This document shows, one piece after another, positions 1-64,000 of a stretch of 64,000 nucleotides of DNA. How positions within the stretch are numbered: position 1 is the stretch's first letter; every line of letters starts with the position of its first letter. The stretch lies in contig JANGFR010000004.1 in assembly GCA_024707015.1 (NCBI GenBank), positions 1-64,000 of the forward strand. Direction: 5' to 3'. Under the pieces are notes generated by a model. The model worked only from the letters and a program-made list of their open reading frames with translations, had not been told where the DNA came from and searched no databases. The position numbers and the translations under genes were made by a program. This DNA comes from Candidatus Culexarchaeum yellowstonense. Lineage in GTDB: Archaea; Thermoproteota; Methanomethylicia; Culexarchaeales; Culexarchaeaceae.

Positions 1-2
1 TC

Positions 3-206
3 TTCAACGCCACAGACACCATAGCAATGAAATTAGGCATCAACGAGCTACCATTATGGTGGAGAGCAGCATGGGTCCTACATGTAGAAGGATTCCACGA
101 AGCCAAACTCAACAGTGAAAGAGTTAAAAAGGACTCAAAATACATAGAGGCAATAGTAAATCTCGCAAAAAGTTTACGAGAAGAAGCATGCAAAACAAAA
201 CAGTGA
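3..206 (+). CDS. C-terminal fragment of a PaREP1-like protein (cut by window edge)
   Basis: An open frame runs in from the left edge and ends at a TGA at 204-206, giving the last 67 residues of a protein. The visible part contains LWWRAAWVLHVEGFHEAKLN followed by a charged helix. The aromatic and His-rich block before a helical tail resembles the C-terminus of archaeal PaREP1-family proteins, whose function is unknown. This is a resemblance by eye and could be wrong. The start lies outside the window. Confidence 0.45.
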   Translation, partial: FNATDTIAMKLGINELPLWWRAAWVLHVEGFHEAKLNSERVKKDSKYIEAIVNLAKSLREEACKTKQ

Positions 207-305
207 GATGAAATGTCTTATCCCATAAGCAATCTTGTTAGTAAAATTGACTTTGAAGCTATGAATGCCCTACAATCTTGACCAACACTCCTCAAGACTA
301 TTTCA

Positions 306-572
306 ATGCTATTGGAGAAGGCAAGCAGCTTCATGGAGGAAATTGGATTACGCTTAGGCAAACATTTCCAATTTGAAATTTCAAGGTGGATTGATTATGA
401 AGTGGAGGACGGGAGTTACATGCAAATCAAAGTAACACTACTCGAAGCTGGAATGAAATTGATGGACGAAAAGGGGATAGATAAATTCATGATACTTGAA
501 ACCCTCACATCAATGGCAACACAAATACTACCACAAGAAGTACGTCGGGAAATCGTAATCATGGTGGAGTAA
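306..572 (+). CDS. small hypothetical protein
   Basis: An 88-residue frame, acidic, predicted mixed alpha/beta, with no motif I recognise. No convincing ribosome binding site precedes the ATG and the upstream 100 bases hold only stop-rich sequence, so it may be a truncated gene. It lies in a stretch of small antitoxin-type genes and remnants (643-1574), which suggests a chromosomal region with toxin-antitoxin turnover, but the protein itself gives no functional clue. Confidence 0.4.
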   Translation: MLLEKASSFMEEIGLRLGKHFQFEISRWIDYEVEDGSYMQIKVTLLEAGMKLMDEKGIDKFMILETLTSMATQILPQEVRREIVIMVE

Positions 573-642
573 TCTTGACATTAAGTTCCTGCAAAATGCC
601 CCCTTCCCAACATTTCCTTCGAGTTCCACACAGCTCCCTCAA

Positions 643-765
643 TCAACTCCTCTTCAGGACCTCAGCAGCATACTTCAAAGCGGCAATAACATCCTCCCCC
701 TCCAATTGAGGATAATTCCCCAAGATTTCTTCAATAGTCCAACCATTGGCAAGCAGATCCAAGAT
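643..765 (-). pseudogene. DUF433-type antitoxin remnant
   Basis: Reading the minus strand from 765 gives LLANGWTIEEILGNYPQLEG followed by a helix with ALKYAAEVL. This is the core of DUF433 proteins, the usual antitoxin partners of PIN-like (DUF5615) toxins. An in-frame TAG lies directly upstream at 766-768, no start codon is available, and no toxin gene follows downstream. It is therefore a broken remnant covering only about 40 residues. Confidence 0.55.
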
Positions 766-989
766 CTATAACTCACAAATAACCCAATATAACTTTCCTG
801 AAAGAATACAAGTTTCACGCTCTAAACCCTTCCAACTACACTTCATCACTGCGTACATTATTCTTAAAGTCTACTTAGATTTAGATGCTGAGTTCAATCC
901 CCCCATTAAACATCCCATAGCCTCTCCCCACCAATTATCATAGTAGCTTTTAAATTCACCATTATACTTGCAAATTATTGGGTGAGCTT

Positions 990-1220
990 ATGAGCATTTT
1001 AAAACTTGATAAGAGGGGGAGGCTGACTTTACCGAAAAAGCTGAGGGAATCTTTGGAGATTGAGGAGGAGGTTCTCGTCATAAATGCTGGAGACCACTTA
1101 AAGCTGATCCCCCTACCCTCAAACCCATTTAAAACACTTGAGGGGACCCTAAGCATTAAGAAGCCATTCGAGGAATTGAGGAAACAGGCAGAGCTAAAAG
1201 CCGAAAAGGAAGCTTTGTAA
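990..1220 (+). CDS. AbrB/SpoVT-type antitoxin-like DNA-binding protein
   Basis: A 76-residue protein whose first half, MSILKLDKRGRLTLPKKLRE followed by a short beta segment, is the swapped-hairpin AbrB/MazE fold that binds DNA. The basic and acidic C-terminal tail is typical of VapB-type antitoxins that wrap a PIN toxin. I chose the ATG at 990 over a TTG at 978 because GGTGAG at 981-986 sits at a suitable distance in front of it. No PIN toxin gene follows, so it is an orphan antitoxin or a free-standing regulator. Confidence 0.7.
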   Translation: MSILKLDKRGRLTLPKKLRESLEIEEEVLVINAGDHLKLIPLPSNPFKTLEGTLSIKKPFEELRKQAELKAEKEAL

Positions 1221-1289
1221 CCCTTTACCTCCCCTACTGTTGCAGAAAATAATTCATTAGGGCATCCACCACCAATTTACTTTCATAAA

Positions 1290-1574
1290 CTAAATCAATC
1301 CCTTCTCCTTAAGTTCTTTTAGCATACCCTCCCTAACCTTCTCTCCAAGTTTCACGGCATCCTCCTCAGTCAATTTACTCTTCATTGAAAGCATTTCCAG
1401 TATAAGCTTCTGCAATTCCCTAAGCCTCTTAAGCTCCAATTCGAAAACCTTCAATCTAAGAAAATCCACAATCATCCTTGAAAGCTCCTCCCTCGGAATC
1501 CTTCTAACTTCCTCCTCTAATTCAGGGGGGATTTCAATCTTTAATTCCACCTTTCCACTCACCTTCCAAATCAT
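1290..1574 (-). CDS. VapB-like antitoxin (orphan)
   Basis: A 94-residue charged protein with the pattern VELKIEIPPELEEEVRRIP followed by two long amphipathic helices rich in Leu, Lys and Glu. Archaeal VapB antitoxins that pair with PIN toxins often begin with an IPPELEEE strand-helix unit like this one. No toxin reading frame adjoins it: the next gene downstream is on the other strand. The family assignment is from sequence character only. Confidence 0.55.
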   Translation of the reverse strand: MIWKVSGKVELKIEIPPELEEEVRRIPREELSRMIVDFLRLKVFELELKRLRELQKLILEMLSMKSKLTEEDAVKLGEKVREGMLKELKEKGLI

Positions 1575-1625
1575 TAAACTAGGATAATTACGTAAATTAT
1601 GTTTTCTTGGAGGGAGCCTTTTATT

Positions 1626-1922
1626 TTATCCACCATCTATGGCTATTAGGAGGGTTATTGTATCTCCATCTTTGAGTTTATGGTTTATGTCTTGTATTAC
1701 TGTGTTGTTGATTAGGGTTAGGAGGCTTTCCCTCAACCTATCTCCACCCTCGTTGAGTAGTTGTGTGAGTATACGTTTACCATGGATTTCAGCTATCTTC
1801 ACCATTAAATCCTTTAATGAGGCTTCCCCCTCAATTGTTATGGTTTCCTCCTCTAATCCCATGAGATTCTTAATGTATGGTGCGAGGTATTTGACTTTAA
1901 CCCTTATATATTTCATTTGCAA
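1626..1922 (-). CDS. MoaD/ThiS-family ubiquitin-like sulfur carrier
   Basis: A 98-residue beta-grasp-type protein ending in IAIDGG. The terminal Gly-Gly is the residue pair that is adenylated and thiocarboxylated in MoaD and ThiS. Its start overlaps the end of the upstream aldehyde oxidoreductase gene by about 20-26 bases, so the two are translationally coupled. In archaea MoaD-like carriers next to AOR genes supply dithiolene sulfur for the tungstopterin cofactor, which fits here. Two ATG codons (1922 and 1916) are possible starts; the second begins MKYIRVKVKY and matches the fold's first strand. Confidence 0.85.
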   Translation of the reverse strand: MQMKYIRVKVKYLAPYIKNLMGLEEETITIEGEASLKDLMVKIAEIHGKRILTQLLNEGGDRLRESLLTLINNTVIQDINHKLKDGDTITLLIAIDGG

Positions 1923-3825
1923 CCCATCCTAATCCAAGCTCGTATAATTTAGCCTTCGTCGGCATCCCCTCAGAATCCCATCCAGCCATTTCATAGAAGA
2001 GTTTTACTGCCCTCTGGAATCCCCCAATATCCAGCTTCTCCCCCCTCCTTGCACCAAACTCCAATTCCTCAAAGAATCTTTTTGGTAGCATATCCTCATC
2101 AGCCTTCACTCCTTCACGGATGTTGAAGCATCTTATCAAGTTGAAGGCTCTCTCACTTGCCTTCATAAGCTCCCATAAGCTTGTCTGCCACCCCGTAGAA
2201 GCATTAACAATCTCAACCAAATGGTTTGGCGTTAAAACCCCAGCTGAGTGTGGGATGAAGGTGAATTTACATATACCCAAACAGTCCAGTAACCCCCACC
2301 AAAGCATACCATAATATGTGGTTTTAACCTTCTCCGGCCCCATATCCCATCTATCCACAGCCCCCATAATACCCAGCGATTTCAAATCTTCACGTTCCCT
2401 CATATAGACTGGGTCATGTGGAGCTTGAAGGTGATCTGCACCTATGGGTGATAGGGCATACATTAAACCAACACCAACCTTACTGCGAGGCTCATGCATG
2501 GGGATCTCCTTACCCTTAACATGCAATGCAAAATTCCCTGAACCCCTACCAATAATCTCTGAAGCCCTCTTAACCCCCTCAGCAAGTATATCTCCAAACC
2601 CCTCCCTATTAACAATCTTGAGCAGCATTTTGATCATGGCATCTGCATCACCAAACCTAAGCCTAACACCGCCAGTATCCCGCTCACTTATAATCCCCCT
2701 CTCGAAACACTCCATGGCGAAAGCCAAAACAACACCAGCACTAATGGTATCCACACCATAAGCATTACAAATCTGATTAGCATAGGATATTGCATTCAAA
2801 TCTGCCACACCGCAAAGTGAACCGAAGGATGCAACAGTCTCATATTCAGGTCCACCATAAATTGGATCCGTCTCATAGGGGGGCTTAGCCTTAACCACAG
2901 CCTTACATTGAAGTGGACATGCAAAACACCCCTCCCTCCCCACAAGCAAAGTATTATTCAAAGCCTCCCCACTTATCAAATCAGCCCCATCAAAAGATCC
3001 ACCCCTAAAATGCAGTGTTGGAAGTGTACCATCCCTATTCAATGGAGATACAACCTCCCTAGTACCATAAATACTCCTAGAAACAGCCCCAGGATACTTC
3101 CTCCAATTCTCACCAAACCATCTAGCCACATCCAAAAGCTTCCTCTCATCATGGAAGCTGAAAGGCCTCCTAGAACCCTTAACCACAACACCCTTAAGCC
3201 TCTTAGAACCCATAACAGCACCCAAACCACCCCTACCAGCAGCATAACGATTATCAAACATTACATTCGCAAACCTAACAAGCTTCTCCCCAGCAGGACC
3301 AATACATGCAACCCTAACAACAGATTCACCCAACTCCCCCCTAACAGCATCAGCAAACTCCCCAGTCCTCAAACCCCAAAGATGCGAAGCATCCCTCAAC
3401 TCAGCCAAACCATCCCTAACCCACAAATAAACAGGCCTCTCAGACGCCCCCTCAAAAATTATGGCATCAAAACCGGAAAACTTCATCTCCACAGCAAAGA
3501 AGCCGCCAGCCTCAGCCTCCCCATAAGTATAGGTGAGAGGAGACTTAGCACCCACACTAACCCTACTAACACCAGCCACAGGAACACCAGTCACAACACT
3601 AGTGGCAAAAACAAGCTTATTCTCAGGCCCAAATGGATCCACACCAGGCTTCAACTCCCTAAAAAGCACATAAGCACAGAAACCCCTACCACCCAAAAAA
3701 GCCCTATAAACCTCCTCAGAAACATCTTCAACCCTAACCTCACCAGTGGAAAGATTAACCCTAAGCCACCTACCATTAAACCCAAAAGGCAAAACAACAC
3801 ACCCAAAACAAAATATAACAAACAC
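1897..3825 (-). CDS. aor: aldehyde:ferredoxin oxidoreductase (tungsten enzyme)
   Basis: This roughly 630-residue enzyme oxidises aldehydes to carboxylates with ferredoxin as acceptor, using tungstopterin and one 4Fe-4S cluster. N-terminal NGRWLRVNLSTGE, GGRGF, AGRGGLGAVMGSKRLK and the cluster ligands in CFACPLQC (about residue 298) plus CLGIC (about 511) are typical of AOR domains 1-3. The first 11 residues are unlike the family. A TTG at 3790-3792, with GGGTG upstream, would give the usual start just before NGRW and is probably correct. The MoaD-like gene follows in the same operon. The substrate cannot be told from sequence. Confidence 0.92.
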   Translation of the reverse strand: MFVIFCFGCVVLPFGFNGRWLRVNLSTGEVRVEDVSEEVYRAFLGGRGFCAYVLFRELKPGVDPFGPENKLVFATSVVTGVPVAGVSRVSVGAKSPLTYTYGEAEAGGFFAVEMKFSGFDAIIFEGASERPVYLWVRDGLAELRDASHLWGLRTGEFADAVRGELGESVVRVACIGPAGEKLVRFANVMFDNRYAAGRGGLGAVMGSKRLKGVVVKGSRRPFSFHDERKLLDVARWFGENWRKYPGAVSRSIYGTREVVSPLNRDGTLPTLHFRGGSFDGADLISGEALNNTLLVGREGCFACPLQCKAVVKAKPPYETDPIYGGPEYETVASFGSLCGVADLNAISYANQICNAYGVDTISAGVVLAFAMECFERGIISERDTGGVRLRFGDADAMIKMLLKIVNREGFGDILAEGVKRASEIIGRGSGNFALHVKGKEIPMHEPRSKVGVGLMYALSPIGADHLQAPHDPVYMREREDLKSLGIMGAVDRWDMGPEKVKTTYYGMLWWGLLDCLGICKFTFIPHSAGVLTPNHLVEIVNASTGWQTSLWELMKASERAFNLIRCFNIREGVKADEDMLPKRFFEELEFGARRGEKLDIGGFQRAVKLFYEMAGWDSEGMPTKAKLYELGLGWVANEIYKG

Positions 3826-3873
3826 ACCACTTAAAACTTATGAAAAACAACACCCAAAAACATTCCCATCCAA

Positions 3874-4584
3874 TCAAAGGATAAACTCCACAACCCTCCC
3901 CACAGCCTCATCCACCAATTCCTTAACATCATCTTGACTTATATTGACAGATTTAAACTTGAAAACCTCCCTCCCCAAATATTCATTGAATAGTTTGCAA
4001 CCATACTTTATCAATGTCCACACCCTCAAATCCGTTTTAGACACCCTCCTCCACCTCCCAAGCATCTTCAACTTATCGAAATCCACTTCATCCCTCCTAA
4101 AGTATAGGATTGCGAAGGCATCCATGAAAGACCATTCAGCCAGGCAATCAACTATACAAGGCTCCAAAGCCTCAACAAATAAACCATCAACCCCCACATA
4201 CTCGTAAGGTATCCTCCTATGAAACTCAACCTCAAAATTCCAACCCATACTCTTCGCGAAAGCTTCCAAAGCCCTCCCATAAGATTTATCATCAACAGCC
4301 AAGTGGAAAACATCTCTATGAATGAAATCATAATTCCATATGCTTGCAGCAGTCTGCTTAACCACAACCTTAAACCCCCTATCCACAGCCAAAAACTCCC
4401 AAACATCCCTATAGCTTGTTGGAATCCAATACCAACCCCAAACCACACGCTTAACCACACCACACCTACTCAACCTATACAAATACTCCTTAGCCCTAGG
4501 ATGAATCTTCCGCGCATAATTCAAACTAAACAAACTCCCAAACCAATCCCTCAACAACCTAACCCTAAAATCATCCAAATACAT
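3874..4584 (-). CDS. AbiEi-like winged-helix protein (putative antitoxin/regulator)
   Basis: A 236-residue protein. The ATG at 4584 follows GGTGACTTT, a good ribosome binding site, so the 37 extra residues of the longest frame are excluded. Residues 20-50 (ARKIHPRAKEYLYRLSRCGV then WGWYWIP) look like a winged helix with a beta wing, and the body resembles the AbiEi_4 type found in archaeal AbiE-like antitoxin genes. No nucleotidyltransferase (AbiEii) toxin lies next to it. A decayed copy of part of this gene lies just upstream at about 4687-4800. Confidence 0.5.
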   Translation of the reverse strand: MYLDDFRVRLLRDWFGSLFSLNYARKIHPRAKEYLYRLSRCGVVKRVVWGWYWIPTSYRDVWEFLAVDRGFKVVVKQTAASIWNYDFIHRDVFHLAVDDKSYGRALEAFAKSMGWNFEVEFHRRIPYEYVGVDGLFVEALEPCIVDCLAEWSFMDAFAILYFRRDEVDFDKLKMLGRWRRVSKTDLRVWTLIKYGCKLFNEYLGREVFKFKSVNISQDDVKELVDEAVGRVVEFIL

Positions 4585-4686
4585 AAAGTCACCTTCAAAA
4601 ATAAATTGGCACACAACCAATTTAAAACTTCCCCCATCCCAGCAAGTTAAAGCCCCCTTTAATATTGAATGAAAACTCAAACATAG

Positions 4687-4800
4687 AATGCCCACACCCT
4701 CAAATCTGTTTTAGACACCCTCCACCCCCCCCAAAATATAAGGTCTAATATGTCCATGAATGAAAAAGAGAAAACCAGCCACAAAATCTTATTTAAATTT
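4687..4800 (-). pseudogene. remnant of a second copy of the AbiEi-like gene
   Basis: On the plus strand, CACACCCTCAAATC-GTTTTAGACACCCTCC occurs at about 4020-4049, inside the neighbouring gene, and again at about 4690-4719 with one substitution. Similarity resumes after a gap around TCCATGAA (4752 versus 4121). Read on the minus strand the fragment still encodes W-R-V-S-K-T-D-L-R-V-W, the C-terminal motif of the adjacent protein. Nothing else of the gene survives, so this is a deleted and degraded duplicate. Confidence 0.5.
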
Positions 4801-4914
4801 TAGTATCTAATTCAAAATTCTTTATAAAAACGGCTTAGATTCTTAAAGTTATGAGGTTAGCATAGAGTTCTGCAAAAAAATTAAGGGAAAAAATTAAATT
4901 AAACCACAAAGAAA

Positions 4915-7566
4915 ATGATAGAGCTGTTTCTTATGGAGTGGCACGCCCTTCCACTGCAAGAAGTAGTCCGGCAATTAGAAACTGACCCCAATAGGGGATT
5001 AGAAGATGCAGAGGCAAATCGAAGGCTTGAAAGGTTTGGAGCAAACCTTCTCATCAAAGAAAGGGAAATCAGTTTCTTAGGAATAGTTCGCGAAGAGATC
5101 ACAGAGCCCATGATTCTCCTTCTCCTAGCTGTGGGTGTTCTCTACAGTTTTTGGGGCGAGCTGCGAGATGCCTTAACTATCTTCGCTATTATTCTTGCAC
5201 TGGTTTTCATCGAAGTTTGGAACGAGTTTCGAGCAAAACGTTCAATCGAGGCACTGAAAAGATTAGCTTCCCCTTCAACCATCGTGGTAAGAAGTGGTCG
5301 CCCACAAGAAATCCAAACTTCCGAACTTGTTCCAGGTGACCTAATACTCTTAAAGGTTGGTCAAAGGATACCAGCTGATGCGAGACTTGTTGAAGCATAT
5401 GGTCTCCAAATCGACGAATCTTCTCTTACTGGCGAATCATTCCCTATCCCTAAAGACGCTATGGTTGTTTTACCTGAAAAGACAGAAATCGCAGATCGAA
5501 AAAACATGATCTTCGCAGGAACGATTGTTGTCAGAGGTCAGGGCAAAGCAATTGTCGTAGCCACCGGACCTAATACAGAATTAGGAAGAGTGGGCAAACT
5601 TGCCCAAGAGGTCAAAGAGCCCAAAACACCACTACAACTGGCCATGAAACAGCTTTCAAGCTCGCTCCTCTGGATTGCCCTCTTCTTCAGCATGCTCATT
5701 CCACTGCTTGGAATTGTCAGAGGACTGAATTGGCAGCAAATGGTTCTCACTGGCCTCTCACTTGCCTTCGCCACAATACCCGAGGAGATGCCTATAATCA
5801 TTACAATGGTGCTTGGACTAGGCGCTCTCACCCTCTCTAAAAAACATGCCTTGGTCAAGCGCTTACGTGCAGCGGAAACCTTGGGAAGCGTGACAGTTAT
5901 AGCCACTGACAAGACCGGAACCATTACGCAGAATAAATTGACCATAAAGGGCTTCTATTTTGATGACAAGATTTCTCAAATTGACAACCCTAGGGAGATT
6001 CCTAAAAAGCTGTTGGAAACAGCTCTCCTGGCAGAAGGCATTTTCACGGTTCTTGAGGACGAGAAAGCATCATTGAGAAACTCTTTGCAAAGAGCCATTC
6101 TTGATGCGGCGCAAGAAGCCGGCATTAACGTTCGGGAATTGCAAAGTAGCTACGTACTCAGAGATGAGCTCAGCTTTGACAACACACGGAAGATGGCTTC
6201 CTACATCTATGAACATGACAACACACTCCACATCTTCTCCAGCGGAGCACCCGAAGTAATCCTTGAAAGATCCCTCAAAATATGGAAAAATAATAAAGAA
6301 CTGGATCTATGTACCAAGGACAAAGAAGAAATAAAAGATGCCATCTCCATTATGGCTCGCAGAGGCTGGAGACTTCTAGGGTTTGGCCTTCGAAGAATCT
6401 CTAATAAAGATGGGCCATGGACAGAGGATCTGGAAAGGGGTCTAATCTTCGTCGGCATCATTGGTTTTATTGACCCTCCGAGACCAGAAGTCAAAGATGC
6501 CATCCACTCCTGTCGTAATGCAGGAATAAGGGTTGTAATGATCACTGGCGACCACCCAGAAACAGCTAGAGCCATCGCTAGAGAAGTGGGAATCGATAAT
6601 AGCCAAATTCTATCTGGAATCGAAATTTCCAAGATGAACGATGAAGAATTAAAGAAAGCACTAAAGACTACTTCCATATTCGCCAGAACCACCCCTGAAC
6701 ACAAGCTACGCATTGTACGCTCTTTGAGAGAGGAAGGGGAAATCGTTGCAGTGACAGGAGACGGCATCAACGACGCTCCAGCTCTTAAGGAGGCTGACAT
6801 AGGCATAGCCATGGGCATCCGAGGCACAGATGTCGCTAAAGAAGCCGCCGACATGATTTTGACAGACGACAATTTCGCCACCATTGCAATAGCAGTTAGA
6901 GAAGGGAGAAAAATATACGACAATCTAAGGAAGGCAGTGCGCTACTACCTTGCCTGCAAAGTAGCACTGGTATCCAGCTTCCTCCTCCCAATCATTCTGG
7001 GCGTCCCCCTACCCTTTGCTCCTATTCAGATCATTGTCTTGGAGCTCTTCATGGATCTCGCAGCCTCAGCAACATTCACCGCAGAACCAGAAGAACATGA
7101 CGTAATGGTTAGACCACCACGCAACCCAAAGGAAAAATTCATGACAAAAGCTATGTGGAACAGTATATTCACAAGCGCCCTAGGACTCTTCTTAGCAGTC
7201 ACAGTAAGCTACCTATTCCACTGGTATCAAAATTACAGTCTTATCCAAGCGCAGACCGCCGCCTTCGCAACTTGGATGCTTGGACACATCTTCCTAGCTC
7301 TTAACCTAAGATCTGAAAAAGAGCCACTTCACCACATGAGCCTCACCTCAAACAAACCCATGCTAATATGGATTGTCATCGTAGTTCTCGCCCTATCCCT
7401 AAGCGTCAACCTTGCCCCCCTCCAAAAATCCTTAAAAATCACTTCCCTCCCCATGACAAGCTGGATCCTAATCATAGTAGCATCATTCATGGCAACCTTC
7501 TGGATGGAAGCTAAAAAAATCCTACAAAGCACTATCATACAAGAAACACAGAAAACGAGAATTTAA
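4915..7566 (+). CDS. P-type cation-transporting ATPase (P2-like)
   Basis: An 883-residue ATP-driven cation pump. Visible are the N-terminal cation-ATPase domain (residues 5-60), TGES of the actuator domain (about 170), the phosphorylation motif DKTGT (about 331), TGDGINDAP of the hinge (about 613) and about ten membrane segments. The M4 ion-site motif reads PEEMP (about 288) instead of the PEGLP of P2A calcium pumps, and M6 reads LELFMDLAAS, so the ion is uncertain. An ATG at 4933 (MEWHALPLQEV) matches the usual family start better than 4915. Codon usage looks more C-ending and bacterial-like than nearby genes, hinting at transfer. Confidence 0.93.
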   Translation: MIELFLMEWHALPLQEVVRQLETDPNRGLEDAEANRRLERFGANLLIKEREISFLGIVREEITEPMILLLLAVGVLYSFWGELRDALTIFAIILALVFIEVWNEFRAKRSIEALKRLASPSTIVVRSGRPQEIQTSELVPGDLILLKVGQRIPADARLVEAYGLQIDESSLTGESFPIPKDAMVVLPEKTEIADRKNMIFAGTIVVRGQGKAIVVATGPNTELGRVGKLAQEVKEPKTPLQLAMKQLSSSLLWIALFFSMLIPLLGIVRGLNWQQMVLTGLSLAFATIPEEMPIIITMVLGLGALTLSKKHALVKRLRAAETLGSVTVIATDKTGTITQNKLTIKGFYFDDKISQIDNPREIPKKLLETALLAEGIFTVLEDEKASLRNSLQRAILDAAQEAGINVRELQSSYVLRDELSFDNTRKMASYIYEHDNTLHIFSSGAPEVILERSLKIWKNNKELDLCTKDKEEIKDAISIMARRGWRLLGFGLRRISNKDGPWTEDLERGLIFVGIIGFIDPPRPEVKDAIHSCRNAGIRVVMITGDHPETARAIAREVGIDNSQILSGIEISKMNDEELKKALKTTSIFARTTPEHKLRIVRSLREEGEIVAVTGDGINDAPALKEADIGIAMGIRGTDVAKEAADMILTDDNFATIAIAVREGRKIYDNLRKAVRYYLACKVALVSSFLLPIILGVPLPFAPIQIIVLELFMDLAASATFTAEPEEHDVMVRPPRNPKEKFMTKAMWNSIFTSALGLFLAVTVSYLFHWYQNYSLIQAQTAAFATWMLGHIFLALNLRSEKEPLHHMSLTSNKPMLIWIVIVVLALSLSVNLAPLQKSLKITSLPMTSWILIIVASFMATFWMEAKKILQSTIIQETQKTRI

Positions 7567-8371
7567 ACCGAAGTTAGCCTCATTTCCTTTAAACACATCC
7601 ATGAGTTCACCATACCCAAGAAATCAAATTCAAACCTGCTTCCCTATCGCAAAAACCGCTTAACCTTGTGCTCATTGCTGGAAGCCTTCGAAAAATGGAG
7701 AAGATCAAGATTGTTATATCATGATATTTTAATGTAAATGGTAATGGGAAGAATCTAAAAATGAGCATAAAAATCGAAGGCCAACAACCATGGAATCCTG
7801 AAAAGAGAACCAACACTAACAAACAATAAACTAACCCTCCTCACAAAACCAGTAATAGGAGGAAAAGGTGATATTCAACATAACCTCAACCCAACTGAAA
7901 GAAGCCGACCCAATCCTAAAAAACACCAGTAATATCATTCTAATATCTATCAGATATCAATCAATACATTCAACTAACAATTAAACAATATAAAATCGAT
8001 ATCCACCAGATATCAAGTATAAGAATAGACCATCAGTCTCAAAACCAAATTCATGAAACCCCAAACAAACCGTAAACATAACAGCATACCCACATACGAT
8101 TTACTCAAAACACCAAACTCAAAAAAGAACTAAACCCCCATAAAAAACAATGAAACAACACCCTCCAACCAAAATGCCACCATTCTTCACAGATGAAGCC
8201 CAAGAAACCTTTCAGAAATCTACACCCAAATTCCTCAATAAAAATGAAACTCTAACACCCAAAAACAAGTCAACTAAAAACAATGTTGTAAAATGAAGAA
8301 TTAAAAAGTAGAATGTGTTGACATTAAGATAATTCAAAAGATGTGTAAGTCACTAACTTTAAAGATTTGAT
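7567..8371. other. 800-base AT-rich spacer without a convincing gene
   Basis: Only very short frames are present. One of 38 codons starts at a GTG at about 7870 behind AGGAGGAAAAG, a strong-looking ribosome binding site, but the peptide has no recognisable feature. The stretch carries two copies of a 15-base motif (7943 and 7999) and separates the P-type ATPase from the defence island. Confidence 0.5.
7943..8013. repeat. two copies of the dyad ATATC-YAYCA-GATAT
   Basis: ATATCTATCAGATAT at 7943-7957 and ATATCCACCAGATAT at 7999-8013 are 13/15 identical and each has inverted arms ATATC/GATAT around five bases. Their centres are 56 bases apart. Such paired dyads are typical of regulator or recombinase binding sites. 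They lie at the edge of the defence island and outside any gene. Their role is unknown. Confidence 0.55.
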
Positions 8372-9769
8372 TTACATATCATAATGCACATTTGACATCG
8401 ATTTACGTAAAGTTTCTAGTTTACTAGTTTTATGGCTGATTGTAGTTTGCACAATATGAATGTAATCTGTCAAAACTTTTTTCCTCAAAGTTAGATAGCG
8501 AGGTATCCCATATAATGGCGAAAGATTTAGATTGAAGACTCTTTTATCTTCTTCTCCAAAACGTTCATCTAACTCTTTTATCTTCATTAATATGTTCTGT
8601 TCTCTTAAAATTTTTTCGACATCACTTTTCCTCGTGTACTTTTCATCGATCAGCTTCTTTAACAAGAATGGTATTAGGGTAGGGTTTGCTATTTCTACAC
8701 AATAATTGTCATTTTCTTCCTTTACATTTAGAAGCCTATTATTATCCATCAGAAGAGATTCGTATGAACGTATGAATTCTAGATTTTGAGGAGCACTGAA
8801 TTTGGACAGCCTTCCAATAATTTTTTTAAAAATCTCTTTATCTACATTAAAACAATAGATCAACTTTCCCAGATTTTCATTTTTAACCATAAATGGGAAA
8901 AGTAAGGGTAAAATCTCATATGGAGAATATACAAGCCCCAAAAGTGTCTCTACTAGATTAATGTTTCCACTTTTAATGTCAACATCTTCATATGGCGTTG
9001 AATAATTATTGAAAGATATCAAGAAACAGATAAAGTAGTCTCCTTCATATCCTCCTCCATTAAGGAATATGTTCATTTCAACGGGATCTTCAGTAAAATG
9101 TAGTGGGACTTTTTTAATGTCAACAAAGCCCGTCGGATGGAAGGATATGAAACCACCTATAACTTCATATAGCTTGATTATTGAATTCAGCCATACCTTT
9201 TTAATTTTCCTCTGGTGAATATTCTCTCTCTTAATGTACACTACTCCAAAGTTATAGTTAAAAATGGCTTCAAACATACGTTTCCTATCTTTATAGGAAG
9301 ATATATGAAACCATCTGTGAGGGGACCATATACATCCATTTTTAATCGTGGATGGCGTCAGATAAAAATCGTTAATTAAATTTGCCACGTAAAGTTTAGA
9401 AAGATCACTATTTAGAGTAGCAGGTTTTATTGCACCCCATGATACCACTCTATTTTCATCTTTCCGGAAGCGGCGAATCCTGCAACTGATAATTGTTCCT
9501 TCAGCTCTAATTCCCTCATAATTCCTAACTAGATCATAAAATGTTCTAGCAAGATTATCCGAAGTTATGTCCAATGATAGTAAAATACCATATTCAGGCA
9601 AATATACTGGGAAAACATATATCTTTGACATAACTTCTTGGTGCCTTCCAAGACGGGGATTATAGACGACTTTTCCCTTGATTTTCTCCAATAAAGCTGA
9701 AGGATCAACTAAAGGATTTATTAACAGTTCAGCCCCCTCTTTTAGATCCACATTTATATTGGTATTCAT
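8372..9769 (-). CDS. unknown third component of the helicase-methylase operon
   Basis: A 465-residue soluble protein I do not recognise. No Walker, zinc-finger or nuclease motif is evident. A conspicuous segment reads GCIWSPHRWFHISSYKDRKR, the centre is aromatic-rich and beta-like, and the C-terminal 100 residues are helical and charged. Its start lies six bases after the methylase stop, so it is the last gene of a three-gene operon with the helicase and methylase. The constant spacing argues that it works with them, for instance as a specificity, scaffold or effector subunit. That role is inferred from position only. Confidence 0.75.
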   Translation of the reverse strand: MNTNINVDLKEGAELLINPLVDPSALLEKIKGKVVYNPRLGRHQEVMSKIYVFPVYLPEYGILLSLDITSDNLARTFYDLVRNYEGIRAEGTIISCRIRRFRKDENRVVSWGAIKPATLNSDLSKLYVANLINDFYLTPSTIKNGCIWSPHRWFHISSYKDRKRMFEAIFNYNFGVVYIKRENIHQRKIKKVWLNSIIKLYEVIGGFISFHPTGFVDIKKVPLHFTEDPVEMNIFLNGGGYEGDYFICFLISFNNYSTPYEDVDIKSGNINLVETLLGLVYSPYEILPLLFPFMVKNENLGKLIYCFNVDKEIFKKIIGRLSKFSAPQNLEFIRSYESLLMDNNRLLNVKEENDNYCVEIANPTLIPFLLKKLIDEKYTRKSDVEKILREQNILMKIKELDERFGEEDKRVFNLNLSPLYGIPRYLTLRKKVLTDYIHIVQTTISHKTSKLETLRKSMSNVHYDM

Positions 9770-9775
9770 TTAAAA

Positions 9776-11512
9776 TCATCCCTCATAAAACTCTATTACT
9801 TTCTCTATGGACTTCTGAAGTTGCTCATCATACTTAGTAAATTTGTGTGTTGTGAACGTATAGTAGATATCTTGTTTTTGCTTCCCGAAAACGAAAAGCA
9901 AGTCAAGATAAATTTTCCTCTTAACGAGGCCACCACTACTTTCACCTATTACTGGATAAACTGCATGCAACCATATAGGTAACTTCTTAAATACATCGAG
10001 GAATGCATATAACTTTACATAATCAAAGTGATGAAAAGTTACTAGAATCTTTCCATCAGTAGACAGTTTATTAACTGCATGATAAAAGACTGAATATAAT
10101 TCATTTTTATATTTCATTAAATCTTCCTTACGTCTCAAAACTATTTCTTTCTGTAATAATTGCGTTAAATAATCTTCGTTGATTTCATCAATTATACTCA
10201 AACTAAATAATGACAAGTCTGAATAGTACTGATAATCCCCATAAGGTGGATCTGTGAATATTACATCAAAGTTTCCTTCCATTTGTGGAAGAACATCTTG
10301 TGCCGGACCATGGAAAACTTTGAATTTTAAGTCAATTTTTTGACGGTCAATATAGTCACGTGCCCTTTTAAGCTTTCTAAAAGCTGAAATCAAATTTCCA
10401 CGTCCTAATGGTAAAAGTTTACCATTTGAAAGCCTATATGCGAGTGGGTTTAATTCTACTGGCTGGGGTGGCAACCAGTAACTTTTAATTACAAATGCTG
10501 GAATAACTTTCAAATACTTATCAGAATAGTAGGCAAGAATAGAGCAAGAGCGGAGAGAATCAGAAACTAAAACTTTAGCTAATGTCCTATAGGGATCTAC
10601 CTGAAAATGATTTAAAAAAGCCTTGAATGTTAAAAACTGGCGTTGTGTTAGCAATTCATGAAAATATCTTAATCCCGCATTTAGCAATCGGTTTGTTTCA
10701 TTTAACCTTGGTATTTCTAACGAATTATATAACATATTCTGCGGATCGCAACGAAAATTACGAAAATCCTCCATATTTAATTCTTTAATATGCCTTTCAT
10801 GACATATTGGACAATAATACTCTAAAGCATATGGTGAAAGTTTAAAGTAATCTATCCTCTCGTACTTCTTATTAAATATATTTCCACAGAATTTACAATT
10901 AGTAAGCTCATGTTCATCAGAATATACCCTTCCGCACTTCTCACAAAAATAAGTCTTCACTTTTCCATCCTTAATCTTATTAAACTTAATCTGTAACTCC
11001 CCTTTCTTATTACTCCATGCTAAAAACGTATGAATTATTAGTGCATCATGACCTTTATCACATTTAGTACTCCACAATCCAAGTAAGCTATCAGCCACAT
11101 GTTTAATTTCATGTTCAAACCAATCAAAATCGACTTGAGATAACATCTTCAAAGAATTTAAGAAGAGACATGGTATCTTATTAATATCAACCCCAACAGG
11201 TTCGTATCCTAAAATGCTGCTTTCAATTAATATAGTACCACCACCAGCAAACGGATCTAGAAGTTTTTTACCTTTGACTTTCAATGGATTGAAATACAAG
11301 CTATTAACGAAGGACCGGTAATCATCAACATCATCTAAAACTTTTAAATCGAGTTCCGTGAAAGACAAAAATAACCTAACCACACCTGAATAGCGTCTTG
11401 CCCACCACTTATGGATCTCATAGAAAGGAAGCCTTCTAGCCCACTCGAGCTCTCTTGAAAACTCATTAACGACATCTAATAGATCACTAGGAATACGGTC
11501 TATTATTTTCAA
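9776..11512 (-). CDS. DNA methyltransferase, DUF1156-like, with internal zinc ribbons
   Basis: A 578-residue amino-methyltransferase. The N-terminus (IHKWWARRYSGV, residues 33-44) matches the start of DUF1156-type adenine-specific methylases. Motif I is LLDPFAGGGT (84-93) and the catalytic motif IV is DPPYGDYQY (about 422). The insert between them carries two zinc-ribbon cysteine sets, CEKCG...CKFCG and CPIC, presumably for DNA contact. It overlaps the upstream helicase gene by four bases. In defence loci such methylases mark host DNA so that a partner helicase or nuclease complex spares it. Target base and sequence are not visible. Confidence 0.88.
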   Translation of the reverse strand: MKIIDRIPSDLLDVVNEFSRELEWARRLPFYEIHKWWARRYSGVVRLFLSFTELDLKVLDDVDDYRSFVNSLYFNPLKVKGKKLLDPFAGGGTILIESSILGYEPVGVDINKIPCLFLNSLKMLSQVDFDWFEHEIKHVADSLLGLWSTKCDKGHDALIIHTFLAWSNKKGELQIKFNKIKDGKVKTYFCEKCGRVYSDEHELTNCKFCGNIFNKKYERIDYFKLSPYALEYYCPICHERHIKELNMEDFRNFRCDPQNMLYNSLEIPRLNETNRLLNAGLRYFHELLTQRQFLTFKAFLNHFQVDPYRTLAKVLVSDSLRSCSILAYYSDKYLKVIPAFVIKSYWLPPQPVELNPLAYRLSNGKLLPLGRGNLISAFRKLKRARDYIDRQKIDLKFKVFHGPAQDVLPQMEGNFDVIFTDPPYGDYQYYSDLSLFSLSIIDEINEDYLTQLLQKEIVLRRKEDLMKYKNELYSVFYHAVNKLSTDGKILVTFHHFDYVKLYAFLDVFKKLPIWLHAVYPVIGESSGGLVKRKIYLDLLFVFGKQKQDIYYTFTTHKFTKYDEQLQKSIEKVIEFYEG

Positions 11513-14500
11513 TCACAATCACCCGGCAAAGTAGCTTTATGATCATCATCCCATAAAATCACTACATCTTCTTCGTTTTCCATAAAACTTGAACGAGTCA
11601 AATTCATGGAACCATGAATGGAAATCTTTTGTTTTCCAAATAGTAGAAGATATACTTTTGCATGAGTCAGATGGGTGGTGACTCTTATACCATGTTTTTC
11701 CAATTCGTTTATATAGGGATTATCAGGCCTTGTTAAAACTTCCACATTCACTCCACTTTTCTTACACTCCAATAGAATAGATAAACCATAATCATCAATG
11801 AAAGGAACTTTAACAATAACTTTTTCTGACTTCTTCATCAACTTTTTCAAAAATTCACCAAACCCTTTTCCGATAAAAGTCAGATGACCCCTTTTAAATA
11901 TTTTTAAAAATGTTATGGTTAAATTCCTTGAGATAATATAATTTTGCAAAAAGGGTTCGGTGCACCCTCTATAAAGTATTAAACAATCTTCACAACCATC
12001 AGCACAAAGTTTAGGTACTCCCTCTGAATGTATTATTGGCAAAAGATATTCTGACAAGTCATCACTATACTCCTCCCATTTCATTAATTCCTGAGATAAA
12101 ATATGCCTATACGTTACAATATCTATAAAATCAAGTTTAATGTGGGAATTTATTTTTTCATTTAATTCACCAATCTTCTTTTGAAGGGCAACTATTTTAT
12201 CACGCACTTCTTGTTGACTACTAAGTTTTGATAAGTAATTTTTAGAATCGCTCATTAAAATCTTAGAATCATTCTCCATCCGTTTATCATGCTTTTCCAA
12301 AAAGTCAATAGACCACTCAATGAACTCTTCCATGAACCTCTTTTCACCAACACTCTTAATCTCATTTCTTACAGTCTCAACAAGACCAATACCATCATTT
12401 TTAGATTTTTCTAACACATAAATAGAGCTACCTTTAACAAAATATGTTATTCTATCAGGGTCTACCTGAACCTTTTTTGTAATCAGAAATATGAAGAATA
12501 GATGAGCAATTGTATGAATCAGGCATTCTCTAACAAAATTGATAAATTCCATAGAATTCGTTTCAACCTTTGTAGCGTCATACTTAACGTAGTCTAATGC
12601 TGCATCGATATAAGAACCCTTTTCTAGAAGTTTTCTATACATGTAAAACTTAAACTTCAGTAAATTAACGATGTCATTACGTTCCCTCAATATATTCAAT
12701 AAAATAATGTCCAGTAACGTTTGATTAAACATGAGACAAATAAGAGAGGTTCTGGCTAAATAACCCAGAGGGCATATTTCAAATTCCCTAAGCAGATAAT
12801 CATTAAATCCTCTAGGGAGATATACGGTTACTTTATCATAAACGAACTCTACATCTTCCCGTAATTCATCATATGTCATCGTTTTCACATGATATGTGAG
12901 AGGTTCATCAACTTGAGGTAAATTTCGCACATTCATATTAACATAAAACTTAGGAAATATTCTTCTTTTTCTAATTCTACCACTCCAATGCTTATTTCCA
13001 TCACAGCCTATAACTGTACACTCAGTTTTTGCTATGGGACAGCTTTTATCAAATGGGTCCACTGATATGCAATATCCAAGAAAACATATGTAGGGGTATC
13101 TAAAGTTTAACCCCCACTTATCACCAGAATTTTGTATTTCATTATCTATACGTTGTAAATAGTTAATGGTCTTATTTTTGATAACATCATACAATCCATT
13201 GGTTACTTCAAGTTGATATAGCTTCCCAATATTTTTATAAAGCAAGTACTTATCGCCATCTATTTTTGATGTATTTATCTTCTCTGAACCATATTTTATA
13301 TATAATGGCTTTCCATCTTTACATTGCATCTTGAAAATGAATGCTTTCTCTAATGTAAGCATATCCAAGAAGTCTATTTGGGAAGGTATAAGAATATCTT
13401 TATATTTTTCAGCCTCGCCCTTAATCAAATCATTCGTTGCAACTTTCTTATAAATCTCGGATGGAAATATGTAAAAGCCTTTCTGAGGTTTTACTAACCA
13501 GAAATGTCTTGCACCAACACAACTAGTTATCTCTCTTTGAGTTCTTTCTTCGAAGGGTATAGTTATAGGCTCAAATGGTGGAGTTCGTGAAATTACGTCG
13601 CTCAAAAATTCCTCTTTCTTCGATGTTTGTGTATAAAGCTCAGCACCAATGGTAACTAATTGATCTATAAATTCATTCCCCATAAATCTGAATCCAATCA
13701 TTGACTCAACTAAATTAATCGGATGCTCCGAAAGCTTCTTATACATTTCTTCAGCCTTATAATACTTGACAAATTCCTCATCAGAAACACCATCCACCCC
13801 ATTCACTTTAGAAAGTATTACAATTTGCGGCTTAAAATACTTCACAAGTTTATAGTCAAGTTCCACTAAATCTCCTTCAAATGAGTATAGAGGATGATAT
13901 TCAACTCGAATACTACTTCTAATATCCATGAGATTTTGAATAACTTCTGAAACACTCTCTTTAATAATATCCAAATCAACTTTCTTAACTCCCTCCCTCA
14001 TTTTAAGTAACTCTAATTTAAGACGCCCAATTTTCTCCGTTAAAAGTTTCTTTTCTTTCAAGGAAAGTTTATCCAATTCATTCTCCATGCTAATCAAAAG
14101 GTTGTTAAACTCATCTATGAAAGAATTAAGTTCATTAAGTAGCCATACCCTTTCCTTCCAATACTTAATATTCTTAAATCTATCCTCCACATTTGGTTGT
14201 AAGAGAATTTGCGTTATTTTCTTTAATTCTTCTATTATATCTTTAATATCAACACTTATTCCTAAATCTCTAACAATTTGGGGTAAAATGGAACTTGTTT
14301 TATCAAGAATCATATATGCTATTTCCTTCGAGCCGCGTAATCTTAGAAGGTCCCCTCCCCTCTTTCCATAATATGCTAATGTATATAAAAGAGCTGAATA
14401 GGAAGCCACAAAAACATTTGAGTAAGATACTGGTATTTTCGGAATCTTGTTAATGTCAGTAAGCTCTCGAATCCCCTTATAAATATAGAAATATTCAAGA

Positions 14501-16290
14501 GGATTATTTCGGACAACTATTATGCAGAGTGATGACCGAAGGGTTGTTTCCTCATTTCTTCCTGCACGACCCACTCTTTGAATTATACTTTCCAGGGAAA
14601 ACGGTATGCCTGCATTAACAACAACCGAAACATTATCGTAATCAACTCCAAGCTCCAAGGTGGATGTCGTGAAAACAACGTCTATCGCGCCTGACTTTAT
14701 CCGTCGCTCCACATCAAAACGGTCCACTCTATCAGAAAAATGCACCTCCACATTCCCCTTAATAGATTCTCTTAGCAAATCAAGTTCTTCCTTTGACTCG
14801 CCTGACATCTTATACTCTTCATTATATACCCAATAACAAAAAGCGTCTTCTGGAGATAAGTCTGGATGTAAATGATCTCTTGGATCACCAAGTTTAACAG
14901 CTTCTAAAAGTTGTGTGTATATTCTCGAAATACTCCTTATACCATCCACAAAAATGAGACTTTGAAGATTCTTTTTGGTTCTAATCCTATTTACGGTAGA
15001 AAGGAAAATAGCCAACTCATGTATATATGTTTCCCAAGAGGTGAATGGATGAATTGCAATTAATAAGTATAGTTCAAGTTTATGCTCGTCTATGCCATGA
15101 GTCTTCTCATTATACACTAAATTTATGAAATCAGCCAAACTTAACCCACTAATTTCTTGAATAAATTCTTCAAATTTTGGAATAGTTGCAGATGAGAAAA
15201 CAAGACGCCCTTTTGGGGTGACGAGTGAGCGCAATATATGAACAAAATATCTTAATATCCCTGCATTTATACTTCGATATGCATGAACTTCATCGAACAC
15301 TAAGAATTTGATATTCTCAGAAAGATAACCATTTTTCCAATAAACGGGATCACATAAACGAAACTGGTAAGCCCAAATATTAGTGATTAAAATAGTTGGA
15401 GGATGTTGCTTGAAATCTTCTCTTGTTAAAGCAATAAACTTAAATGAATCATTACATTTCCGACAAAATACTTTGCCATCTTTCACTAAAAGTTTCTCAT
15501 CTTTGTGCACTGGGCACATAATCCCCCTGTATTCGTCAAAATTCCTTATCTTCCTTTTTTCTTTAACATCTCCATCATCAATACCAATACTTATATTCAA
15601 ATTCAATTCTCGATTTAAATAGTAAACTATTCTAATGAGTCGCCCCATCTGGTCAGATCCAAGCGATTTTCTCGGATAAAAAAGGACAGCAGCTACTCCC
15701 TTTCTTCCCTCCAATACACTTTTAATGGCAAAAAGCAAAATTGGGATCAGAAAAATATACGTTTTTCCAAACGCAGTTGGAGCGCAGATAACAACATTCT
15801 TATCCTCTCTCAAAAATTGTAAAATCGATAAAAACTGATACTTTGACAGCCCCTTTAATCCAGCATCGATTAAAGCTTCAATAAACTTGTCAACCAAATC
15901 TGCAGGAATTATCTTTGAAAATTCCTTCTTTAACTCCTCCAGATTCTGATCGTTTTTGCTGAAATTAACATACTCAAAAGAACAAAAGGGGCGTAACTGA
16001 AGATCAAGAGATGATTCCAAAACATACTTAGTTCCACCATACTTTATACGTATATCCGATGCCCTATAAGCAACATCCATCAATAAACTATGATACAAAT
16101 TTTGTGAAACCTTTATTACGAAACCCTCCTTTATAAGGTTTGAAAGAACTTCATCGGATATCCCTAAACTGTGAATCTCTTCATATGTTAAGAAAGTGTC
16201 CCCAATTTTACCTGTTTTCCTATATTTTTCATACTCATACTTTACTATTCTATGATATACATTACTCAAATACTTTAAATTAAATGACAT
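11509..16290 (-). CDS. DEAD-type helicase fused to DUF1998-like and phospholipase-D domains
   Basis: A 1593-residue protein with superfamily-2 helicase motifs: Walker A APTAFGKT (170-177), a zinc-ribbon insert (CPVH...CRKC), DEVH (about 330), SSAT (about 360), LELGVDY (about 538) and QRVGRAGR (about 567). A Cys-rich segment lies near 1071. The cysteine cluster CADGCEDCLILYRGC (about 1429) resembles the DUF1998 signature of MrfA and DrmB. The last 100 residues form a PLD module with one HKD-like motif, HAKVYLLLFGK...GSMN (about 1539). DISARM encodes helicase, DUF1998 protein and PLD protein separately (DrmA, DrmB, DrmC); here comparable parts are one chain. The methylase follows with a four-base overlap. 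Confidence 0.85.
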   Translation of the reverse strand: MSFNLKYLSNVYHRIVKYEYEKYRKTGKIGDTFLTYEEIHSLGISDEVLSNLIKEGFVIKVSQNLYHSLLMDVAYRASDIRIKYGGTKYVLESSLDLQLRPFCSFEYVNFSKNDQNLEELKKEFSKIIPADLVDKFIEALIDAGLKGLSKYQFLSILQFLREDKNVVICAPTAFGKTYIFLIPILLFAIKSVLEGRKGVAAVLFYPRKSLGSDQMGRLIRIVYYLNRELNLNISIGIDDGDVKEKRKIRNFDEYRGIMCPVHKDEKLLVKDGKVFCRKCNDSFKFIALTREDFKQHPPTILITNIWAYQFRLCDPVYWKNGYLSENIKFLVFDEVHAYRSINAGILRYFVHILRSLVTPKGRLVFSSATIPKFEEFIQEISGLSLADFINLVYNEKTHGIDEHKLELYLLIAIHPFTSWETYIHELAIFLSTVNRIRTKKNLQSLIFVDGIRSISRIYTQLLEAVKLGDPRDHLHPDLSPEDAFCYWVYNEEYKMSGESKEELDLLRESIKGNVEVHFSDRVDRFDVERRIKSGAIDVVFTTSTLELGVDYDNVSVVVNAGIPFSLESIIQRVGRAGRNEETTLRSSLCIIVVRNNPLEYFYIYKGIRELTDINKIPKIPVSYSNVFVASYSALLYTLAYYGKRGGDLLRLRGSKEIAYMILDKTSSILPQIVRDLGISVDIKDIIEELKKITQILLQPNVEDRFKNIKYWKERVWLLNELNSFIDEFNNLLISMENELDKLSLKEKKLLTEKIGRLKLELLKMREGVKKVDLDIIKESVSEVIQNLMDIRSSIRVEYHPLYSFEGDLVELDYKLVKYFKPQIVILSKVNGVDGVSDEEFVKYYKAEEMYKKLSEHPINLVESMIGFRFMGNEFIDQLVTIGAELYTQTSKKEEFLSDVISRTPPFEPITIPFEERTQREITSCVGARHFWLVKPQKGFYIFPSEIYKKVATNDLIKGEAEKYKDILIPSQIDFLDMLTLEKAFIFKMQCKDGKPLYIKYGSEKINTSKIDGDKYLLYKNIGKLYQLEVTNGLYDVIKNKTINYLQRIDNEIQNSGDKWGLNFRYPYICFLGYCISVDPFDKSCPIAKTECTVIGCDGNKHWSGRIRKRRIFPKFYVNMNVRNLPQVDEPLTYHVKTMTYDELREDVEFVYDKVTVYLPRGFNDYLLREFEICPLGYLARTSLICLMFNQTLLDIILLNILRERNDIVNLLKFKFYMYRKLLEKGSYIDAALDYVKYDATKVETNSMEFINFVRECLIHTIAHLFFIFLITKKVQVDPDRITYFVKGSSIYVLEKSKNDGIGLVETVRNEIKSVGEKRFMEEFIEWSIDFLEKHDKRMENDSKILMSDSKNYLSKLSSQQEVRDKIVALQKKIGELNEKINSHIKLDFIDIVTYRHILSQELMKWEEYSDDLSEYLLPIIHSEGVPKLCADGCEDCLILYRGCTEPFLQNYIISRNLTITFLKIFKRGHLTFIGKGFGEFLKKLMKKSEKVIVKVPFIDDYGLSILLECKKSGVNVEVLTRPDNPYINELEKHGIRVTTHLTHAKVYLLLFGKQKISIHGSMNLTRSSFMENEEDVVILWDDDHKATLPGDCD

Positions 16291-16371
16291 TCATTTTCAC
16301 TAAAAATAATATAATTCCCCTATTTAATATTCTTTATTTCATAAGATGTCGAGGTAACATTTAAAAAGTCA
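16291..16371. promoter_or_regulatory. divergent promoter of the helicase operon and HEPN gene
   Basis: The 81 bases between the two divergent starts are strongly AT-rich. On the minus strand AATTATAT lies about 25 bases before the helicase ATG, suggesting a leaderless or very short-leader transcript. Shared control of the helicase operon and the membrane HEPN gene is therefore plausible. Confidence 0.45.
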
Positions 16372-18018
16372 TTGAGACAAATCAAGATAGTGTCTATACG
16401 CCAAGAAATACTATATTCATTAATACTTGTCTTCATAAGCTTTTCAGCACTATTTATCCTGACATATCTTCTATCTATGCCTGTAAACTTGTATGTTCTC
16501 GTTTTTATTTCATTTTATATCTTAGCAGGTCCCTTCCTATCAACTATTCATCATAAGAATACATATTTTGCTGTGTTACCTATCCCATATTTAGGCCTTT
16601 GGCTTATTTCCGTGATATACTTTACATCCATAAATGTCCCATATACGCTTTCCATATATTTGGTCTCAATAATACCTGCCTTGTTAACAACATACATGCA
16701 TCTTTTCTCGAGAATGAGAAGCATGGTGTTTAATCGCGTTCCAATATCATATTTTGCAAAGACAGCTTCTGCCATAACCTCAATAGTTCTTCTCTTCTTA
16801 GGACTTCTAATATTGGGTTCGGCACCCATAAAACTTGAGCCTTCCAATAAAGCCACACTCTATGCACTATTATCAGTTACATACTGCTCCTTTACACTCA
16901 CTCAAATAAACTCTGCTTACCGATATAGGTTGATCTGCAAAACGCTAAATACAAGTAAAGTGGAAAATAAGATGGCAGCATCATTTGAAGAACTTTTGAC
17001 AAAATTTCCTCAGAAGAAAAATAAGGTAAACATGCTAAGATATTACTTTTTAGAAGCAATACGCTTATTTGAAGAAGGCTCCTATGAAATGGCATTTCTT
17101 ACAGCTTATATAATCATAAGGGATACAATAGTCGAAGATCCAAAGGAATACGTTTCAGACAAAAGAGAAGGAGAACCATCATCCTTCTCAGACATAAGGG
17201 CAATACTCGTACACTCACGACAGAAATACAAACAAATTGCAGAAATCAGAAAGAAACTTCCAGAATACACCCTAGAAATAATACAAAGAGCAGTAACATT
17301 CATTGAAAACCTTGTTTCCAACAAAAAGATGGTTTCTAAGAGAGAAGGGTTTGCAAGTTTTATTGCTAATGTAGCAAGAGAAAATGAAAGTTTCCTAAAT
17401 AGGAAGGCAAAGGAATCCTTTGAGGAAGTTGTAGAACTGGTAAACGATGCAATAGATTATGTAACCTTCTTTATTGAGAGAAAAAAGGTTGAAGAAAGTG
17501 CTACTCACCCCATGATTTTCTTTGCCTTCAATATTTTAATGCCATTTAGCTACGGAATACTTACTGACCTGCTAATCGGCAACTTGCCTGCATGCTTCTA
17601 TGAACTGAGAATAATGCTAGAATCAATTGCAAAATGTTACATTGCAGAATTACACCAAGAAGAAACTTTATTCTTTGAAGATAAACTCCTCTCATTGGAA
17701 AAAGTGCTAGAAGAGAGGGGAATAAGTACTTCTAAATTGTTAGGAGAATTTGGGGAAATGGTGGAGCTAGGCGATGAACCACTTAAACTATGGGGAAAAA
17801 TATCTCGAAATTGGGTTCATACAATTGGAATTGTAAGCAATATTGTAAAACAAGTCATCGAAAAATCAGAACCACCCACATATGCCCTAGCATTACCCAT
17901 GGTGTATAGCGAAGCCGACTTAACCACAATAGAAGAACTTGGCAAACAAGTATCCAGCTTCAGGAAAATACTAAAAACAACAATGGATAAATACAAAGAA
18001 GAAAGAATAACAGGTTAG
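16372..18018 (+). CDS. membrane-anchored HEPN-domain protein
   Basis: Residues 12-180 hold about six hydrophobic segments (near 12-34, 40-58, 66-84, 90-108, 132-152, 160-178). The rest is soluble and helical. A helix with LFEEGSYEMAFLTAYIIIRD (232-251) followed by DIRAILVH is a HEPN fold, with R276-x4-H281 matching the HEPN ribonuclease motif. A second helical region ends in SRNWVH (R479-x3-H483), possibly a further degenerate HEPN unit. HEPN proteins often act as RNA-cleaving effectors in defence systems. It is divergent from the helicase operon. The start may be TTG 16372 or GTG 16390. Function is inferred. Confidence 0.65.
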   Translation: MRQIKIVSIRQEILYSLILVFISFSALFILTYLLSMPVNLYVLVFISFYILAGPFLSTIHHKNTYFAVLPIPYLGLWLISVIYFTSINVPYTLSIYLVSIIPALLTTYMHLFSRMRSMVFNRVPISYFAKTASAITSIVLLFLGLLILGSAPIKLEPSNKATLYALLSVTYCSFTLTQINSAYRYRLICKTLNTSKVENKMAASFEELLTKFPQKKNKVNMLRYYFLEAIRLFEEGSYEMAFLTAYIIIRDTIVEDPKEYVSDKREGEPSSFSDIRAILVHSRQKYKQIAEIRKKLPEYTLEIIQRAVTFIENLVSNKKMVSKREGFASFIANVARENESFLNRKAKESFEEVVELVNDAIDYVTFFIERKKVEESATHPMIFFAFNILMPFSYGILTDLLIGNLPACFYELRIMLESIAKCYIAELHQEETLFFEDKLLSLEKVLEERGISTSKLLGEFGEMVELGDEPLKLWGKISRNWVHTIGIVSNIVKQVIEKSEPPTYALALPMVYSEADLTTIEELGKQVSSFRKILKTTMDKYKEERITG

Positions 18019-18072
18019 CTTCGCCAGATTTTAACATTTAATTCTTTAATCTGTATTAAAAAGTTTTATATT

Positions 18073-18094
18073 TTTTAAAGTTATAACTTTAAAA
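18073..18094. promoter_or_regulatory. 22-base perfect palindrome upstream of the RecD2-like gene
   Basis: TTTTAAAGTTA is followed directly by its exact reverse complement, giving a perfect 22-base palindrome that ends 46 bases before the ATG at 18141. It lies between a TTTTATATTTTT stretch and the gene and is a good candidate operator. An 17-codon frame begins inside its last base and overlaps the start of the helicase gene; this may be chance. Confidence 0.5.
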
Positions 18095-18140
18095 TGAAGT
18101 CAATCTTTAATGCAAGAACATTATTAATAGGGTTGTCATT

Positions 18141-21100
18141 ATGGTGAAACATGTTTCTATTCGGGTTGCTTGGCATGATAGTTGCTGGAATGGCAAGATA
18201 TGTAAATCTCCAGAGAGAAATGTCTATTGTGTTGGAAACTATTCGCTTCTTTCTCCAAGACTACAGCGCAGAAGAGATGCTACCCTTGAAAAAATATATA
18301 GTGGTCAGGCAGTTTCTAATGTTATAAAAGAGAGAAACTATCTCCCCCCATGCTACTGGTCGATAAACATTCAAGGAGAAGATTCATTTTCAATTGAAGA
18401 TCCTCACCCTTTTTCAGATACAGAAACTTGGGGAAAAAAGTTTAGGGAAAATGTACCACCCTTGAAAGATATTTTGAAAGATCACTCAGTTTTTACATGG
18501 TGCTTTAAAATATCATTTGAAAGAGAGGACCCAAATCAGCTTTATCCGCCTATCGAGGTACTAGAAAAAAGAGTTAATGAATATTTAGAAGAACTCGTTC
18601 AAGGGAAATCTATAGTATTCTTCTATTCTAACTTCAGCAATCCAATAACTGGTGATGAGTACAAGTATCTACTGATAGGTGCTGGATTATTAAAGAATGT
18701 TGATAAACCAACGTACTATAATATACCTAAAGATCTCTTGCAGAACATACGGTCCAAACCTAAAATGAAGAACTTCCCAGAATTAGCATGGCAATTCCAA
18801 TTAACATTCGACCCTGATACGATAATTATTCTACCATATCACAGGTACCTAGAATGGATTCAGGAAAAAGATTCAATTGATGTACGTGAAAAATGGAGAA
18901 AATTAGAAGAAGTCGCCATCCCTATAGAAGAAGAAAACCTAATTCCACATTTCAAATATGTTTCAATGCACATACCACATGATAAATGCATCTATCTTCT
19001 TTACTTAATGAAGAAGTCTTTAGAAAAAATGAAAGAACATAAATTAGTAGATTATGAAGAGTTGAAGAATATTGAGAGTAGGCTGGATAAATTATTAAGG
19101 GTTGCATGGAAGGAAAAAGGCATGTTTCCAGGTTTTCCCAATGTGATTAAAGTATTTCTCAAAAATGATTTTAACCTTAAAGATGAACAATTAAAAAATC
19201 TTGTTCAAAAAATCCAAGAGTACATTAATCAAAAATTTGGGAGTTTAGAGAATTTCTTCAAAAGTCAATTGACTAGTGAATTGTCAACCAATAATCATCA
19301 GCTTAATAGGGCTTTAGGAATAATTTGTAAAAGAAAGGAGCTAATTGAGTTTCTATCTCAATTTGATTTTTCAGCAACTCAGTTTAACCGCGTTTTAGAA
19401 ATAATAAATAAGGTAGGAATAAATGAGGTAAAGAAGAACCCATATATTATACTTGAAAAATACCAATATGAACCTGTAGATGAACTTTTAATAGATGAAA
19501 GCGATTATGGTATAAGCTTATACCAGATCGATATAGCATTAATTCCAGATCCCTCCTATACTGATTGGCCTGCACTATATGATGCGCAATCACCTCAAAG
19601 AATACGTGCTGTGATCACTAAGGTATTATATGATGCGGCCTTTGAGGAGGGGCACTCTTGTTTAACACGCGACGAAATCATAAAGCGTGTAGAGGAATAT
19701 CCTCTCTACTATATTAATGCTAAACTTAAACTAGATATCGACAGACTCTTAGATTATGAAAAAGAAGCATTTTTCAGGGAGAACTTCATTATACGTGAAG
19801 CTTTGGAAAAGGAAAAAACGATATACCAATTAAAGCTTATTCGGGAAATAGAAAAGATAATTGAAGATTTTATCCTTTATATGTTAAAGAATAGGTATGA
19901 GTTATCTCAAAAGGATAAGTCAGATATAGATACGATATTAAATGAAGAATACGGTGAATGGGAAGAAAGACTTGATTTAAATGAGCGTAGAAAGCTCTAT
20001 GAGAACGCTTTAAGTAATGGTGTATTCTTTGTTTCAGGAAGAGCTGGTAGTGGAAAGACGAGTGCGATAGTACGTCTTGTTAAAAAGTTTATGGCTGATG
20101 GACATAAGCCAATTTATATCTTTACACCGACTGGGAAAGCAAATTTAGTAATTAGAAAGAGGCTCAAAGAAATAGGTGTGCGCATAGATGATAAACACTT
20201 AGTGGTATCAACAATTCATAGGTTCTTATACACCAAATTATTCGATTATATTAAAGTGGTAAATAAACGGGATAAGGATAAAATATTTTTAATCAGAGAT
20301 CTTATTGAACAAATCTTATCAGGGAAACTTGAAGTTCTCAGTCAATTTAGAAGTTTAGCTGAGCAGTTCAGATTAGGACCTAAAGTAGTCATCATAGATG
20401 AAGCATCTATGGTGGACGAAGTCTTATTGGCTTTACTTTTCTCTATGATTAGAACAGACGCTTTAAGACACTTAATCATCGTAGGTGATGAAAAGCAACT
20501 CCCTCCAATTGGTGTAGGCAGACCATTTGTAGACATCATATACTATTTGAAGAAGAACAGCCTTGAAACGCACTATATACGCCTAGAATCAAACTTAAGG
20601 TTTGACCCCTCTGCATCTATCGGAATACTTGCAGAATTATTCAGTAGCGAGAAACCACCATTTCCATCAGAAATATCCACAGTCCTGAGCAAATTAGACA
20701 ATACAGTCGAATTATTTTACTTCAAAGATAAAGACGAGCTGAAAAACATCCTTGCAAATATCTTGCGACAAAGAGGAGCTGCCGCAACCGATTCCTTATC
20801 TGAAATGTTTAGTAGCATCTTTGAAGCTAATGGTTCACTTTATCTTGATAAAGTACAGATAATATGTCCCAGAAGAGTAGGCGATTTTGGATCTATTGCA
20901 ATAAATATAGGGGTGATTCGTGATAACAAAGCTGATTTCACTCCTAGATCCAAAATCATTTGTGAAAAGAACATATATGTTGATGCTATTGACAAGGATG
21001 GAAATAAAAGACGCATTCTTGGGTTAGCTAATGGCTCCATAGGTTACATACGGCCAGATGGTGATATATATTTTGAAGATTTAGAAGATATAAAAGCTGA

Positions 21101-21845
21101 ATATAAACATGTGTATTTATCACCTATAATAAACGAGATATTTGGAGATTTCACAGTCCTTAAAACTGAGAGAGATATAGATTTTGGATATGCTATAACA
21201 GTTCATAAGTCTCAAGGAAGCGATTTCGATTATGCCATCCTTATCTTACCAGAAGTAAGTCCATTCATTACAAAGGAGCTACTGTACACCGCATTCACAC
21301 GGCCAAAATTAAAGCTTTATTTAGTTATTCACAGTAGCCTCAAAGAAGAGCTACCCATAATATTATGCCATGCTTATGAAAACTCTGCAATAGAATCAAT
21401 AAAAACTCTACTATTTGGTTATAAAGCTTCACCATTAAAACCATACATAGTCGCATTAAGAAATAATAAAACTATAGAGGTAAAATCCAAAATTGAATAT
21501 ATAATAGCGAAAGCACTTGATGAGTCCAACGTGGAATTTGAATACGAGCCTAAAGAATTTTTCGAAGAATATCACATTATACCTGACTTCAAGATATCTA
21601 TCGATGGAGAAGTCTATTACATGGAACACCTCGGTAACATGAGTAATCCAAGCTATCGAAACAGATGGTTCCAAAAATTCGAAATCTATAAAAAACTTGG
21701 AATATCGGACAAACTAATTACAACTAGCGAAAGCGAAGAAAAATCAAACCCAGAAGAAAACATTAAGAAAATAATAGATGATATCAAAGCAAAACGTATA
21801 AAAACAACTGAAGGAGGCTACTCTCTACATCACTATTACATTTAA
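18141..21845 (+). CDS. RecD2-like superfamily-1 helicase with C-terminal nuclease-like domain
   Basis: A 1234-residue protein. The N-terminus carries WHDSCWNGKICKSPERN then YCVG, a His/Cys-rich block that looks like a metal site. Helicase motifs follow: Walker A GRAGSGKT (about 633), Walker B IIDEASM (about 750), GDEKQLPP (about 783), VHKSQGSDFDYA (about 1020) and YTAFTRPK (about 1052), the RecD/UvrD order. The last 120 residues (E near 1118, PDF near 1148, YYMEHLG near 1158, then a K...Y helix) resemble a PD-(D/E)XK nuclease. It follows the HEPN gene in the same direction after 122 bases with its own palindrome. It probably unwinds and cuts DNA. Confidence 0.85.
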   Translation: MVKHVSIRVAWHDSCWNGKICKSPERNVYCVGNYSLLSPRLQRRRDATLEKIYSGQAVSNVIKERNYLPPCYWSINIQGEDSFSIEDPHPFSDTETWGKKFRENVPPLKDILKDHSVFTWCFKISFEREDPNQLYPPIEVLEKRVNEYLEELVQGKSIVFFYSNFSNPITGDEYKYLLIGAGLLKNVDKPTYYNIPKDLLQNIRSKPKMKNFPELAWQFQLTFDPDTIIILPYHRYLEWIQEKDSIDVREKWRKLEEVAIPIEEENLIPHFKYVSMHIPHDKCIYLLYLMKKSLEKMKEHKLVDYEELKNIESRLDKLLRVAWKEKGMFPGFPNVIKVFLKNDFNLKDEQLKNLVQKIQEYINQKFGSLENFFKSQLTSELSTNNHQLNRALGIICKRKELIEFLSQFDFSATQFNRVLEIINKVGINEVKKNPYIILEKYQYEPVDELLIDESDYGISLYQIDIALIPDPSYTDWPALYDAQSPQRIRAVITKVLYDAAFEEGHSCLTRDEIIKRVEEYPLYYINAKLKLDIDRLLDYEKEAFFRENFIIREALEKEKTIYQLKLIREIEKIIEDFILYMLKNRYELSQKDKSDIDTILNEEYGEWEERLDLNERRKLYENALSNGVFFVSGRAGSGKTSAIVRLVKKFMADGHKPIYIFTPTGKANLVIRKRLKEIGVRIDDKHLVVSTIHRFLYTKLFDYIKVVNKRDKDKIFLIRDLIEQILSGKLEVLSQFRSLAEQFRLGPKVVIIDEASMVDEVLLALLFSMIRTDALRHLIIVGDEKQLPPIGVGRPFVDIIYYLKKNSLETHYIRLESNLRFDPSASIGILAELFSSEKPPFPSEISTVLSKLDNTVELFYFKDKDELKNILANILRQRGAAATDSLSEMFSSIFEANGSLYLDKVQIICPRRVGDFGSIAINIGVIRDNKADFTPRSKIICEKNIYVDAIDKDGNKRRILGLANGSIGYIRPDGDIYFEDLEDIKAEYKHVYLSPIINEIFGDFTVLKTERDIDFGYAITVHKSQGSDFDYAILILPEVSPFITKELLYTAFTRPKLKLYLVIHSSLKEELPIILCHAYENSAIESIKTLLFGYKASPLKPYIVALRNNKTIEVKSKIEYIIAKALDESNVEFEYEPKEFFEEYHIIPDFKISIDGEVYYMEHLGNMSNPSYRNRWFQKFEIYKKLGISDKLITTSESEEKSNPEENIKKIIDDIKAKRIKTTEGGYSLHHYYI

Positions 21846-21992
21846 AAATAAAAAAATTATATTTAATTGCCCTGCTTGAATCCATAATGTACACGAAGAA
21901 GCAGAAAAATTTTAACAACTATAAAAGATACTATTTTACCTAGTTTTTTCAATATCTACTTTATCAACATTGTTATATATGTTTCAGCAAAT

Positions 21993-22181
21993 TCATGTTT
22001 TCACGTATCCCTTTCCTTTCTGAAGCTTCAACACGAAGCTAAGCTTCCCACTCTTATCATAGTATTCTTGGTATCGTGTTCCACAATTGCTACATGTATA
22101 TGCTTGGACTGTGAAATTCCCATACTTCCACATCTTTCTTGGACTTGAATTCACAAATCCACAATTCGGACATTTACTCAT
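21993..22181 (-). CDS. small two-CxxC zinc-ribbon protein
   Basis: A 62-residue protein with CPNCGF at residues 4-9 and CSNCGTRY at about 30-37, the spacing of a single zinc ribbon, followed by a basic C-terminal strand. It shares its layout (CPxCGF, a Trp, CxNC, then an F-x-I/L-K strand) with the zinc-ribbon gene at 23050-23274, so the two may be paralogues. It converges on the RecD2-like gene. Likely a DNA- or protein-binding accessory of the island. Confidence 0.65.
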   Translation of the reverse strand: MSKCPNCGFVNSSPRKMWKYGNFTVQAYTCSNCGTRYQEYYDKSGKLSFVLKLQKGKGYVKT

Positions 22182-22324
22182 GATATTACCTTTGACAATT
22201 TGAACATAAAAGGTTTTAGACTGTCTTTTACTTAAATATTTTAAGTAGTATAATCAGGAAGTGGCCCCCTTTTTACACAATACATTAAAAGTAATTTCTT
22301 AAATTTTTAATAGCTCACTTCCTT

Positions 22325-22693
22325 CTAGTGTACATTTGAGTCTATACGTTTTATATGAGTTGATGCGGAATCCATATTAGCTTTATTTAAGTGTTCTGCA
22401 TGATTTAAAATTATGTTATATGCTATTGTTAGGTCTCTCTCAGTATCCTCTACACTTCTAGAGCCAGCACATATCATGGCTCCAGAACTAAAGATAGTAA
22501 CTATACTCCTCATACCATCAATTTTCAAATAGGCACATCTATATTTTGGATATCTTGAATTAAGCTTAACATTATTTGGAAGCTTGGCAGCTAGCGCTTC
22601 AAGATCCACTTTAAAGGGTAACTTGCAAGTGGCGACTACATTGACGATTTCAACATTTATGTCTTCAATCTTCTCCGAAGGTTTCACAACCAT
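22325..22693 (-). CDS. single-repeat TATA-binding-protein homologue
   Basis: A 122-residue protein in which residues 12-100 align by eye with one repeat of archaeal TBP: VEIVNVVATCKLPFKVDLEA, then LPNNVKLN, YPKYRCAYLKI, and VTIFSSGAMICAGSRSVEDT. Normal TBP has two such repeats in about 180 residues; here there is one plus a short polar tail ending in HIKRIDSNVH. AAGGGGGTTA precedes the ATG and a TATTTAAA element lies 45-55 bases upstream. It could dimerise to rebuild a TBP saddle, or act as a TBP mimic or regulator of the flanking defence operons. The family call is firm; the role is inference. Confidence 0.75.
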   Translation of the reverse strand: MVVKPSEKIEDINVEIVNVVATCKLPFKVDLEALAAKLPNNVKLNSRYPKYRCAYLKIDGMRSIVTIFSSGAMICAGSRSVEDTERDLTIAYNIILNHAEHLNKANMDSASTHIKRIDSNVH

Positions 22694-22830
22694 TAACCCC
22701 CTTCTTTCGCATCTCCTGGGTAAGCATGAATTTCTTAGTTTAAATACATAACTTCTATAGTGCTAATTGCATATAAAGTATTTACTTTAAATGGTATCCT
22801 GTTTTCCAATGAGCATTGGAGTATCTAAAC

Positions 22831-22867
22831 CTTTATATACAATTTTACCTATACTTATGATAGGTAA
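22831..22867 (+). promoter_or_regulatory. TATA box and 8-7-8 inverted repeat before the AbrB operon
   Basis: CTTTATATAC at 22831-22840 is a TATA element predicting transcription from about 22861. TTACCTAT at 22845-22852 and ATAGGTAA at 22860-22867 are perfect inverted arms around seven bases, overlapping the expected start site and the ribosome binding site AGGT. A protein bound here would block both. The first gene of the operon encodes an AbrB-type DNA-binding protein, so autoregulation is likely. Confidence 0.6.
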
Positions 22868-22873
22868 TTGGCA

Positions 22874-23053
22874 ATGGGAGAGGTTACAGTTCTTACTAAA
22901 GCTACATCGAGAAGCAGGTCTTTAAGAACAACTATCCCCATTGGAATTGTTAAGCAATTTAATCTTTCAGTGGGTGATAAGCTTAGTTGGGAGATTAGGG
23001 CTGAGGGTGGAGATCTTATAATTGTTGTTAAACCATTAAAAAATAGAGGATGA
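22874..23053 (+). CDS. AbrB/SpoVT-type regulator of the defence operon
   Basis: A 59-residue swapped-hairpin protein: SLRTTIPIGIVKQFNLSVGD and KLSWEIRAEGGDLIIVVKP. It is almost only the DNA-binding domain, without an antitoxin tail. The ATG at 22874 has AGGT at a suitable distance; a TTG two codons earlier is less likely. Its stop overlaps the next ATG (ATGA). It heads a five-gene operon with zinc ribbon, restriction-modification enzyme, BrxL and PLD protein, so it most likely represses that operon through the inverted repeat at 22845-22867. Confidence 0.8.
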   Translation: MGEVTVLTKATSRSRSLRTTIPIGIVKQFNLSVGDKLSWEIRAEGGDLIIVVKPLKNRG

Positions 23054-23274
23054 AGAGGGGTAGGAGGAGTATGGTTAAGTGTCCTTATTGTGGCTTTGAG
23101 GGGGAGTTTAAGAGTTTAAAGACGTGGAGATTTAGGTTTTACGATGTTGAGAAATTGGAGTGCCCGAATTGTAGGGGGATATTCAATCATTATCATGGTT
23201 TAAGTCCTAGGAGCAATAAGATGTCAGAATTCGTTATAAGGATTAAGCCTAAAACCTCTGGTGGTGTTGTGTGA
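23050..23274 (+). CDS. small zinc-ribbon protein of the RM-BrxL operon
   Basis: A 74-residue protein with CPYCGFEG and CPNCRGIF as the two halves of a zinc ribbon and a C-terminal FVIRIKPK strand. Its first ATG overlaps the AbrB stop, while an ATG at 23071 (MVKCPYCG) lies just after GGAGGAG; either could be used. Its end overlaps the GTG of the restriction-modification gene (GTGTGA). Strict coupling suggests it is a subunit or chaperone of the next enzyme, perhaps for DNA binding. Confidence 0.7.
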   Translation: MKRGRRSMVKCPYCGFEGEFKSLKTWRFRFYDVEKLECPNCRGIFNHYHGLSPRSNKMSEFVIRIKPKTSGGVV

Positions 23275-26200
23275 GCTCCCGTGTTACAACTCCCCCCGTG
23301 GATATAGATGGCATTGTAGCTTGCTTTAAGAACTCTATTATGAGGGCTCGTAGTGAAGAGGATGTTAGGGTATGGGTTTCTATATGTATTGAAGAACTTA
23401 TCCTAAAACCTTTGGGTATAATGCAAGTTGGTAAGTATGAGTATACCTTGATATCTGGTGCTAGAGTTGATGCACTTTACGGGCATGTGGTTATCGAATA
23501 TAAAGCACCAGGTAAACTCTCTACTCAAAGTGATATTCAAAGAGCTAGGGAGCAAGTTATAAGATACATAACGCAAGAGGCTGGTAACAAGGCTGAGTAT
23601 GCAAGATACTTGGGGGTTATAATTAGCGATAAGATTGCCTTCGTTAAATATGACCAAAGAACCGATACATGGATTTTGAGAGGCCCCTACGATATTAGAA
23701 GGGAAGCAATAGTTAAGTTCGTAGAAGCTCTAAGAGGTCTCAGGAGGAAGCCTCTAGATGTGGAGCATCTGCTAAGCGACTTTGGACCTAAATCTGAGGT
23801 TACAATTAAATTGGTTAGGGCATTTTATGATATGATAATCAGCCTTAAGGATGATAGTAGAGCTAAACTATTATTCAGCGATTGGATGAGGCTCTTCAGA
23901 CAGGCAACTGGATATAGACCTGAAGAGTTGGAGGAACTTCCAAAGTTAGCCTCCGAATATGGAATTCAAGGAAGCGTAAATTATGATGCATTAATATTCT
24001 CTATACACACATTCTATGCTCTACTGCTAAAGCTAATAGCAGCAGAAATAACATACCTTTATGGTGGAGGGAAATTCTACAGGTCGTATATAGCTGAACT
24101 GGATGATGCATACTCCAAAGGTGGTTTAGATGAATTAAAGAGGACTCTACAAGAACTTGAGAGTGGGGGCATATTCAAGAGGTTATTAAGCATTGAAAAC
24201 TTCCTCGAAGGAGACTACTTCTCTTGGTATTTAGATGTATTCGACAAAAACTTAGCAGACCTAATAGCGGAACTTGCTAGGCAACTATCTGATTATGAGA
24301 TTGCCACACCACAATTAGAACCAGAATTCGCAAGAGACTTACTTAAGAGACTATACCAAAACCTAGTACCAAGCGACCTAAGACATAGACTAGGAGAATT
24401 CTACACACCCGACTGGCTAGCCAACTACCTACTCGACGAAGTTGGATTAAGCTTCGAAAACCTCAACAAAATCGGCGAAGAAGACCCTCTAAAGCCCCTA
24501 AATATTAGAGTCCTAGACCCCGCATGCGGCTCAGGCACCTTCCTAGTACTCTACATAAGTAGGCTTAGAAGATACGCTGAAGAGCACTACCTAACCGATA
24601 TGCTCTTAAGGTATGTATTAGACAACGTTGTAGGTTTTGACCTAAACCCACTAGCAGTATTAACCGCTAGAACAAACTACCTACTGGCAGTAGCAGACCT
24701 CTTAGCCTACAGCACCGGAACAGTAGAGATACCCATATATCTAGCCGACTCGATAATGGTCGAAAAGCAAGGTAAAATGGTTGGAAACGTATATATTCTG
24801 AGGACTAGCGCTGGAGACTTCGAAATACCCATTAACATAGTTAAAAAGGGATTATTAACGAACGTACTGGCCGAAGTAACTAGAGGTCTTGAAAACAAAT
24901 ATGAAGCTGAAACCTTCAAGAAGAGGCTGGAATTATCCTACAAGCTTAACTCAGGAGAACTCAACACCCTAGCCGAACTTTACAAGAAACTCCTAAAGCT
25001 AGAAGAGGAGGGTAAGAATAGAGTATGGGTAGCAATAATAAGGAATGCCTTCGCCCCCATACTCAAAGGCAAATTTGACTACGTAGTGGGCAATCCACCA
25101 TGGGTTAACTGGGAAAACTTACCAGAATCCTATAGAGAAGCCAGTAAGGAACTCTGGGATAAATACGGTCTAGCAGAAATTAGGGGGAAGACGGGTCTAG
25201 GTAAAGTTAAAAGAGATCTGGCAATGCTTTTTATGGTCAGATGTTTCGACTTATACCTGAAGGAAGGCGGTAAACTAGGCTTCCTTGCACCATTCACCAT
25301 GTTTAAAACACAAGCTGGCGCAGGATTCAGAAACTTCCTAGCCAGAAAAACTAAAATCCACGTTATACATGACCTAGTAACCCTTTATCCATTTGAAGGA
25401 GCAGTAAACAGAACTTCAGCCATAGTAATTGAAAAAATCTGCGAAATAGATCCAAACAAAATACCAGATAATATGAAAGATGCCCTACACAAAGCCTTCG
25501 AGGAAAATATGAAGGGAGTAAGACACGTTATATGGATTAACCCAAGCGGCAAAGCCATACCCACAGACAAACCTTTAGAAGATGTTCTCAAAGAAACTAA
25601 GAGATACGAAGCTATTATGATCCCCCTAGAACCTAAGAAACCTGAGTCGCCATGGATGCAAATAACACCCAAAGTAATTGAAGCTGTCAGAAAATTGCTA
25701 ACTGGGCCACAGTATTATAAGGCACATGCAGGAATTGTTGTCGCCTTAAACCAGGTTTATTTTGTTCAAATAAAGGGAAAGACTCCTGAGGGGAAGCTAA
25801 TAATAACAAATCCGCCTGAGCCAGGACAAAAAAAGAAGGTAAAGCAAATGGAGGCTGTTATAGAATCAGATTTAGTATATCCACTAATAAGGGGGAAAGA
25901 TATTAAGAAGTGGTATGTGGATTTTAAGGATAGATACGTAATTTTACCTGTAGACGCTGATGGTAAAGACATTAACTCTGATGATATGAAGGTAAAATAT
26001 CCAGGCGCTTACAGCTACTTCTTTAACTTCTTCGATGACCTAATAAATAGAGGCGGAGAACCTTATAAATCGAAGCTAGATCCATATAAAAAGCTACCTC
26101 TGAACGTTGTAGAGAAAAAAGCACCGCCATTTTATTGGATATTTAATGTAAAACCAAATCTAGCACCTTATAAGGTTGTATGGAAAGAAATCGCCGGTGC

Positions 26201-26999
26201 TATTACCGGGAAGGCTGTTAGTTTTGCATGTGCTGTTATTGAACCTATAAACGGTAAACCTGTTATCCCAGATCATAAGGCTATATTAATAGTAGCTAAC
26301 AATTCTGAAGAAGCATACTATATATCAGGTTTCTTAAACTCTATTATAACAAGGGCTATTATAGCATCTTATACTTATGAATTGGGGTATGAAACTCATA
26401 TAGCTGATGTCATTAAGATTCCAAGGTTTAATCCAAATGATGATGTGCATAGGAGGATTGCTGAGCTTTCTAGGAGGGCTCATGAGCTTGCTAGATGCGT
26501 TTATGCTGGTGTTAAGCCTTATTATTGTAGGGGTATTGATGCTGAGGAGGAGCTTAAGAAGGTTGAGGGGGAGTTGGATTTGGCTGTGGCTCAGCTTTTC
26601 GGGCTTTCTAAGGATGATCTTAGTGAGTTTGAGAAGCTTATGGTTATCCTTTCTGGTGGGGAGCTTCCGGTTGAGGAGGTTGAGCTGCCTGAGGAGCCTA
26701 AGGTTTCCGTGCTTAACACTTTACTACCTCCTGATGTGCAGTCTTACATTGAGGTTGATGTTGTAAATCCATCTGGTGAAGAGCTGGAAGTGGTTTATGA
26801 GTTTCCTTGGGGTAAAGGTTCCTTCAAAATTGTTGAGGGTAAGTGTAGAATAGATGTTCCGCCGTTAAAGCCTGGGAAATATGGTGGCATTATAAGGTAT
26901 TGTTGGGGTGATGTTGAGAGGGTTATTGATGTTAATGTTGAGGTGTCGGAGCCTCCTGGTCCGAGGAGGCAGAGGAAATTGGTATTGGGTGATGGGTGA
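23271..26999 (+). CDS. type IIG-like restriction-modification enzyme (Eco57I/PglX-like)
   Basis: A 1242-residue fusion. Residues 40-110 look like a PD-(D/E)XK nuclease: E41/E42, D67 and E76-Y-K78 in VDALYGHVVIEYK. The methylase part has motif I VLDPACGSGTF (about 414) and motif IV NPPW (about 607), typical of N6-adenine enzymes of the Eco57I and PglX type. A target-recognition region follows, and the last 90 residues form a beta-sandwich-like extra domain. The GTG start overlaps the previous stop. With nuclease and methylase in one chain it could act alone, yet the downstream BrxL gene recalls BREX, where PglX lacks a nuclease. Confidence 0.85.
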   Translation: MSSRVTTPPVDIDGIVACFKNSIMRARSEEDVRVWVSICIEELILKPLGIMQVGKYEYTLISGARVDALYGHVVIEYKAPGKLSTQSDIQRAREQVIRYITQEAGNKAEYARYLGVIISDKIAFVKYDQRTDTWILRGPYDIRREAIVKFVEALRGLRRKPLDVEHLLSDFGPKSEVTIKLVRAFYDMIISLKDDSRAKLLFSDWMRLFRQATGYRPEELEELPKLASEYGIQGSVNYDALIFSIHTFYALLLKLIAAEITYLYGGGKFYRSYIAELDDAYSKGGLDELKRTLQELESGGIFKRLLSIENFLEGDYFSWYLDVFDKNLADLIAELARQLSDYEIATPQLEPEFARDLLKRLYQNLVPSDLRHRLGEFYTPDWLANYLLDEVGLSFENLNKIGEEDPLKPLNIRVLDPACGSGTFLVLYISRLRRYAEEHYLTDMLLRYVLDNVVGFDLNPLAVLTARTNYLLAVADLLAYSTGTVEIPIYLADSIMVEKQGKMVGNVYILRTSAGDFEIPINIVKKGLLTNVLAEVTRGLENKYEAETFKKRLELSYKLNSGELNTLAELYKKLLKLEEEGKNRVWVAIIRNAFAPILKGKFDYVVGNPPWVNWENLPESYREASKELWDKYGLAEIRGKTGLGKVKRDLAMLFMVRCFDLYLKEGGKLGFLAPFTMFKTQAGAGFRNFLARKTKIHVIHDLVTLYPFEGAVNRTSAIVIEKICEIDPNKIPDNMKDALHKAFEENMKGVRHVIWINPSGKAIPTDKPLEDVLKETKRYEAIMIPLEPKKPESPWMQITPKVIEAVRKLLTGPQYYKAHAGIVVALNQVYFVQIKGKTPEGKLIITNPPEPGQKKKVKQMEAVIESDLVYPLIRGKDIKKWYVDFKDRYVILPVDADGKDINSDDMKVKYPGAYSYFFNFFDDLINRGGEPYKSKLDPYKKLPLNVVEKKAPPFYWIFNVKPNLAPYKVVWKEIAGAITGKAVSFACAVIEPINGKPVIPDHKAILIVANNSEEAYYISGFLNSIITRAIIASYTYELGYETHIADVIKIPRFNPNDDVHRRIAELSRRAHELARCVYAGVKPYYCRGIDAEEELKKVEGELDLAVAQLFGLSKDDLSEFEKLMVILSGGELPVEEVELPEEPKVSVLNTLLPPDVQSYIEVDVVNPSGEELEVVYEFPWGKGSFKIVEGKCRIDVPPLKPGKYGGIIRYCWGDVERVIDVNVEVSEPPGPRRQRKLVLGDG

Positions 27000-27003
27000 T
27001 ATT

Positions 27004-28416
27004 ATGAGTGAATTGTTTAATAAGGTTAGGAAGTATTTTGGTGATTATGCTGTTGATAAGAGGCTTGCATATGAGCTTGAGTTGGCTAAGCTTCCAAGGT
27101 ATGTTGCTGAATTCTTGATTTCTGAGTTTATGAATCGTAGTGGTAATTGGGAAGCTGAGCTTAGGGATTTCATTAGAAATCACTATTATGAGCCTGAGGA
27201 GAAGGAGGTTGTTAAGCATAGGTTGGTTGTGGATGGGTTGGTGGAGCTTATTGATGAGTTGAGGGTTATCGTGGATATTGAGACGGGTACCCATGTGGGT
27301 GTTATACAGGCACTTGACATTTGGGCTGAAGTCCCCATAGATATTGTTGAGAGGAATAAGGCTACTCTGGTGACTGGTATGTGGGGTCTTATAACTCTTA
27401 TGAGGACAAATGAGGTTAAGGAGGTTTTTGGTAGACCTATAGGGGCTGCGATTACAGAGTTTCAACCTTTCCAATCACCAGACACTGACCCGAAGATATT
27501 GGAGGAGGCTAGGCAACATTTCACTTTTGATGAGTGGCTTGATGTCTTGATAAATACTATAGGGCTTGACCCCAGCGTCTATAGTCCAAGGCAAAAGATA
27601 CTTCTACTTTCAAGGTTGGTACCCGTTATTGAAGGTAATGTTAATATGGTTGAGTTTGGACCTAGGCAGACTGGTAAAACGTACCTATATAGGAATTTGA
27701 GCAACTACGTTAGGATAATATCAGGTGGCAACATATCGCCAGCAGCTCTCTTCTACAATTTGAGGACTAGGGTTCCCGGGGAGCTTGTTGTTAAAGACTT
27801 AGTTGTCTTTGATGAAGTTAGTAAGGTGAGGTTTCCAAATCCCGATGAAATGATGGGTAAACTTAAGGATTATATGGAGAGTGGTGTGTTCGAGAGGGGT
27901 GATAAGAAGGCTGTCTCCGATGCATCACTGGTGTTTATGGGTAACATATCAGTTGAAATGGTTTCCGAAGGCTATATACCCGTAGAAGACTTAACTTATG
28001 TACTTCCAGAGCCCATGAGAGACTCAGCCTTCATAGATAGGGTGCATGGACTCATACCAGGATGGGAACTTCCAAAAATATCTCAAGCAAAATATCACCT
28101 ATCAAAAGGCTATGGGATAGCTTCAGACTACTTCGCAGAAGCCTTACACTCCATGAGGAAGGAAAGCCTTGTCAGCATGGTCTCCAAACACATAGACCTC
28201 TCAGAAAACTTCAAGATAAGAGATGAAAAGAGCGTGAAGAAGATCATGAGCGGCTTACTAAAACTCCTATTCCCAAACAAAACATTCGATAAAAAGGACA
28301 TCGAAAAAATAGCAAACGCAGCACTCGAATATAGGCAGAGGATAAGAGACTGGCTACACAAAATAAACCCCGGAGAATTCCCAAAAGAGAAACTTGCTAT
28401 CACGGTGAGAACTTGA
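27004..28416 (+). CDS. brxL: BrxL-type AAA+ ATPase, short form (TIGR02688-like)
   Basis: A 470-residue protein. ATG 27004 follows GGTGATATT. Residues about 215-225, FGPRQTGKTYLYR, are the Walker A region; VVFDEVSKVRF (about 266), MKDYMESGVFERG, and FMGNIS are the conserved BrxL blocks, followed by DRVHGLIPGWELPKI. The C-terminal Lon-like protease domain of full BrxL (about 650-700 residues in enterobacteria) is missing, as in the short TIGR02688 forms. BrxL is a DNA-translocating ring ATPase required for phage exclusion in several BREX types. BrxC, PglZ and BrxA/B are not present here. Confidence 0.85.
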   Translation: MSELFNKVRKYFGDYAVDKRLAYELELAKLPRYVAEFLISEFMNRSGNWEAELRDFIRNHYYEPEEKEVVKHRLVVDGLVELIDELRVIVDIETGTHVGVIQALDIWAEVPIDIVERNKATLVTGMWGLITLMRTNEVKEVFGRPIGAAITEFQPFQSPDTDPKILEEARQHFTFDEWLDVLINTIGLDPSVYSPRQKILLLSRLVPVIEGNVNMVEFGPRQTGKTYLYRNLSNYVRIISGGNISPAALFYNLRTRVPGELVVKDLVVFDEVSKVRFPNPDEMMGKLKDYMESGVFERGDKKAVSDASLVFMGNISVEMVSEGYIPVEDLTYVLPEPMRDSAFIDRVHGLIPGWELPKISQAKYHLSKGYGIASDYFAEALHSMRKESLVSMVSKHIDLSENFKIRDEKSVKKIMSGLLKLLFPNKTFDKKDIEKIANAALEYRQRIRDWLHKINPGEFPKEKLAITVRT

Positions 28417-29429
28417 CAGTAATACATGATATCATTTCAGGTTTTGTAAGATTAGAAACTGATTTAAGAATTAGCGGTCCTCCACCATCCCTACAGATTG
28501 ATGTATATGGATGGCATAATTATAACGATAAGATTTCACATATCATAATTAATCTTAACGCTAAGATTTGGGGAGTCATCATAGGCTCCACGAGTGCAAC
28601 AATAGTTCTGAAGCCGCCACCTGGACGAAGTGGTCTCACGCTTCCAATACCTCTTCCAAGTGACGTGATTAGGATTATAGAAGGCGAAAGAGTGAGAAAA
28701 AGTGGAGATGTAGAAGTAGAATTGCTAATAACATGTTATTACGTAGGGTTACCCACAACATTATCTTATTCTTCCGCATTAACTGTAAGTGGACCGCATA
28801 ATTACGATGATAAGTTCACTGTAAGTCTTGTTGAATGGAAGAACGCGCTTGGACTTAAAGATTTTGAACCATTGTTAGTAAGTAGAAGTTCTGTTAGTAA
28901 ACTAGATGAGCTTAGACATAAATGGGGACTTTTTACACATGAAGATGTCCTTATAAGACTTACTGAGTTATACGAAGGTGTAAAAATAGAAAGACCTTAT
29001 GAATTATTGTTCACAGATCCGGAGATTAAGACTATAAAAAGCAAGCTTAGCTCTCTTGTGGAAAGTGGTATGTGGAGTGAAGTATATGCGGTAAGCTTAT
29101 ACCTTGATCATAGTGGTGCTGAATATCTAATGAAGTTAAGAAAGAAAGGTGCTCATATAAAGCTCTTAACAAGGAAACCTGACAAAAAAGAGTATATAGA
29201 TGCAATAAAGTATTTGAGGGACAACTATGTGGAAGTTAAATTTAACAATATGGCCCATGCAAGATTCATAGTATTCGATGAAGATGTAGCCATAGTTATG
29301 ACAGCTGACCTCGACGTTAATGGACTCGATAACCAAAGGCAAATCGGAGTCTATATTACGGATAGAGCTACTGTAAAGGCATGTAAAGCATTCTTCAATA
29401 AACTATGGGAAGAGTCCGAGCCCTCTTAG
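28413..29429 (+). CDS. PLD-like C-terminal protein coupled to BrxL
   Basis: A 338-residue protein starting at a TTG that overlaps the BrxL stop (TTGA). Residues 1-130 are beta-rich with no family I know; PPPGRSG is prominent. Residues 205-335 resemble a PLD-type fold: a strand-helix unit (YAVSLYLDHSGAEYL), then MAHARFIVFDE followed by MTADLDVNG. The HKD motif is altered to H-x-R, so nuclease activity is doubtful and it may bind DNA or phospho-groups. DISARM carries a stand-alone PLD protein (DrmC), making this a functional parallel. Confidence 0.65.
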   Translation: MTVIHDIISGFVRLETDLRISGPPPSLQIDVYGWHNYNDKISHIIINLNAKIWGVIIGSTSATIVLKPPPGRSGLTLPIPLPSDVIRIIEGERVRKSGDVEVELLITCYYVGLPTTLSYSSALTVSGPHNYDDKFTVSLVEWKNALGLKDFEPLLVSRSSVSKLDELRHKWGLFTHEDVLIRLTELYEGVKIERPYELLFTDPEIKTIKSKLSSLVESGMWSEVYAVSLYLDHSGAEYLMKLRKKGAHIKLLTRKPDKKEYIDAIKYLRDNYVEVKFNNMAHARFIVFDEDVAIVMTADLDVNGLDNQRQIGVYITDRATVKACKAFFNKLWEESEPS

Positions 29430-29601
29430 ACCCCTTAAATACTAAAATACTAAAATAAGATAGACGACGAGAATAGCAAAGACAGGTATATGAAAACTGC
29501 GAATTAATTTTATAGATATGGCTTAATAAAAGCGCATTTAAAATAGATATCTTTGTCCTATGAGGTAGAGGTATAGAAGCTTATCGTCAATAAATTAAAC
29601 T

Positions 29602-30054
29602 TTATGCTTCTATTAGTCCTTTTAGGAATCCTTTTATTGCTGGTAGTGTTACGTGTTTTGCTGTTTCAAGCATGGCTGGCTTCGTTATTTCTGGAAGTTC
29701 GAATATTAGTCCATCTCTCTTCAGTTGCTCTCTTAGCATGTTTACGTTTTCCACAAGTCTTCCAATCTGCTCTAAATATGCTGATAAAGAGTTTAGGTAG
29801 CTTATGAGTTTGAATAGGCTTGTTAAGGCTTCCTCATCACTCTTCCCCTTGAATGTTTCCATATAGCTTTGTATTGGCTGTAAATCCTCCAAACTCTTCT
29901 CCAAAGCTTCAGCCATCCTCAACAGTGGGGTAGCCTGCATCTTAACCTTCCCAAGTTCACTACCAAGAATTGGCGTGATTACTGTGAATTTAGTGAAGGA
30001 AGCTGTTATGCTTTGATGGGTATATGGTTGCATATGCGTAGGCCTTAAGATCAT
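29602..30054 (-). CDS. hypothetical helical protein
   Basis: A 150-residue protein, mostly amphipathic helix (residues 40-120 likely coiled coil), with a hydrophobic C-terminal helix TLPAIKGFLKGLIEA. No known motif. ATG codons at positions 1, 8 and 39 are possible starts; none has a strong ribosome binding site. It lies between the BrxL operon and the GmrSD-like gene and shares the strand of the latter. It may belong to the defence island or be unrelated. Confidence 0.5.
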   Translation of the reverse strand: MILRPTHMQPYTHQSITASFTKFTVITPILGSELGKVKMQATPLLRMAEALEKSLEDLQPIQSYMETFKGKSDEEALTSLFKLISYLNSLSAYLEQIGRLVENVNMLREQLKRDGLIFELPEITKPAMLETAKHVTLPAIKGFLKGLIEA

Positions 30055-30145
30055 GTGAAATTCTCATACTTTAAACTGTAAGATAGCATGGACGAAAGTA
30101 AAAAGCATTGAAAGGAAAAATGTTTTGATGAGCACTAGAGGTTGT

Positions 30146-31780
30146 TTATTTTTCGTTTTGGTAAAATTGTGGGTATAGGTTTTTCATGTAGTTTGTTGTT
30201 TCGTTGGAGATGATTTCTGATCTCATGTCTAGGAAGGTTTCGTAGTTTTCTATTCTCCAGAGTTTTTCGTCTAGTGGTATTAGTTGTTTTGAGAGTTCAT
30301 TTTTGTCTATGTTGTATTTTTTGATGTAGACGTATGGTGCATCTCTAAGTTTTTTGTTTGTTCCTGGATTTATGAAGGCTATGTTGGCTAAGGCTTCTCG
30401 TTTCTCTTCTTCGTTATATCCAATGCTTTTTAGAAGGCTTCTTGGGAAGAAGTGGTGTATTTCAATTGTGAAATCTCTATTTATTTCATTGTGTTTGAAG
30501 AATCCTAATCTTACTTTTGTGAACCAGTCTACTGCTTGGTTCTTGTAGGCTATGAGGTATAAGACTAGTTTTAGGAATTTTCCATCGCCTTGGTAATGGA
30601 CTGATTTCTTTACGAGTTCTTTAGTTATTTTCATTGTGCTGACTTCTTTATGTAGCTTTTCTATTGCGTCTTCAAAGCTTTTTGCATTGTAAATAACGTT
30701 TATGTCTTCTTGTAAAGTTGTCTCGGAGGCGCCGCTGTATCTACCTTGCGCCAATGCTAAGAGGAAGAAGTGGAATGCCTTATTGAAGTTGTATTGGTCT
30801 GGAAACTTGTAATAAAGGTAGATTAATGGTATTATGGTGTTTTTAGCGTATATTAGCTCTGAGTTTAAGATGCCTACATTCGTTAAATCCAGAATTAGCT
30901 TCTCCATGCTCCGTTTAAAATTGGAGAAAGCATTATCTAAAACTCCATTCTTATTTTTTAGGAAGTCTTCACTGACATCCCTCAATATTGCTTTATTTTC
31001 TCCAATGGTGGTTATTGCACGAATTATTAGTGTGGGATCAAAGTAAAATCCATTGTCTTCAAGGGCATCTAAATACTTCATGAATTCTTCTCTAATCCAT
31101 CCCTCATTATATGCAGCTATGTATGCTAAGGTAACGTCTGCTTGCTTTACCCGTGTTCCCGCCTTATTGATTCTTTCAAATATCATTGCAATATTTTCCA
31201 GTGAAGCATTCACTTTAATTATGGGGATCTCAACGTATTGTAAGTCCCAAATCCTTTTTACATTATTGTAAATTTTCGTGAATAATTTTTCATTTATATT
31301 ACTCGATAATTCTGTGGCGATCTTCTCCAAATCTTCTTCTCTCTCCGCATTAAAAATCTCTTGTGGATAAATCCATGTTGGATCCTTCTTCAAAGCAGGG
31401 GACTCAAGCGCTACTTCCAGCGTTAAAACATTTATTTTTATCCTATACCTGTTAAGTAGGTTATTCCATTCATCCACATCCATCCAATACGGTCTTCTAG
31501 ACATAATCAGACACAATGACACAATTCTCTGCTGACCATCAACAATCCAATCCTTAGTCCTCTCTTCAAACACATGTTTACCAGATGTGTACTCATTCAA
31601 ATCCCATATCAGTAAAGAACCTATAGGATAACCCTTAATTAATGAGTCTAGAAGCTCCTTAACCTGATCCTTAGTCCAAACGAATTCCCTTTGAAACTCC
31701 GGAATATCCAGCTTCCCTATCACAGCTTCTTTAACCACTCTACCAATACTTATTGTATTTATTTCTGGTTTATAGGGCAA
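30146..31780 (-). CDS. GmrSD-like DUF262/DUF1524 endonuclease (single chain)
   Basis: A 544-residue protein. The DUF262 part holds LDIPEFQREFVW (24-35), GYPIGSLLIWD and WIVDGQQRI (about 80), a ParB-like NTP-binding module. The C-terminal part has IEIHHFFPRSLL and a later Asn, the His-Asn type nuclease site of DUF1524. GmrSD enzymes are type IV restriction nucleases cutting DNA with modified (for example glucosylated hydroxymethyl) cytosines. GGAGGT precedes the TTG start. It forms the right edge of the defence island and is monocistronic. Confidence 0.85.
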   Translation of the reverse strand: MPYKPEINTISIGRVVKEAVIGKLDIPEFQREFVWTKDQVKELLDSLIKGYPIGSLLIWDLNEYTSGKHVFEERTKDWIVDGQQRIVSLCLIMSRRPYWMDVDEWNNLLNRYRIKINVLTLEVALESPALKKDPTWIYPQEIFNAEREEDLEKIATELSSNINEKLFTKIYNNVKRIWDLQYVEIPIIKVNASLENIAMIFERINKAGTRVKQADVTLAYIAAYNEGWIREEFMKYLDALEDNGFYFDPTLIIRAITTIGENKAILRDVSEDFLKNKNGVLDNAFSNFKRSMEKLILDLTNVGILNSELIYAKNTIIPLIYLYYKFPDQYNFNKAFHFFLLALAQGRYSGASETTLQEDINVIYNAKSFEDAIEKLHKEVSTMKITKELVKKSVHYQGDGKFLKLVLYLIAYKNQAVDWFTKVRLGFFKHNEINRDFTIEIHHFFPRSLLKSIGYNEEEKREALANIAFINPGTNKKLRDAPYVYIKKYNIDKNELSKQLIPLDEKLWRIENYETFLDMRSEIISNETTNYMKNLYPQFYQNEK

Positions 31781-32236
31781 AATTAAACCTCCTAAAAACT
31801 AAGATATTACCTTCTATTTTCATTTACAAATATAAACGTTTTCAAAGAAAATTTTTATGATTACAGGGAATCGTTAATGAATACGCAGTAATGTTCTTTG
31901 CTTTCCTCTTGGGTGAATCTTTTATTGGGTTGCTGTGTTTCATCTCTTCTCTCCTTTGAAGGATGTTGAAATGGGGGAATGCTACTTTTTCTTAGATAAC
32001 TTGAAGGGGTTTTAATAGTTATAGTGCTAGCAGAAGCTTAATTCCTTTAAGTCTCTATAAGTGGAGCTTATAAACACGTTGAACGGAGCCTTATCCCCCA
32101 TCAATTCAACTTAGCCCAGGCACATCATTTAAACGTTTCCATAAATCCTCATATGATTTCGTTTATATTGTATTAGTGTTTTGGGTTGTTTTGTAAAGGT
32201 TTATATGTCATGTGTTTTCGCTTGAATAGCTCGTGT
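31781..32236. other. 450-base spacer, no clear gene
   Basis: Contains the upstream region of the DUF262 gene (AT-rich, 31800-31860) and about 350 bases with only short frames. On the minus strand near 32104-32155 a short in-frame peptide, SYEDLWKRLNDVPGLS then stop, may be the tail of a lost gene. No RNA gene or repeat was seen. Confidence 0.4.
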
Positions 32237-32650
32237 TTAAGTCCATTTTGGTGTTTGGGCGTTTGGGTTTGAGTCTAGTTTTGGGATGTATGGTTTTATG
32301 TCTATTATTGGTGTGCCTTGTATGGCGTCAAGCCCTTTAACGGTTAATGTGCAACCCTCCCTCTTCACAAGTTCAACGACGCATAGGCCTATTGGGTTTG
32401 GTCTTGATGGACTTCTACATGCGAATACTCCTGTTAAAATTGGTATTGTGCCCCTCTTTGGATAGACGAGTAGTGTTCTCCTATCCCTTTCATTGTCTCG
32501 TAGATGCATCCAATATAATATTATTAGGTGTGAGTATTCTTCTATCCCTCTAAGTGCTTCGCAGAATTCTGGGTGAATCCTCACAATTGCTTCATCCCCA
32601 GCCTTCTCCACAACCCCCACAAACACCAACCTAGCAGTTCCACCCTCCAT
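32237..32650 (-). CDS. TrmO/TsaA-family tRNA methyltransferase-like protein
   Basis: A 137-residue beta-barrel protein of the UPF0066 family. ACRSPSRPNPIGLCVVELV (residues 77-95) and GLDAIQGTPIIDIKPYIPKLD (about 105-125) are the SAM-binding signatures. TrmO methylates N6-threonylcarbamoyladenosine at tRNA position 37 in bacteria; archaeal members are assumed to do similar work. The frame is intact and a little shorter than bacterial TrmO, lacking its C-terminal extension. It lies outside the defence island and marks the return to housekeeping genes. Confidence 0.85.
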   Translation of the reverse strand: MEGGTARLVFVGVVEKAGDEAIVRIHPEFCEALRGIEEYSHLIILYWMHLRDNERDRRTLLVYPKRGTIPILTGVFACRSPSRPNPIGLCVVELVKREGCTLTVKGLDAIQGTPIIDIKPYIPKLDSNPNAQTPKWT

Positions 32651-32763
32651 TATACCCCCTCTAAACCTAAACTTGTAAGTATAGATAAGTGTTCTTATGC
32701 CATGCTTCCATTGAATATTAAAACTTTGAGTATTCCTTTTGGTTTGGTAAATCTATTTGTGGT

Positions 32764-33288
32764 TTAACTCTTCCTCTCTCCGTAGGCTTTCTCCAAGAGT
32801 TCCCTCATCATCTTTATTATATCCGTCTTTATTGAGGAGACTTCATTATAGACGATGTTTAACCTATTTTCTAATACATCAATCCTTTTTTCAAGACCAT
32901 CAATCCTCTTCTCGACGGACCTGAATCTCTCATCAATGGCGTTAAATCTGCTATCAATATATAACTTAAAATCATCAAACCTTTTATCAACGTATACTTT
33001 AAGGTCCTCGAACCTTTTATCCATATACCCCTTTAAATCGTCAACCCTCTTATCCACATAACCTTTTAAATTATCAAATCTATTATCAACATACCCCTTC
33101 AAGTTGTCGAATCCCTTATTAACATCTCCCCTCAGATCATCAAATCTTCTCATCATTAAGCTCATCGCCAGCATGGTGATTTCACTATCGCTCAACCTCT
33201 TCCCTTCTGAAACCTTCTTAATTATCCTAGATACGGCTTTCTCTAGGGCTCTTGAAATCAACTGCTCAACAGTCACTGAAGTAGCCAT
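32764..33288 (-). CDS. coiled-coil protein with 11-residue repeats
   Basis: A 174-residue protein. Residues 50-125 consist of about seven repeats of the form xLKGYVDKRFD, an 11-residue periodicity typical of right-handed or undecad coiled coils. The N-terminal 45 residues are a separate helical domain and the C-terminal 50 residues continue as heptads. No catalytic motif is visible. Similar archaeal repeat proteins are annotated only as hypothetical or apolipoprotein-like. The DNA repeats make copy-number variation by slippage likely. Confidence 0.7.
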   Translation of the reverse strand: MATSVTVEQLISRALEKAVSRIIKKVSEGKRLSDSEITMLAMSLMMRRFDDLRGDVNKGFDNLKGYVDNRFDNLKGYVDKRVDDLKGYMDKRFEDLKVYVDKRFDDFKLYIDSRFNAIDERFRSVEKRIDGLEKRIDVLENRLNIVYNEVSSIKTDIIKMMRELLEKAYGERKS

Positions 33289-33315
33289 AGAAGTACCATT
33301 ATCAATATATTAATG

Positions 33316-33323
33316 TTTATATA
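33316..33323 (+). promoter_or_regulatory. TATA box of a leaderless VapBC transcript
   Basis: TTTATATA is centred about 26 bases before the GTG at 33346. Archaeal transcription starts at that distance, so the mRNA should begin at the start codon. No ribosome binding site is present, in keeping with leaderless translation. Confidence 0.55.
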
Positions 33324-33345
33324 ATAGTATTACGTTGTATAACTT

Positions 33346-33615
33346 GTGGTAAAACTAAAGCTCAAAATTGGGCCTAAGGGGCAGATAGTAATACCTAAGA
33401 TATTACGTGAGAAATATGGGATTAGAGAGAATGGATATGTTTTAGTTGAGGTTAGAGATGAAGAGCTTGCGATAATAAGGGCTCCAAGCATCGAGGAGAC
33501 CTTGGAGTGGATTAAGCTTAGGAGGGGGAAGTTGAAGGCAAAGCAAGCTAATCTTGGTGATCTTGCTGAAGTCGATTTAGAGGAGGAGTTCAATGAAGAT
33601 ATTCGTGGATGCTAG
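33346..33615 (+). CDS. vapB: AbrB-type antitoxin VapB
   Basis: An 89-residue antitoxin with the swapped-hairpin domain KLKIGPKGQIVIPKILREKYG followed by a helix and an acidic tail (DLEEEFNED) that would occlude the toxin active site. It overlaps the PIN toxin gene by 23 bases. GTG is the start, with a TATA box at leaderless distance. Antitoxin and toxin form a typical type II pair, presumably autoregulated by the complex. Confidence 0.88.
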   Translation: MVKLKLKIGPKGQIVIPKILREKYGIRENGYVLVEVRDEELAIIRAPSIEETLEWIKLRRGKLKAKQANLGDLAEVDLEEEFNEDIRGC

Positions 33616-33994
33616 CCCCCTAATCTATTTAAATGTCCCAATGCCTGAGGAACAAGCAAAGCTCATTGAATCATTTTGGAAAAGTCTTCTAAGTGAACAT
33701 GAAGTCTTCACAAACCTTCTCGTTTTGGACGAGGTTATATATGTTTCGAAAAGAAAGTATGGTGTTAAACAAGAGGAAACTCTGAATTTCATAGAACGCA
33801 CAGTCCTCCCACATATTGAACTTTTATCAATTGGAGCTGAGCTATATTCATTCTTCAGACTCTATATGATGAAATTCAATCTTAAGCCGTCCGATGCTCT
33901 GCACGCAGCTACCGTTAAGAGGTACAAATTAGATGCCATTGCAAGTGAGGACAAAGATTTTGACAGAGCTGGAATAAGGAGGATATGGCTATAA
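33593..33994 (+). CDS. vapC: PIN-domain ribonuclease toxin VapC
   Basis: A 133-residue PIN toxin. Acidic residues expected in the metal site are visible: D in FVDASPLIYLN, E in LDEVIYVS, D in LKPSDALHAAT, and D in ASEDKDFD. VapC toxins cut tRNA or rRNA and are neutralised by the cognate VapB, here encoded in the overlapping upstream gene. The frame is complete and the active-site set intact, so the pair looks functional. Confidence 0.9.
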   Translation: MKIFVDASPLIYLNVPMPEEQAKLIESFWKSLLSEHEVFTNLLVLDEVIYVSKRKYGVKQEETLNFIERTVLPHIELLSIGAELYSFFRLYMMKFNLKPSDALHAATVKRYKLDAIASEDKDFDRAGIRRIWL

Positions 33995-34042
33995 TGCATT
34001 GAAATATCGAAACTGCTAGAATATACCAGCAATGGATAATGA

Positions 34043-34261
34043 CCTCCTTCTAAAGTTAAGAGGGAGTTACTGGATGAGGCTAGGAGGCTTAACATAAATG
34101 TTTCTGAGCTTATTAGGAGTGTGCTTGAAAATGAGGTTCGTAGGCGTAGGTTAATGTTGCTTGAGGAGAGATTGAAAGCTAAGAAGTCTATTCTCGAAAA
34201 GATCGACGTTGACATGACTGTAAGGCTCATTAGAGAGGGTAGAGGGAAATTGAATAAGTAA
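34043..34261 (+). pseudogene. truncated VapB-type (ribbon-helix-helix-like) antitoxin
   Basis: The frame reads PPSKVKRELLDEARRLNINV then SELIRSVLENEV and a charged C-terminal helix, the pattern of archaeal VapB proteins with a CopG-like fold. A TGA lies immediately before PPSK and there is no usable start codon upstream, so the first beta strand is lost. No PIN toxin follows. It is a decayed antitoxin next to the intact VapBC pair. Confidence 0.6.
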
Positions 34262-34341
34262 AACATATATTTGTTTAATGTGTTTAGCTTAGTTAAAGTG
34301 CTTAATTAGTTTGAATAGATCTTTGAGGGGGGTTGGCGTTA

Positions 34342-34485
34342 ATGGGGAGGGTTTTGGAGGAGTTTGTTTGGAGAATTAAGATTAGGAAGTTTATTAGGAG
34401 ATGGAATAGGCTTCTCAGGGATGTGAAGCCTAGTGGGAAGGGGTTTTCAGTGGGAAGTGTAAGGGAGGATCGTGAAAATCATTAA
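34342..34485 (+). pseudogene. C-terminal remnant of a second VapB antitoxin
   Basis: A 47-codon frame: a basic helix followed by VKPSGKGFSVGSVREDRENH. The ending with REDR is typical of the toxin-wrapping tail of archaeal VapB proteins. The DNA-binding N-terminus is absent. GAGGGGGG stands upstream, so the fragment might still be translated. No toxin gene adjoins it. Confidence 0.5.
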
Positions 34486-34617
34486 TGATTGGTTGTATTT
34501 TGTAATTGTAATAGTGTTTTTATGGCGCATGTTAATGGTGTGAAGGCTTTTTCGAGTATTTCAACTTTAGCATTTCTTATAAGTCTTTAACAACAGCCCC
34601 TCCCATTCTAGCCAACT

Positions 34618-34914
34618 TCATTCCACTAAACTCTCAATTACAGCTCTTGGATCAATTCCCTTTTCGAGGATTTCCTCAAGTTCATCTGTTTCAAGGCTCT
34701 TATGATGGATTACATCATTATCATCCTTCCTTAACAATATTACCTTGGCATCCCTTGGTTCTATTAATGTTAGGCTGCGTAAGACGTCGAAGCTGTGTGT
34801 GGCTATAACTATTTGCCTATTAGAATCGGCTAACCACTTCAATAGCGTATCCATGAGACTTGGATGCATAGCCACTTCAATATCATCCCATAGGACTGCC
34901 AAATGGGATGCCAA
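34618..34914 (-). pseudogene. C-terminal remnant of an AAA (ABC-like) ATPase
   Basis: Ninety-eight residues with VLWDDIEVAMHPSLMDTLLK (Walker B and following D-loop) and IVIATHSFDVLR (switch histidine), typical of the end of AAA_21/OLD-like ATPases. The Walker A half is missing and the in-frame upstream sequence soon loses similarity. Full-length members have 350-450 residues. It is a truncated remnant beside other decayed genes. Confidence 0.65.
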
Positions 34915-35005
34915 GGTAATGAAAGTTTTACTCTTTACTAATAATCTTGTTTTAGGGATGGTAGCCCTTTAATATGGTTTTGTTGTATTTGGTTTTGGGT
35001 GTGTT

Positions 35006-35725
35006 GTGCGGTTGGATGTTCCGTTTGATGTTGTTTATAGGAGGGTTAAGTATGCTAGGTTGGAGTTTAGGGGGTTGAGGTTGCTTGTTATTTTGCCGCT
35101 TAATGTGAAGGATCCCTCTAAGGTTTTGGAGAGGGGGAGGGTTTGGATTGAGAGGCAGTGGAGGGTTGTTCAGGAGGCTGTTAAAGAGGTTGATGGCAAT
35201 GATATCTTCATGATTTTCGGTGAAAAATACATTATAGATTGCTCCAGCACCAAAAATTCTGGGGTGAGCATTGCTGATAAGAGGATATATTTGGGTTGCA
35301 GTGACCCTAAAGTCTGTTTGAAGATTTCTCGTCAACTTAAATGGATTTTGAAGTTGAAGGTTGAATCAATAATTGGAGATTACTCCTCAAGATTTGGATT
35401 TAAACCTAATAGGGTGCTTATATGGAGGCAGAAGACTAAGTGGGGGAGCTGTTCAAGTAAGGGTAACATAACCCTAAACCTTAAACTGGTATGCCTACCA
35501 GAGCATATGGTGAAGTATGTGGTATTCCACGAATTAACCCACCTGAAGTTTAAGGGGCATAACCGTAAATTCTGGCAGACAGTGGGCATGGAATTCCCAA
35601 ACTACAAGGAACTGGAACGGGAACTCTACAAATATTGGTTCATAACCGAAATACTCTTCCAAAATCTAACCAGAAGTGCTCAACAATCCTCAAATCATGA
35701 GGGACCTTTAAAGTGGAATTTGTGA
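35006..35725 (+). CDS. DUF45 (YgjP/WLM-like) zinc metalloprotease
   Basis: A 239-residue protein with WRQKTKWGSCSSKGNITLNL (about 130-150), the core DUF45 signature, and FHELTHLKFKGHNRKFW (about 172-188), a HExxH zinc site with a downstream His. Family members such as YgjP are predicted metallopeptidases, sometimes named UTP pyrophosphatases. Length is normal. The start is a GTG at 35006. The C-terminal 15 residues are polar and not conserved-looking. Confidence 0.85.
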   Translation: MRLDVPFDVVYRRVKYARLEFRGLRLLVILPLNVKDPSKVLERGRVWIERQWRVVQEAVKEVDGNDIFMIFGEKYIIDCSSTKNSGVSIADKRIYLGCSDPKVCLKISRQLKWILKLKVESIIGDYSSRFGFKPNRVLIWRQKTKWGSCSSKGNITLNLKLVCLPEHMVKYVVFHELTHLKFKGHNRKFWQTVGMEFPNYKELERELYKYWFITEILFQNLTRSAQQSSNHEGPLKWNL

Positions 35726-35735
35726 ATTTAGTGTT

Positions 35736-35924
35736 CTATCCTCGTTTACCAAGCCAGTATATTGCTCCAGCTATCACCCAGCAGATTATTGTGCTTATGG
35801 GTGTGAAGGAGCAGTGGGCGTAGTAGCCTAAGAAGGAGGGTTTACTTGCAGGTGCAGGTATCAGGGTAGCCGCTCCCAGAACGAAGAACACTATTACGCC
35901 AACCCAATAATACCACTTCAACAA
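35736..35924 (-). CDS. small two-helix membrane protein
   Basis: A 62-residue protein with hydrophobic helices at residues 5-22 and 42-57, separated by a short loop containing PAPASKPSFLGYYAHC. No family recognised. It converges on the DUF45 gene with 10 bases between stops. The composition and clean frame support it as real. Confidence 0.55.
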   Translation of the reverse strand: MLKWYYWVGVIVFFVLGAATLIPAPASKPSFLGYYAHCSFTPISTIICWVIAGAIYWLGKRG

Positions 35925-36036
35925 TTTTCATCATTCATTTTCACATTTCCTCAACAATTAAATCTTCCTATGGTCTTGATTTTGGTTAGGTTTAAATGAT
36001 GGATTTTTCGATAATGCTGTTCGGGTGTGAGTTTAA

Positions 36037-36435
36037 ATGGGTGGGAAGGAGCTTTTGCCTTCAACATGTACTTATGCTGATTCCTTGAAATATGCTGGTA
36101 AATGCGGGGAGTTTTTGCGGAGATGGGTTATGGGTGTGATGGCTGGTTTATGTGAGGTGGATGAGGAGACTGCTAGAAGGGTTTTGAGGAGGGCTGGTGA
36201 GGAGTGTTGTAAAGTTTTCTTGGAAGTTTATGGTTATGATTTGAGTGGTCAAGATTTGGATTCTCTAATTAGATTGTTGGGTAGTAGTCCGAGTAGTGGC
36301 TGCTATAGGGTGGATGAATACACCATTATTTATGAGTTTAAATCTGAGCGGTGTGAATGCCCACTTGTTGAGATGGGTGTTGCTGGTTTGTCTTCTAGGC
36401 TTTGCTCAGCATGCTTCACCAATTGGCTTTCATAA
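36037..36435 (+). CDS. cysteine-rich protein, ATC-hydrolase-like C-terminus
   Basis: A 132-residue protein with nine Cys residues. The C-terminal part has ERCECPLVEMG followed by SRLCSACFTNW, a CxCP...CxxCF pattern like that of L-2-amino-thiazoline-4-carboxylate-hydrolase-type and DUF6144-type small proteins, which often bind metal or act as redox sensors. A related theme is seen in the gene at 50405-50968. No operon partner. Assignment tentative. Confidence 0.5.
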   Translation: MGGKELLPSTCTYADSLKYAGKCGEFLRRWVMGVMAGLCEVDEETARRVLRRAGEECCKVFLEVYGYDLSGQDLDSLIRLLGSSPSSGCYRVDEYTIIYEFKSERCECPLVEMGVAGLSSRLCSACFTNWLS

Positions 36436-36593
36436 ATGTTTAGCACAGTAACCAAGAGAAGGGTTAAAGCTGAATTCATTGAGAGTTTGGCAACTGGTGC
36501 ATCTAAATGCACCTTTAAAATAAAACTACTCTAGCAATGATGGGTGAGTTCAAAGCATGCTTATATATCTGAAGTTTATTCTTATATTTTAGG

Positions 36594-37073
36594 ATGAGTA
36601 AATTGGAGGAGGAATCAAGGGAATTAAGGAAAATACAAGATAAGTTATTAGAAGAGATTAGAGAATTTAAGATGGCTCAAGATAAACTTGCATCTATTCT
36701 ATATAAGTTAACACCTCCCATTGAGGAGGAGGCTCTTGATGTGGTAAGAAGGAGGTTAAAGGATGAGTTGGGATTGGATATCAAGCTTGATAAAATCATT
36801 GTGAATGATAGGGAAATAAACGTATATGGTTCATCCGCTGACCTTTGCGTAATAGGTGACGCTATAGTCAAACTTAAAGAGGAAGATGTAAAGGAATTTG
36901 AAGAAAAGATAAAGCTTTTTAGGGAAGTAAAGCCTGAATTGATCAAGTCCAAGATGATAAAGGTAATTTATGTTGATTATGCGTTTCCAGGAGCAGTGAA
37001 TCTTGCAAGGGAGTATGGGATTTGGGTTTTAAATTGGAAGGGGGACATTACACCTATAAAGGTTCATTCATAA
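36594..37073 (+). CDS. coiled-coil protein with DUF3782-like nuclease fold
   Basis: A 159-residue protein: residues 1-40 are coiled coil (EEESRELRKIQDKLLEEIRE), the rest an alpha/beta domain with EINVYGSSADLCVIGDAIVK and later VDYAFPGAVNLAREYGI. This layout matches archaeal DUF3782/DUF1626 proteins, thought to be PD-(D/E)XK-like but often without activity. Here the acidic residues after the first strand are only partly kept. Function unknown. Confidence 0.6.
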   Translation: MSKLEEESRELRKIQDKLLEEIREFKMAQDKLASILYKLTPPIEEEALDVVRRRLKDELGLDIKLDKIIVNDREINVYGSSADLCVIGDAIVKLKEEDVKEFEEKIKLFREVKPELIKSKMIKVIYVDYAFPGAVNLAREYGIWVLNWKGDITPIKVHS

Positions 37074-37209
37074 AAGGGTTTCTGCTTTTTTTTGGGTAAC
37101 TTCCTTGTTCACCCCCTCTCTTCATCCATCGTTTTTTGCTGTTCATTCCTCTAGTTCATGGAAGGGAAAACTTAAATCTATCATAATTATAAGGGCATAG
37201 GGATTTGGG

Positions 37210-37479
37210 GTGATGGAGGTGGAGGGTGAACCTAAACCCCTTGTGAAGTCTGTTTTAAATTTGAAGTTGCCGCCGAAGATTAGGGTTGGAAGAGGGTTCA
37301 GCTTGGGGGAGCTTAAGGAGGCTGGAGTAACGTTAATTGAGGCTAAGAGGCTTGGGATTAGAGTGGATAAGATGAGGAAGAGTGTACATCCATGGAATGT
37401 TGAAGCTTTAAAGAAGCTTAAGGAGGAGAAGTTGAAAGCTAAAGCGAAAACCGAGGGACCCGCTAAACCATCCCAATAA
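37210..37479 (+). CDS. rpl13e: large-subunit ribosomal protein eL13
   Basis: An 89-residue archaeal eL13. GRGFSLGELKEAG (about 27-39) and RLGIRVDKMRKSVHPWNVEA (about 47-66) are its conserved rRNA-binding blocks, followed by a Lys-rich tail. Eukaryotic eL13 is about 210 residues; the short form is found mainly in Thermoproteota and related archaea, which makes the gene a useful taxonomic pointer. It stands alone. Confidence 0.9.
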   Translation: MMEVEGEPKPLVKSVLNLKLPPKIRVGRGFSLGELKEAGVTLIEAKRLGIRVDKMRKSVHPWNVEALKKLKEEKLKAKAKTEGPAKPSQ

Positions 37480-37569
37480 GTAGCGGCTTCTCCCATTTTT
37501 CTATTGGAAAGATGCTTCCATAGAACACTTACACAAACCCCTTACATTATTTTAGCGTAATAGATATAT

Positions 37570-37603
37570 GTTAGGGGGGTAACATTGTTAGGGGGGTAAC
37601 TTT
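37570..37603 (+). repeat. 17-base tandem duplication before the ATPase start
   Basis: GTTAGGGGGGTAAC occurs at 37570-37583 and 37587-37600, period 17 bases. Each copy contains a G-rich ribosome binding site; the second is correctly spaced for the TTG at 37602. The duplication creates two candidate translation entry sites and may have arisen by slippage. Confidence 0.6.
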
Positions 37604-38642
37604 GGGCTACTTCAATCCTGAACCTAAAACTAGGAGGGAAGATTTCTTCGATATGGAGGAGGAGTTGGAGAGGCTTTCAAGGGGGTTGAAGTTTGGGAAG
37701 CTTGTGGTGGTTTCTGGTTTGAGGAGGTATGGTAAAACTTCATTGATACTTACATGTTTAAATGAGGAGGGGTATGATTATTTGTATATTGATTGTAGGC
37801 TTCTTCCACCTGGCATGGTAACTTTGAATTCTATATTGAAGTTGTTTAGGGATGAGTTGGAGAGGAGGGTTTGGGCTAAGAGGGTTTTGAGGAGGGTTGG
37901 GGAGATATCTTTGGGGGATGTTAAGGTGAAGTTTAGGGATGAGGAAACTTTGCTCAGCATATTGCATGCATTGGAGGGGAAGGTGGTGGTTTTGGATGAA
38001 GCTCAAGAGCTTAGGAGGTCTAGGTATAGGTTTGATGGCATACTTGCCTATGCTTATGATCATCTCAACATAAAGTTTATTGTTTCAGGGTCTCAGGTTG
38101 GATTGTTGTATAGGTTTTTGAGGGTTGATGATCCTGAAGCTCCATTGTATGGTAGACCATATATTGAAGTTAGGTTGGGTAGGCTTAGTGAAAGTGATTC
38201 TAGGAGGTTTTTGCTGGAGGGGTTTAAGCAGTGTGGGGTTGAGGTTTCTGAGGGGGAGGTTGAGGAGGCTTTAAGGTGGTTTGATGGTGTGATTGGGTGG
38301 CTCACATATTTTGGGCATTCTAGGGTTGTGGGTGGAGAGAGGCTTCCATCCATAGTGGATAAGGCATCGAAATTGGCTTTAAGTGAACTTGAACATGCCC
38401 TAAAGATATATGGGGTTGCTGAGGGTAGGTATAGGGAGGTTTTAAAGGCTATAGCGTTAACGCATCCAGCAAGGTGGACTCAAATAAAGAGGTGGGTTGA
38501 AGCTAAGCTTGGGAAGATACCAAACAACACCCTAACTGCAATAATCAAGAATTTAATGGATGCAGGGTTTGTGGAGAAGACTTTAGAAGGCTATGTAATT
38601 AGCGACCCAATACTCAGGAATGGTATAATTAGATTTTGGTGA
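37602..38642 (+). CDS. archaeal AAA-type ATPase
   Basis: A 346-residue STAND/archaeal-ATPase protein. GLRRYGKTSLI (about 40-50) is Walker A and KVVVLDEAQELR (about 128-138) Walker B; SGSQVGLL is a sensor region. The C-terminal 90 residues form a winged-helix domain (ARWTQIKRWVEAKLG, then NLMDAGFVEK). Such ATPases are expanded in archaea and often mobile; their partners are unknown. It is followed after six bases by a membrane protein gene and probably co-transcribed. Confidence 0.85.
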   Translation: MGYFNPEPKTRREDFFDMEEELERLSRGLKFGKLVVVSGLRRYGKTSLILTCLNEEGYDYLYIDCRLLPPGMVTLNSILKLFRDELERRVWAKRVLRRVGEISLGDVKVKFRDEETLLSILHALEGKVVVLDEAQELRRSRYRFDGILAYAYDHLNIKFIVSGSQVGLLYRFLRVDDPEAPLYGRPYIEVRLGRLSESDSRRFLLEGFKQCGVEVSEGEVEEALRWFDGVIGWLTYFGHSRVVGGERLPSIVDKASKLALSELEHALKIYGVAEGRYREVLKAIALTHPARWTQIKRWVEAKLGKIPNNTLTAIIKNLMDAGFVEKTLEGYVISDPILRNGIIRFW

Positions 38643-38648
38643 GGGGTT

Positions 38649-38972
38649 ATGGTTAGTGGAGAGGGGTTTGGTGTTAAGCTTGCCCTCACAGTAATTGGGG
38701 TGTTCACATCCACATTAACCCAAATAGCATTCCATTATGCTGTGCATGTTCTGGGTGTAAATTACGTTTATAGGGTGGGTATACATGCACTCAACATAAT
38801 CATGGCCTTGGCAGCTTCACACTTAATCCCAACATGGAGTCTTGGATACATGATATCTTGGGCTATAGGTGGAAGTGTAGCTGTAACTGTGGGTTTGATG
38901 GATCAAATTGAAGTGGCATTATACGTGATTGTGGTAATCATATTAGTTTATAGGATGTTGAGGGGAGGATGA
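38649..38972 (+). CDS. small membrane protein after the ATPase
   Basis: A 107-residue protein with about three transmembrane helices (near 10-30, 45-62 and 65-103). ATG lies seven bases after the ATPase stop with GGGG upstream, so it is cotranscribed. The end overlaps the end of the convergent threonine synthase gene by 30 bases. It could anchor the ATPase at the membrane, which is a guess from position. Confidence 0.6.
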   Translation: MVSGEGFGVKLALTVIGVFTSTLTQIAFHYAVHVLGVNYVYRVGIHALNIIMALAASHLIPTWSLGYMISWAIGGSVAVTVGLMDQIEVALYVIVVIILVYRMLRGG

Positions 38973-40157
38973 TGCATATTGAAGGGCATGTATGAGTGTA
39001 TGTGTATCCTTAAGTCCAAAGCCTGTTATGGGGAGTAGCACAGCATCGTCACCACTAATGACGCCTAAACTTATTAGCCTCTTTAGGGCTGGGTAGACTG
39101 TGGCTGATGTTGGCTCACAGAATATCCCCTCAACCCTCGATAACGCAATGTATCCATCCAGAATTTCTTGGTCGTTAACTTTAACTGCCACTCCCCCAAC
39201 TTTGCGTAAAGCCTTTAGGATCATGTCCCCCTTCGGTGGATTTGCAACTCTAAGTCCACCTGCAATTGTCTCCCCCTCCACCACCGGCTCCACATGTTCA
39301 GCTCCCCTCTCAAAGGCATTTGCTATTGGTGCGCAAGCTTCAGGTTGAACTATATGAAGTTTTGGAAGGCCCCTGATCACATCGGCTTTCAATGCATCCA
39401 TGAATCCAAGGTATGCTCCAAGCATTAAGCTGCCTCCACCCACTGGGAATATTATGTGTTCTGGAATTCTATTGCCAAGCTGTTCTATTACTTCGAAGGC
39501 GAAGCTTCTAAAGCCATCGAGGAAGTATGGACTCCAATTGTGGGAGGCATAGTAGAATAGTCCCTTAGAGTAGTCTCTGAGTATGGCTTTCGAAGTTTCA
39601 CCCCTATCTCCAGGAACCTTAACAACCCTTGCACCATACATGGATATCTGTGCAATCTTATCCATTGGCGTATGTTGGGGGACGTATATTGTGCATTCCA
39701 ATCCAGCTTTAGCTGAGTATGCAGCTATGGATGCCCCAGCATTCCCTGAAGAGTCATCTGCAATCCTCCTTACGCCAAGCCATTTAAGCATTGAAATCAT
39801 TAAGCTACTCCCCCTATCCTTAAGGGAGCCTGTTGGATTCATGTATTCAAGTTTCAAGTAAACCCTCTTAACCCCAAGCCTCCTAGCAATTCCAGTAGCC
39901 TCAACTATTGGCGTTCCACCCTCACCCAAACTCACAATAGACTCGTCTGGAATTCTGGGGAATAGCCTCCTATAACGCCACAAGCCAGAACCATAAAGAC
40001 TCTTAAACCCCTCCAAGATATGGTTTTCCGCGTATTCGAGGATTAATGGGGAACCGCATACTCCACATTTAAGGGCAGTTAAATCTTCAACAACCCCTCC
40101 ACAACCAAGACACTTCAAACTAAAACCAATATCAGCCAATCCAGAAACACCAAACAT
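38943..40157 (-). CDS. thrC: threonine synthase
   Basis: A 404-residue PLP enzyme converting O-phosphohomoserine to threonine. An N-terminal zinc ribbon (CLGCGG, CGVCG, residues 16-36) precedes the fold type II core; NPTGSLKDRGS (about 106-116) holds the PLP lysine, DSSGNAGASIAAY binds the cofactor, and PVGGGSLMLG is the phosphate loop. Length and domain order match archaeal ThrC. It is not next to other threonine genes. Confidence 0.88.
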   Translation of the reverse strand: MFGVSGLADIGFSLKCLGCGGVVEDLTALKCGVCGSPLILEYAENHILEGFKSLYGSGLWRYRRLFPRIPDESIVSLGEGGTPIVEATGIARRLGVKRVYLKLEYMNPTGSLKDRGSSLMISMLKWLGVRRIADDSSGNAGASIAAYSAKAGLECTIYVPQHTPMDKIAQISMYGARVVKVPGDRGETSKAILRDYSKGLFYYASHNWSPYFLDGFRSFAFEVIEQLGNRIPEHIIFPVGGGSLMLGAYLGFMDALKADVIRGLPKLHIVQPEACAPIANAFERGAEHVEPVVEGETIAGGLRVANPPKGDMILKALRKVGGVAVKVNDQEILDGYIALSRVEGIFCEPTSATVYPALKRLISLGVISGDDAVLLPITGFGLKDTHTLIHALQYASSSPQHPIN

Positions 40158-40177
40158 AATCTATCATAATTTAGAAT

Positions 40178-40858
40178 TTAAGGGTTGAGCTTTGAACCGC
40201 TTAGGCTGGAGCTCTTCTCCAAAACCCTCCTCTCAACAATGCCATTCTCCCTCATATACTTCTTAAGCCTCCTAAGGTAATGCTCATAACTCATCTTAAT
40301 CCCACGGTCAGTTACAAGCCACCTCCAAACAGCCCTCTTAGTCCAACCCTGCTCAATCCTCCTCACAATCTCCCTCATGGGAAGCTGAACTTCAGGCCTC
40401 CCCTTACGCTTCCCAGCCTCCCAAGCGGCAATCTGTCTCTCCCTAATACGCCTACGCTCAAACTCAGCCACCCAACTCAAAATGCTAAGGATTAGTTTGC
40501 GGATATTCAAGTCTAGGGTTTGAAGCCACTCCTCCCTAACACTTAAAACCTTAACCCCCCTCTCCTCCAAACCAAGAATAGTATCCACAGTATCCCTCAT
40601 ATCACGCCCAATACGGTCCACAGCAAAAACTATGACTGCATCGGGCTTAAGCTGATCAAGTTCACTAAGCAATTGACTGGCAGCAGGCCTATCACGGAAA
40701 GGCTTACCACCACTAACCCCCCTATCAATATAAACCTTCAAAACCCTAACACCAAGCCTAGATGCAAACCCCTCCACAGCCCTCAACTGAACATCCTCAT
40801 CCTGCTCCCTAGTACTAACACGAACATAAACCACAGCACTAAAAACACTAGACATCAA
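40178..40858 (-). CDS. serine recombinase (resolvase family)
   Basis: A 226-residue site-specific recombinase. AVVYVRVSTREQDEDVQLRA has the nucleophile Ser (about residue 15); DRGVSGGKPFRDRPA, VFAVDRIGRDMRD and the E-helix RKLILSILSWVAEFERRRIRERQ are typical of the resolvase/invertase catalytic domain. A short C-terminal HTH-like region follows. Archaeal relatives occur in IS607-type elements and plasmids, but no TnpB gene lies beside it. It may be a solitary remnant of an element. Confidence 0.88.
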   Translation of the reverse strand: MMSSVFSAVVYVRVSTREQDEDVQLRAVEGFASRLGVRVLKVYIDRGVSGGKPFRDRPAASQLLSELDQLKPDAVIVFAVDRIGRDMRDTVDTILGLEERGVKVLSVREEWLQTLDLNIRKLILSILSWVAEFERRRIRERQIAAWEAGKRKGRPEVQLPMREIVRRIEQGWTKRAVWRWLVTDRGIKMSYEHYLRRLKKYMRENGIVERRVLEKSSSLSGSKLNP

Positions 40859-40911
40859 AAAACACTATAACACAAGAGCATATAACAATTTCCAATAAGA
40901 ATGCGAAAAAC

Positions 40912-40973
40912 GAAAAATATATATATATCCAATAAATTTCCTCTACAGTATACTAAACCTCAATTGGAGGTGA
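40912..40973 (+). promoter_or_regulatory. strong promoter and full Shine-Dalgarno site of the filament operon
   Basis: An AT run (AAAAATATATATATATCC, about 40913-40930) serves as TATA element, and GGAGGTGA at 40966-40973 is a full match to the anti-SD of 16S rRNA, seven bases before the ATG at 40981. Both point to high expression, as expected for a surface structural protein. Confidence 0.6.
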
Positions 40974-40980
40974 AACATAA

Positions 40981-41571
40981 ATGGATGATACTAGAAGAGC
41001 AGTAGTATTGGCTTTGGCGGCAACCATAATACTAAGCATAGCCTTCTCAAGCGTCTTCGTCTACTACCCAATAACAGCACAAATCAGCCCAGTAGAAACA
41101 CCGGTAAAACTAGGGTATGGAAGCAATGCTGGGAGACCTGATCTTAGCAACACAATATCTGTGACTATAGGTTCTAACAATGCAAGTGCTACAATAACTA
41201 TACACCCAACATACCAAGTATCATACTATAGAAATATAACCATAATAAAAAATACTGACAGCAAAGCCTATAAGGTGATGTTAAATGTGAGTAGTACTAT
41301 GAATGGTTTGCCTGCGAATTCAAAAGCAAAACTATACGTGTTCGCTAAAGGACATGCTAGAGGTTTTAGTGGATGGCCAATAGAAAATCTTGAACCAGCA
41401 TTAGGCAATTATATCACATCCTTGGATCTGACAACGACAAGCACTACATCAGAATTCGACTTGACTGCTGGTGCTATCGTGGAGATAGATATCTTGATAT
41501 ACATACCAGAAGGTACTTCACCACCCAGCTCAGCAACAGCAAATATATACTTGAGGTACACGCCGAGTTAG
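40981..41571 (+). CDS. secreted TasA-like filament subunit (putative)
   Basis: A 196-residue protein with a short charged N-terminus, a hydrophobic helix (about 8-24) and then VFVYYPITAQISPVE, followed by a Ser/Thr/Asn-rich beta domain. The same VxVYxPIxxxISP start and the same C-terminal beta domain occur in the next gene, and a signal peptidase follows. This setting resembles archaeal bundling pili and threads, whose subunits are related to bacterial TasA. There is no type III (pilin) signal. It is most likely a donor-strand-type surface filament protein. Confidence 0.65.
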   Translation: MDDTRRAVVLALAATIILSIAFSSVFVYYPITAQISPVETPVKLGYGSNAGRPDLSNTISVTIGSNNASATITIHPTYQVSYYRNITIIKNTDSKAYKVMLNVSSTMNGLPANSKAKLYVFAKGHARGFSGWPIENLEPALGNYITSLDLTTTSTTSEFDLTAGAIVEIDILIYIPEGTSPPSSATANIYLRYTPS

Positions 41572-41652
41572 GTGTAGCTTTCCATAACCCTTAACATCCC
41601 CAAATTTTTTAATTGTTGGTTGATGCATCTTCATTATTGTTGGGTGGTGTGG

Positions 41653-43161
41653 ATGGATGTGGATGCATTAAGAATGTGCTTCCCGGTTATGCTGGTAGCT
41701 TCATTAATATTTGTTTTCAATTGTGCATATGCATCTGTCTTGGTTTATTCGCCTATATCCACATCCATCTCCCCAGCATCTCCACCCATAATCCTCATTG
41801 ATGGGGATTACAAATTAACATTCACTGGGATTAGTAGGAGTGGTAGGGGGGCTTCTGTATACACTGATTTTGAGACTTACCCAATTTCAGGCTGGGCTAG
41901 CAGTGGGGGTTCTTGGAGTCTCGCCAGTGGCGGCGGGTATAAGGGGAATGCTTTAAGTGGAAGTGATATTGATGATGGAGGTTTAGGGGGAACCGCGGAA
42001 TACTATTATAATTCACCATTAAGTTATACTTCAGCATGGGTTTCAGTTAAAGTAAAACTTGTTAGCGGAAACTCATACTATGGAATCATATTAATGAATT
42101 CTGGAAAGAATAGAGCGTACACTGTGGATATATTTGTTCCGTCAAGTGGCACTCGTAGATTGGATGTTTGGAGTTATAATGTGGAAACTTTGGGTGGTTG
42201 GTCTCGTCTTGCGTATGTAAATTTGCCTGGAAGCTTTAATCCAAGTGGATGGTATGTTATAGTTGTAAATTATGCTGTTACTGGTAGTGCAGTTAACATT
42301 TATGTGTGGCTTTATGATTTGAGTGGGAGTCTAGTGGCATATTTAAGTGCCAGTAGCACTAGCGCTAGGAGGTTTACACCAGCATACATTGGTGTTGATG
42401 TTGATTGGACAACTAGTGTTGGGGGGAGTAGGGGGACTGTTTATTTCGATGATTTCATAATATCCACCAGTGATCCTAGGAGTGTGGTTTTTAATGGTCT
42501 TCCAGGATCTGGATATACTGTTGCAATTATTGATAGTTTTGGTGGTTTAGTGAATGAAACTGCTTCTACGGGTTCTTCCCTAACATTGGGTGTTGTAAGT
42601 GATGTTGTGGTGGGTACTGGTTCTGATGGGAAGGTGATGGTTTCATTTCCAAATGGTTTCACAGGCTTAAACTACACTGTACCCTCATCTGATGCTATAC
42701 TTGGCGGGGACACTTATACCTTAACATATTCTTCCATAACGTGTAGTTTTGGTTCCAATAGAACTTCTGCCAGTGTCTCGATGAGTCTTTCTAGTTCCAG
42801 CCTATTTTTGAGTGGTGCAGTCCCCATTAAGGTTAGTAATCTGGATTCCAGGAGTTATTATTTGAGGCTTATTATGGATTCTTCATCAGTAATCCCCTCA
42901 ACGCTTAATGTTAATGTTACCCTCGCCATATCCCCCTCAAACATGGCTTCCCCAATTAGGGTGTCTTCTGGAAGTATACTTAATAGCGCCACTGGCTGGC
43001 TCACCATATCTGCTGGCTCAATTGTATATGTTTATGTCACTGGATACTTTTCTTCCAGTGGGGGGAGTGCAACGATGAAATTGTATTTGGAGTATTCCAC
43101 GCTTCCAAATGGGCAGGGGGTTAACGTATACTACCCAATAACTGTTAATTTAGGGTCTTAG
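41653..43161 (+). CDS. secreted LamG-like plus TasA-like surface protein
   Basis: A 502-residue protein. ATG 41653 follows GGTGGTG and is better than upstream starts. After a signal helix (10-25) and VLVYSPISTSISP comes a beta-sandwich of about 180 residues resembling LamG/concanavalin folds (DFETYPISGWASSGGSWSL, later GTVYFDDFIIS). The C-terminal 140 residues repeat the domain of the preceding subunit: ASVSMSLSS, DSRSYYLRLIMDSS, ISAGSIVYVYVTGY. It may be an adhesin or capping subunit of the filament, with the sandwich domain binding sugars. Confidence 0.65.
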   Translation: MDVDALRMCFPVMLVASLIFVFNCAYASVLVYSPISTSISPASPPIILIDGDYKLTFTGISRSGRGASVYTDFETYPISGWASSGGSWSLASGGGYKGNALSGSDIDDGGLGGTAEYYYNSPLSYTSAWVSVKVKLVSGNSYYGIILMNSGKNRAYTVDIFVPSSGTRRLDVWSYNVETLGGWSRLAYVNLPGSFNPSGWYVIVVNYAVTGSAVNIYVWLYDLSGSLVAYLSASSTSARRFTPAYIGVDVDWTTSVGGSRGTVYFDDFIISTSDPRSVVFNGLPGSGYTVAIIDSFGGLVNETASTGSSLTLGVVSDVVVGTGSDGKVMVSFPNGFTGLNYTVPSSDAILGGDTYTLTYSSITCSFGSNRTSASVSMSLSSSSLFLSGAVPIKVSNLDSRSYYLRLIMDSSSVIPSTLNVNVTLAISPSNMASPIRVSSGSILNSATGWLTISAGSIVYVYVTGYFSSSGGSATMKLYLEYSTLPNGQGVNVYYPITVNLGS

Positions 43162-43163
43162 CC

Positions 43164-44213
43164 ATGAAGCTTTCCAGGGAATTACCATATTTGGCTTTAG
43201 CATTGATGACTTTGATTATTGCTTCAAGGTTTCTCCCAATCCCCTTTGGAATTTTCACTGTGGCTTCAGGCTCCATGCTTCCCACGATAAGGGTTTTGGA
43301 TATGGTTGTGGTTTTTGGTAGAGATATACATGTTGGGGATATTGTTGCTTGGGCCGCTAACCCAACGTACTGCGTTATACATAGGGTTGTCAATGTTACG
43401 GATAGGTATGTGATAACTAAGGGGGATGCCAATCCAGTTCCAGATCCACCAATGCCATTGGAGGCTGTTAAAGGTAGAGTTGTAATGATAATTCCAAGGG
43501 AGCTTTGGATATCTGTTTTAGCAGTCTCATTGATATATTTTGCTTACACCAGTAGGAGGATTATACATTTATCGAGGAATGCAATGATCTATATGCCCAT
43601 ACTCGTATACGTTTTGATAGTTTCATTCAGCATATTCACATTTGCAGCTCAAACAAGCATCCCCCTAATATTGAAGCAGCCAATAATGCACTTATCCAGA
43701 TATGGGATTATTGATTTGAATGGGACTTGCACTTTAACCATAAAATATTATTGTGAGGGGCTTACGCTACTAAATGTTTCAAGTGTGGAGCTTTATGGGA
43801 CGCCAATTCAAAGGTATGGTTATAATGCGAACACCCTCCTAATTGAGATTCCATGGGATTACGCCCTCTTCGCAGCCTCCACGGGGGCTAGGTTGGACGT
43901 CACTGTGAAAGCATATTTAACTCGGGAGGGGTTTCTGGTGGGCTCATATAGTGTGCCCATAACACTGCAAAAACCAGTATTCAAGGTGGAGAATGGAAGT
44001 CTAATAATATATAATCCAAACATCTTCCCCCTCAAATTCAATATAACATGGATTTATGCGAATTTCGGGGAGCCTTGGAAGTATAATTCCACCACAGCAA
44101 TAATTGTTATGGGGGTTGGAAGGTTTGATCCGCCGAAAGCTCAATACATCTACGTGGATGTGCGGTATATGTGGCTTGGAGCAACATTCTATGAGAGGTT
44201 GAGGGTGAAATGA
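43164..44213 (+). CDS. signal peptidase I, archaeal SipW/Sec11 type, with long C-terminal extension
   Basis: A 349-residue membrane peptidase. S37 in SGSMLP, H73 in YCVIHRV and D88 in TKGDAN form the Ser/His/Asp set of Sec11-like enzymes; bacterial LepB would have Lys instead of His. Membrane helices lie near 8-25, 112-130 and 143-165. Residues 180-349 are an extra beta-rich extracytoplasmic domain not found in ordinary signal peptidases. It starts two bases after the preceding stop and probably processes the two upstream proteins, as SipW does for TasA in Bacillus. Confidence 0.8.
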   Translation: MKLSRELPYLALALMTLIIASRFLPIPFGIFTVASGSMLPTIRVLDMVVVFGRDIHVGDIVAWAANPTYCVIHRVVNVTDRYVITKGDANPVPDPPMPLEAVKGRVVMIIPRELWISVLAVSLIYFAYTSRRIIHLSRNAMIYMPILVYVLIVSFSIFTFAAQTSIPLILKQPIMHLSRYGIIDLNGTCTLTIKYYCEGLTLLNVSSVELYGTPIQRYGYNANTLLIEIPWDYALFAASTGARLDVTVKAYLTREGFLVGSYSVPITLQKPVFKVENGSLIIYNPNIFPLKFNITWIYANFGEPWKYNSTTAIIVMGVGRFDPPKAQYIYVDVRYMWLGATFYERLRVK

Positions 44214-44737
44214 AGCCGCTGACAGCCTTGAGAATATTATTGGTGGCTTTATCTGTAATTGAAATATCCATGGAGGTATTAGCCCTCACCACACCCATAA
44301 CTGTGTTTTCAGGGGGGATTAGGGGGTATGTATCCCTCACAAGACACGAAATATACTATCTAGGGGAGAAGATTCCAAGTGGAGTATTGGATTACGTGAA
44401 TACAATTGCACTGGTATCATCAATTGCCATAGCGCTACAAATACTGGCAACTTTACTCATAGCTAGAGGACTACCATTAATACTATCCTTCGCCTTCACA
44501 CTACCATCCATACCATTCCAAGCCATTCTAAGAGGATTAACATACCTAGCTAAAATAGAGATATCAACATTAACATTTTCAACAGAAATACAAACCACAG
44601 CTGGAAAAATAACCTTCCCCCCACTAACTGTAAGGTGGGGATACATGGAAACCATCATGATGCTACAAATAATAATTGCAATCCCCCTACTAGCACTATT
44701 AGTTACGGGAATATTGATGGAAGCAAAATCAAAATAA
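44210..44737 (+). CDS. membrane protein of the filament operon
   Basis: A 175-residue protein with hydrophobic helices near 5-28, 65-85, 88-110 and 150-170 and a short outer loop between. Its ATG overlaps the stop of the signal peptidase gene (ATGA), so it is the last gene of the operon. No known domain. It could assist export or anchoring of the filament. Confidence 0.6.
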   Translation: MKPLTALRILLVALSVIEISMEVLALTTPITVFSGGIRGYVSLTRHEIYYLGEKIPSGVLDYVNTIALVSSIAIALQILATLLIARGLPLILSFAFTLPSIPFQAILRGLTYLAKIEISTLTFSTEIQTTAGKITFPPLTVRWGYMETIMMLQIIIAIPLLALLVTGILMEAKSK

Positions 44738-44773
44738 ATAAATTTAAGCATTAACCTCACATTTCATGTTTGT

Positions 44774-45415
44774 TTATCTTAGAGTCTCCTTTTGTCCAGT
44801 GGTGATGTAGATTATTGATTCGCATATGTATGCTGCGTGGTCTGCTATTCTCTCTAGGTATCTTATTATTAATACGCTTGAGATTGCGCATTTCCTTGTG
44901 GTTTCGCTTTCAATTAGTTTGTCTAGGAATTCGAGTTGCATTTTGTCCACTTCATCTTCCTTTGTGGATATATTTCTGGCTAGTTGAGGGTCATTGTTTT
45001 TGAGGGCTTCCATGCTTAATTTAATCATTTCCAAAACTTTTTCGCCTGTTTCTCTGATGTATGTTTTTATCCATTCTTCGCAGTCTCTCAGTCCTCCCAG
45101 CCTCTTGTTTGTGAAGGATATGTCTAGGGCGTATCTGCCGAATCTTGTTAGGTCGTAGGCTATTTTCATGTAGGATTTTATTCTCCTCAAGTCTGAGGCT
45201 ACTGGTTGATATCTCACTATGAGTTCGAAGGCTCTATCCTCCACGTATTCAGTCATGATTAGGAGGTTGTTTGATATTTCGCGGATTTCATTGTATGCCT
45301 CCCTCCCCTCTAGGCATTCTAGGAGGGATTTTGAAACTGCATTGTAGGCCATTTCCCCCATCCTGTTTAGGGTTGATGAGAGTCCTTCAAGACTTGCATC
45401 AATGATTCTGCTCAT
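44774..45415 (-). CDS. phoU: phosphate uptake regulator PhoU
   Basis: A 213-residue all-helical protein with two PhoU repeats; RYQPVASDLRRIKSYMKIAY in the first and RYLERIADHAAYICES in the second are the conserved metal-binding ExxxD/DxxxD helices. PhoU restrains the Pst transporter and phosphate signalling. It is the last gene of the pstSCAB-phoU operon, 11 bases after pstB. Confidence 0.92.
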   Translation of the reverse strand: MSRIIDASLEGLSSTLNRMGEMAYNAVSKSLLECLEGREAYNEIREISNNLLIMTEYVEDRAFELIVRYQPVASDLRRIKSYMKIAYDLTRFGRYALDISFTNKRLGGLRDCEEWIKTYIRETGEKVLEMIKLSMEALKNNDPQLARNISTKEDEVDKMQLEFLDKLIESETTRKCAISSVLIIRYLERIADHAAYICESIIYITTGQKETLR

Positions 45416-45426
45416 CCCAATTCACC

Positions 45427-46185
45427 TCAACCAAACTTTCCAGTTATGTATCTCTCCGTTAATTCGTTTTGGGGGTTCTCGAATACTTGTCTTGTTGGGC
45501 CGTACTCTATTAGTTCGCCGAAGTAGAGGAAGGCTGTGAAGTCTGAGACTCTTGCTGCTTGTTGCACGTTGTGTGTTACGATGATTATCGTGTAATCCTC
45601 AGCCAGCTTCCTTATCAGCTCTTCTATTTTAGCTGTTGATATTGGGTCTAGGGCTGAGCATGGTTCATCCATTAGGAGGACTTCAGGTTCAACGGCTAAT
45701 GCGCGTGCTATGCAAAGTCTCTGTTGCTGTCCACCGGATAAGCTTGCTCCAGACTTGTGTAGTTCATCTTTAACTTCATCCCATAGGTTGGCTAGCTCTA
45801 AGCTTCTCTTTACAGCAGCATCTAGAACACTCTTATCCCTAATGCCACTCAACTTCAATCCTATTGCTACATTGTCGTATATGGACATCATTGGGAATGG
45901 GTTTGGCTTCTGGAAGACCATGCCTATCTTCCTCCTCACCATAACTGGGTCAACACTCTTATCATAGATGTCTACCCCATTAAATATAACCTTTCCAGAA
46001 ACCCTTGCCCCCGGGGTTAATTCATGCATCCTGTTGAGGCATCTGAGGAATGTGGTTTTACCACATCCAGATGGACCCATTATGGCCGTTACAGTGTTCT
46101 CCTCAATTTTCATGTTGATATTCTTCAGTACATGTTTGGATCCAAACCATGCATTCAAATTTTGGATATCAAATTTAACCACCAT
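45427..46185 (-). CDS. pstB: phosphate ABC transporter ATP-binding protein PstB
   Basis: A 252-residue ABC ATPase. [12 protein letters not shown] (about 36-47) is Walker A, LSGGQQQR (about 149) the signature, [13 protein letters not shown] Walker B, and THN the switch. [23 protein letters not shown] is the PstB-specific stretch. The start overlaps pstA by 11 bases. It powers high-affinity phosphate import. Confidence 0.96.
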
Positions 46186-47017
46186 AATACCACCCCTTTA
46201 TGAGCAGAGTCCTTGCAGCTACACTTATTATTAAAATCATTAAGATAAGTATTAGTGCGGATCCCCAGGCTAGGGTTACCCAGTTTTTGAATGGGGACAT
46301 GGCGAATATGAAGACGTTTAGAGCTAGGTTTGCCACTGGACGGTTTAACCCTGAGAACCACCATCTCCAAAATCCCATGGTTACAAGTACTGGGGCTGAT
46401 TCCCCTGCAATTCTTGCAATGGAGAGCATTATTCCAGTGACTATAGTCTTTTTTGCGCTGCTAAGAACAATTGTCATTGTAACTTTCCATCTTGGTATTC
46501 CAAGGGCTATTGCTGCTTCACGTATACTCATGGGTACAAGTTTCAATGCTTCCTCAGTTGTCCTTGTAACTATGGGGATCATGATAACAGCCAATGCGAA
46601 GGCTGCTGCAGTTACTGAGAATCCAATGGAACGTGTAATTAGGGTGTAGGCGAAAACTCCGATGACAATTGATGGGATTCCATTTAAAACGTCGTGGAGG
46701 AATCTGATGGCCATGGAAAGCTTGGATTCACTGTACTCGCTTAGGAATATTCCTGACATCAATCCTATGGGGACACCCATGAGGGATGCTAAACCAATGG
46801 TTATCAGTGTCCCCTGTATGGCGTTTGCAACTCCTCCCCCAACCTCGCCAACTGTGGGTGTGGGTTTAATGAAGAAATCCATGTTTATTGTGGAAGCCCC
46901 CCTCACGAAAACTTCGTATAGTATGCTGAATAGTGGGATTAATGCTGATATGAGGGCTAGGTATATGAGGATCCTCATGAAGTAATCCTTAACAAACCTA
47001 AACCTATGATAATCCAT
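46175..47017 (-). CDS. pstA: phosphate ABC transporter permease PstA
   Basis: A 280-residue membrane protein with six helices and the EAA loop [23 protein letters not shown] characteristic of binding-protein-dependent permeases. It pairs with PstC to form the phosphate channel. It lies three bases after pstC and overlaps pstB. Confidence 0.94.
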
Positions 47018-47020
47018 AAC

Positions 47021-48019
47021 CTACTCCCTCGCAATCCCCCTCACTAGTCTAAGGGTTCTCCAAACAATCAGTCTAGCGAGGATATTGACTATTAGCGTTA
47101 TGATTAGTAGGAGTAGTCCAACATTTATTAATGCGCTTACGTAGAGGTCGTAGGTTGCCTCTAAAAGTTCATTGGCTATTATTGAAGCCATGGTGTACCA
47201 TGCATCGAAAAGTGAGGATGGCCAAACTTGGAATTTATTCCCAATAACCATTGTTATCGCCATTGTTTCCCCCATGGCACGTCCCAAGCCAAGAACAATT
47301 GCACCTATAACTCCAGAACGGGCATAGCTCACCACGATTTTAGTAGTCTCCCATTTAGTTGCACCCAAAGCTATCATGGCCTCCCGCTGAGAATTGGGAA
47401 CTGATGAGAATAGGTCACGCATAACTGAGGAAACTGTTGGGATTATCATTATGGCTAAAACTATTCCACCAGTTAAGACGCCGCCACCATAGATGGGTCC
47501 AGAGAAGAGTGGTGTGAAGCCGAAGGCTGCTTGTAGATATGGGTATACGTGGTCGCGTAGGAGGGGGATGAGCACAAACATCCCCCAAAGCCCATAGATA
47601 ACGCTTGGAACTGCGGCTAAAAGCTCAACGAGGAAGGATAATGCAAACCCGAATCGTCTAGGGAGATATTCTGAGAGGGCTAATCCAACCCCGAGACTTA
47701 TGGGTACACCTATAAGGAGGGCTATAGCTGACGTAACTAGTGTGCCAAGTATTAAGGGTAGGGCTCCGAAAACTTTGGAGATGGCTGGATCCCATGTGGT
47801 TCCCACAATGAAGTTTAAACCGAATGTTTGTATGGATAGCCAAGAACCCTCAACAAGCTCATATATCATTAAACCGAGGAGGATGAATATGCTTGAAGCT
47901 ATTAAGGCGCTTACAAGCTTGAAAACATCATCCCCCCTAAAATGACCTTTAAATCGTGAATGAATCTTCAAATTTAAAAAATTATTGGGGATTGTAGGTG
48001 TCTTCTTGTGTATACCCAT
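47021..48019 (-). CDS. pstC: phosphate ABC transporter permease PstC
   Basis: A 332-residue permease with six membrane helices and the EAA loop FSSVPNSQREAMIALGATKW. GRAMGETMAITMVIGN is a PstC-specific helix region. The first 30 residues are polar and cytoplasmic. It lies three bases after pstS. Confidence 0.94.
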   Translation of the reverse strand: MGIHKKTPTIPNNFLNLKIHSRFKGHFRGDDVFKLVSALIASSIFILLGLMIYELVEGSWLSIQTFGLNFIVGTTWDPAISKVFGALPLILGTLVTSAIALLIGVPISLGVGLALSEYLPRRFGFALSFLVELLAAVPSVIYGLWGMFVLIPLLRDHVYPYLQAAFGFTPLFSGPIYGGGVLTGGIVLAIMIIPTVSSVMRDLFSSVPNSQREAMIALGATKWETTKIVVSYARSGVIGAIVLGLGRAMGETMAITMVIGNKFQVWPSSLFDAWYTMASIIANELLEATYDLYVSALINVGLLLLIITLIVNILARLIVWRTLRLVRGIARE

Positions 48020-48022
48020 TTT

Positions 48023-49135
48023 TTATCGCCTGAAAAGCTGTTGTCCATTGAATGTTATCATGCGAATTGTCTCCTCATTGTGTGCCACGACATTTTGGGG
48101 TAGAGGTACATAGTATAGGTTGGTTGCATAGCTTTGTCCATCATGAACAGCCCACCATAGGAAATCCACTAAAGCCTTAGCCGTAGCTTCATCCATATTG
48201 GGTAAAACGTTCAACTCCTTATATACGAGGATGTAGGAGAAGCTTGTTATTGGGTAAGCCCCATATGCCTGTGTATTGTTTGCTAAACTATCCACTATTG
48301 AAACCTTTGACCAGCTTTCATCTCCCCTGGGAAGGGTTAAAGCAGCGTATTCCGCTGCCTTTGAGAAGGATTCTATGCTTGGTTCAATGAATTCTCCAGC
48401 TGCATTCTGAACATATCCATATGTCAAGTTATTCGTCTTTGCATATGTGTATTCAACGTAGCCAATGGAGTATGGCGTCTGCTGTACGAGGGCTGCAACA
48501 CCATCATTCCCCTTTCCACCTAGACCGGTAGGCCAATTAACAGAAGTCCCCCTACCAACACGCTCCCTCCATTCTGAACTAACATCAGACAAGTAGCTTG
48601 TCCAAATATATGTGGTGCCACTCCCATCAGACCTACGCACCACGGTGATGGGTTTATCTGGAAGGTTCACATTTGGGTTTACTGCAACAATTTTTGGGTC
48701 ATTCCACTTTGTTATCTTCCCAAGATATATATCTGCAAGTATCTCCCCAGTGAATTTAAGCCCCTTAGATATTCCTGGAAGATTGTATATTACGACAACT
48801 CCACCAATGGTTATGGGTATGTGTAGAGTGTTGGGGGCTTTTGAAGCTTGAGCCTCCGTTAATGGGGCGTCGCTGGCTGCGAAATGCACAGTCTTCTCAG
48901 TGTGCTGTTGTATTCCACCACCACTCCCAATCCCCTGATAGTTCACTTGAACGTTGGGTTTAATCTTATGGTATTCAGATGCCCACTTATCAATCAATGG
49001 GAATGGGAATGTTGCTCCAGCACCATTCAAAGTTACCGTAGGTTCACTCCTCATCAAATACTGATATGCGAAAACTCCCATGACAGCTATGGCAACTATT
49101 AGTATTGTAACGGCAACTCCACGCGCCATTTTCAT
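48023..49135 (-). CDS. pstS: phosphate-binding protein PstS
   Basis: A 370-residue extracytoplasmic binding protein. Residues 7-25 are a signal or anchor helix. LNGAGATFPFPLIDKW, YQGIGSGGGIQQ and VRRSDGSGTTYIW are the classic phosphate-contact loops; S-D-A-P in FAASDAPLTE also belongs. No lipobox Cys is seen, so it is probably held by its N-terminal helix. It heads the pst operon, with a divergent AbrB-PhoU gene upstream. Confidence 0.95.
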   Translation of the reverse strand: MKMARGVAVTILIVAIAVMGVFAYQYLMRSEPTVTLNGAGATFPFPLIDKWASEYHKIKPNVQVNYQGIGSGGGIQQHTEKTVHFAASDAPLTEAQASKAPNTLHIPITIGGVVVIYNLPGISKGLKFTGEILADIYLGKITKWNDPKIVAVNPNVNLPDKPITVVRRSDGSGTTYIWTSYLSDVSSEWRERVGRGTSVNWPTGLGGKGNDGVAALVQQTPYSIGYVEYTYAKTNNLTYGYVQNAAGEFIEPSIESFSKAAEYAALTLPRGDESWSKVSIVDSLANNTQAYGAYPITSFSYILVYKELNVLPNMDEATAKALVDFLWWAVHDGQSYATNLYYVPLPQNVVAHNEETIRMITFNGQQLFRR

Positions 49136-49195
49136 ATGTTTCCCTCCGCCTCCTATTTAGATTGATAAGATTTATATATTTTTCCCGAATAGAAT

Positions 49196-49218
49196 ATATA
49201 GAATTTGAATATCTATAT
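49196..49218. promoter_or_regulatory. inverted repeat ATATAGA-N9-TCTATAT between pstS and the PhoU regulator
   Basis: The arms are perfect 7-base inverted repeats within the 97-base region between two divergent genes. It lies 15 bases before the regulator ATG and about 60 bases before the pstS start. TATA-like arms mean that it may combine promoter and operator. It is a candidate site for phosphate-dependent control by the divergent AbrB-PhoU protein. Confidence 0.5.
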
Positions 49219-49232
49219 AGGTGGTGATGTGA

Positions 49233-50276
49233 ATGGAGGAGCATGTGGATGAAGAGACGAGGAGGATTCAGTTTACTGGGAAATCCACATATATAGTTTC
49301 ACTTCCAAAGGAATGGGTTGTGTCGATGGGGTTGAAGGCTGGAAGCCTAGTAACGATAACCCGGCAAGATGGTTCACTCATATTAACCCCAAAGGAGGTG
49401 GCTAAACCTGCAACTCAACCCACAGAAGCCACAATCACCATTTCAAGTGGGGAAGACCCTGAAACAATAGTGAGAGCCATAATCTCCCTATACTTGGTGG
49501 GCTACAATTACATTACAATAAAGGCAAGGGAGGAGCGGATAAGCACCATGCAGAGGAACTTGATAAAGGAGTTGACGAGGAAAAAGTTGGTTGGCACAGA
49601 AATAGTATCCGAAACCTCTAATGAAATTAGGTTGCAGGTATTGGTGAGCTACCCAGAACTATCAGTTGAAAATGCTTTAAGACGCATGTGCATAATCGCC
49701 ACCTCAATGCATAACGATGCAATGCAAGCATTGAAGAATATGGATAGGGAGCTTGCCGAAGAAGTAATCCAATTGGATGATGAAGTTGACAGATTCAGCT
49801 TCTACATAATACGCCAACTAAAATTAGCTGTACAAAATGTGAAGATAATAAGGGATATTGGACTCTCCAGCCCAAGGGATTGCCTAGGATACAGGGTAAT
49901 TGTAAAATTTGTGGAGAGAATGGCTGATCACGCTGCAAGAATTGCGAAAAACGTCCTCTCACTGGAGGAAAAGCCAAGTGAATCAGTCCTCCAAACACTA
50001 TACGAGATGAGCACATTCGCCCAAAACTTATTTGAAGATGCAATAAAAGCCCTATTCAAAAAAGACTACACCCTAGCAGATCAAGTCATATCCAAGACAA
50101 AAGCAATAGTAGCTCTTGAAGAGAAAGCATTAAAGGAGATACAATCAAAAACAAAACAGACAGACATCTCCAGCATAAGAATGATAACTGAAAGTATACG
50201 TAGGATAGCGGAATATGCAAGCGACATAGCAGAAATAGTCTTAAACCTAAATGTAAACCAGATAATCGCAACTTGA
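49233..50276 (+). CDS. AbrB-PhoU fusion regulator of phosphate uptake
   Basis: A 347-residue protein. Residues 10-55 form an AbrB domain (IQFTGKSTYIVSLPKEWVVS, then GSLVTITRQDGSLIL); two PhoU repeats follow, with RRMCIIATSMHNDAMQAL and VKFVERMADHAARIAKNVL. Archaeal AbrB-PhoU proteins replace bacterial PhoR/PhoB-type control in many species. GGTGGTGA precedes the ATG. Its position divergent from pstS supports regulation of that operon. Confidence 0.9.
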   Translation: MEEHVDEETRRIQFTGKSTYIVSLPKEWVVSMGLKAGSLVTITRQDGSLILTPKEVAKPATQPTEATITISSGEDPETIVRAIISLYLVGYNYITIKAREERISTMQRNLIKELTRKKLVGTEIVSETSNEIRLQVLVSYPELSVENALRRMCIIATSMHNDAMQALKNMDRELAEEVIQLDDEVDRFSFYIIRQLKLAVQNVKIIRDIGLSSPRDCLGYRVIVKFVERMADHAARIAKNVLSLEEKPSESVLQTLYEMSTFAQNLFEDAIKALFKKDYTLADQVISKTKAIVALEEKALKEIQSKTKQTDISSIRMITESIRRIAEYASDIAEIVLNLNVNQIIAT

Positions 50277-50404
50277 CAAATCCACTACAACCGAGGATAA
50301 CATAGATTTCAAATGCACCACCTTCCCTAAAAGAGTTATTAGAAATCTCGTCTGCGCAAAAGGATAAAAGCAATGCAAAGATAAAGGGGTATGGAGGGAT
50401 TGAT

Positions 50405-50968
50405 ATGAGTCATAGGGAAATGATCCCCCTAGATGAAGCGAAAAGGGCAATTGCAAGCGTTAGCAGAAGAGTGGCATTACTACACATCTCATATGCTAAA
50501 GCAATAATTGAAGAACTTGGGGAAGAGAGGGGTTTAGAGGTCATTGCTAAAGCCATAAAGGATTATGGTGCTAGGATAGGTGAAAAGACTAGAAGGGAAG
50601 TGATGAGCCTAGGTTTGGAGCCAACCCCAGAAAACTTTAATGCTGGAGAAAGCTATAGGCTACCCCCATTCGGCATGCACGATAAAATCGAAACGGTGAA
50701 GGTTGATAATGAGCAGAGGGTGAGAACATATGGATGTATACTTGCAAAGGTATGGCAGGAGTATGGTGAAGAAAGGTTGGGACGCCTCTACTGCTACATG
50801 GACGTATCAAAATACATGGGCTACAACCCAAACTACAAACAAATACACATAAAAACCATCCCAGATGGACACTCATACTGCGAACTAACAATTAGACCCA
50901 CAACAGAAGAAGAAAGAAGAATCTTCCTAAGGGGAAAGGGGAAGGATTGGCTAAGTATAGACAAGTAA
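50405..50968 (+). CDS. L-2-amino-thiazoline-4-carboxylate hydrolase-like protein
   Basis: A 187-residue protein. RTYGCILAKVWQEYGEERLG, YCYMDVSKYMGYNPNYKQI and IPDGHSYCELTIRP match the conserved end of the ATC-hydrolase family (a group of small enzymes and sensors, many uncharacterised). Length is near the family norm. GGAGGGATTGAT precedes the ATG. It does not sit with a cysteine pathway, so its true substrate is open. Confidence 0.7.
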   Translation: MSHREMIPLDEAKRAIASVSRRVALLHISYAKAIIEELGEERGLEVIAKAIKDYGARIGEKTRREVMSLGLEPTPENFNAGESYRLPPFGMHDKIETVKVDNEQRVRTYGCILAKVWQEYGEERLGRLYCYMDVSKYMGYNPNYKQIHIKTIPDGHSYCELTIRPTTEEERRIFLRGKGKDWLSIDK

Positions 50969-51012
50969 CTTCCATTTACATTTTAAACTAAATGTGAGGA
51001 GGGTTAAAGAGC

Positions 51013-51282
51013 ATGGAGGCTAACTTAATTCGAAGGGGGTTAGAGGAGCTTATTAAGAGTATTGACCTTGAATTGGCAAGAACAGAAGTTAGGTTAACGA
51101 TGATTGCCGAAAAATTTGGCTTAAAATCATGGAGGGAGCTTGAGGAATTCTTTAAAAGAGGGGTAGATAATCGGGAAATTGATCTTGCTTGGGTTGAGTA
51201 TCGCTATCTAAAGGACAAATATGAATCCCTATTAAAGGATGGGGAGAAGGTTTTACAGCTTCTTTTAAATTCCAAAAGCTAA
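51013..51282 (+). CDS. small helical protein (antitoxin-like)
   Basis: An 89-residue, mostly helical protein: LARTEVRLTMIAEKFGLKSW then RELEEFFKRGVD and YRYLKDKYESLLKDGEKVL. This resembles small archaeal antitoxin-type proteins that accompany PIN toxins, but no toxin adjoins it. AGGAGGGTTAAAG precedes the ATG. Its end overlaps the convergent MntP-like gene by 18 bases. Confidence 0.6.
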   Translation: MEANLIRRGLEELIKSIDLELARTEVRLTMIAEKFGLKSWRELEEFFKRGVDNREIDLAWVEYRYLKDKYESLLKDGEKVLQLLLNSKS

Positions 51283-51852
51283 CTCCAAAAACTTCCAAAC
51301 CCCCAGAACTATTAGGATTATGCCTGAAAGGATTGATGGAAGTCTTCTATTCAAACTCCTTATCCAGCTACTTAGGAGTGTTGCGAATAATATTAGAATG
51401 GTGTTTGCCAAGATTACTGCCACTATTATCCATAAAATGGGGATTCCTAGAAATGGGTAGCTGACTCCAACAGCCCCTTCATCAATACTCCCCAAAACAC
51501 CAATGACGGACAATGCTAAAAAGGATGATGCCTTTTCCTTCATCCATTTTGGCTGCTCATTTTCGAAGGCTTCTTTAATAGTCCATACTCCAACACCTGT
51601 AAAGACAATTAAAATCAGCCAGGCACTGAAGGATATAACCCACCCATATATTGCCAATCCCACAAGCCAACCCAGCAAAGGCAGTAAAGCTGATGATATG
51701 GAGAATGCAACCGCTATTTTACATGCATTAACTATTAACCTCCCAAAAGTTCCACCTGGCATTAGTAGGCTTAAAGCAAAGGCAAGACCAAAATCATCCA
51801 AAGATAGCCCCAAGGACAACAAGGTAAGAGTCAAATAATCCAATGTACTCAC
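51265..51852 (-). CDS. MntP-like (DUF204) cation efflux membrane protein
   Basis: A 195-residue protein with six membrane helices. Helix 1 has LSLGLSLDDFGLAFALSL and helix 4 GVLGSIDEGAVGVSYPF, the paired acidic motifs of MntP-type exporters. LLPLLGWLVG occurs in helix 3. MntP exports Mn2+ in bacteria; archaeal relatives may do so or move other ions. It is monocistronic. Confidence 0.7.
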   Translation of the reverse strand: MSTLDYLTLTLLSLGLSLDDFGLAFALSLLMPGGTFGRLIVNACKIAVAFSISSALLPLLGWLVGLAIYGWVISFSAWLILIVFTGVGVWTIKEAFENEQPKWMKEKASSFLALSVIGVLGSIDEGAVGVSYPFLGIPILWIIVAVILANTILILFATLLSSWIRSLNRRLPSILSGIILIVLGVWKFLELAFGI

Positions 51853-51934
51853 TCATAATATTCAATTATAAACATGCCTTAAACCTTTCCCCAAATCTCC
51901 TTCAAAATAAAAAAATGGAGGGTTAATTTGTGTG

Positions 51935-53245
51935 TTAGAAGGGTAGTTTGTATTGCTTCACAACTATGTCGTCTATCTTCAGTTTTTCTAAGATTCTTAT
52001 TGGTGCTTGAAGGGTTACTTGCACTATGCCTGGTAATCTCCCTATCTCCACAGCTCCACTAACAGTTACCCTGTTCCTTACCTCTTCAATGCTCATTCCA
52101 AGTAGTTTTGAGGCTCTTATGAAGCCTTTCATAGCTGCTTCGTTTATGGTTGGCCCTGAACCTATTATCTGTATGGGTGCCACGGGCTCTGCTTCCACAT
52201 TTAATTTCCTAGCTAAATTTAATATGTGATCCCACTCATCCTTCCTCCAAGGTTTAGCTATTGGTGGTAGGTCTTCTTCTGGTGGGAGTAGTATTGGGCC
52301 GTCTAAATTCAAGTTCTTGATAACTGAGACTTCAACTATACTCTTGGCTGCAACGTCTGTTGTGTGTCCAGCTACTTCACCATCCCCCTGCATTGCATGG
52401 GCATCCCCAGCATAGATTCCCCCACCCTCCACCTTGACTGGAACTATTAAGACGGCACCCTCCCTAACGGAATTCACATCTAAATGTCCATCTGTAAGCT
52501 TGGTTTCATAATCCTCCTTAGTAATAGCGTAGGGATGGGGGGCATTAACAAGGAACCATCCGAAATCACCAGCATTATGCGAATCAGGTATGTCAATTGC
52601 AGGTGTGCTACCCAATTGACCTAGGAATGGCTTCATCCTTGCCGCTAACCCCACAACATCACTCTTACCCAGCACTAGAACGGGAACTTGCTTAGAATTC
52701 TTTGGTAGAGCAGCCCACTCCCATGCATTTCTAGCTATCTCCTCAGCCATCCTCTTGTCAACAGTGATTCCAACACCTAAATCCAAATCAAACACCATTG
52801 TGTAACCATTAACCATTATGAATGGGGATGATGGAGCCCCACACTTCCTACACTTAACAGCATTATCCCCTATACCATCCACATAGAAATCTGGCCACGG
52901 CTCATTACATGAAGGACACTTCTTCATCACATAAGGGTCACCAACATAGCTACCGGGACGCGCCACATCAACACCTGAGGAAGAGGCTTTAGAAAGCACC
53001 TTCACACTCAATATGCGAACTGCTATTGCATCACCAACCCTAGCCCCATCCACAGCCACAGGGACATTAACCTCATGCCCCCCTCTTATATTGGGAGTTA
53101 TCATAGGACCCCAACAACCAGGAGAAGTAACAAACACTATCATACCACCATCAGCAACAGGCCCCAGCATCTTAGCATGCGGCCCAATAATACCATTAGT
53201 CTGAACATCATTATACAATTCATTTACAACAGTCAAAAACGCCAC
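51935..53245 (-). CDS. acetamidase/formamidase family hydrolase
   Basis: A 436-residue FmdA/AmdA-type enzyme that hydrolyses small amides to acid and ammonia. HAKMLGPVADGGMIVFVTSP, NIRGGHEVNVPVAVDGARVGD and GGGIYAGDAHAMQGDGEVAGH are family blocks. Residues 110-140 hold CPSC and CRKC, an inserted zinc ribbon seen in a subset of archaeal members. The start is GTG at 53245 without a clear ribosome binding site. The natural amide is unknown. Confidence 0.88.
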   Translation of the reverse strand: MAFLTVVNELYNDVQTNGIIGPHAKMLGPVADGGMIVFVTSPGCWGPMITPNIRGGHEVNVPVAVDGARVGDAIAVRILSVKVLSKASSSGVDVARPGSYVGDPYVMKKCPSCNEPWPDFYVDGIGDNAVKCRKCGAPSSPFIMVNGYTMVFDLDLGVGITVDKRMAEEIARNAWEWAALPKNSKQVPVLVLGKSDVVGLAARMKPFLGQLGSTPAIDIPDSHNAGDFGWFLVNAPHPYAITKEDYETKLTDGHLDVNSVREGAVLIVPVKVEGGGIYAGDAHAMQGDGEVAGHTTDVAAKSIVEVSVIKNLNLDGPILLPPEEDLPPIAKPWRKDEWDHILNLARKLNVEAEPVAPIQIIGSGPTINEAAMKGFIRASKLLGMSIEEVRNRVTVSGAVEIGRLPGIVQVTLQAPIRILEKLKIDDIVVKQYKLPF

Positions 53246-53328
53246 CTGAAATATAACTTTAGCATGTGAAGAATATTTATTCCTTTGTAAATATATCGTT
53301 TAGATTAATTCTTCCTCCACCTTTATCA

Positions 53329-54159
53329 TCATTTGGCTTTGAATGCTACGTTTAGGCTGCTTAGTAGTGGCTTGTATGGTGTGAGTGTGATGGTGTCTCT
53401 GTAGGCGTTGGTGAATTGCCATCCATTCTCCTCAGCCAGTTTCACTAGTTCGTGAAGTGTATATACCCTCAGTTTGAATGACATTTCATCTATGAATATT
53501 AGGTCTCTGCCAACCCTCCTATAGAATGTCCATGTATTGGTCATCACTGCTTTTAATGGGTCAAATACGGGCTTCTCTACACAGATCAGTTCATCATCTA
53601 CCTCATTGAAATAGCTTATGCCAGTTCCAAGGAGTCCAGCTCTCAGTATGGTTGAATCAAAGCTTACAGTGTTTAGTATGAGCAGATATCCATTGTCACG
53701 TGTGATTCTACGAATTCTCCTCAATATGTCTGCGTCAACAGATTCATCATAATACCCTATTATCGTAGTCCAGTACATTATGGTGGCATCAAACTTTACG
53801 TTTCCATTAAGCTCTTCATCTATCCTCCTAGCATCACCAGTTCTAAAGTTAACTTTATCCTCAACTCCATGCATCTTCGCCTTCTCAAAGGCATCCCTAA
53901 TAAACACTGGTGAAACATCCACGCCCACAACCCTATAACCCAATTTAGCTAGATTCACAGCCATCCTCCCATTACCACATCCAAGATCAAGTATTAGAGA
54001 ACCCTCCCCCAAACCGAGAGACTCCAATATCCTCTTCACACCCAAAGCCTCCACATCTGCCTTCTCCCACCTCTTATTAAGCATTCTAAGAAACAACTCC
54101 CCCTTATCAATGAAAAACTCATTTATCCAATTCTTAGAGTTACTCAAAATGGTCACCAT
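53329..54159 (-). CDS. class I SAM-dependent methyltransferase
   Basis: A 276-residue methyltransferase. LILDLGCGNGRMAVNLAKLG (about 55-74) is motif I, VVGVDVSP motif II and TIMYWTTIIGYYDE the post-II acidic region. Small-molecule-type; no substrate domain recognised. It lies 15 bases after the AbrB-like gene and may be in one transcript with it. Confidence 0.85.
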   Translation of the reverse strand: MVTILSNSKNWINEFFIDKGELFLRMLNKRWEKADVEALGVKRILESLGLGEGSLILDLGCGNGRMAVNLAKLGYRVVGVDVSPVFIRDAFEKAKMHGVEDKVNFRTGDARRIDEELNGNVKFDATIMYWTTIIGYYDESVDADILRRIRRITRDNGYLLILNTVSFDSTILRAGLLGTGISYFNEVDDELICVEKPVFDPLKAVMTNTWTFYRRVGRDLIFIDEMSFKLRVYTLHELVKLAEENGWQFTNAYRDTITLTPYKPLLSSLNVAFKAK

Positions 54160-54174
54160 AAAATCAGTGTGGAT

Positions 54175-54441
54175 CTATATAAAGACATGGTTATCTCTCC
54201 TCAGAAGCCTCCCCCTCTCTTCTTGCAACTCTCTTATCATCTGATATACTGTTTCCTTAGCCTCTCTGTCTACACCAAAAAGATTTTCCAATGGAATTAT
54301 TGGGACAAGTAATATTCCCCCATCAGTCTCTATGAACTTCACATGAGACCCCTTCTTCAACCCATACTTCCTTCTAATCTCAGCTGGAATCGTCACAGTA
54401 CCTTTCCCGGTTATAGTATAAATCAAATCGTTTTTCACCAT
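54175..54441 (-). CDS. AbrB-type DNA-binding protein
   Basis: An 88-residue protein: LIYTITGKGTVTIPAEIRRK, YGLKKGSHVKFIETDGGILLVP, then a helix with ELQEERGRLLRRD. It is a swapped-hairpin AbrB domain with a short tail, like archaeal VapB or free-standing regulators. It is located between the MttB-type gene and the methyltransferase gene, so it might control either. Confidence 0.8.
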   Translation of the reverse strand: MVKNDLIYTITGKGTVTIPAEIRRKYGLKKGSHVKFIETDGGILLVPIIPLENLFGVDREAKETVYQMIRELQEERGRLLRRDNHVFI

Positions 54442-54495
54442 ACTTATGTGCTAAAAAGTATTTTACATTTAAACCTTCTCAATACTTGAGTTTCT

Positions 54496-55941
54496 CTATT
54501 GTTTTCTCCTCTCAACTTCCTTAACGTATTCATGTAGCTTTCTTTCCATGTCTTTGTCTAGGGGTGGAGGTTGATGTTCCTTGAGGATCCTCTTAACTTC
54601 TTCCCTTGCAATTTCCCTTAATTGTTTTGCACCAGCTTTAAGCCAAACGTCATAGGGTTTTGTATCGATTATTTTTGGGATGAAGTGTTCTCTTCTAAGA
54701 TGCTCCCTCGTATGTTTTTGTGCTAGGAAGTTTCCTCCTGGACCAACCTTATCAATTACATCGACAGCTAATGTTTCGTCGGAAACTTCTACCCCTCTCG
54801 CCAGTCGCTCAATCATCCCCAGGAATTCGTGATCTGTTATGATCTTCTCATAGGATACTGAGAGTGAGAAGTCTAAGGCTCCAACAGCATATGTGATGAA
54901 GTTGAATCCTGCTAGGACTGCTAAGGTTAGGTTGAATGCCGTTTCATAGCCAGCCTGTATATCAAGTGTTTTGGAATCTGTGTTGCCAGCTGCCCCCCTG
55001 CATGGGAGATTGTACATTCTCGCTAATTGTGCTAGGCAGGCGTGCATGATTCCGAGCTCCGGCCCGCCAAGCCTCGTCATGGTGGTCTTCATATCCATAA
55101 CTGTGGATACAACACCATATAGTACTGGTGTTCCAGGGTTTATTAGTTGTGTTAGGGTTATCATTGAAAGCACTTCAGCATTATGTTGCACAATTGTGCC
55201 AGCCAATGTTACAGGGCCAGTTGCGCCAGACATTATTTCCGGAGATGGAATCACAATTTGCCCCAACTTAACATACTCCATCATCCCCTCAATCATCACT
55301 CCATCCCATTGTAGTGGGCTTGTGGGGTTGACCATGCATAGAAGCATTGGCTTCCTCCTAAGCTCCTCTTCACCTCCAGCAACCATGGATATCATGTTTA
55401 GGCAATCCCTAGCTACAGTAGTCCCCCTCATTCTACCCCTAATGGGTTTACCTGTATTCTTAATTTGAAGTAGCATTGCATAAGCGTGGTAAACGTGATC
55501 TGGAACATCATTTATTTGAACAGCCCCATACCCATCATCAATCCTCTCCAAATAATCCATGATTCGCACAATGTTTTCAAAATCCTTCACAGTGGCGTTT
55601 CTCCTCAACCCAGTTTCCAAATCATAGACGAAGGCTGGGGTGCATACGGGACCAAAATGTACTCTGTCATCCTCAAAAACTATCGTCTTTTTCGGGTCTA
55701 TTGCATGCCACATGACTCTGCTTGGAGCCCTCTTTAAAGCCTCCTTAACCAAATGATTGGGAATGTAAACTTTTTGAGCCTTATAATCCACATGAGCACC
55801 TGCACCCTCAAAAACCTTAAGGGCCTCCTCATGCTTAAAGACAATGCCAGTCCTCTCCAAAACCTCAAGGGAAGCATTATGCACCTTTTCAAGGTCATCC
55901 CTACTAAGCAACTCAAACCTAGGCACATTCAATTTAATCAT
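54496..55941 (-). CDS. MttB-family (non-pyrrolysine) methyltransferase
   Basis: A 481-residue TIM-barrel-type protein of the trimethylamine methyltransferase family, with LERTGIVFKHEEALKVFEGAG near the start and an uninterrupted frame through the place where MttB has its UAG-coded pyrrolysine. Non-Pyl members such as MtgB demethylate glycine betaine or other quaternary amines, passing the methyl group to a corrinoid protein. No corrinoid protein gene lies here. GGTGGGTG precedes the ATG. The palindrome at 56058 lies in its promoter region. Confidence 0.88.
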   Translation of the reverse strand: MIKLNVPRFELLSRDDLEKVHNASLEVLERTGIVFKHEEALKVFEGAGAHVDYKAQKVYIPNHLVKEALKRAPSRVMWHAIDPKKTIVFEDDRVHFGPVCTPAFVYDLETGLRRNATVKDFENIVRIMDYLERIDDGYGAVQINDVPDHVYHAYAMLLQIKNTGKPIRGRMRGTTVARDCLNMISMVAGGEEELRRKPMLLCMVNPTSPLQWDGVMIEGMMEYVKLGQIVIPSPEIMSGATGPVTLAGTIVQHNAEVLSMITLTQLINPGTPVLYGVVSTVMDMKTTMTRLGGPELGIMHACLAQLARMYNLPCRGAAGNTDSKTLDIQAGYETAFNLTLAVLAGFNFITYAVGALDFSLSVSYEKIITDHEFLGMIERLARGVEVSDETLAVDVIDKVGPGGNFLAQKHTREHLRREHFIPKIIDTKPYDVWLKAGAKQLREIAREEVKRILKEHQPPPLDKDMERKLHEYVKEVERRKQ

Positions 55942-56057
55942 TCAAACACCCACCAACCCTGCCAAATTACTTATATGTATGTTTACAAAATTTAAAAGGC
56001 TTTCATGCTTTTATGGGGATTCAATAAATTTTAGGAATTAAGTTTTGGGATTTATAT

Positions 56058-56090
56058 GTCAATGATCATTGACTCATCAGTCAATGTTGA
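56058..56090. promoter_or_regulatory. palindromic operator GTCAATGATCATTGAC plus half site
   Basis: The 16 bases 56058-56073 form a perfect palindrome, and TCAATGTTGA follows at 56081-56090. Both contain TCAATG. They lie between the divergent MttB-type gene and the ArsR-like gene, the usual place for an ArsR-family operator. Binding by the ArsR-like protein encoded at 56230 is the simplest reading. Confidence 0.6.
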
Positions 56091-56229
56091 TAGGATTAAA
56101 TGGGCGTTATTGGAAGTTTGTATTAGTGAATTGTGATGGTAATGGTGATTAAATGGTTTGAATGGAAATTCATGCAAAAATGTCAAAATCTAAATTTTCA
56201 GGGAGTACTATATGTTGGAGGGGTAATTT

Positions 56230-56655
56230 ATGAGTTCAAGTGACTTGTTTGAGGCAGTCTCCCATCCATTGCGAATTGAGATCATTAAACTGTTGGCTAA
56301 GGGTCCTAAACGTTTTGCCGATATTAAGAGGGAGTTGAAGATTGATAGTAGCGGTCTTCTAGATTTCCATTTAAAGAAGCTTGATGATCTAATTTCAGTG
56401 AATAATGAAGGATTCTACGTTTTAACTGATAAGGGGGCTGCAGCACTTCAAGCCATTGAAACCATATCAAGATATGGTTGGCAGAGGAGAGCCTGGTACA
56501 TAAACCTCCTATTTAACATTATAATGAACATCTACGTTCTACTAACAATGCCAGAATATCTCCCATACACAATAACCATATCAGTGGCATGGATGACATT
56601 CTACAGCTACCTAACATTCATTAAAAGACGCATATCCATTAAACCCAGATCTTAA
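56230..56655 (+). CDS. ArsR-like HTH regulator with membrane tail
   Basis: A 141-residue protein. Residues 5-75 are a winged helix (LFEAVSHPLRIEIIKLLAKG, FADIKRELKI, LDFHLKKLDDL). Residues 92-108 and 114-130 are two hydrophobic helices, so the regulator is probably membrane-bound. GGAGGGGTAATTT precedes the ATG. No metal-binding Cys pair is visible. It is divergent from the MttB-type gene with a palindrome between. Confidence 0.8.
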   Translation: MSSSDLFEAVSHPLRIEIIKLLAKGPKRFADIKRELKIDSSGLLDFHLKKLDDLISVNNEGFYVLTDKGAAALQAIETISRYGWQRRAWYINLLFNIIMNIYVLLTMPEYLPYTITISVAWMTFYSYLTFIKRRISIKPRS

Positions 56656-56770
56656 GAGAAACACATAATCCACATTTACTAAAAAGTGCTTATTTGACGT
56701 TTAGCTAAATTATGACTCTTCTGATCCTTGAGTTTTAAATACTTTATTCATAAATTGTTTATTGATAAGT

Positions 56771-57124
56771 ATGCCAGAAGAAATTTACATGAAGAAGGAA
56801 CACCAATCCATTTTGCTAAGAACTCTCGGGGACTCCCCAAAACTGAGGATAATATATTTCTTCCTAGACAACCCGTTGTTCGACTTCACCAAGAAGGAAG
56901 TTATTGAAGCTCTGGGGATGAGTAAGCAAACCTTCTACAAGTACTTTGAAGATATAGAGAAGTATGGCATAGTGAAAGTTTCCAGGAAAATAGGTAGAGC
57001 AAAACTCTATAGGATAAACCTCGAGCATCCATTGGTGAGCATGCTAAGGGAATATGAAACAAAGGTATCAATGCAAATAGCGGAGGAGGAAGCCAGGAAA
57101 GTAAATGTTACAGCAAAAACTTAG
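56771..57124 (+). CDS. winged-helix transcriptional regulator
   Basis: A 117-residue archaeal HTH protein: LGDSPKLRIIYFFLDNPLFD, FTKKEVIEALGMSKQTFYKY and VSRKIGRAKLYRINLEHPLV form helix-turn-helix and wing. The C-terminal helix is acidic and may dimerise. ATG 56771 is preferred to TTG 56762. Possibly controls the methyltransferase-ACR3 pair downstream. Confidence 0.75.
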   Translation: MPEEIYMKKEHQSILLRTLGDSPKLRIIYFFLDNPLFDFTKKEVIEALGMSKQTFYKYFEDIEKYGIVKVSRKIGRAKLYRINLEHPLVSMLREYETKVSMQIAEEEARKVNVTAKT

Positions 57125-57125
57125 T

Positions 57126-57233
57126 TCAACTTATATTGGGAATTGAAAACCCATACTTTGTCGCTTCATTTTCAACCTTATCTTTAATCCTTTCAAAGCC
57201 TTCTAACAAATAATTTTCTAACTCATTTTCCAC
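57126..57233 (-). other. short helical fragment, perhaps gene remnant
   Basis: The minus strand encodes ENELENYLLEGFERIKDKVE and then NEATKYGFSIPNIS before a stop. An in-frame TAG lies just upstream (57237-57239), and a similar helical piece follows beyond it. This looks like the broken end of a small coiled-coil gene rather than a working one. Confidence 0.25.
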
Positions 57234-57342
57234 TGACTATTCCATGGGGATTACCCTTCCCTAAACTTCTTAAGCTCATTCTCAAATAACAATGTTTATA
57301 AGCTATTCCCAATAAACAGGGGAGATATGTGAGGTTTAAGTA

Positions 57343-58044
57343 ATGACGCAATGGACTGAGGATGAAGTTAAGAAGCTGAGTGCTGTGATCTTAGGAAGAA
57401 TCTATGAAGATTTAAAACAGTTGGATGCTAAGAAGATTCTATTGCTTTGTAGTGGTGAGGGTGATGTTGCCTTCTGGCTTGCGGGGAAGGAAAAGGACTT
57501 CAATGGAAGAATTATGGGATTAGAGCTTGATGAGGGATGCTTAAAAAGGAGCTTGGAAAGATTAAGGGAAATAGGGTTGGAAGGCATCATAGAATTTCAT
57601 AGAGCTGAGAAACATAGGATTCCATTTCCTGATGAAGAGTTTGATGCTTTAATCAGTGAATTCATAATATTCCCCACACCTACACCAACAGAGATAGGGC
57701 AAGTTGAGATGGCTCGTGTATTGAGGAGAGGTGGGAAGATGATACTAACAGACGTTATTGCCACAAAGAGAATTCCAGAACACGTTGGAAATGAACTCAA
57801 ATCAATAGGTCTCAATTACCTATGCTATGCCACCAAAAACGACTTCAAGGAATGGATGACAAGTGCAGGCTTGAAGAACATAGAAATCGTTGACCTTACA
57901 CCTCAATTAAAACAGATATGGGAAGAACGCTACCACAAAAACACAATTCCTGAACATAGGGAAGGCTACCATTACCTTTTAAATAGCGAATTCCGTTTAG
58001 GAGAAACTATATTCTACATTTACGTCAAAGGAGAAAAATTGTGA
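57343..58044 (+). CDS. SAM-dependent methyltransferase of the ACR3 operon
   Basis: A 233-residue class I methyltransferase: KKILLLCSGEGDVAFWLAGK (motif I), IMGLELDEGCLKRSL and RIPFPDEEFDALISEFI. GAGGT precedes the ATG. It overlaps or abuts the ACR3-type transporter gene, suggesting arsenic chemistry such as ArsM-type methylation, but the three conserved cysteines of ArsM are not clearly present. It could equally modify another small molecule. Confidence 0.75.
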   Translation: MTQWTEDEVKKLSAVILGRIYEDLKQLDAKKILLLCSGEGDVAFWLAGKEKDFNGRIMGLELDEGCLKRSLERLREIGLEGIIEFHRAEKHRIPFPDEEFDALISEFIIFPTPTPTEIGQVEMARVLRRGGKMILTDVIATKRIPEHVGNELKSIGLNYLCYATKNDFKEWMTSAGLKNIEIVDLTPQLKQIWEERYHKNTIPEHREGYHYLLNSEFRLGETIFYIYVKGEKL

Positions 58045-58070
58045 CATTAGAAAATGGGGAGGCGTATAAA

Positions 58071-59096
58071 ATGTCTGAAAGTCGGGTTACTTTAGGCTTA
58101 TTTGAAAAATACCTCACTTTATGGGTTATTCTCAGCATGATTGTCGGCTTCCTTCTGGGCAAGTTCCTCCCAGAGATTGGTTCATGGATTGAGTCCCTTC
58201 AAGTTGGGGATATATCGATTCCCATGGGGGTATGCCTATTCCTCCTCATGTATCCAACCATGGTGAACATAGAGTTTGGGGAAATCGTGAAGGCAGCCAA
58301 ATCTCCAAAACCCGTAATTCTCACATTGATAGGTAACTGGGTTGTGGCTCCAGCTCTTATGGCTTTGCTAGCCCGCCTATTTCTAAGCAACTATTCAGAA
58401 TATACAGCGGGTGTTATCCTGCTTGGGATAGCCCCATGCACGGGTATGGTTCTATTTTGGATTCTTTTGGCGAATGGCGATGTAGCTAAAGGCGTTGTGA
58501 TAACTGCGATAAACGCTTTATCAACCCTCATACTTTATGCGCCTCTGGCAGCCTTCTACCTTGGAGTTGGAGGTATTCCTGTTCCAATAACCCCAATAGC
58601 GGAAAGCGTTATTCTCTTTGTTGGGTTACCCTTAATAGTTGGGCAAATGTCAAGGAAAGCTCTCATTATGAGGAGAGGAGAAGAATGGTTTAATAACAGA
58701 TTTCGTCTACTGATAGGGGACATTGCAGCTTTGGCATTGCTTACAACAATCATAATACTCTTCTCCTTGAAGGGGGAAATAATCGTCAATGAACCCTTCA
58801 TTGTAGGATTAATCTCCATACCATTAATAATACACTTCTTTACAATGGCCACACTTTTCTACGTAATACCTTGGCTTCTAAAATTCAGCTATGAAGACGC
58901 TGTAACAATAGCTTTCATAAGCTCAAGCACTCAATTTGAAGTTGCAATAGCCACCGCCACAGTGGTATTTGGCGCAGGTTCCGGAGCGGCCTTAGCAACA
59001 GTAGTGGGACCTTTATGGGAAGTTCCATCCATGCTAACATTCGTGAAATTAGCCTTAAAAACCCAAAAATATTTCTCTCATAATAATGTTAACTAA
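58071..59096 (+). CDS. ACR3-type arsenite efflux permease
   Basis: A 341-residue membrane protein with ten helices. GIAPCTGMVLFWILLANGD (TM4 with the key Cys), LTLIGNWVVAPALMALLAR and FGAGSGAALATVVGPLWEVP match ACR3. ATG 58071 has GGGGAGG at good distance, so I prefer it to a GTG at 58041 that overlaps the methyltransferase stop. ACR3 exports arsenite using the proton gradient. No ArsC or ArsA is next to it. Confidence 0.85.
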   Translation: MSESRVTLGLFEKYLTLWVILSMIVGFLLGKFLPEIGSWIESLQVGDISIPMGVCLFLLMYPTMVNIEFGEIVKAAKSPKPVILTLIGNWVVAPALMALLARLFLSNYSEYTAGVILLGIAPCTGMVLFWILLANGDVAKGVVITAINALSTLILYAPLAAFYLGVGGIPVPITPIAESVILFVGLPLIVGQMSRKALIMRRGEEWFNNRFRLLIGDIAALALLTTIIILFSLKGEIIVNEPFIVGLISIPLIIHFFTMATLFYVIPWLLKFSYEDAVTIAFISSSTQFEVAIATATVVFGAGSGAALATVVGPLWEVPSMLTFVKLALKTQKYFSHNNVN

Positions 59097-59304
59097 TTAA
59101 TGGAGATGTTTGCTGGAATTGTATGTTGGAATGAAATACGACTTCTGCAAGTTAATAGGCATAGAGCTCTTTAAACAACTATGCTACAACTTCCCGAACT
59201 AGGCTCCATGAAGGCTTAACAAGTAGGTAGAGAGAACATTGGGGGCCTCCTTAAATTGTTGCTACTCTTCAACTGTCACTTAAATTGAGGTTGCCGAGTC
59301 TATT

Positions 59305-60192
59305 TTAATGTTTGAGTAGTCTTAGGAATGCTAATCCCATAGTGGCCCATAATATAATGCCTGTGAATGGTGCTAGGAAATGTAGGTAGATTAGTGTTAT
59401 TATGGAGGGTAATAGGGTGAGGGGGATTAGAGCTGTGAATTGCGCTAATGCTAATATTGTGAGGTATAAGAATAACTTTTGCCTCAATCGCCTATAAATT
59501 GCATGTAATAGGTATGCTAAGAGTATGGTTGGTGAGATTATGAGTGGTGATAATATGAAGCTTAGTAGAGGATTAGGAGTTATGGAAGGGCGCTCATTAA
59601 AAGTCAATCCTCCACAATAAAGTATACCCCTAAAACCTGCTTCCATTAAAACATTTGGTATAGTGAAGACGGGATAATAAAAGCTTACAGCTTCCACAGC
59701 ACCAGGGGCAGAACCGTATATAACAGGTATTATTACACCTACAATACATATGACCAGCATAGCCACCTTATACCTTAACTCATCACCCACCACGGCTCGT
59801 ACACCGGAGAAGATGGCGTAGTATAAGGTGAGATATAGAATGAATCCTAACACTAGCGAGACTAATGTTAGAACGCGAAAATCAGCACAGAAAATATCTT
59901 TGTAATGAATAGATAATGGGTACTCAGATCGGAAGAAGGAGCTTAATAGAGGCTGAGGCATAAGGTAAAATGCTGAGTGGATTGTGGAGAAGAGTGTGAG
60001 TATGAATGATGCGATAGCAGCCCTATAGAAAACCCTCAAACATAATCCCCATATACTATGTAGCTCACGCTTTTGAAAACTTATAATACATATCTCCAAT
60101 ATAACCCTAGAAATCCAGGTTGATGTTATGAAGATGAAATTGCTGATAAAATTCTTTACCACATATATCAATAAAAAATTAGCATTAAACAA
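59305..60192 (-). CDS. polytopic membrane protein (Yip1-like)
   Basis: A 295-residue protein with six to seven hydrophobic helices, among them FILYLTLYYAIFSGVRAVVG and a C-terminal pair. Overall layout (central paired helices with an extracytoplasmic loop) recalls archaeal Yip1-domain proteins. The frame begins with TTG at 60192 and the true start is uncertain. Function unknown. Confidence 0.55.
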   Translation of the reverse strand: MFNANFLLIYVVKNFISNFIFITSTWISRVILEICIISFQKRELHSIWGLCLRVFYRAAIASFILTLFSTIHSAFYLMPQPLLSSFFRSEYPLSIHYKDIFCADFRVLTLVSLVLGFILYLTLYYAIFSGVRAVVGDELRYKVAMLVICIVGVIIPVIYGSAPGAVEAVSFYYPVFTIPNVLMEAGFRGILYCGGLTFNERPSITPNPLLSFILSPLIISPTILLAYLLHAIYRRLRQKLFLYLTILALAQFTALIPLTLLPSIITLIYLHFLAPFTGIILWATMGLAFLRLLKH

Positions 60193-60231
60193 CTTACGTC
60201 AGTTAGCTGATAGAAGACCACTTACGTCAGT
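60192..60231. repeat. direct repeat ACTTACGTCAGT, two copies
   Basis: Identical 12-base copies at 60192-60203 and 60220-60231, 28 bases apart start to start. They lie in the region between divergent genes (59305-60192 and 60306-61238), where a regulator could bind. The downstream gene encodes two winged helices and is one candidate binder. Confidence 0.5.
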
Positions 60232-60305
60232 AGTGGAAAATTGAGAGAACTTTAAGAGACCATGAAAACAACATGGGGATCTAGGAGATTACATGCAGTT
60301 TTAAC

Positions 60306-61238
60306 ATGGTGCGTGTCATGGGTTTTTTGTATTTTTGGAAAGGTTTATTTACAAAAAGTTTCATAGACGTAGGTGTGAAAAGTGGGGTTAGAAGGGTTAA
60401 AGGTCAGTTGAAGAGGGTTTTGAGGGAGGCTGGTATAGAGTTTAGGGAGGATGTGAAGGTTGGGGGGAGTTTGGAGTGGGTTGTGGATTTTGAGGTTCCT
60501 GGACGTGATGTGGTGATTGTATGTTGTGAGGTGGAGGGGGAGGCTTGGGAGAAGTATATTGAATGTCAGGATATAGTTGAGAAGACTGGGAAGACATGTA
60601 TACTTGTGATGGCTGGTCCATGGACTACTGTGGAGATGATGAGGTTGGCTGCAATTCATGGGGTGATTATTGTGGATCATGAAGGCATGGACAAAATACC
60701 ACCAATAATTCTAGGGGAAGTGTGGAGTGGACGTGTGGTTATGAAGCCTCCGAAGATTAGGGGGAAGACTCCTAGGAGAGTTGTGGAGGAATGTCGGAGG
60801 GATGTTTTGGCGTTGCTAAGTAGTAAGCCATTGACGAGGAATGAGATTGTGGAGGCTTTGGGTGGAAGGTATCCTGAAAGGACTGTGGAATGGTGTATAT
60901 CTAAGCTTAGAACTATGGGGGTTATAAGGGTTTTGGGGAGAACTGCTGGTGATGGGAGGGCAATATATGCTGCCGCAAACATGGAGGGTTGGGGGGAGGC
61001 TATGGAGAGGTATATGCCATCAAAAGCTTGGATTAGGGAAATTAGGAGAAGGAGGGTTTTGGAAGTGTTAAGGCAGGCTGGGGGATGGATGAGCACGAGG
61101 CAAATAGCGGATGCAACTGGCATGAGCATACCGCAAACCATAGCTGTCCTAAGAAGTTTAATGGGGAGGGGAATCTTAATGCAGAAGAAGAGCGAGGGGG
61201 TCACGCTATGGAAAATTAGAGGAGGAATAATTGAATGA
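60306..61238 (+). CDS. nuclease-like domain fused to two winged helices
   Basis: A 310-residue protein. Residues 25-130 look like a PD-(D/E)XK-type alpha/beta fold (EWVVDFEVPGRDVVIVCCEV), with D60-like and E75-like acids. Residues 165-220 (LLSSKPLTRNEIVEALGGRY) and 245-305 (LRQAGGWMSTRQIADATGMS) are two winged helices. I know no characterised relative. It could be a DNA-binding regulator that has kept a dead nuclease fold, or an active enzyme. Composition is rich in AGG and GGG. Confidence 0.6.
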   Translation: MVRVMGFLYFWKGLFTKSFIDVGVKSGVRRVKGQLKRVLREAGIEFREDVKVGGSLEWVVDFEVPGRDVVIVCCEVEGEAWEKYIECQDIVEKTGKTCILVMAGPWTTVEMMRLAAIHGVIIVDHEGMDKIPPIILGEVWSGRVVMKPPKIRGKTPRRVVEECRRDVLALLSSKPLTRNEIVEALGGRYPERTVEWCISKLRTMGVIRVLGRTAGDGRAIYAAANMEGWGEAMERYMPSKAWIREIRRRRVLEVLRQAGGWMSTRQIADATGMSIPQTIAVLRSLMGRGILMQKKSEGVTLWKIRGGIIE

Positions 61239-62619
61239 TTATGAGGGAGATTGCAATCGAATATGCTATTAGTGTGGGAACAGTGCATTCCCTAACCCAA
61301 TCATCTAAACCCACTTTCACACCTTTACCAGCAAGTATTCCGAGAGCTACAATGTTGGCTGCGGCTCCGAGTGGAGTTAGATTGCCGGCGTAGCAAGCTG
61401 AGATGAGTAGACCCCACCATGTTGGATAAACATCTACAGCCCCCTTGAGGGAAAGGGCTATGGGGGTTATGGTTGCAATGATACTGATGTTGTCTAGGAA
61501 TGGTGAAAGTGTGAAGGTGAATAATGAGAATTCTGTGAAGATTAAGAGGTTACTCCCACCAGTAACTCCGAGAATCATTTCTGCAAGCCTAACGGTAACT
61601 CCAGTATATTTTAAAGCTCCGGCTTCGCCTAAAATGCACATTATGAATAGGAGGCTCCACCAATCCACCTCCCCCTCCACAATCTCCTTTGCATCTTCCC
61701 TATATAGGATTAGGGATAATGAGGCGCCAATAAATCCGAAGCCTAGAAGCATGGTTCCCTCCCCTAAGCCAAGGGTATGCTCCCAGAAGCTGTGGGAAGC
61801 TACACCTAGAATTGAGAAGAAAAATATCATGGCTGCGTAAACAAGCCTCCTATAATCAGTTACAAATGAAGTTGCGTCCACAATCCTGCCACTCTCCTGT
61901 AAAACCTTATTCACTGAGCTTTGAGCTTCAATCACATATGTCTCCCTCTTCCTCATGAAATAGATGCAGAGGATGAAGACTGATAGGAGACCTATTGGGA
62001 AGCTCCACCTCAAGAATTCTGAGAAGCTGAGCTTAGCTTCGAAAGCCAAGAGCAAGCCTACAGGATTACCTAGAGCAGTGCCACTACTACCAATATTGGT
62101 GGCCATTATTATGAGGAGTATGAAGGGGACTGGATTGAAGTTGAAGAATTCTGCAAATTCTAAGACTATGGTGGACATGAAGATTATTGAGGAAACTTCA
62201 TCCATGAGGCATGCGAAGATCATCGAAGAAAACGCCATAATAATCATAAACCACTTAAAACTGAAGTTGCATAGCTTAAGTATGGTCATGGAGAACCATT
62301 TGAAGAATCCCACGCGTTTAAGTGGGGCTACGAGGACGCTGACGGCGACGAGGAAGAGGATTATATTGAACTCTGCGGACTCGATGAATGTTTCCACATT
62401 AATGACTCCAAACCCTAGGAGTAGTGAGATGCTGAAAAGTGAGATTATGAGCTTATATTCCCAGTATAGGAGGGCTCCGAGAACTGTTATAACGAATAGT
62501 GATAGGGCAATGGTCTGCTTGGAATTGAATCCGAGGACGAAGCCAAAGATTGCTGAGGCTAATGGTGAAATTATCAGTGCACCAAGCTTCCCGCGGAGAA
62601 TCCTCATCAATTCAACCAT
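61216..62619 (-). CDS. ArsB/NhaD-type anion or Na+/H+ permease
   Basis: A 467-residue ion-transporter-superfamily protein with about eleven helices. MATNIGSSGTALGNPVGLLL (about 155) and PFLDNISIIATITPIAL with AGNLTPLGAAANIVALG are the two hairpin motifs of this superfamily. ATG 62619 leaves a 56-base divergent promoter toward the CBS gene; the 51-residue upstream extension is polar and unlikely. It may export arsenite or exchange Na+/H+ or citrate-like anions. It overlaps the end of the convergent gene by 23 bases. Confidence 0.8.
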   Translation of the reverse strand: MVELMRILRGKLGALIISPLASAIFGFVLGFNSKQTIALSLFVITVLGALLYWEYKLIISLFSISLLLGFGVINVETFIESAEFNIILFLVAVSVLVAPLKRVGFFKWFSMTILKLCNFSFKWFMIIMAFSSMIFACLMDEVSSIIFMSTIVLEFAEFFNFNPVPFILLIIMATNIGSSGTALGNPVGLLLAFEAKLSFSEFLRWSFPIGLLSVFILCIYFMRKRETYVIEAQSSVNKVLQESGRIVDATSFVTDYRRLVYAAMIFFFSILGVASHSFWEHTLGLGEGTMLLGFGFIGASLSLILYREDAKEIVEGEVDWWSLLFIMCILGEAGALKYTGVTVRLAEMILGVTGGSNLLIFTEFSLFTFTLSPFLDNISIIATITPIALSLKGAVDVYPTWWGLLISACYAGNLTPLGAAANIVALGILAGKGVKVGLDDWVRECTVPTLIAYSIAISLIIIQLFLL

Positions 62620-62675
62620 GAAATCCCGGAAACATTTAATAGCGGTCAACAAGATAAAAGTATTGGTGTAAGGTT

Positions 62676-63146
62676 TTGAGTGGAGAAGATGAGAAGTTGC
62701 AGGAATTGAGGGAAGAGGAAGTTGCAAAGTATATGAGGCCAGTATCCAATGTAATAGATGCTGAAACCCCAATATGGAAGGTTATGGGGATGGCCACGTA
62801 TAGTCCAGGGAGACACACGTACCTATTATGTAGGGATGGTAAACCTATTGGGATGATCACGATACATAAGATATTGAAGTGGATACTCTTAAAGACGAGG
62901 GAGCTGAAGGATTTGGCGGAGGAGTTGGAGGTGGAGTTTAGGGAGGTTTTGGGGGTTAGGGCAATAGACTTCGCAGAGCCTCCAGCCACAATACCGGAGG
63001 ATGCCACAGTAACTGATGCGGCTAGGGAGATGGTTAGGAGGGGGGTGGACACCGTATGGGTTTTATCGGCAAATGGGGAAGTGTTGGGGGAATTGGATTA
63101 TAGGGTTATAATGGAGTTGGCTTTAAAGGAGATTGCTAAAACCTGA
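62676..63146 (+). CDS. CBS-domain pair protein
   Basis: A 156-residue protein with two CBS domains: VAKYMRPVSNVIDAETPIWK with PGRHTYLLCRDGKPIGMITI, and EPPATIPEDATVTDAAREMV with VDTVWVLSANGEVLGEL. CBS pairs bind adenine nucleotides and gate enzymes or transporters. TTG start at 62676. It is divergent from the permease gene and may sense energy state for it. Confidence 0.85.
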   Translation: MSGEDEKLQELREEEVAKYMRPVSNVIDAETPIWKVMGMATYSPGRHTYLLCRDGKPIGMITIHKILKWILLKTRELKDLAEELEVEFREVLGVRAIDFAEPPATIPEDATVTDAAREMVRRGVDTVWVLSANGEVLGELDYRVIMELALKEIAKT

Positions 63147-63957
63147 AAACAACATTTAACGTCAAATTCAAATATACAATTAAGACTGTGAGGAGGAAAG
63201 CTCTCTCTAAACCAAGCCCCTTAGCAGCTGAAACTGTGCTGGAGGCTAGGAGGCATGAGGAGACTTGTAGGGCAATGATTAGAATTCCTTGAATTGTGAA
63301 GTTTAAATTGGAGATCATTATGTATGGTATTATGGTTAGTGGGATTGTGGCTATGGATAAACCGAAGAATAGTATACCTCTACCGCCAACCCTACCATGA
63401 ATTAGGAGTGGGAGGACGTCGAAGGCAAAGTAAACTATAAGCCAAGAGGCTAGGAATCTTAAACCAGTATATATGGGCCATTGTAGAGGTTTGTATGAAG
63501 CTGAGAATAGGCATAATTCAATATTAGTCCAGTAGCATGTGAAGAAGCCGAAGGCCAAAACTATTATGGGGATTATTAATCTTAAGATTTTCCCCTCGTA
63601 GAGTGAGAGGAGTAGCCATCTTGGAAATAGGATTGTGGAAATTTTGGATCTAACTTTGAGGGGGATGGGGGTTCTGGAATAGTATTTTAATTCTGAAATC
63701 CTCTCCTTACCATCCATGAGAAGCCTATAAGCCATCCACCCCCTATCGGTAAGAGTGAATTTCCCACCCACATCCCTCTTTACGAGGTCTCCCAAGAGTT
63801 CAATATTGTAGTAAACGCTCCCAGAACTTGCATTGAGTGATTCCATAAGCTCTCTTAAACTTGCACCTCCCCGGGAGCCTAAAACTTCAATGATCTTCCT
63901 CCTAACTGGGTTGCCTAAAACTTGATATATGGCGGAAATCTCCTCATCACTACTCAT
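63136..63957 (-). CDS. membrane-anchored ArsR-like HTH protein
   Basis: A 273-residue protein. Residues 1-75 form a winged helix (AIYQVLGNPVRRKIIEVLGS, LRELMESLNASSGSVYYNIE). Residues 120-270 hold four to five transmembrane helices. Such HTH plus membrane regulators (DUF7347-like) are common in Thermoproteota and probably respond to membrane or surface signals. It converges on the CBS gene with an 11-base overlap. Confidence 0.8.
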   Translation of the reverse strand: MSSDEEISAIYQVLGNPVRRKIIEVLGSRGGASLRELMESLNASSGSVYYNIELLGDLVKRDVGGKFTLTDRGWMAYRLLMDGKERISELKYYSRTPIPLKVRSKISTILFPRWLLLSLYEGKILRLIIPIIVLAFGFFTCYWTNIELCLFSASYKPLQWPIYTGLRFLASWLIVYFAFDVLPLLIHGRVGGRGILFFGLSIATIPLTIIPYIMISNLNFTIQGILIIALQVSSCLLASSTVSAAKGLGLERAFLLTVLIVYLNLTLNVVFRF

Positions 63958-64000
63958 AAATAATCTAGAAAAATGATTATAGCTTCCAAATTTAAAAAAT

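Follow-up and report, generated by a model that had tools for sequence, protein, structure and literature searches.

The window, as we call the whole 64,000-nt stretch of Candidatus Culexarchaeum yellowstonense DNA that was analyzed, encodes a 1593-aa protein on the minus strand (11509..16290) which, according to its open reading frame, Pfam and a phylogenetic tree, joins a YprA-family SF2 helicase, an MZB (DUF1998-like) module and a PLD-type nuclease domain. We consider it likely, with a probability of roughly 0.6, that this protein serves as the helicase-nuclease in a defence locus of restriction-modification-like type, specific to Thermoproteota as far as we have searched, and that it belongs to an undescribed YprA clade close to DISARM and Dpd. 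The YprA helicase family is already familiar from phage defence, through the systems DISARM, Dpd and Druantia. Its domain content, its clade membership, its operon with a methyltransferase, its position in a low-GC defence island and the conserved H-x-K...N of its PLD domain are established.

The minus strand from 16290 to 11509 is a single open frame of 1593 codons beginning with an ATG at 16290, while the plus strand across 11509-16290 contains many stops. A sequence-only reading had already proposed one 1593-residue chain at this place, without naming the strand; the chain exists, and it lies on the minus strand. The SF2 motifs claimed for it were all located: I (PTAFGKT, residues 171-177), II (DEVH, 333-336), III (SAT, 367-369) and VI (QRVGRAGR, 571-578). 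They lie in a helicase core formed by RecA1 and RecA2 (residues about 130-640; 14371..15903, minus strand), defined by these motifs and by Pfam, with DEAD at 7e-16 and Helicase_C at 4e-13, both over the curated cut-off. RecA1 carries a zinc-binding insert, CPVH...CRKC (residues 259-279; 15454..15516, minus strand), identified by motifs and alignment, in which C259 and C276 are nearly invariant across the clade. Upstream of the core, residues 33-66 (16093..16194, minus strand) are tentatively winged-helix-like, given a match to AbiEi_4 (E 0.055) that is below the cut-off; an N-terminal wHTH is also present in Dpd helicases, according to PMC12458937. Between the core and the C-terminal modules there is a conserved Cys-rich segment, GYCISVDPFDKSCPIAKTEC (residues 1070-1098; 12997..13083, minus strand), whose C and G columns are nearly invariant in alignment A1.

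Regarding the DUF1998 module, now PF09369 or MZB with a Pfam cut-off of 24.2 bits, the window protein alone gave no MZB score. The homologue L032 did exceed the cut-off (30.1 bits, E 8e-7), and the other homologues remained below it. The window protein presents a signature made of H-x3-H at 1259-1263, GIGL at 1300 and, after a stretch of ~125 aa, a Cys4 cluster at residues 1429-1443 (CADGCEDCLILYRGC; 11962..12006, minus strand), the same cluster that had been claimed from the sequence. In an alignment of 13 C-terminal halves of the family, these elements form a conserved chain, HTLAH - E...GGLG - C.DGC..C....GC, and the same layout is found in MrfA (HA..EH - YD..PGG.G - C.C..GCP.C) and in DrmB (HTLSH - GSLGG - C...C). 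The signature is kept in the window and in most relatives, with the Cys cluster absent from L036 and L037. Profile-profile comparison by hhalign matched the MZB half to DrmB (E 3e-6), to the C-halves of split Dpd-like systems (7e-6) and to YprA (8e-5), all three matches being confined to the part from H-x3-H to GG.G. On the basis of the alignment, the L032 score and these matches, we place the module at 11956..12543 (minus strand). The span initially suggested for DUF1998, residues 1400-1500, does enclose the Cys cluster, but the signature begins earlier, at 1259, and the residues from ~1483 are already PLD. According to the signature and the L032 score, the window protein has the MZB/DUF1998 Cys4 module that YprA-family members carry on the same chain or in the adjacent gene.

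The PLD-type nuclease domain spans residues 1483-1583 (11542..11844, minus strand), where Pfam PLDc_2 scores 1.8e-10, over the curated cut-off; PLDc_2 was found in 12 of the 13 homologues. In profile searches the PLD half found 1byr (4e-17), a 155-residue single-HKD endonuclease, as its best PDB match, and it also matches single-HKD nucleases and the DrmC and DpdK models. The C-terminal HAK...GSMN motif reported earlier is HAKVYLLLFGKQKISIHGSMN, at residues 1543-1563 (11602-11664, minus strand). It keeps the H, K, G, S and N of HxK(x)4D...GSxN, lacks the D, and has a 3-residue insertion within HKD. In the alignment of C-terminal halves, all 13 homologues, the window's included, keep the His, Lys and Asn; the Asp is present in all 12 others and missing from the window copy only. 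The claim of a single HKD half was correct, since this is the sole HxK motif of the protein, and it plausibly means that dimerization would be needed for PLD catalysis. At the level of sequence, then, the reading of one chain with a helicase, a DUF1998-type Cys module and one PLD half holds; an AlphaFold model of the C-terminal half (763 aa, with one homologue) had a mean pLDDT of 32.7, too low for reading the fold.

The helicase-nuclease gene opens a tight operon, where it is followed by a DNA methyltransferase and by an orphan. The methyltransferase (578 aa; 9776..11512, minus strand) contains HKWWARR, DPFAGGGT and DPPYGDYQYY as well as Cys pairs, and its TTG start overlaps the helicase stop by 4 bases (TTGA). 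We describe it as DUF1156-like on the basis of weak NCBIfam and PADLOC matches and of a weak Pfam match in the homologue from L031. A DNA methyltransferase in the locus is a feature shared with DISARM. The third gene (465 aa; 8372..9769, minus strand) gave no Pfam, PADLOC or NCBIfam match and no full-length homologue in 398 genomes, and its AlphaFold model (mean pLDDT 32.4) was too low for fold reading. A genome from the same genus retains the last 74 codons of this orphan at 95%, beside unrelated genes, which indicates that the locus is variable. Within 15 kb of the operon we found further defence genes (a RecD-like PDC-S68, a type IIG RM, BrxL and GmrSD), and the GC content of this island is 0.33, versus 0.40-0.45 outside. 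No 7-deazaguanine DNA-modification genes (DpdA/TGT or others) were detected among the flanking proteins scanned.

Relatives were sought in 398 genomes of the phylum of the host, Thermoproteota, and in plasmid and viral collections. The protein search in the 398 genomes gave 17 with E<=1e-15: the host itself, 12 family members (L027-L029 and L031-L039), a decayed copy with interrupted frames (L030, 62% amino-acid identity over 168 residues) and three distant helicases (L040-L042). One family member, L044, is annotated as Thermoprotei archaeon. The distribution is patchy, with about 13 of 398 genomes plus the decayed copy. Scans of viral contigs found zero members of the clade, searches of plasmids yielded helicases of Dpd, BRIGADE and other kinds, all of them distant, and a scan of genome contigs with one generic helicase motif returned mostly Lhr helicases.

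Among the relatives with a complete helicase, 10 of 11 encode it (685-1034 aa) separately from the MZB-PLD half (701-971 aa), in two adjacent genes, several pairs overlapping by a few bases. The fused form is limited within the clade to the window and L035 (1677 aa), a pattern that requires two changes on the tree. In this one clade, the helicase and the MZB-nuclease half thus switch between a joint gene and separate genes. A methylase of DPPY or DPFxGxG type lies near 12 of the 13 family loci, the exception being L036 within the stretch fetched. Methylase types follow the subclades of the helicase, the long HKWW type being shared, at 1e-32 to 1e-47, by the window, L031, L034, L035 and L039. 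Many loci also hold an orphan of 418-473 aa, and these orphans are mostly unrelated to one another in sequence. By BLAST, phmmer and hhalign, only those of L029 and L033 and those of L031 and L039 could be paired among the third proteins of ~420-470 aa, and the window orphan showed no link to those of other loci.

To place the protein within the YprA family, we built an IQ-TREE phylogeny of 45 rows and 393 columns covering the two RecA domains, with references drawn from annotated plasmids and genomes: Dpd (L155, L160, L171), split Dpd-like (L158, L170), BRIGADE-like (L154, L156, L157), ARMADA II and DruE III (L173 and L174, a Zorya-Druantia-ARMADA array), DISARM (L181, with a C5 methylase, DrmA, DrmB and DrmC, and L182-L186, with DrmA/DrmB-like pairs) and YprA (L187, from the same genome, L164 and others). 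The window, 11 archaeal relatives and L041 form one clade (support 98/96) inside the YprA part of the tree, with Lhr outside. DISARM (100/100) and Dpd (98/91) are separate clades, and the window clade is sister to both together with a modest support of 84/82. In AU tests, placing the window inside Dpd was rejected more weakly than its other groupings (p=0.014), and the whole clade as sister to Dpd was not rejected (p=0.24). The architecture agrees with this placement: the zinc insert between motifs I and II of RecA1 is common to the window clade, Dpd and DISARM, and the 600-800-aa insert between RecA1 and RecA2 of BRIGADE, ARMADA and Druantia is absent from the window, where motif III to motif VI takes 204 aa versus about 730-840 aa in Druantia III, ARMADA and BRIGADE. 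Against solved structures, the clade profile matched YprA/MrfA first (6znp, 8e-42) and DruE second (6e-34).

One could argue that the locus is a DISARM whose A, B and C parts were fused into one polypeptide, as the sequence-only reading suggested. The functional parts are indeed the same (helicase, DUF1998 module, PLD nuclease and methyltransferase), the MZB half matches the DrmB profile, and the top PADLOC match is a DrmA model with 90.6 bits. That model, PDLC02570, also fires in genomes such as B. subtilis with an ordinary YprA, and we dropped the DISARM label because the match is undiagnostic. Moreover, the AU test rejected grouping the window with DrmA (p=0.0002) and, marginally, the whole clade with DISARM (p=0.042), and the clade profile gave 6-17 bits on six DrmA-type helicases versus 100-190 on Dpd and BRIGADE. 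The SAT and QxxGRxGR forms kept in the window are absent from all six of those DrmA-type helicases. The profile comparison with DrmA, DrmB, DrmC and MrfA that had been proposed as a check likened the MZB half to DrmB, the PLD half to DrmC models and the core to YprA/MrfA, but DrmA fitted poorly. The analogy in function is thus fair (DrmB, E 3e-6; DrmC/DpdK models), but membership in DISARM is very improbable. The protein can hardly be a DruE-like effector of Druantia III either: DruE is the one protein described so far that combines helicase, MrfA-like Zn module and PLD in a single chain (PMC13192584), and it is the second-best PDB match, but a grouping with DruE/ARMADA is rejected by the AU test (p=1.5e-8), the large RecA1-RecA2 insert is lacking and the operon has no DruH-sized neighbour. 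The precedent of DruE, together with the prevalence of split genes in the window's own clade (10 of 11 relatives), also undoes the implied novelty of the single chain and corrects the idea that a single-chain helicase-DUF1998-PLD protein is unprecedented.

The close match of the core to YprA/MrfA, the top one among solved structures, would also suit a housekeeping helicase-nuclease of MrfA type, acting in DNA repair and outside defence. We regard this as improbable, considering that the host encodes a separate canonical YprA-like protein (MZB 53 bits), that the distribution is patchy, with a decayed copy, that the gene sits in a low-GC defence island, and that 12 of the 13 loci pair it with a methylase. 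A further variant keeps the preferred explanation but takes the PLD domain as dead, serving for DNA binding or dimerization while another nuclease of the island cuts. The missing Asp and the insertion inside the motif point in that direction, as do the facts that DrmC is non-essential in DISARM (PMC9142583) and that DruE has an inactive PLD besides the active one (PMC12458937). However, none of the 13 homologues, the window protein among them, has lost the catalytic His, Lys or Asn, and the G-S is kept, so we hold a dead domain to be rather unlikely. This missing Asp and the role of the 465-aa protein are the weakest points of our explanation.

If the protein is indeed the helicase-nuclease of a restriction-modification-like locus, the adjacent methylase would mark host (self) DNA, and the helicase would load on unmarked invading DNA with single-stranded or replicating ends. 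Translocation may then proceed under an OB/MZB canopy, as in MrfA, DrmAB and DruE, and the C-terminal PLD, paired with that of a second copy, would cut the strand. For the 465-aa protein we envisage a fast-evolving subunit that senses, confers specificity or regulates. Taking the loci together, we tentatively suggest that they may represent a Thermoproteota-specific restriction-modification-like class, with a YprA helicase bearing a covalent PLD, a DUF1156-like methylase and an interchangeable, fast-evolving orphan of 420-470 aa for specificity or infection sensing. The window protein is a single polypeptide of thermophile type in which the coupling of helicase and nuclease in the YprA family could be studied.

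In order to contextualize these results, we compared the protein with the known systems. It shares the core helicase and the MZB module with MrfA/YprA, its best match among solved structures, which lacks the RecA1 zinc insert, the nuclease domain and the methylase; MrfA translocates on ssDNA under an OB-CON-DUF1998 canopy (as summarised in PMC12458937). DISARM (DrmA-DrmB-DrmC with DrmM) likewise has a helicase with zinc inserts in RecA1, a DUF1998 module, a PLD and a DNA methyltransferase, but its parts are spread over three genes rather than one ORF, and its helicases have diverged DrmA-type motifs and form a clade of their own. DrmAB is autoinhibited; 5'-overhang DNA activates it and methylation represses it (PMC9142583). 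Dpd (DpdJ-DpdK) has the RecA1 zinc insert and a single-HKD PLD partner, and Dpd-like split forms (L158 and L170) show that the division into helicase and C-half is known there too; it differs in having 7-deazaguanine genes and a separate PLD, where the window has a DNA methylase and a fused PLD. Regarding DruE, the union of helicase, MrfA-like Zn module and PLD in one chain was already known (PMC13192584, PMC12458937). It is an SF2 helicase of YprA type with a C-terminal PLD (PMC13192584), and its dimers load on 3' ssDNA and cleave long DNA, the nuclease residing in the PLD part (PMC13192584). Unlike the window protein, it has the large RecA1-RecA2 insert, two PLD domains and a DruH partner, lacks a methylase and falls in another clade. 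Druantia III provides known single-chain fusions of helicase, Zn module and nuclease, as does ARMADA with other nucleases, and our results show that covalent attachment of a PLD nuclease is possible outside Druantia. Finally, Bell et al. 2025 name 'uncharacterized' branches of the YprA tree in the Fig. 1 legend, without description in the main text (PMC12458937); the clade of the window, an archaeal branch close to DISARM and Dpd, is probably one of them and extends a part of the tree that is printed there only under that label.

Window positions 8142-8593 correspond to L191:45-511, a locus in genome G004 from the same genus as the host, with 91.6% DNA identity. Retained in G004 are the final 74 codons of the 465-aa orphan gene and its 3' flank, and beyond this segment we found unrelated genes, the first of them coding for an SbcC-like ATPase. 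The junction falls within the 465-aa gene, and is likely the scar of an island exchange.

Regarding other defence-type genes in the window, a 1234-aa RecD-like helicase (18141-21845, + strand) matched the candidate defence family PDC-S68 with 1001 bits, and a GmrSD/DUF262-type, HEC-05-like protein is encoded at 30146-31780 on the - strand. We also detected three overlapping genes at 23271-29429 (+ strand), encoding a type IIG restriction-methylase (1320 bits in PADLOC), BrxL (TIGR02688, 583 bits, above the cut-off) and a DrmC-like PLD protein, which together look like a small, separate BREX-like operon.

Outside the window, a decayed copy of the helicase with interrupted frames lies at L030:7006-7652 (genome G044), sharing 62% amino-acid identity with the window helicase over 168 residues. 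Close to three loci of archaeal helicase-family relatives, we found small proteins of 119-156 aa (L027:1476-1901, L031:16300-16659 and L036:3591-4061) that resemble one another and, judging their sequences by eye, look like EVE-domain proteins. Finally, the Dpd-like loci of a Deinococcus plasmid (L170:8407-14518) and a Halorientalis plasmid (L158:7332-12250) contain 7-deazaguanine or Dpd genes, and carry the helicase and the MZB-like half as two separate genes, the same split as in DISARM.

Follow-up and report, generated by a model that had tools for sequence, protein, structure and literature searches.

A single-repeat TBP homologue in an archaeal defence island, and an atypical TBP subfamily associated with restriction-modification genes

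Archaea and eukaryotes rely on TBP as the core factor in promoter recognition. It forms a two-lobed saddle that inserts pairs of phenylalanines into the minor groove and docks TFB through its C-terminal stirrup, with the zinc ribbon of TFB normally providing the contact with the polymerase. Proteins with one TBP domain reportedly exist in some archaea (Brindefalk et al. 2013, NAR 41:2832, a study cited in PMC7289017 and PMC4132731). To our knowledge, nothing well known in archaeal restriction-modification (RM) systems corresponds to the controller (C) proteins of bacterial systems. TBPs are also part of the TOTE and TALON conflict systems, where recognition or bending of invader DNA has been proposed for them; they accompany TPR-OB or TPR-CSD proteins there, and TALON is found mainly in Chloroflexota (PMC12458937, citing Aravind 2022). 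In a limited literature search, nothing was found on TBPs encoded in restriction-modification operons of archaea, and TBP goes unmentioned in a survey of archaeal immunity from 2026.

Here we analyze a single-repeat TBP homologue encoded in a stretch of 64,000 nucleotides from Candidatus Culexarchaeum yellowstonense (contig JANGFR010000004.1), hereafter the window. Its genome (G000) was compared with a congeneric sister genome (G001) and with a genome of a distant family in the same phylum (G087). The features of the locus, in window coordinates and with the promoter elements read from the sequence, are:

21993..22181, minus strand: ZnR62, 62-aa zinc-ribbon protein, paralogous to ZnR74 and encoded downstream of the TBP gene
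22235..22815, no strand: TBP gene and its upstream region, a present/absent segment missing from a second G001 cassette
22325..22693, minus strand: single-repeat TBP, 122 aa, ATG start; TBP domain at residues 14-96, followed by a polar tail that is helical and poorly constrained
22694..22867, no strand: divergent promoter region of the TBP gene and AbrB, 174 bp, nearly unchanged in G001
22749-22740, minus strand: TATA-like ATGTATTTAA for the TBP gene
22831-22839, plus strand: TATA-like CTTTATATA for AbrB
22845..22867, no strand: inverted repeat with perfect 8-bp arms, TTACCTAT-N7-ATAGGTAA, immediately before the start codon of AbrB
22868..23053, plus strand: AbrB/MazE-like DNA-binding protein, 61 aa (Pfam PF04014, 31.1 bits)
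23050..23274, plus strand: ZnR74, 74-aa zinc-ribbon protein with two CxxC pairs, paralogue of ZnR62
23271..26999, plus strand: type IIG restriction enzyme-methyltransferase, 1242 aa (PADLOC REase_MTase_IIG, 1320 bits; Pfam Eco57I)
26986..28416, plus strand: BrxL-like protein, 476 aa (PADLOC BrxL, 367.7 bits)
28413..29429, plus strand: PLD-like, DrmC-like nuclease (Pfam PLDc_2; weak PADLOC DrmC match, 31.6 bits)

The open reading frame is genuine and lies where a sequence-only reading had placed it, and the description of its product as a lone TBP repeat is borne out: the Pfam TBP profile (PF00352) matches a single stretch, residues 14-96, with 58.4 bits against a cut-off of 22.9, so that the whole protein carries one TBP domain. 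A PDB sequence search returned TBPs only. The AlphaFold2 (AF2) model has a mean pLDDT of 83.8, with 88-97 per block across residues 11-100, and all 44 of its Foldseek matches in the PDB with E < 0.01 are TBPs, alone or in complexes; TBPs are matched with a probability of 1.0 and mostly at ~1.5-2.5 A across ~80 residues. Against viral structures, Foldseek gave mainly giant-virus TBP-like proteins with weak, uninformative scores, and no helix-grip family was found that fits the protein better than TBP. In alignments it keeps the S1 asparagine (N18), the second DNA-inserting phenylalanine (F68) and the xFxSGxxI core; the first DNA-inserting phenylalanine is substituted (Tyr48 region), and NSRYPKYRCAY stands in place of the EPEQFPG of C-repeats. 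Four repeat profiles detected no second TBP repeat in the six frames of window 19000-26000 (7 kb), nor at the G001 and G087 loci; a second repeat recoverable through a nearby frameshift, which the earlier reading had named as speaking against it, was looked for and not found, and is dismissed.

G000 also encodes a normal two-repeat TBP of 183 aa on another contig. The premise of the sequence-only reading that archaeal TBP always has two repeats is wrong, for G000 itself encodes other single-TBP-domain proteins. An 86-aa stand-alone protein with one divergent TBP-like domain (L004:1390-1650; contig C1:32551) is encoded between genes for a SufS-like cysteine desulfurase and an AlaX-like editing protein. 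A ThiF/MoeB-like E1 protein (L005:691-1713; contig C3:38143) ends in a single TBP-like domain, an apparent fusion.

Close homologues of the window protein are scarce, namely one of 95% identity in G001 and one of 54% identity in G087, both single-repeat. After these, the best matches are the first repeats of unusual two-repeat TBPs, in which a longer signature, e.g. YGGRVAYFKTKGMQGKVSIFSSGKMISVGTKS, takes the place of the usual FPG-LVFRL stretch in repeat 1, and the canonical TFB-contacting EPEQFPG is retained in repeat 2. This atypical, RM-linked TBP subfamily is a group defined in the present analysis. The window protein scores 59.0 bits with the profile of atypical N-repeats, 47.6 with canonical N-repeats, 37.0 with canonical C-repeats and 26.7 with atypical C-repeats, and the corresponding scores of the G087 homologue are 61.7, 21.5, 13.7 and 18.0; in the alignment, the window protein carries the N-repeat signature Y-x-(GG)-R-x-[AG]-Y-x-K-x(3)-M-x-[GS]-x-V-x-x-F. 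In a maximum-likelihood tree of 56 repeats and 88 sites, limited by short sequences and few taxa, the single repeats of the window, G001 and G087 form one clade (UFBoot 99) nested within the N-repeats of atypical TBPs (UFBoot 99), and the 86-aa protein of G000 sits on a long branch apart from the N-repeats. On these comparisons, the window protein is the N-terminal half of the atypical subfamily, its C-terminal half lost; the C-terminal repeat is missing in all three proteins, which make up a single-repeat branch of the subfamily. Because the tree nests the single repeat in a derived two-repeat subfamily, the single-repeat state is derived, through loss of the C-half. The proposal of an ancestral-like TBP is therefore not sustained, and an ancestral single repeat is ruled out by the tree. 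Since the state is common to G087 at 54% identity, it is no fresh truncation and, judged by this distribution, is old enough to be common to two families.

In G087 the homologue is encoded on contig 39 (GenBank CALKCG010000039) at the end of a same-strand run of genes for a DUF1156-type methylase, a 1060-aa ATPase-like protein, proteins of 275 and 160 aa, a zinc-ribbon protein and the TBP. The methylase gives a weak DUF1156_antiphage match, well below the equivalog cut-off, and the 106-aa zinc-ribbon protein a weak TFIIB-type match below the Pfam cut-off. The TBP frame is broken near residue 25, a frameshift that may be an assembly error, and an additional, decayed TBP fragment is present on contig 49.

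Within the one archaeal phylum surveyed, atypical TBPs are rare, a two-repeat member being found in 6 of 398 sampled genomes, and class-level searches yielded more. The sequence-only reading had proposed a check of whether homologues cluster with defence genes, and the relatives are indeed strongly enriched beside RM genes. Counted within 1.5 kb, restriction or defence genes accompany the TBP gene at 12 of the 21 subfamily loci and at 0 of the 50 canonical TBP loci (Fisher p 2e-8). The 21 loci are partly dependent, one cassette being common to G000 and G001 and several genomes belonging to one genus, though the RM types differ. As the original query set had been drawn in part from the same loci, a recount was made with queries from other loci only, giving 7/21 against 0/50 (p 8.7e-5). 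The subfamily is associated with RM and defence genes and travels with archaeal restriction-modification systems; the neighbouring systems comprise RM types I, IIG and III, an orphan methylase and Septu. Arrangements at individual loci are:

G215, same strand: hsdR-hsdS-hsdM-TBP, with an 8-nt overlap
G458, same strand: hsdR-hsdS-hsdM-TBP
G455, same strand: hsdR-hsdM-hsdS-TBP, then a putative recombinase
G327 (L095:9557-15646), same strand: hsdM-hsdS-PtuA-PtuB-TBP in one run, including a Septu pair
G663, same strand: N6 methylase, HsdS-like protein, TBP
G831, same strand: type III-like methylase, helicase, TnsA-like nuclease, TBP
G286, TBP convergent: type I system
G103, TBP convergent: PLD-helicase and type IIG enzyme
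G457, convergent with TBP: HsdM
G626: D12 methylase, TBP, integrase-like gene
G310, G361, G738, G740: TBP without RM or defence neighbours; tyrosine recombinases in G361
G825, G832: TBP without RM or defence neighbours, contig-edge cases

The atypical TBP of G327 may serve a composite defence operon. A viral contig with tail-like genes (L091:5977-6525; IMGVR_UViG_3300048598_000369) carries a differently diverged TBP, convergent to a type IIG enzyme and a helicase, and this virus seems to carry restriction genes together with the TBP. No relative of the window protein itself was found in phages, plasmids or two viral-contig scans, and a viral origin by direct homology is dismissed, the only relatives being two-repeat proteins on two IMG/VR contigs. 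Haloarchaeal plasmid TBPs are matched by a two-repeat query at 33-37% identity; the one inspected adjoins metabolic genes.

The defence-island setting, to which the sequence-only reading had attached weight, proves meaningful in view of this enrichment and of the immediate neighbours of the window gene, a type IIG restriction-methylase and BrxL. The type IIG gene starts 578 bp from the TBP gene, and BrxL is next. In the window and in G001, the TBP and ZnR62 genes diverge from a run of AbrB - ZnR74 - type IIG - BrxL; in the window the PLD gene comes last, and it is seen only there, because the G001 contig ends within BrxL. ZnR62 and ZnR74 share 36% identity (E 3.6e-5) and are the only two copies in the genome, and related zinc ribbons are found in 37/230 genomes of the phylum, several of them adjoining IIG-BrxL pairs. 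Sigma-70 and terminator scans gave chance-level results, their models not being applicable to an archaeon. The type IIG enzymes of window 23271-26999 and of L036:8739-12470 are nearly identical except for a block at ~residues 800-1000 that resembles a target-recognition region exchanged between enzymes. More defence genes lie at window 8372-21845:

9776-11512: methylase
11509-16290: DrmA-like helicase with a C-terminal PLD-like region
18141-21845: RecD-like helicase (PADLOC candidate PDC-S68, 1001 bits)

A second AbrB-ZnR74-IIG-BrxL cassette (L165), on contig 24 of G001, is 96.5% identical at its AbrB side and has no TBP gene, the 62-aa zinc ribbon standing directly upstream. Window segments 21993-22234 and 22816-23129 align with L165 by blastn, and the ~581 bp between them are replaced by ~45 bp. 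The IIG-BrxL pairs of five other genomes likewise come without a TBP gene, and ZnR74 is found at some IIG-BrxL cassettes in other genomes. Because a near-identical cassette lacks the TBP segment, the TBP gene is an accessory part. The view of TBP as a required part of the AbrB/zinc-ribbon cassette, suggested by its place beside those genes, fails on this cassette edge, and TBP as a necessary component of the IIG-BrxL cassette is ruled out, since the core occurs without it in other genomes. The inverted repeat TTACCTAT-N7-ATAGGTAA is identical in the L165 cassette and is a candidate AbrB operator, possibly autoregulatory.

Between G000 and G001, the TBP gene has a dN/dS of 0.40 (6 synonymous and 9 nonsynonymous, 15 changes only), and the values of ZnR62 and the IIG gene are 0.04 and 0.14. 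Three of the TBP substitutions fall in the domain (~96 residues) and the rest in the tail, a pattern that is weak evidence for constraint on the TBP domain.

Taken together, the analysis suggests that a core transcription factor has been co-opted as a dedicated regulator of defence genes. Our working reading, held with slightly less than even confidence, is that the isolated N-half of an atypical TBP binds AT-rich or TATA DNA as a probable homodimer and occludes or tunes promoters, limiting expression of the restriction enzyme. Having no C-half, the window protein has lost the TFB dock. A homodimer could rebuild the two-lobed saddle and would occupy AT-rich or TATA DNA without recruiting TFB; with no TFB-docking surface it would not start transcription, and would instead occlude or tune promoters. 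The most obvious target would be the 174-bp divergent promoter common to the TBP gene and the AbrB - ZnR74 - IIG - BrxL run, and restriction-enzyme expression would be limited in a manner analogous to that of bacterial RM controller proteins. Several points count against a regulatory role: the cassette also exists without the TBP gene and already has a candidate repressor in AbrB, the first DNA-inserting phenylalanine is substituted, the dN/dS of the TBP gene is based on 15 changes only, and of the G087 sequences one is frameshifted and the other decayed. Full-length relatives that retain TFB binding may be activators instead of repressors, which makes the direction of regulation a guess. The more specific proposition of a functional, homodimeric, TFB-blind half-TBP, from an undescribed archaeal subfamily dedicated to RM and defence operons, that competes for or reshapes promoters is possible but on the doubtful side.

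Several features would also fit a gene in decay, the relic of a mobile two-repeat TBP, with its C-half gone and no function left: the G087 frameshift and the fragment on contig 49, broken copies in G361, the dN/dS of the TBP gene and its absence from the sister cassette. This is unlikely, however, given that the gene is intact in two genomes, that its changes concentrate in the tail, that the AF2 model has a confident fold and that the three single-repeat proteins form one clade across two families at 54% identity. In both lineages the TBP repeat has a zinc-ribbon gene next to it, which encodes ZnR62 in the case of the window and G001 and the 106-aa protein in that of G087. Together with the strong constraint on ZnR62, this invites the idea of a split positive initiation factor, the TBP repeat sitting on the promoter and the small zinc ribbon contacting the polymerase to turn defence genes on. 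Yet ZnR62 is found without the TBP gene too (L165, L167), it has no detectable kinship with the G087 zinc ribbon beyond the metal-binding motif, and the TFIIB-type match of the latter is under Pfam's cut-off; we think such a factor quite unlikely.

A direct part in defence, with the TBP repeat recognizing or bending invader DNA and passing it to a nuclease or methylase, is very unlikely in our view: other genomes have the IIG-BrxL core as a conserved unit that lacks TBP, and no TPR-OB/CSD gene lies near the window gene, although the subfamily is tied to many RM types and TBPs are reported in TOTE and TALON (PMC12458937). We give least credence to the protein being a TBP variant of a virus or integrated element that steers or blocks host initiation and hitch-hikes with defence genes. 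Subfamily members do adjoin tyrosine recombinases (G361, G626, G455, G215) and do occur on IMG/VR contigs, but RM genes are found next to them more often, in many cases within a shared operon, and no integrase directly adjoins the window gene.

A TBP subfamily repeatedly found in RM operons, with a one-repeat branch, would illustrate the way in which a general factor turns into a regulator reserved for mobile defence genes. With the single repeat, an old question also becomes testable: can a lone TBP repeat homodimerize and so bind DNA? Models of how two-repeat TBP arose assume that it can, although the single-repeat state of the window protein is derived. Natural cassettes with and without the TBP gene are handy for testing.

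Compared with archaeal TBP (PF00352), the window protein is alike in repeat fold and sequence family (58 bits, TBP structure matches), but has one repeat and no EPEQFPG where archaeal TBP has two repeats and an EPEQFPG TFB-binding stirrup; the latter is a general transcription factor, whereas the window gene is accessory and lies in a defence island of a genome with its own normal TBP. It shares a stand-alone single TBP domain with the monopartite archaeal TBP-domain proteins and, as a derived N-repeat, is far closer to true TBP than the 86-aa protein of G000. As in TOTE and TALON, a TBP homologue is encoded with prokaryotic conflict or defence genes; unlike them, the window TBP has RM/BrxL partners, an archaeal host and a single repeat, and a search for a TPR-OB/TPR-CSD partner gave no Pfam TPR/OB match among the scanned neighbours. 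Bacterial RM controller proteins, likewise products of a small DNA-binding gene accompanying an RM system, afford a works-like comparison only, being helix-turn-helix proteins with no homology to the window TBP, and RM-linked TBPs are candidates for their archaeal counterparts. As far as our limited search extends, single-TBP-domain proteins and TBPs in conflict systems were known, and the linkage of TBPs to archaeal RM operons and the single-repeat branch are new.
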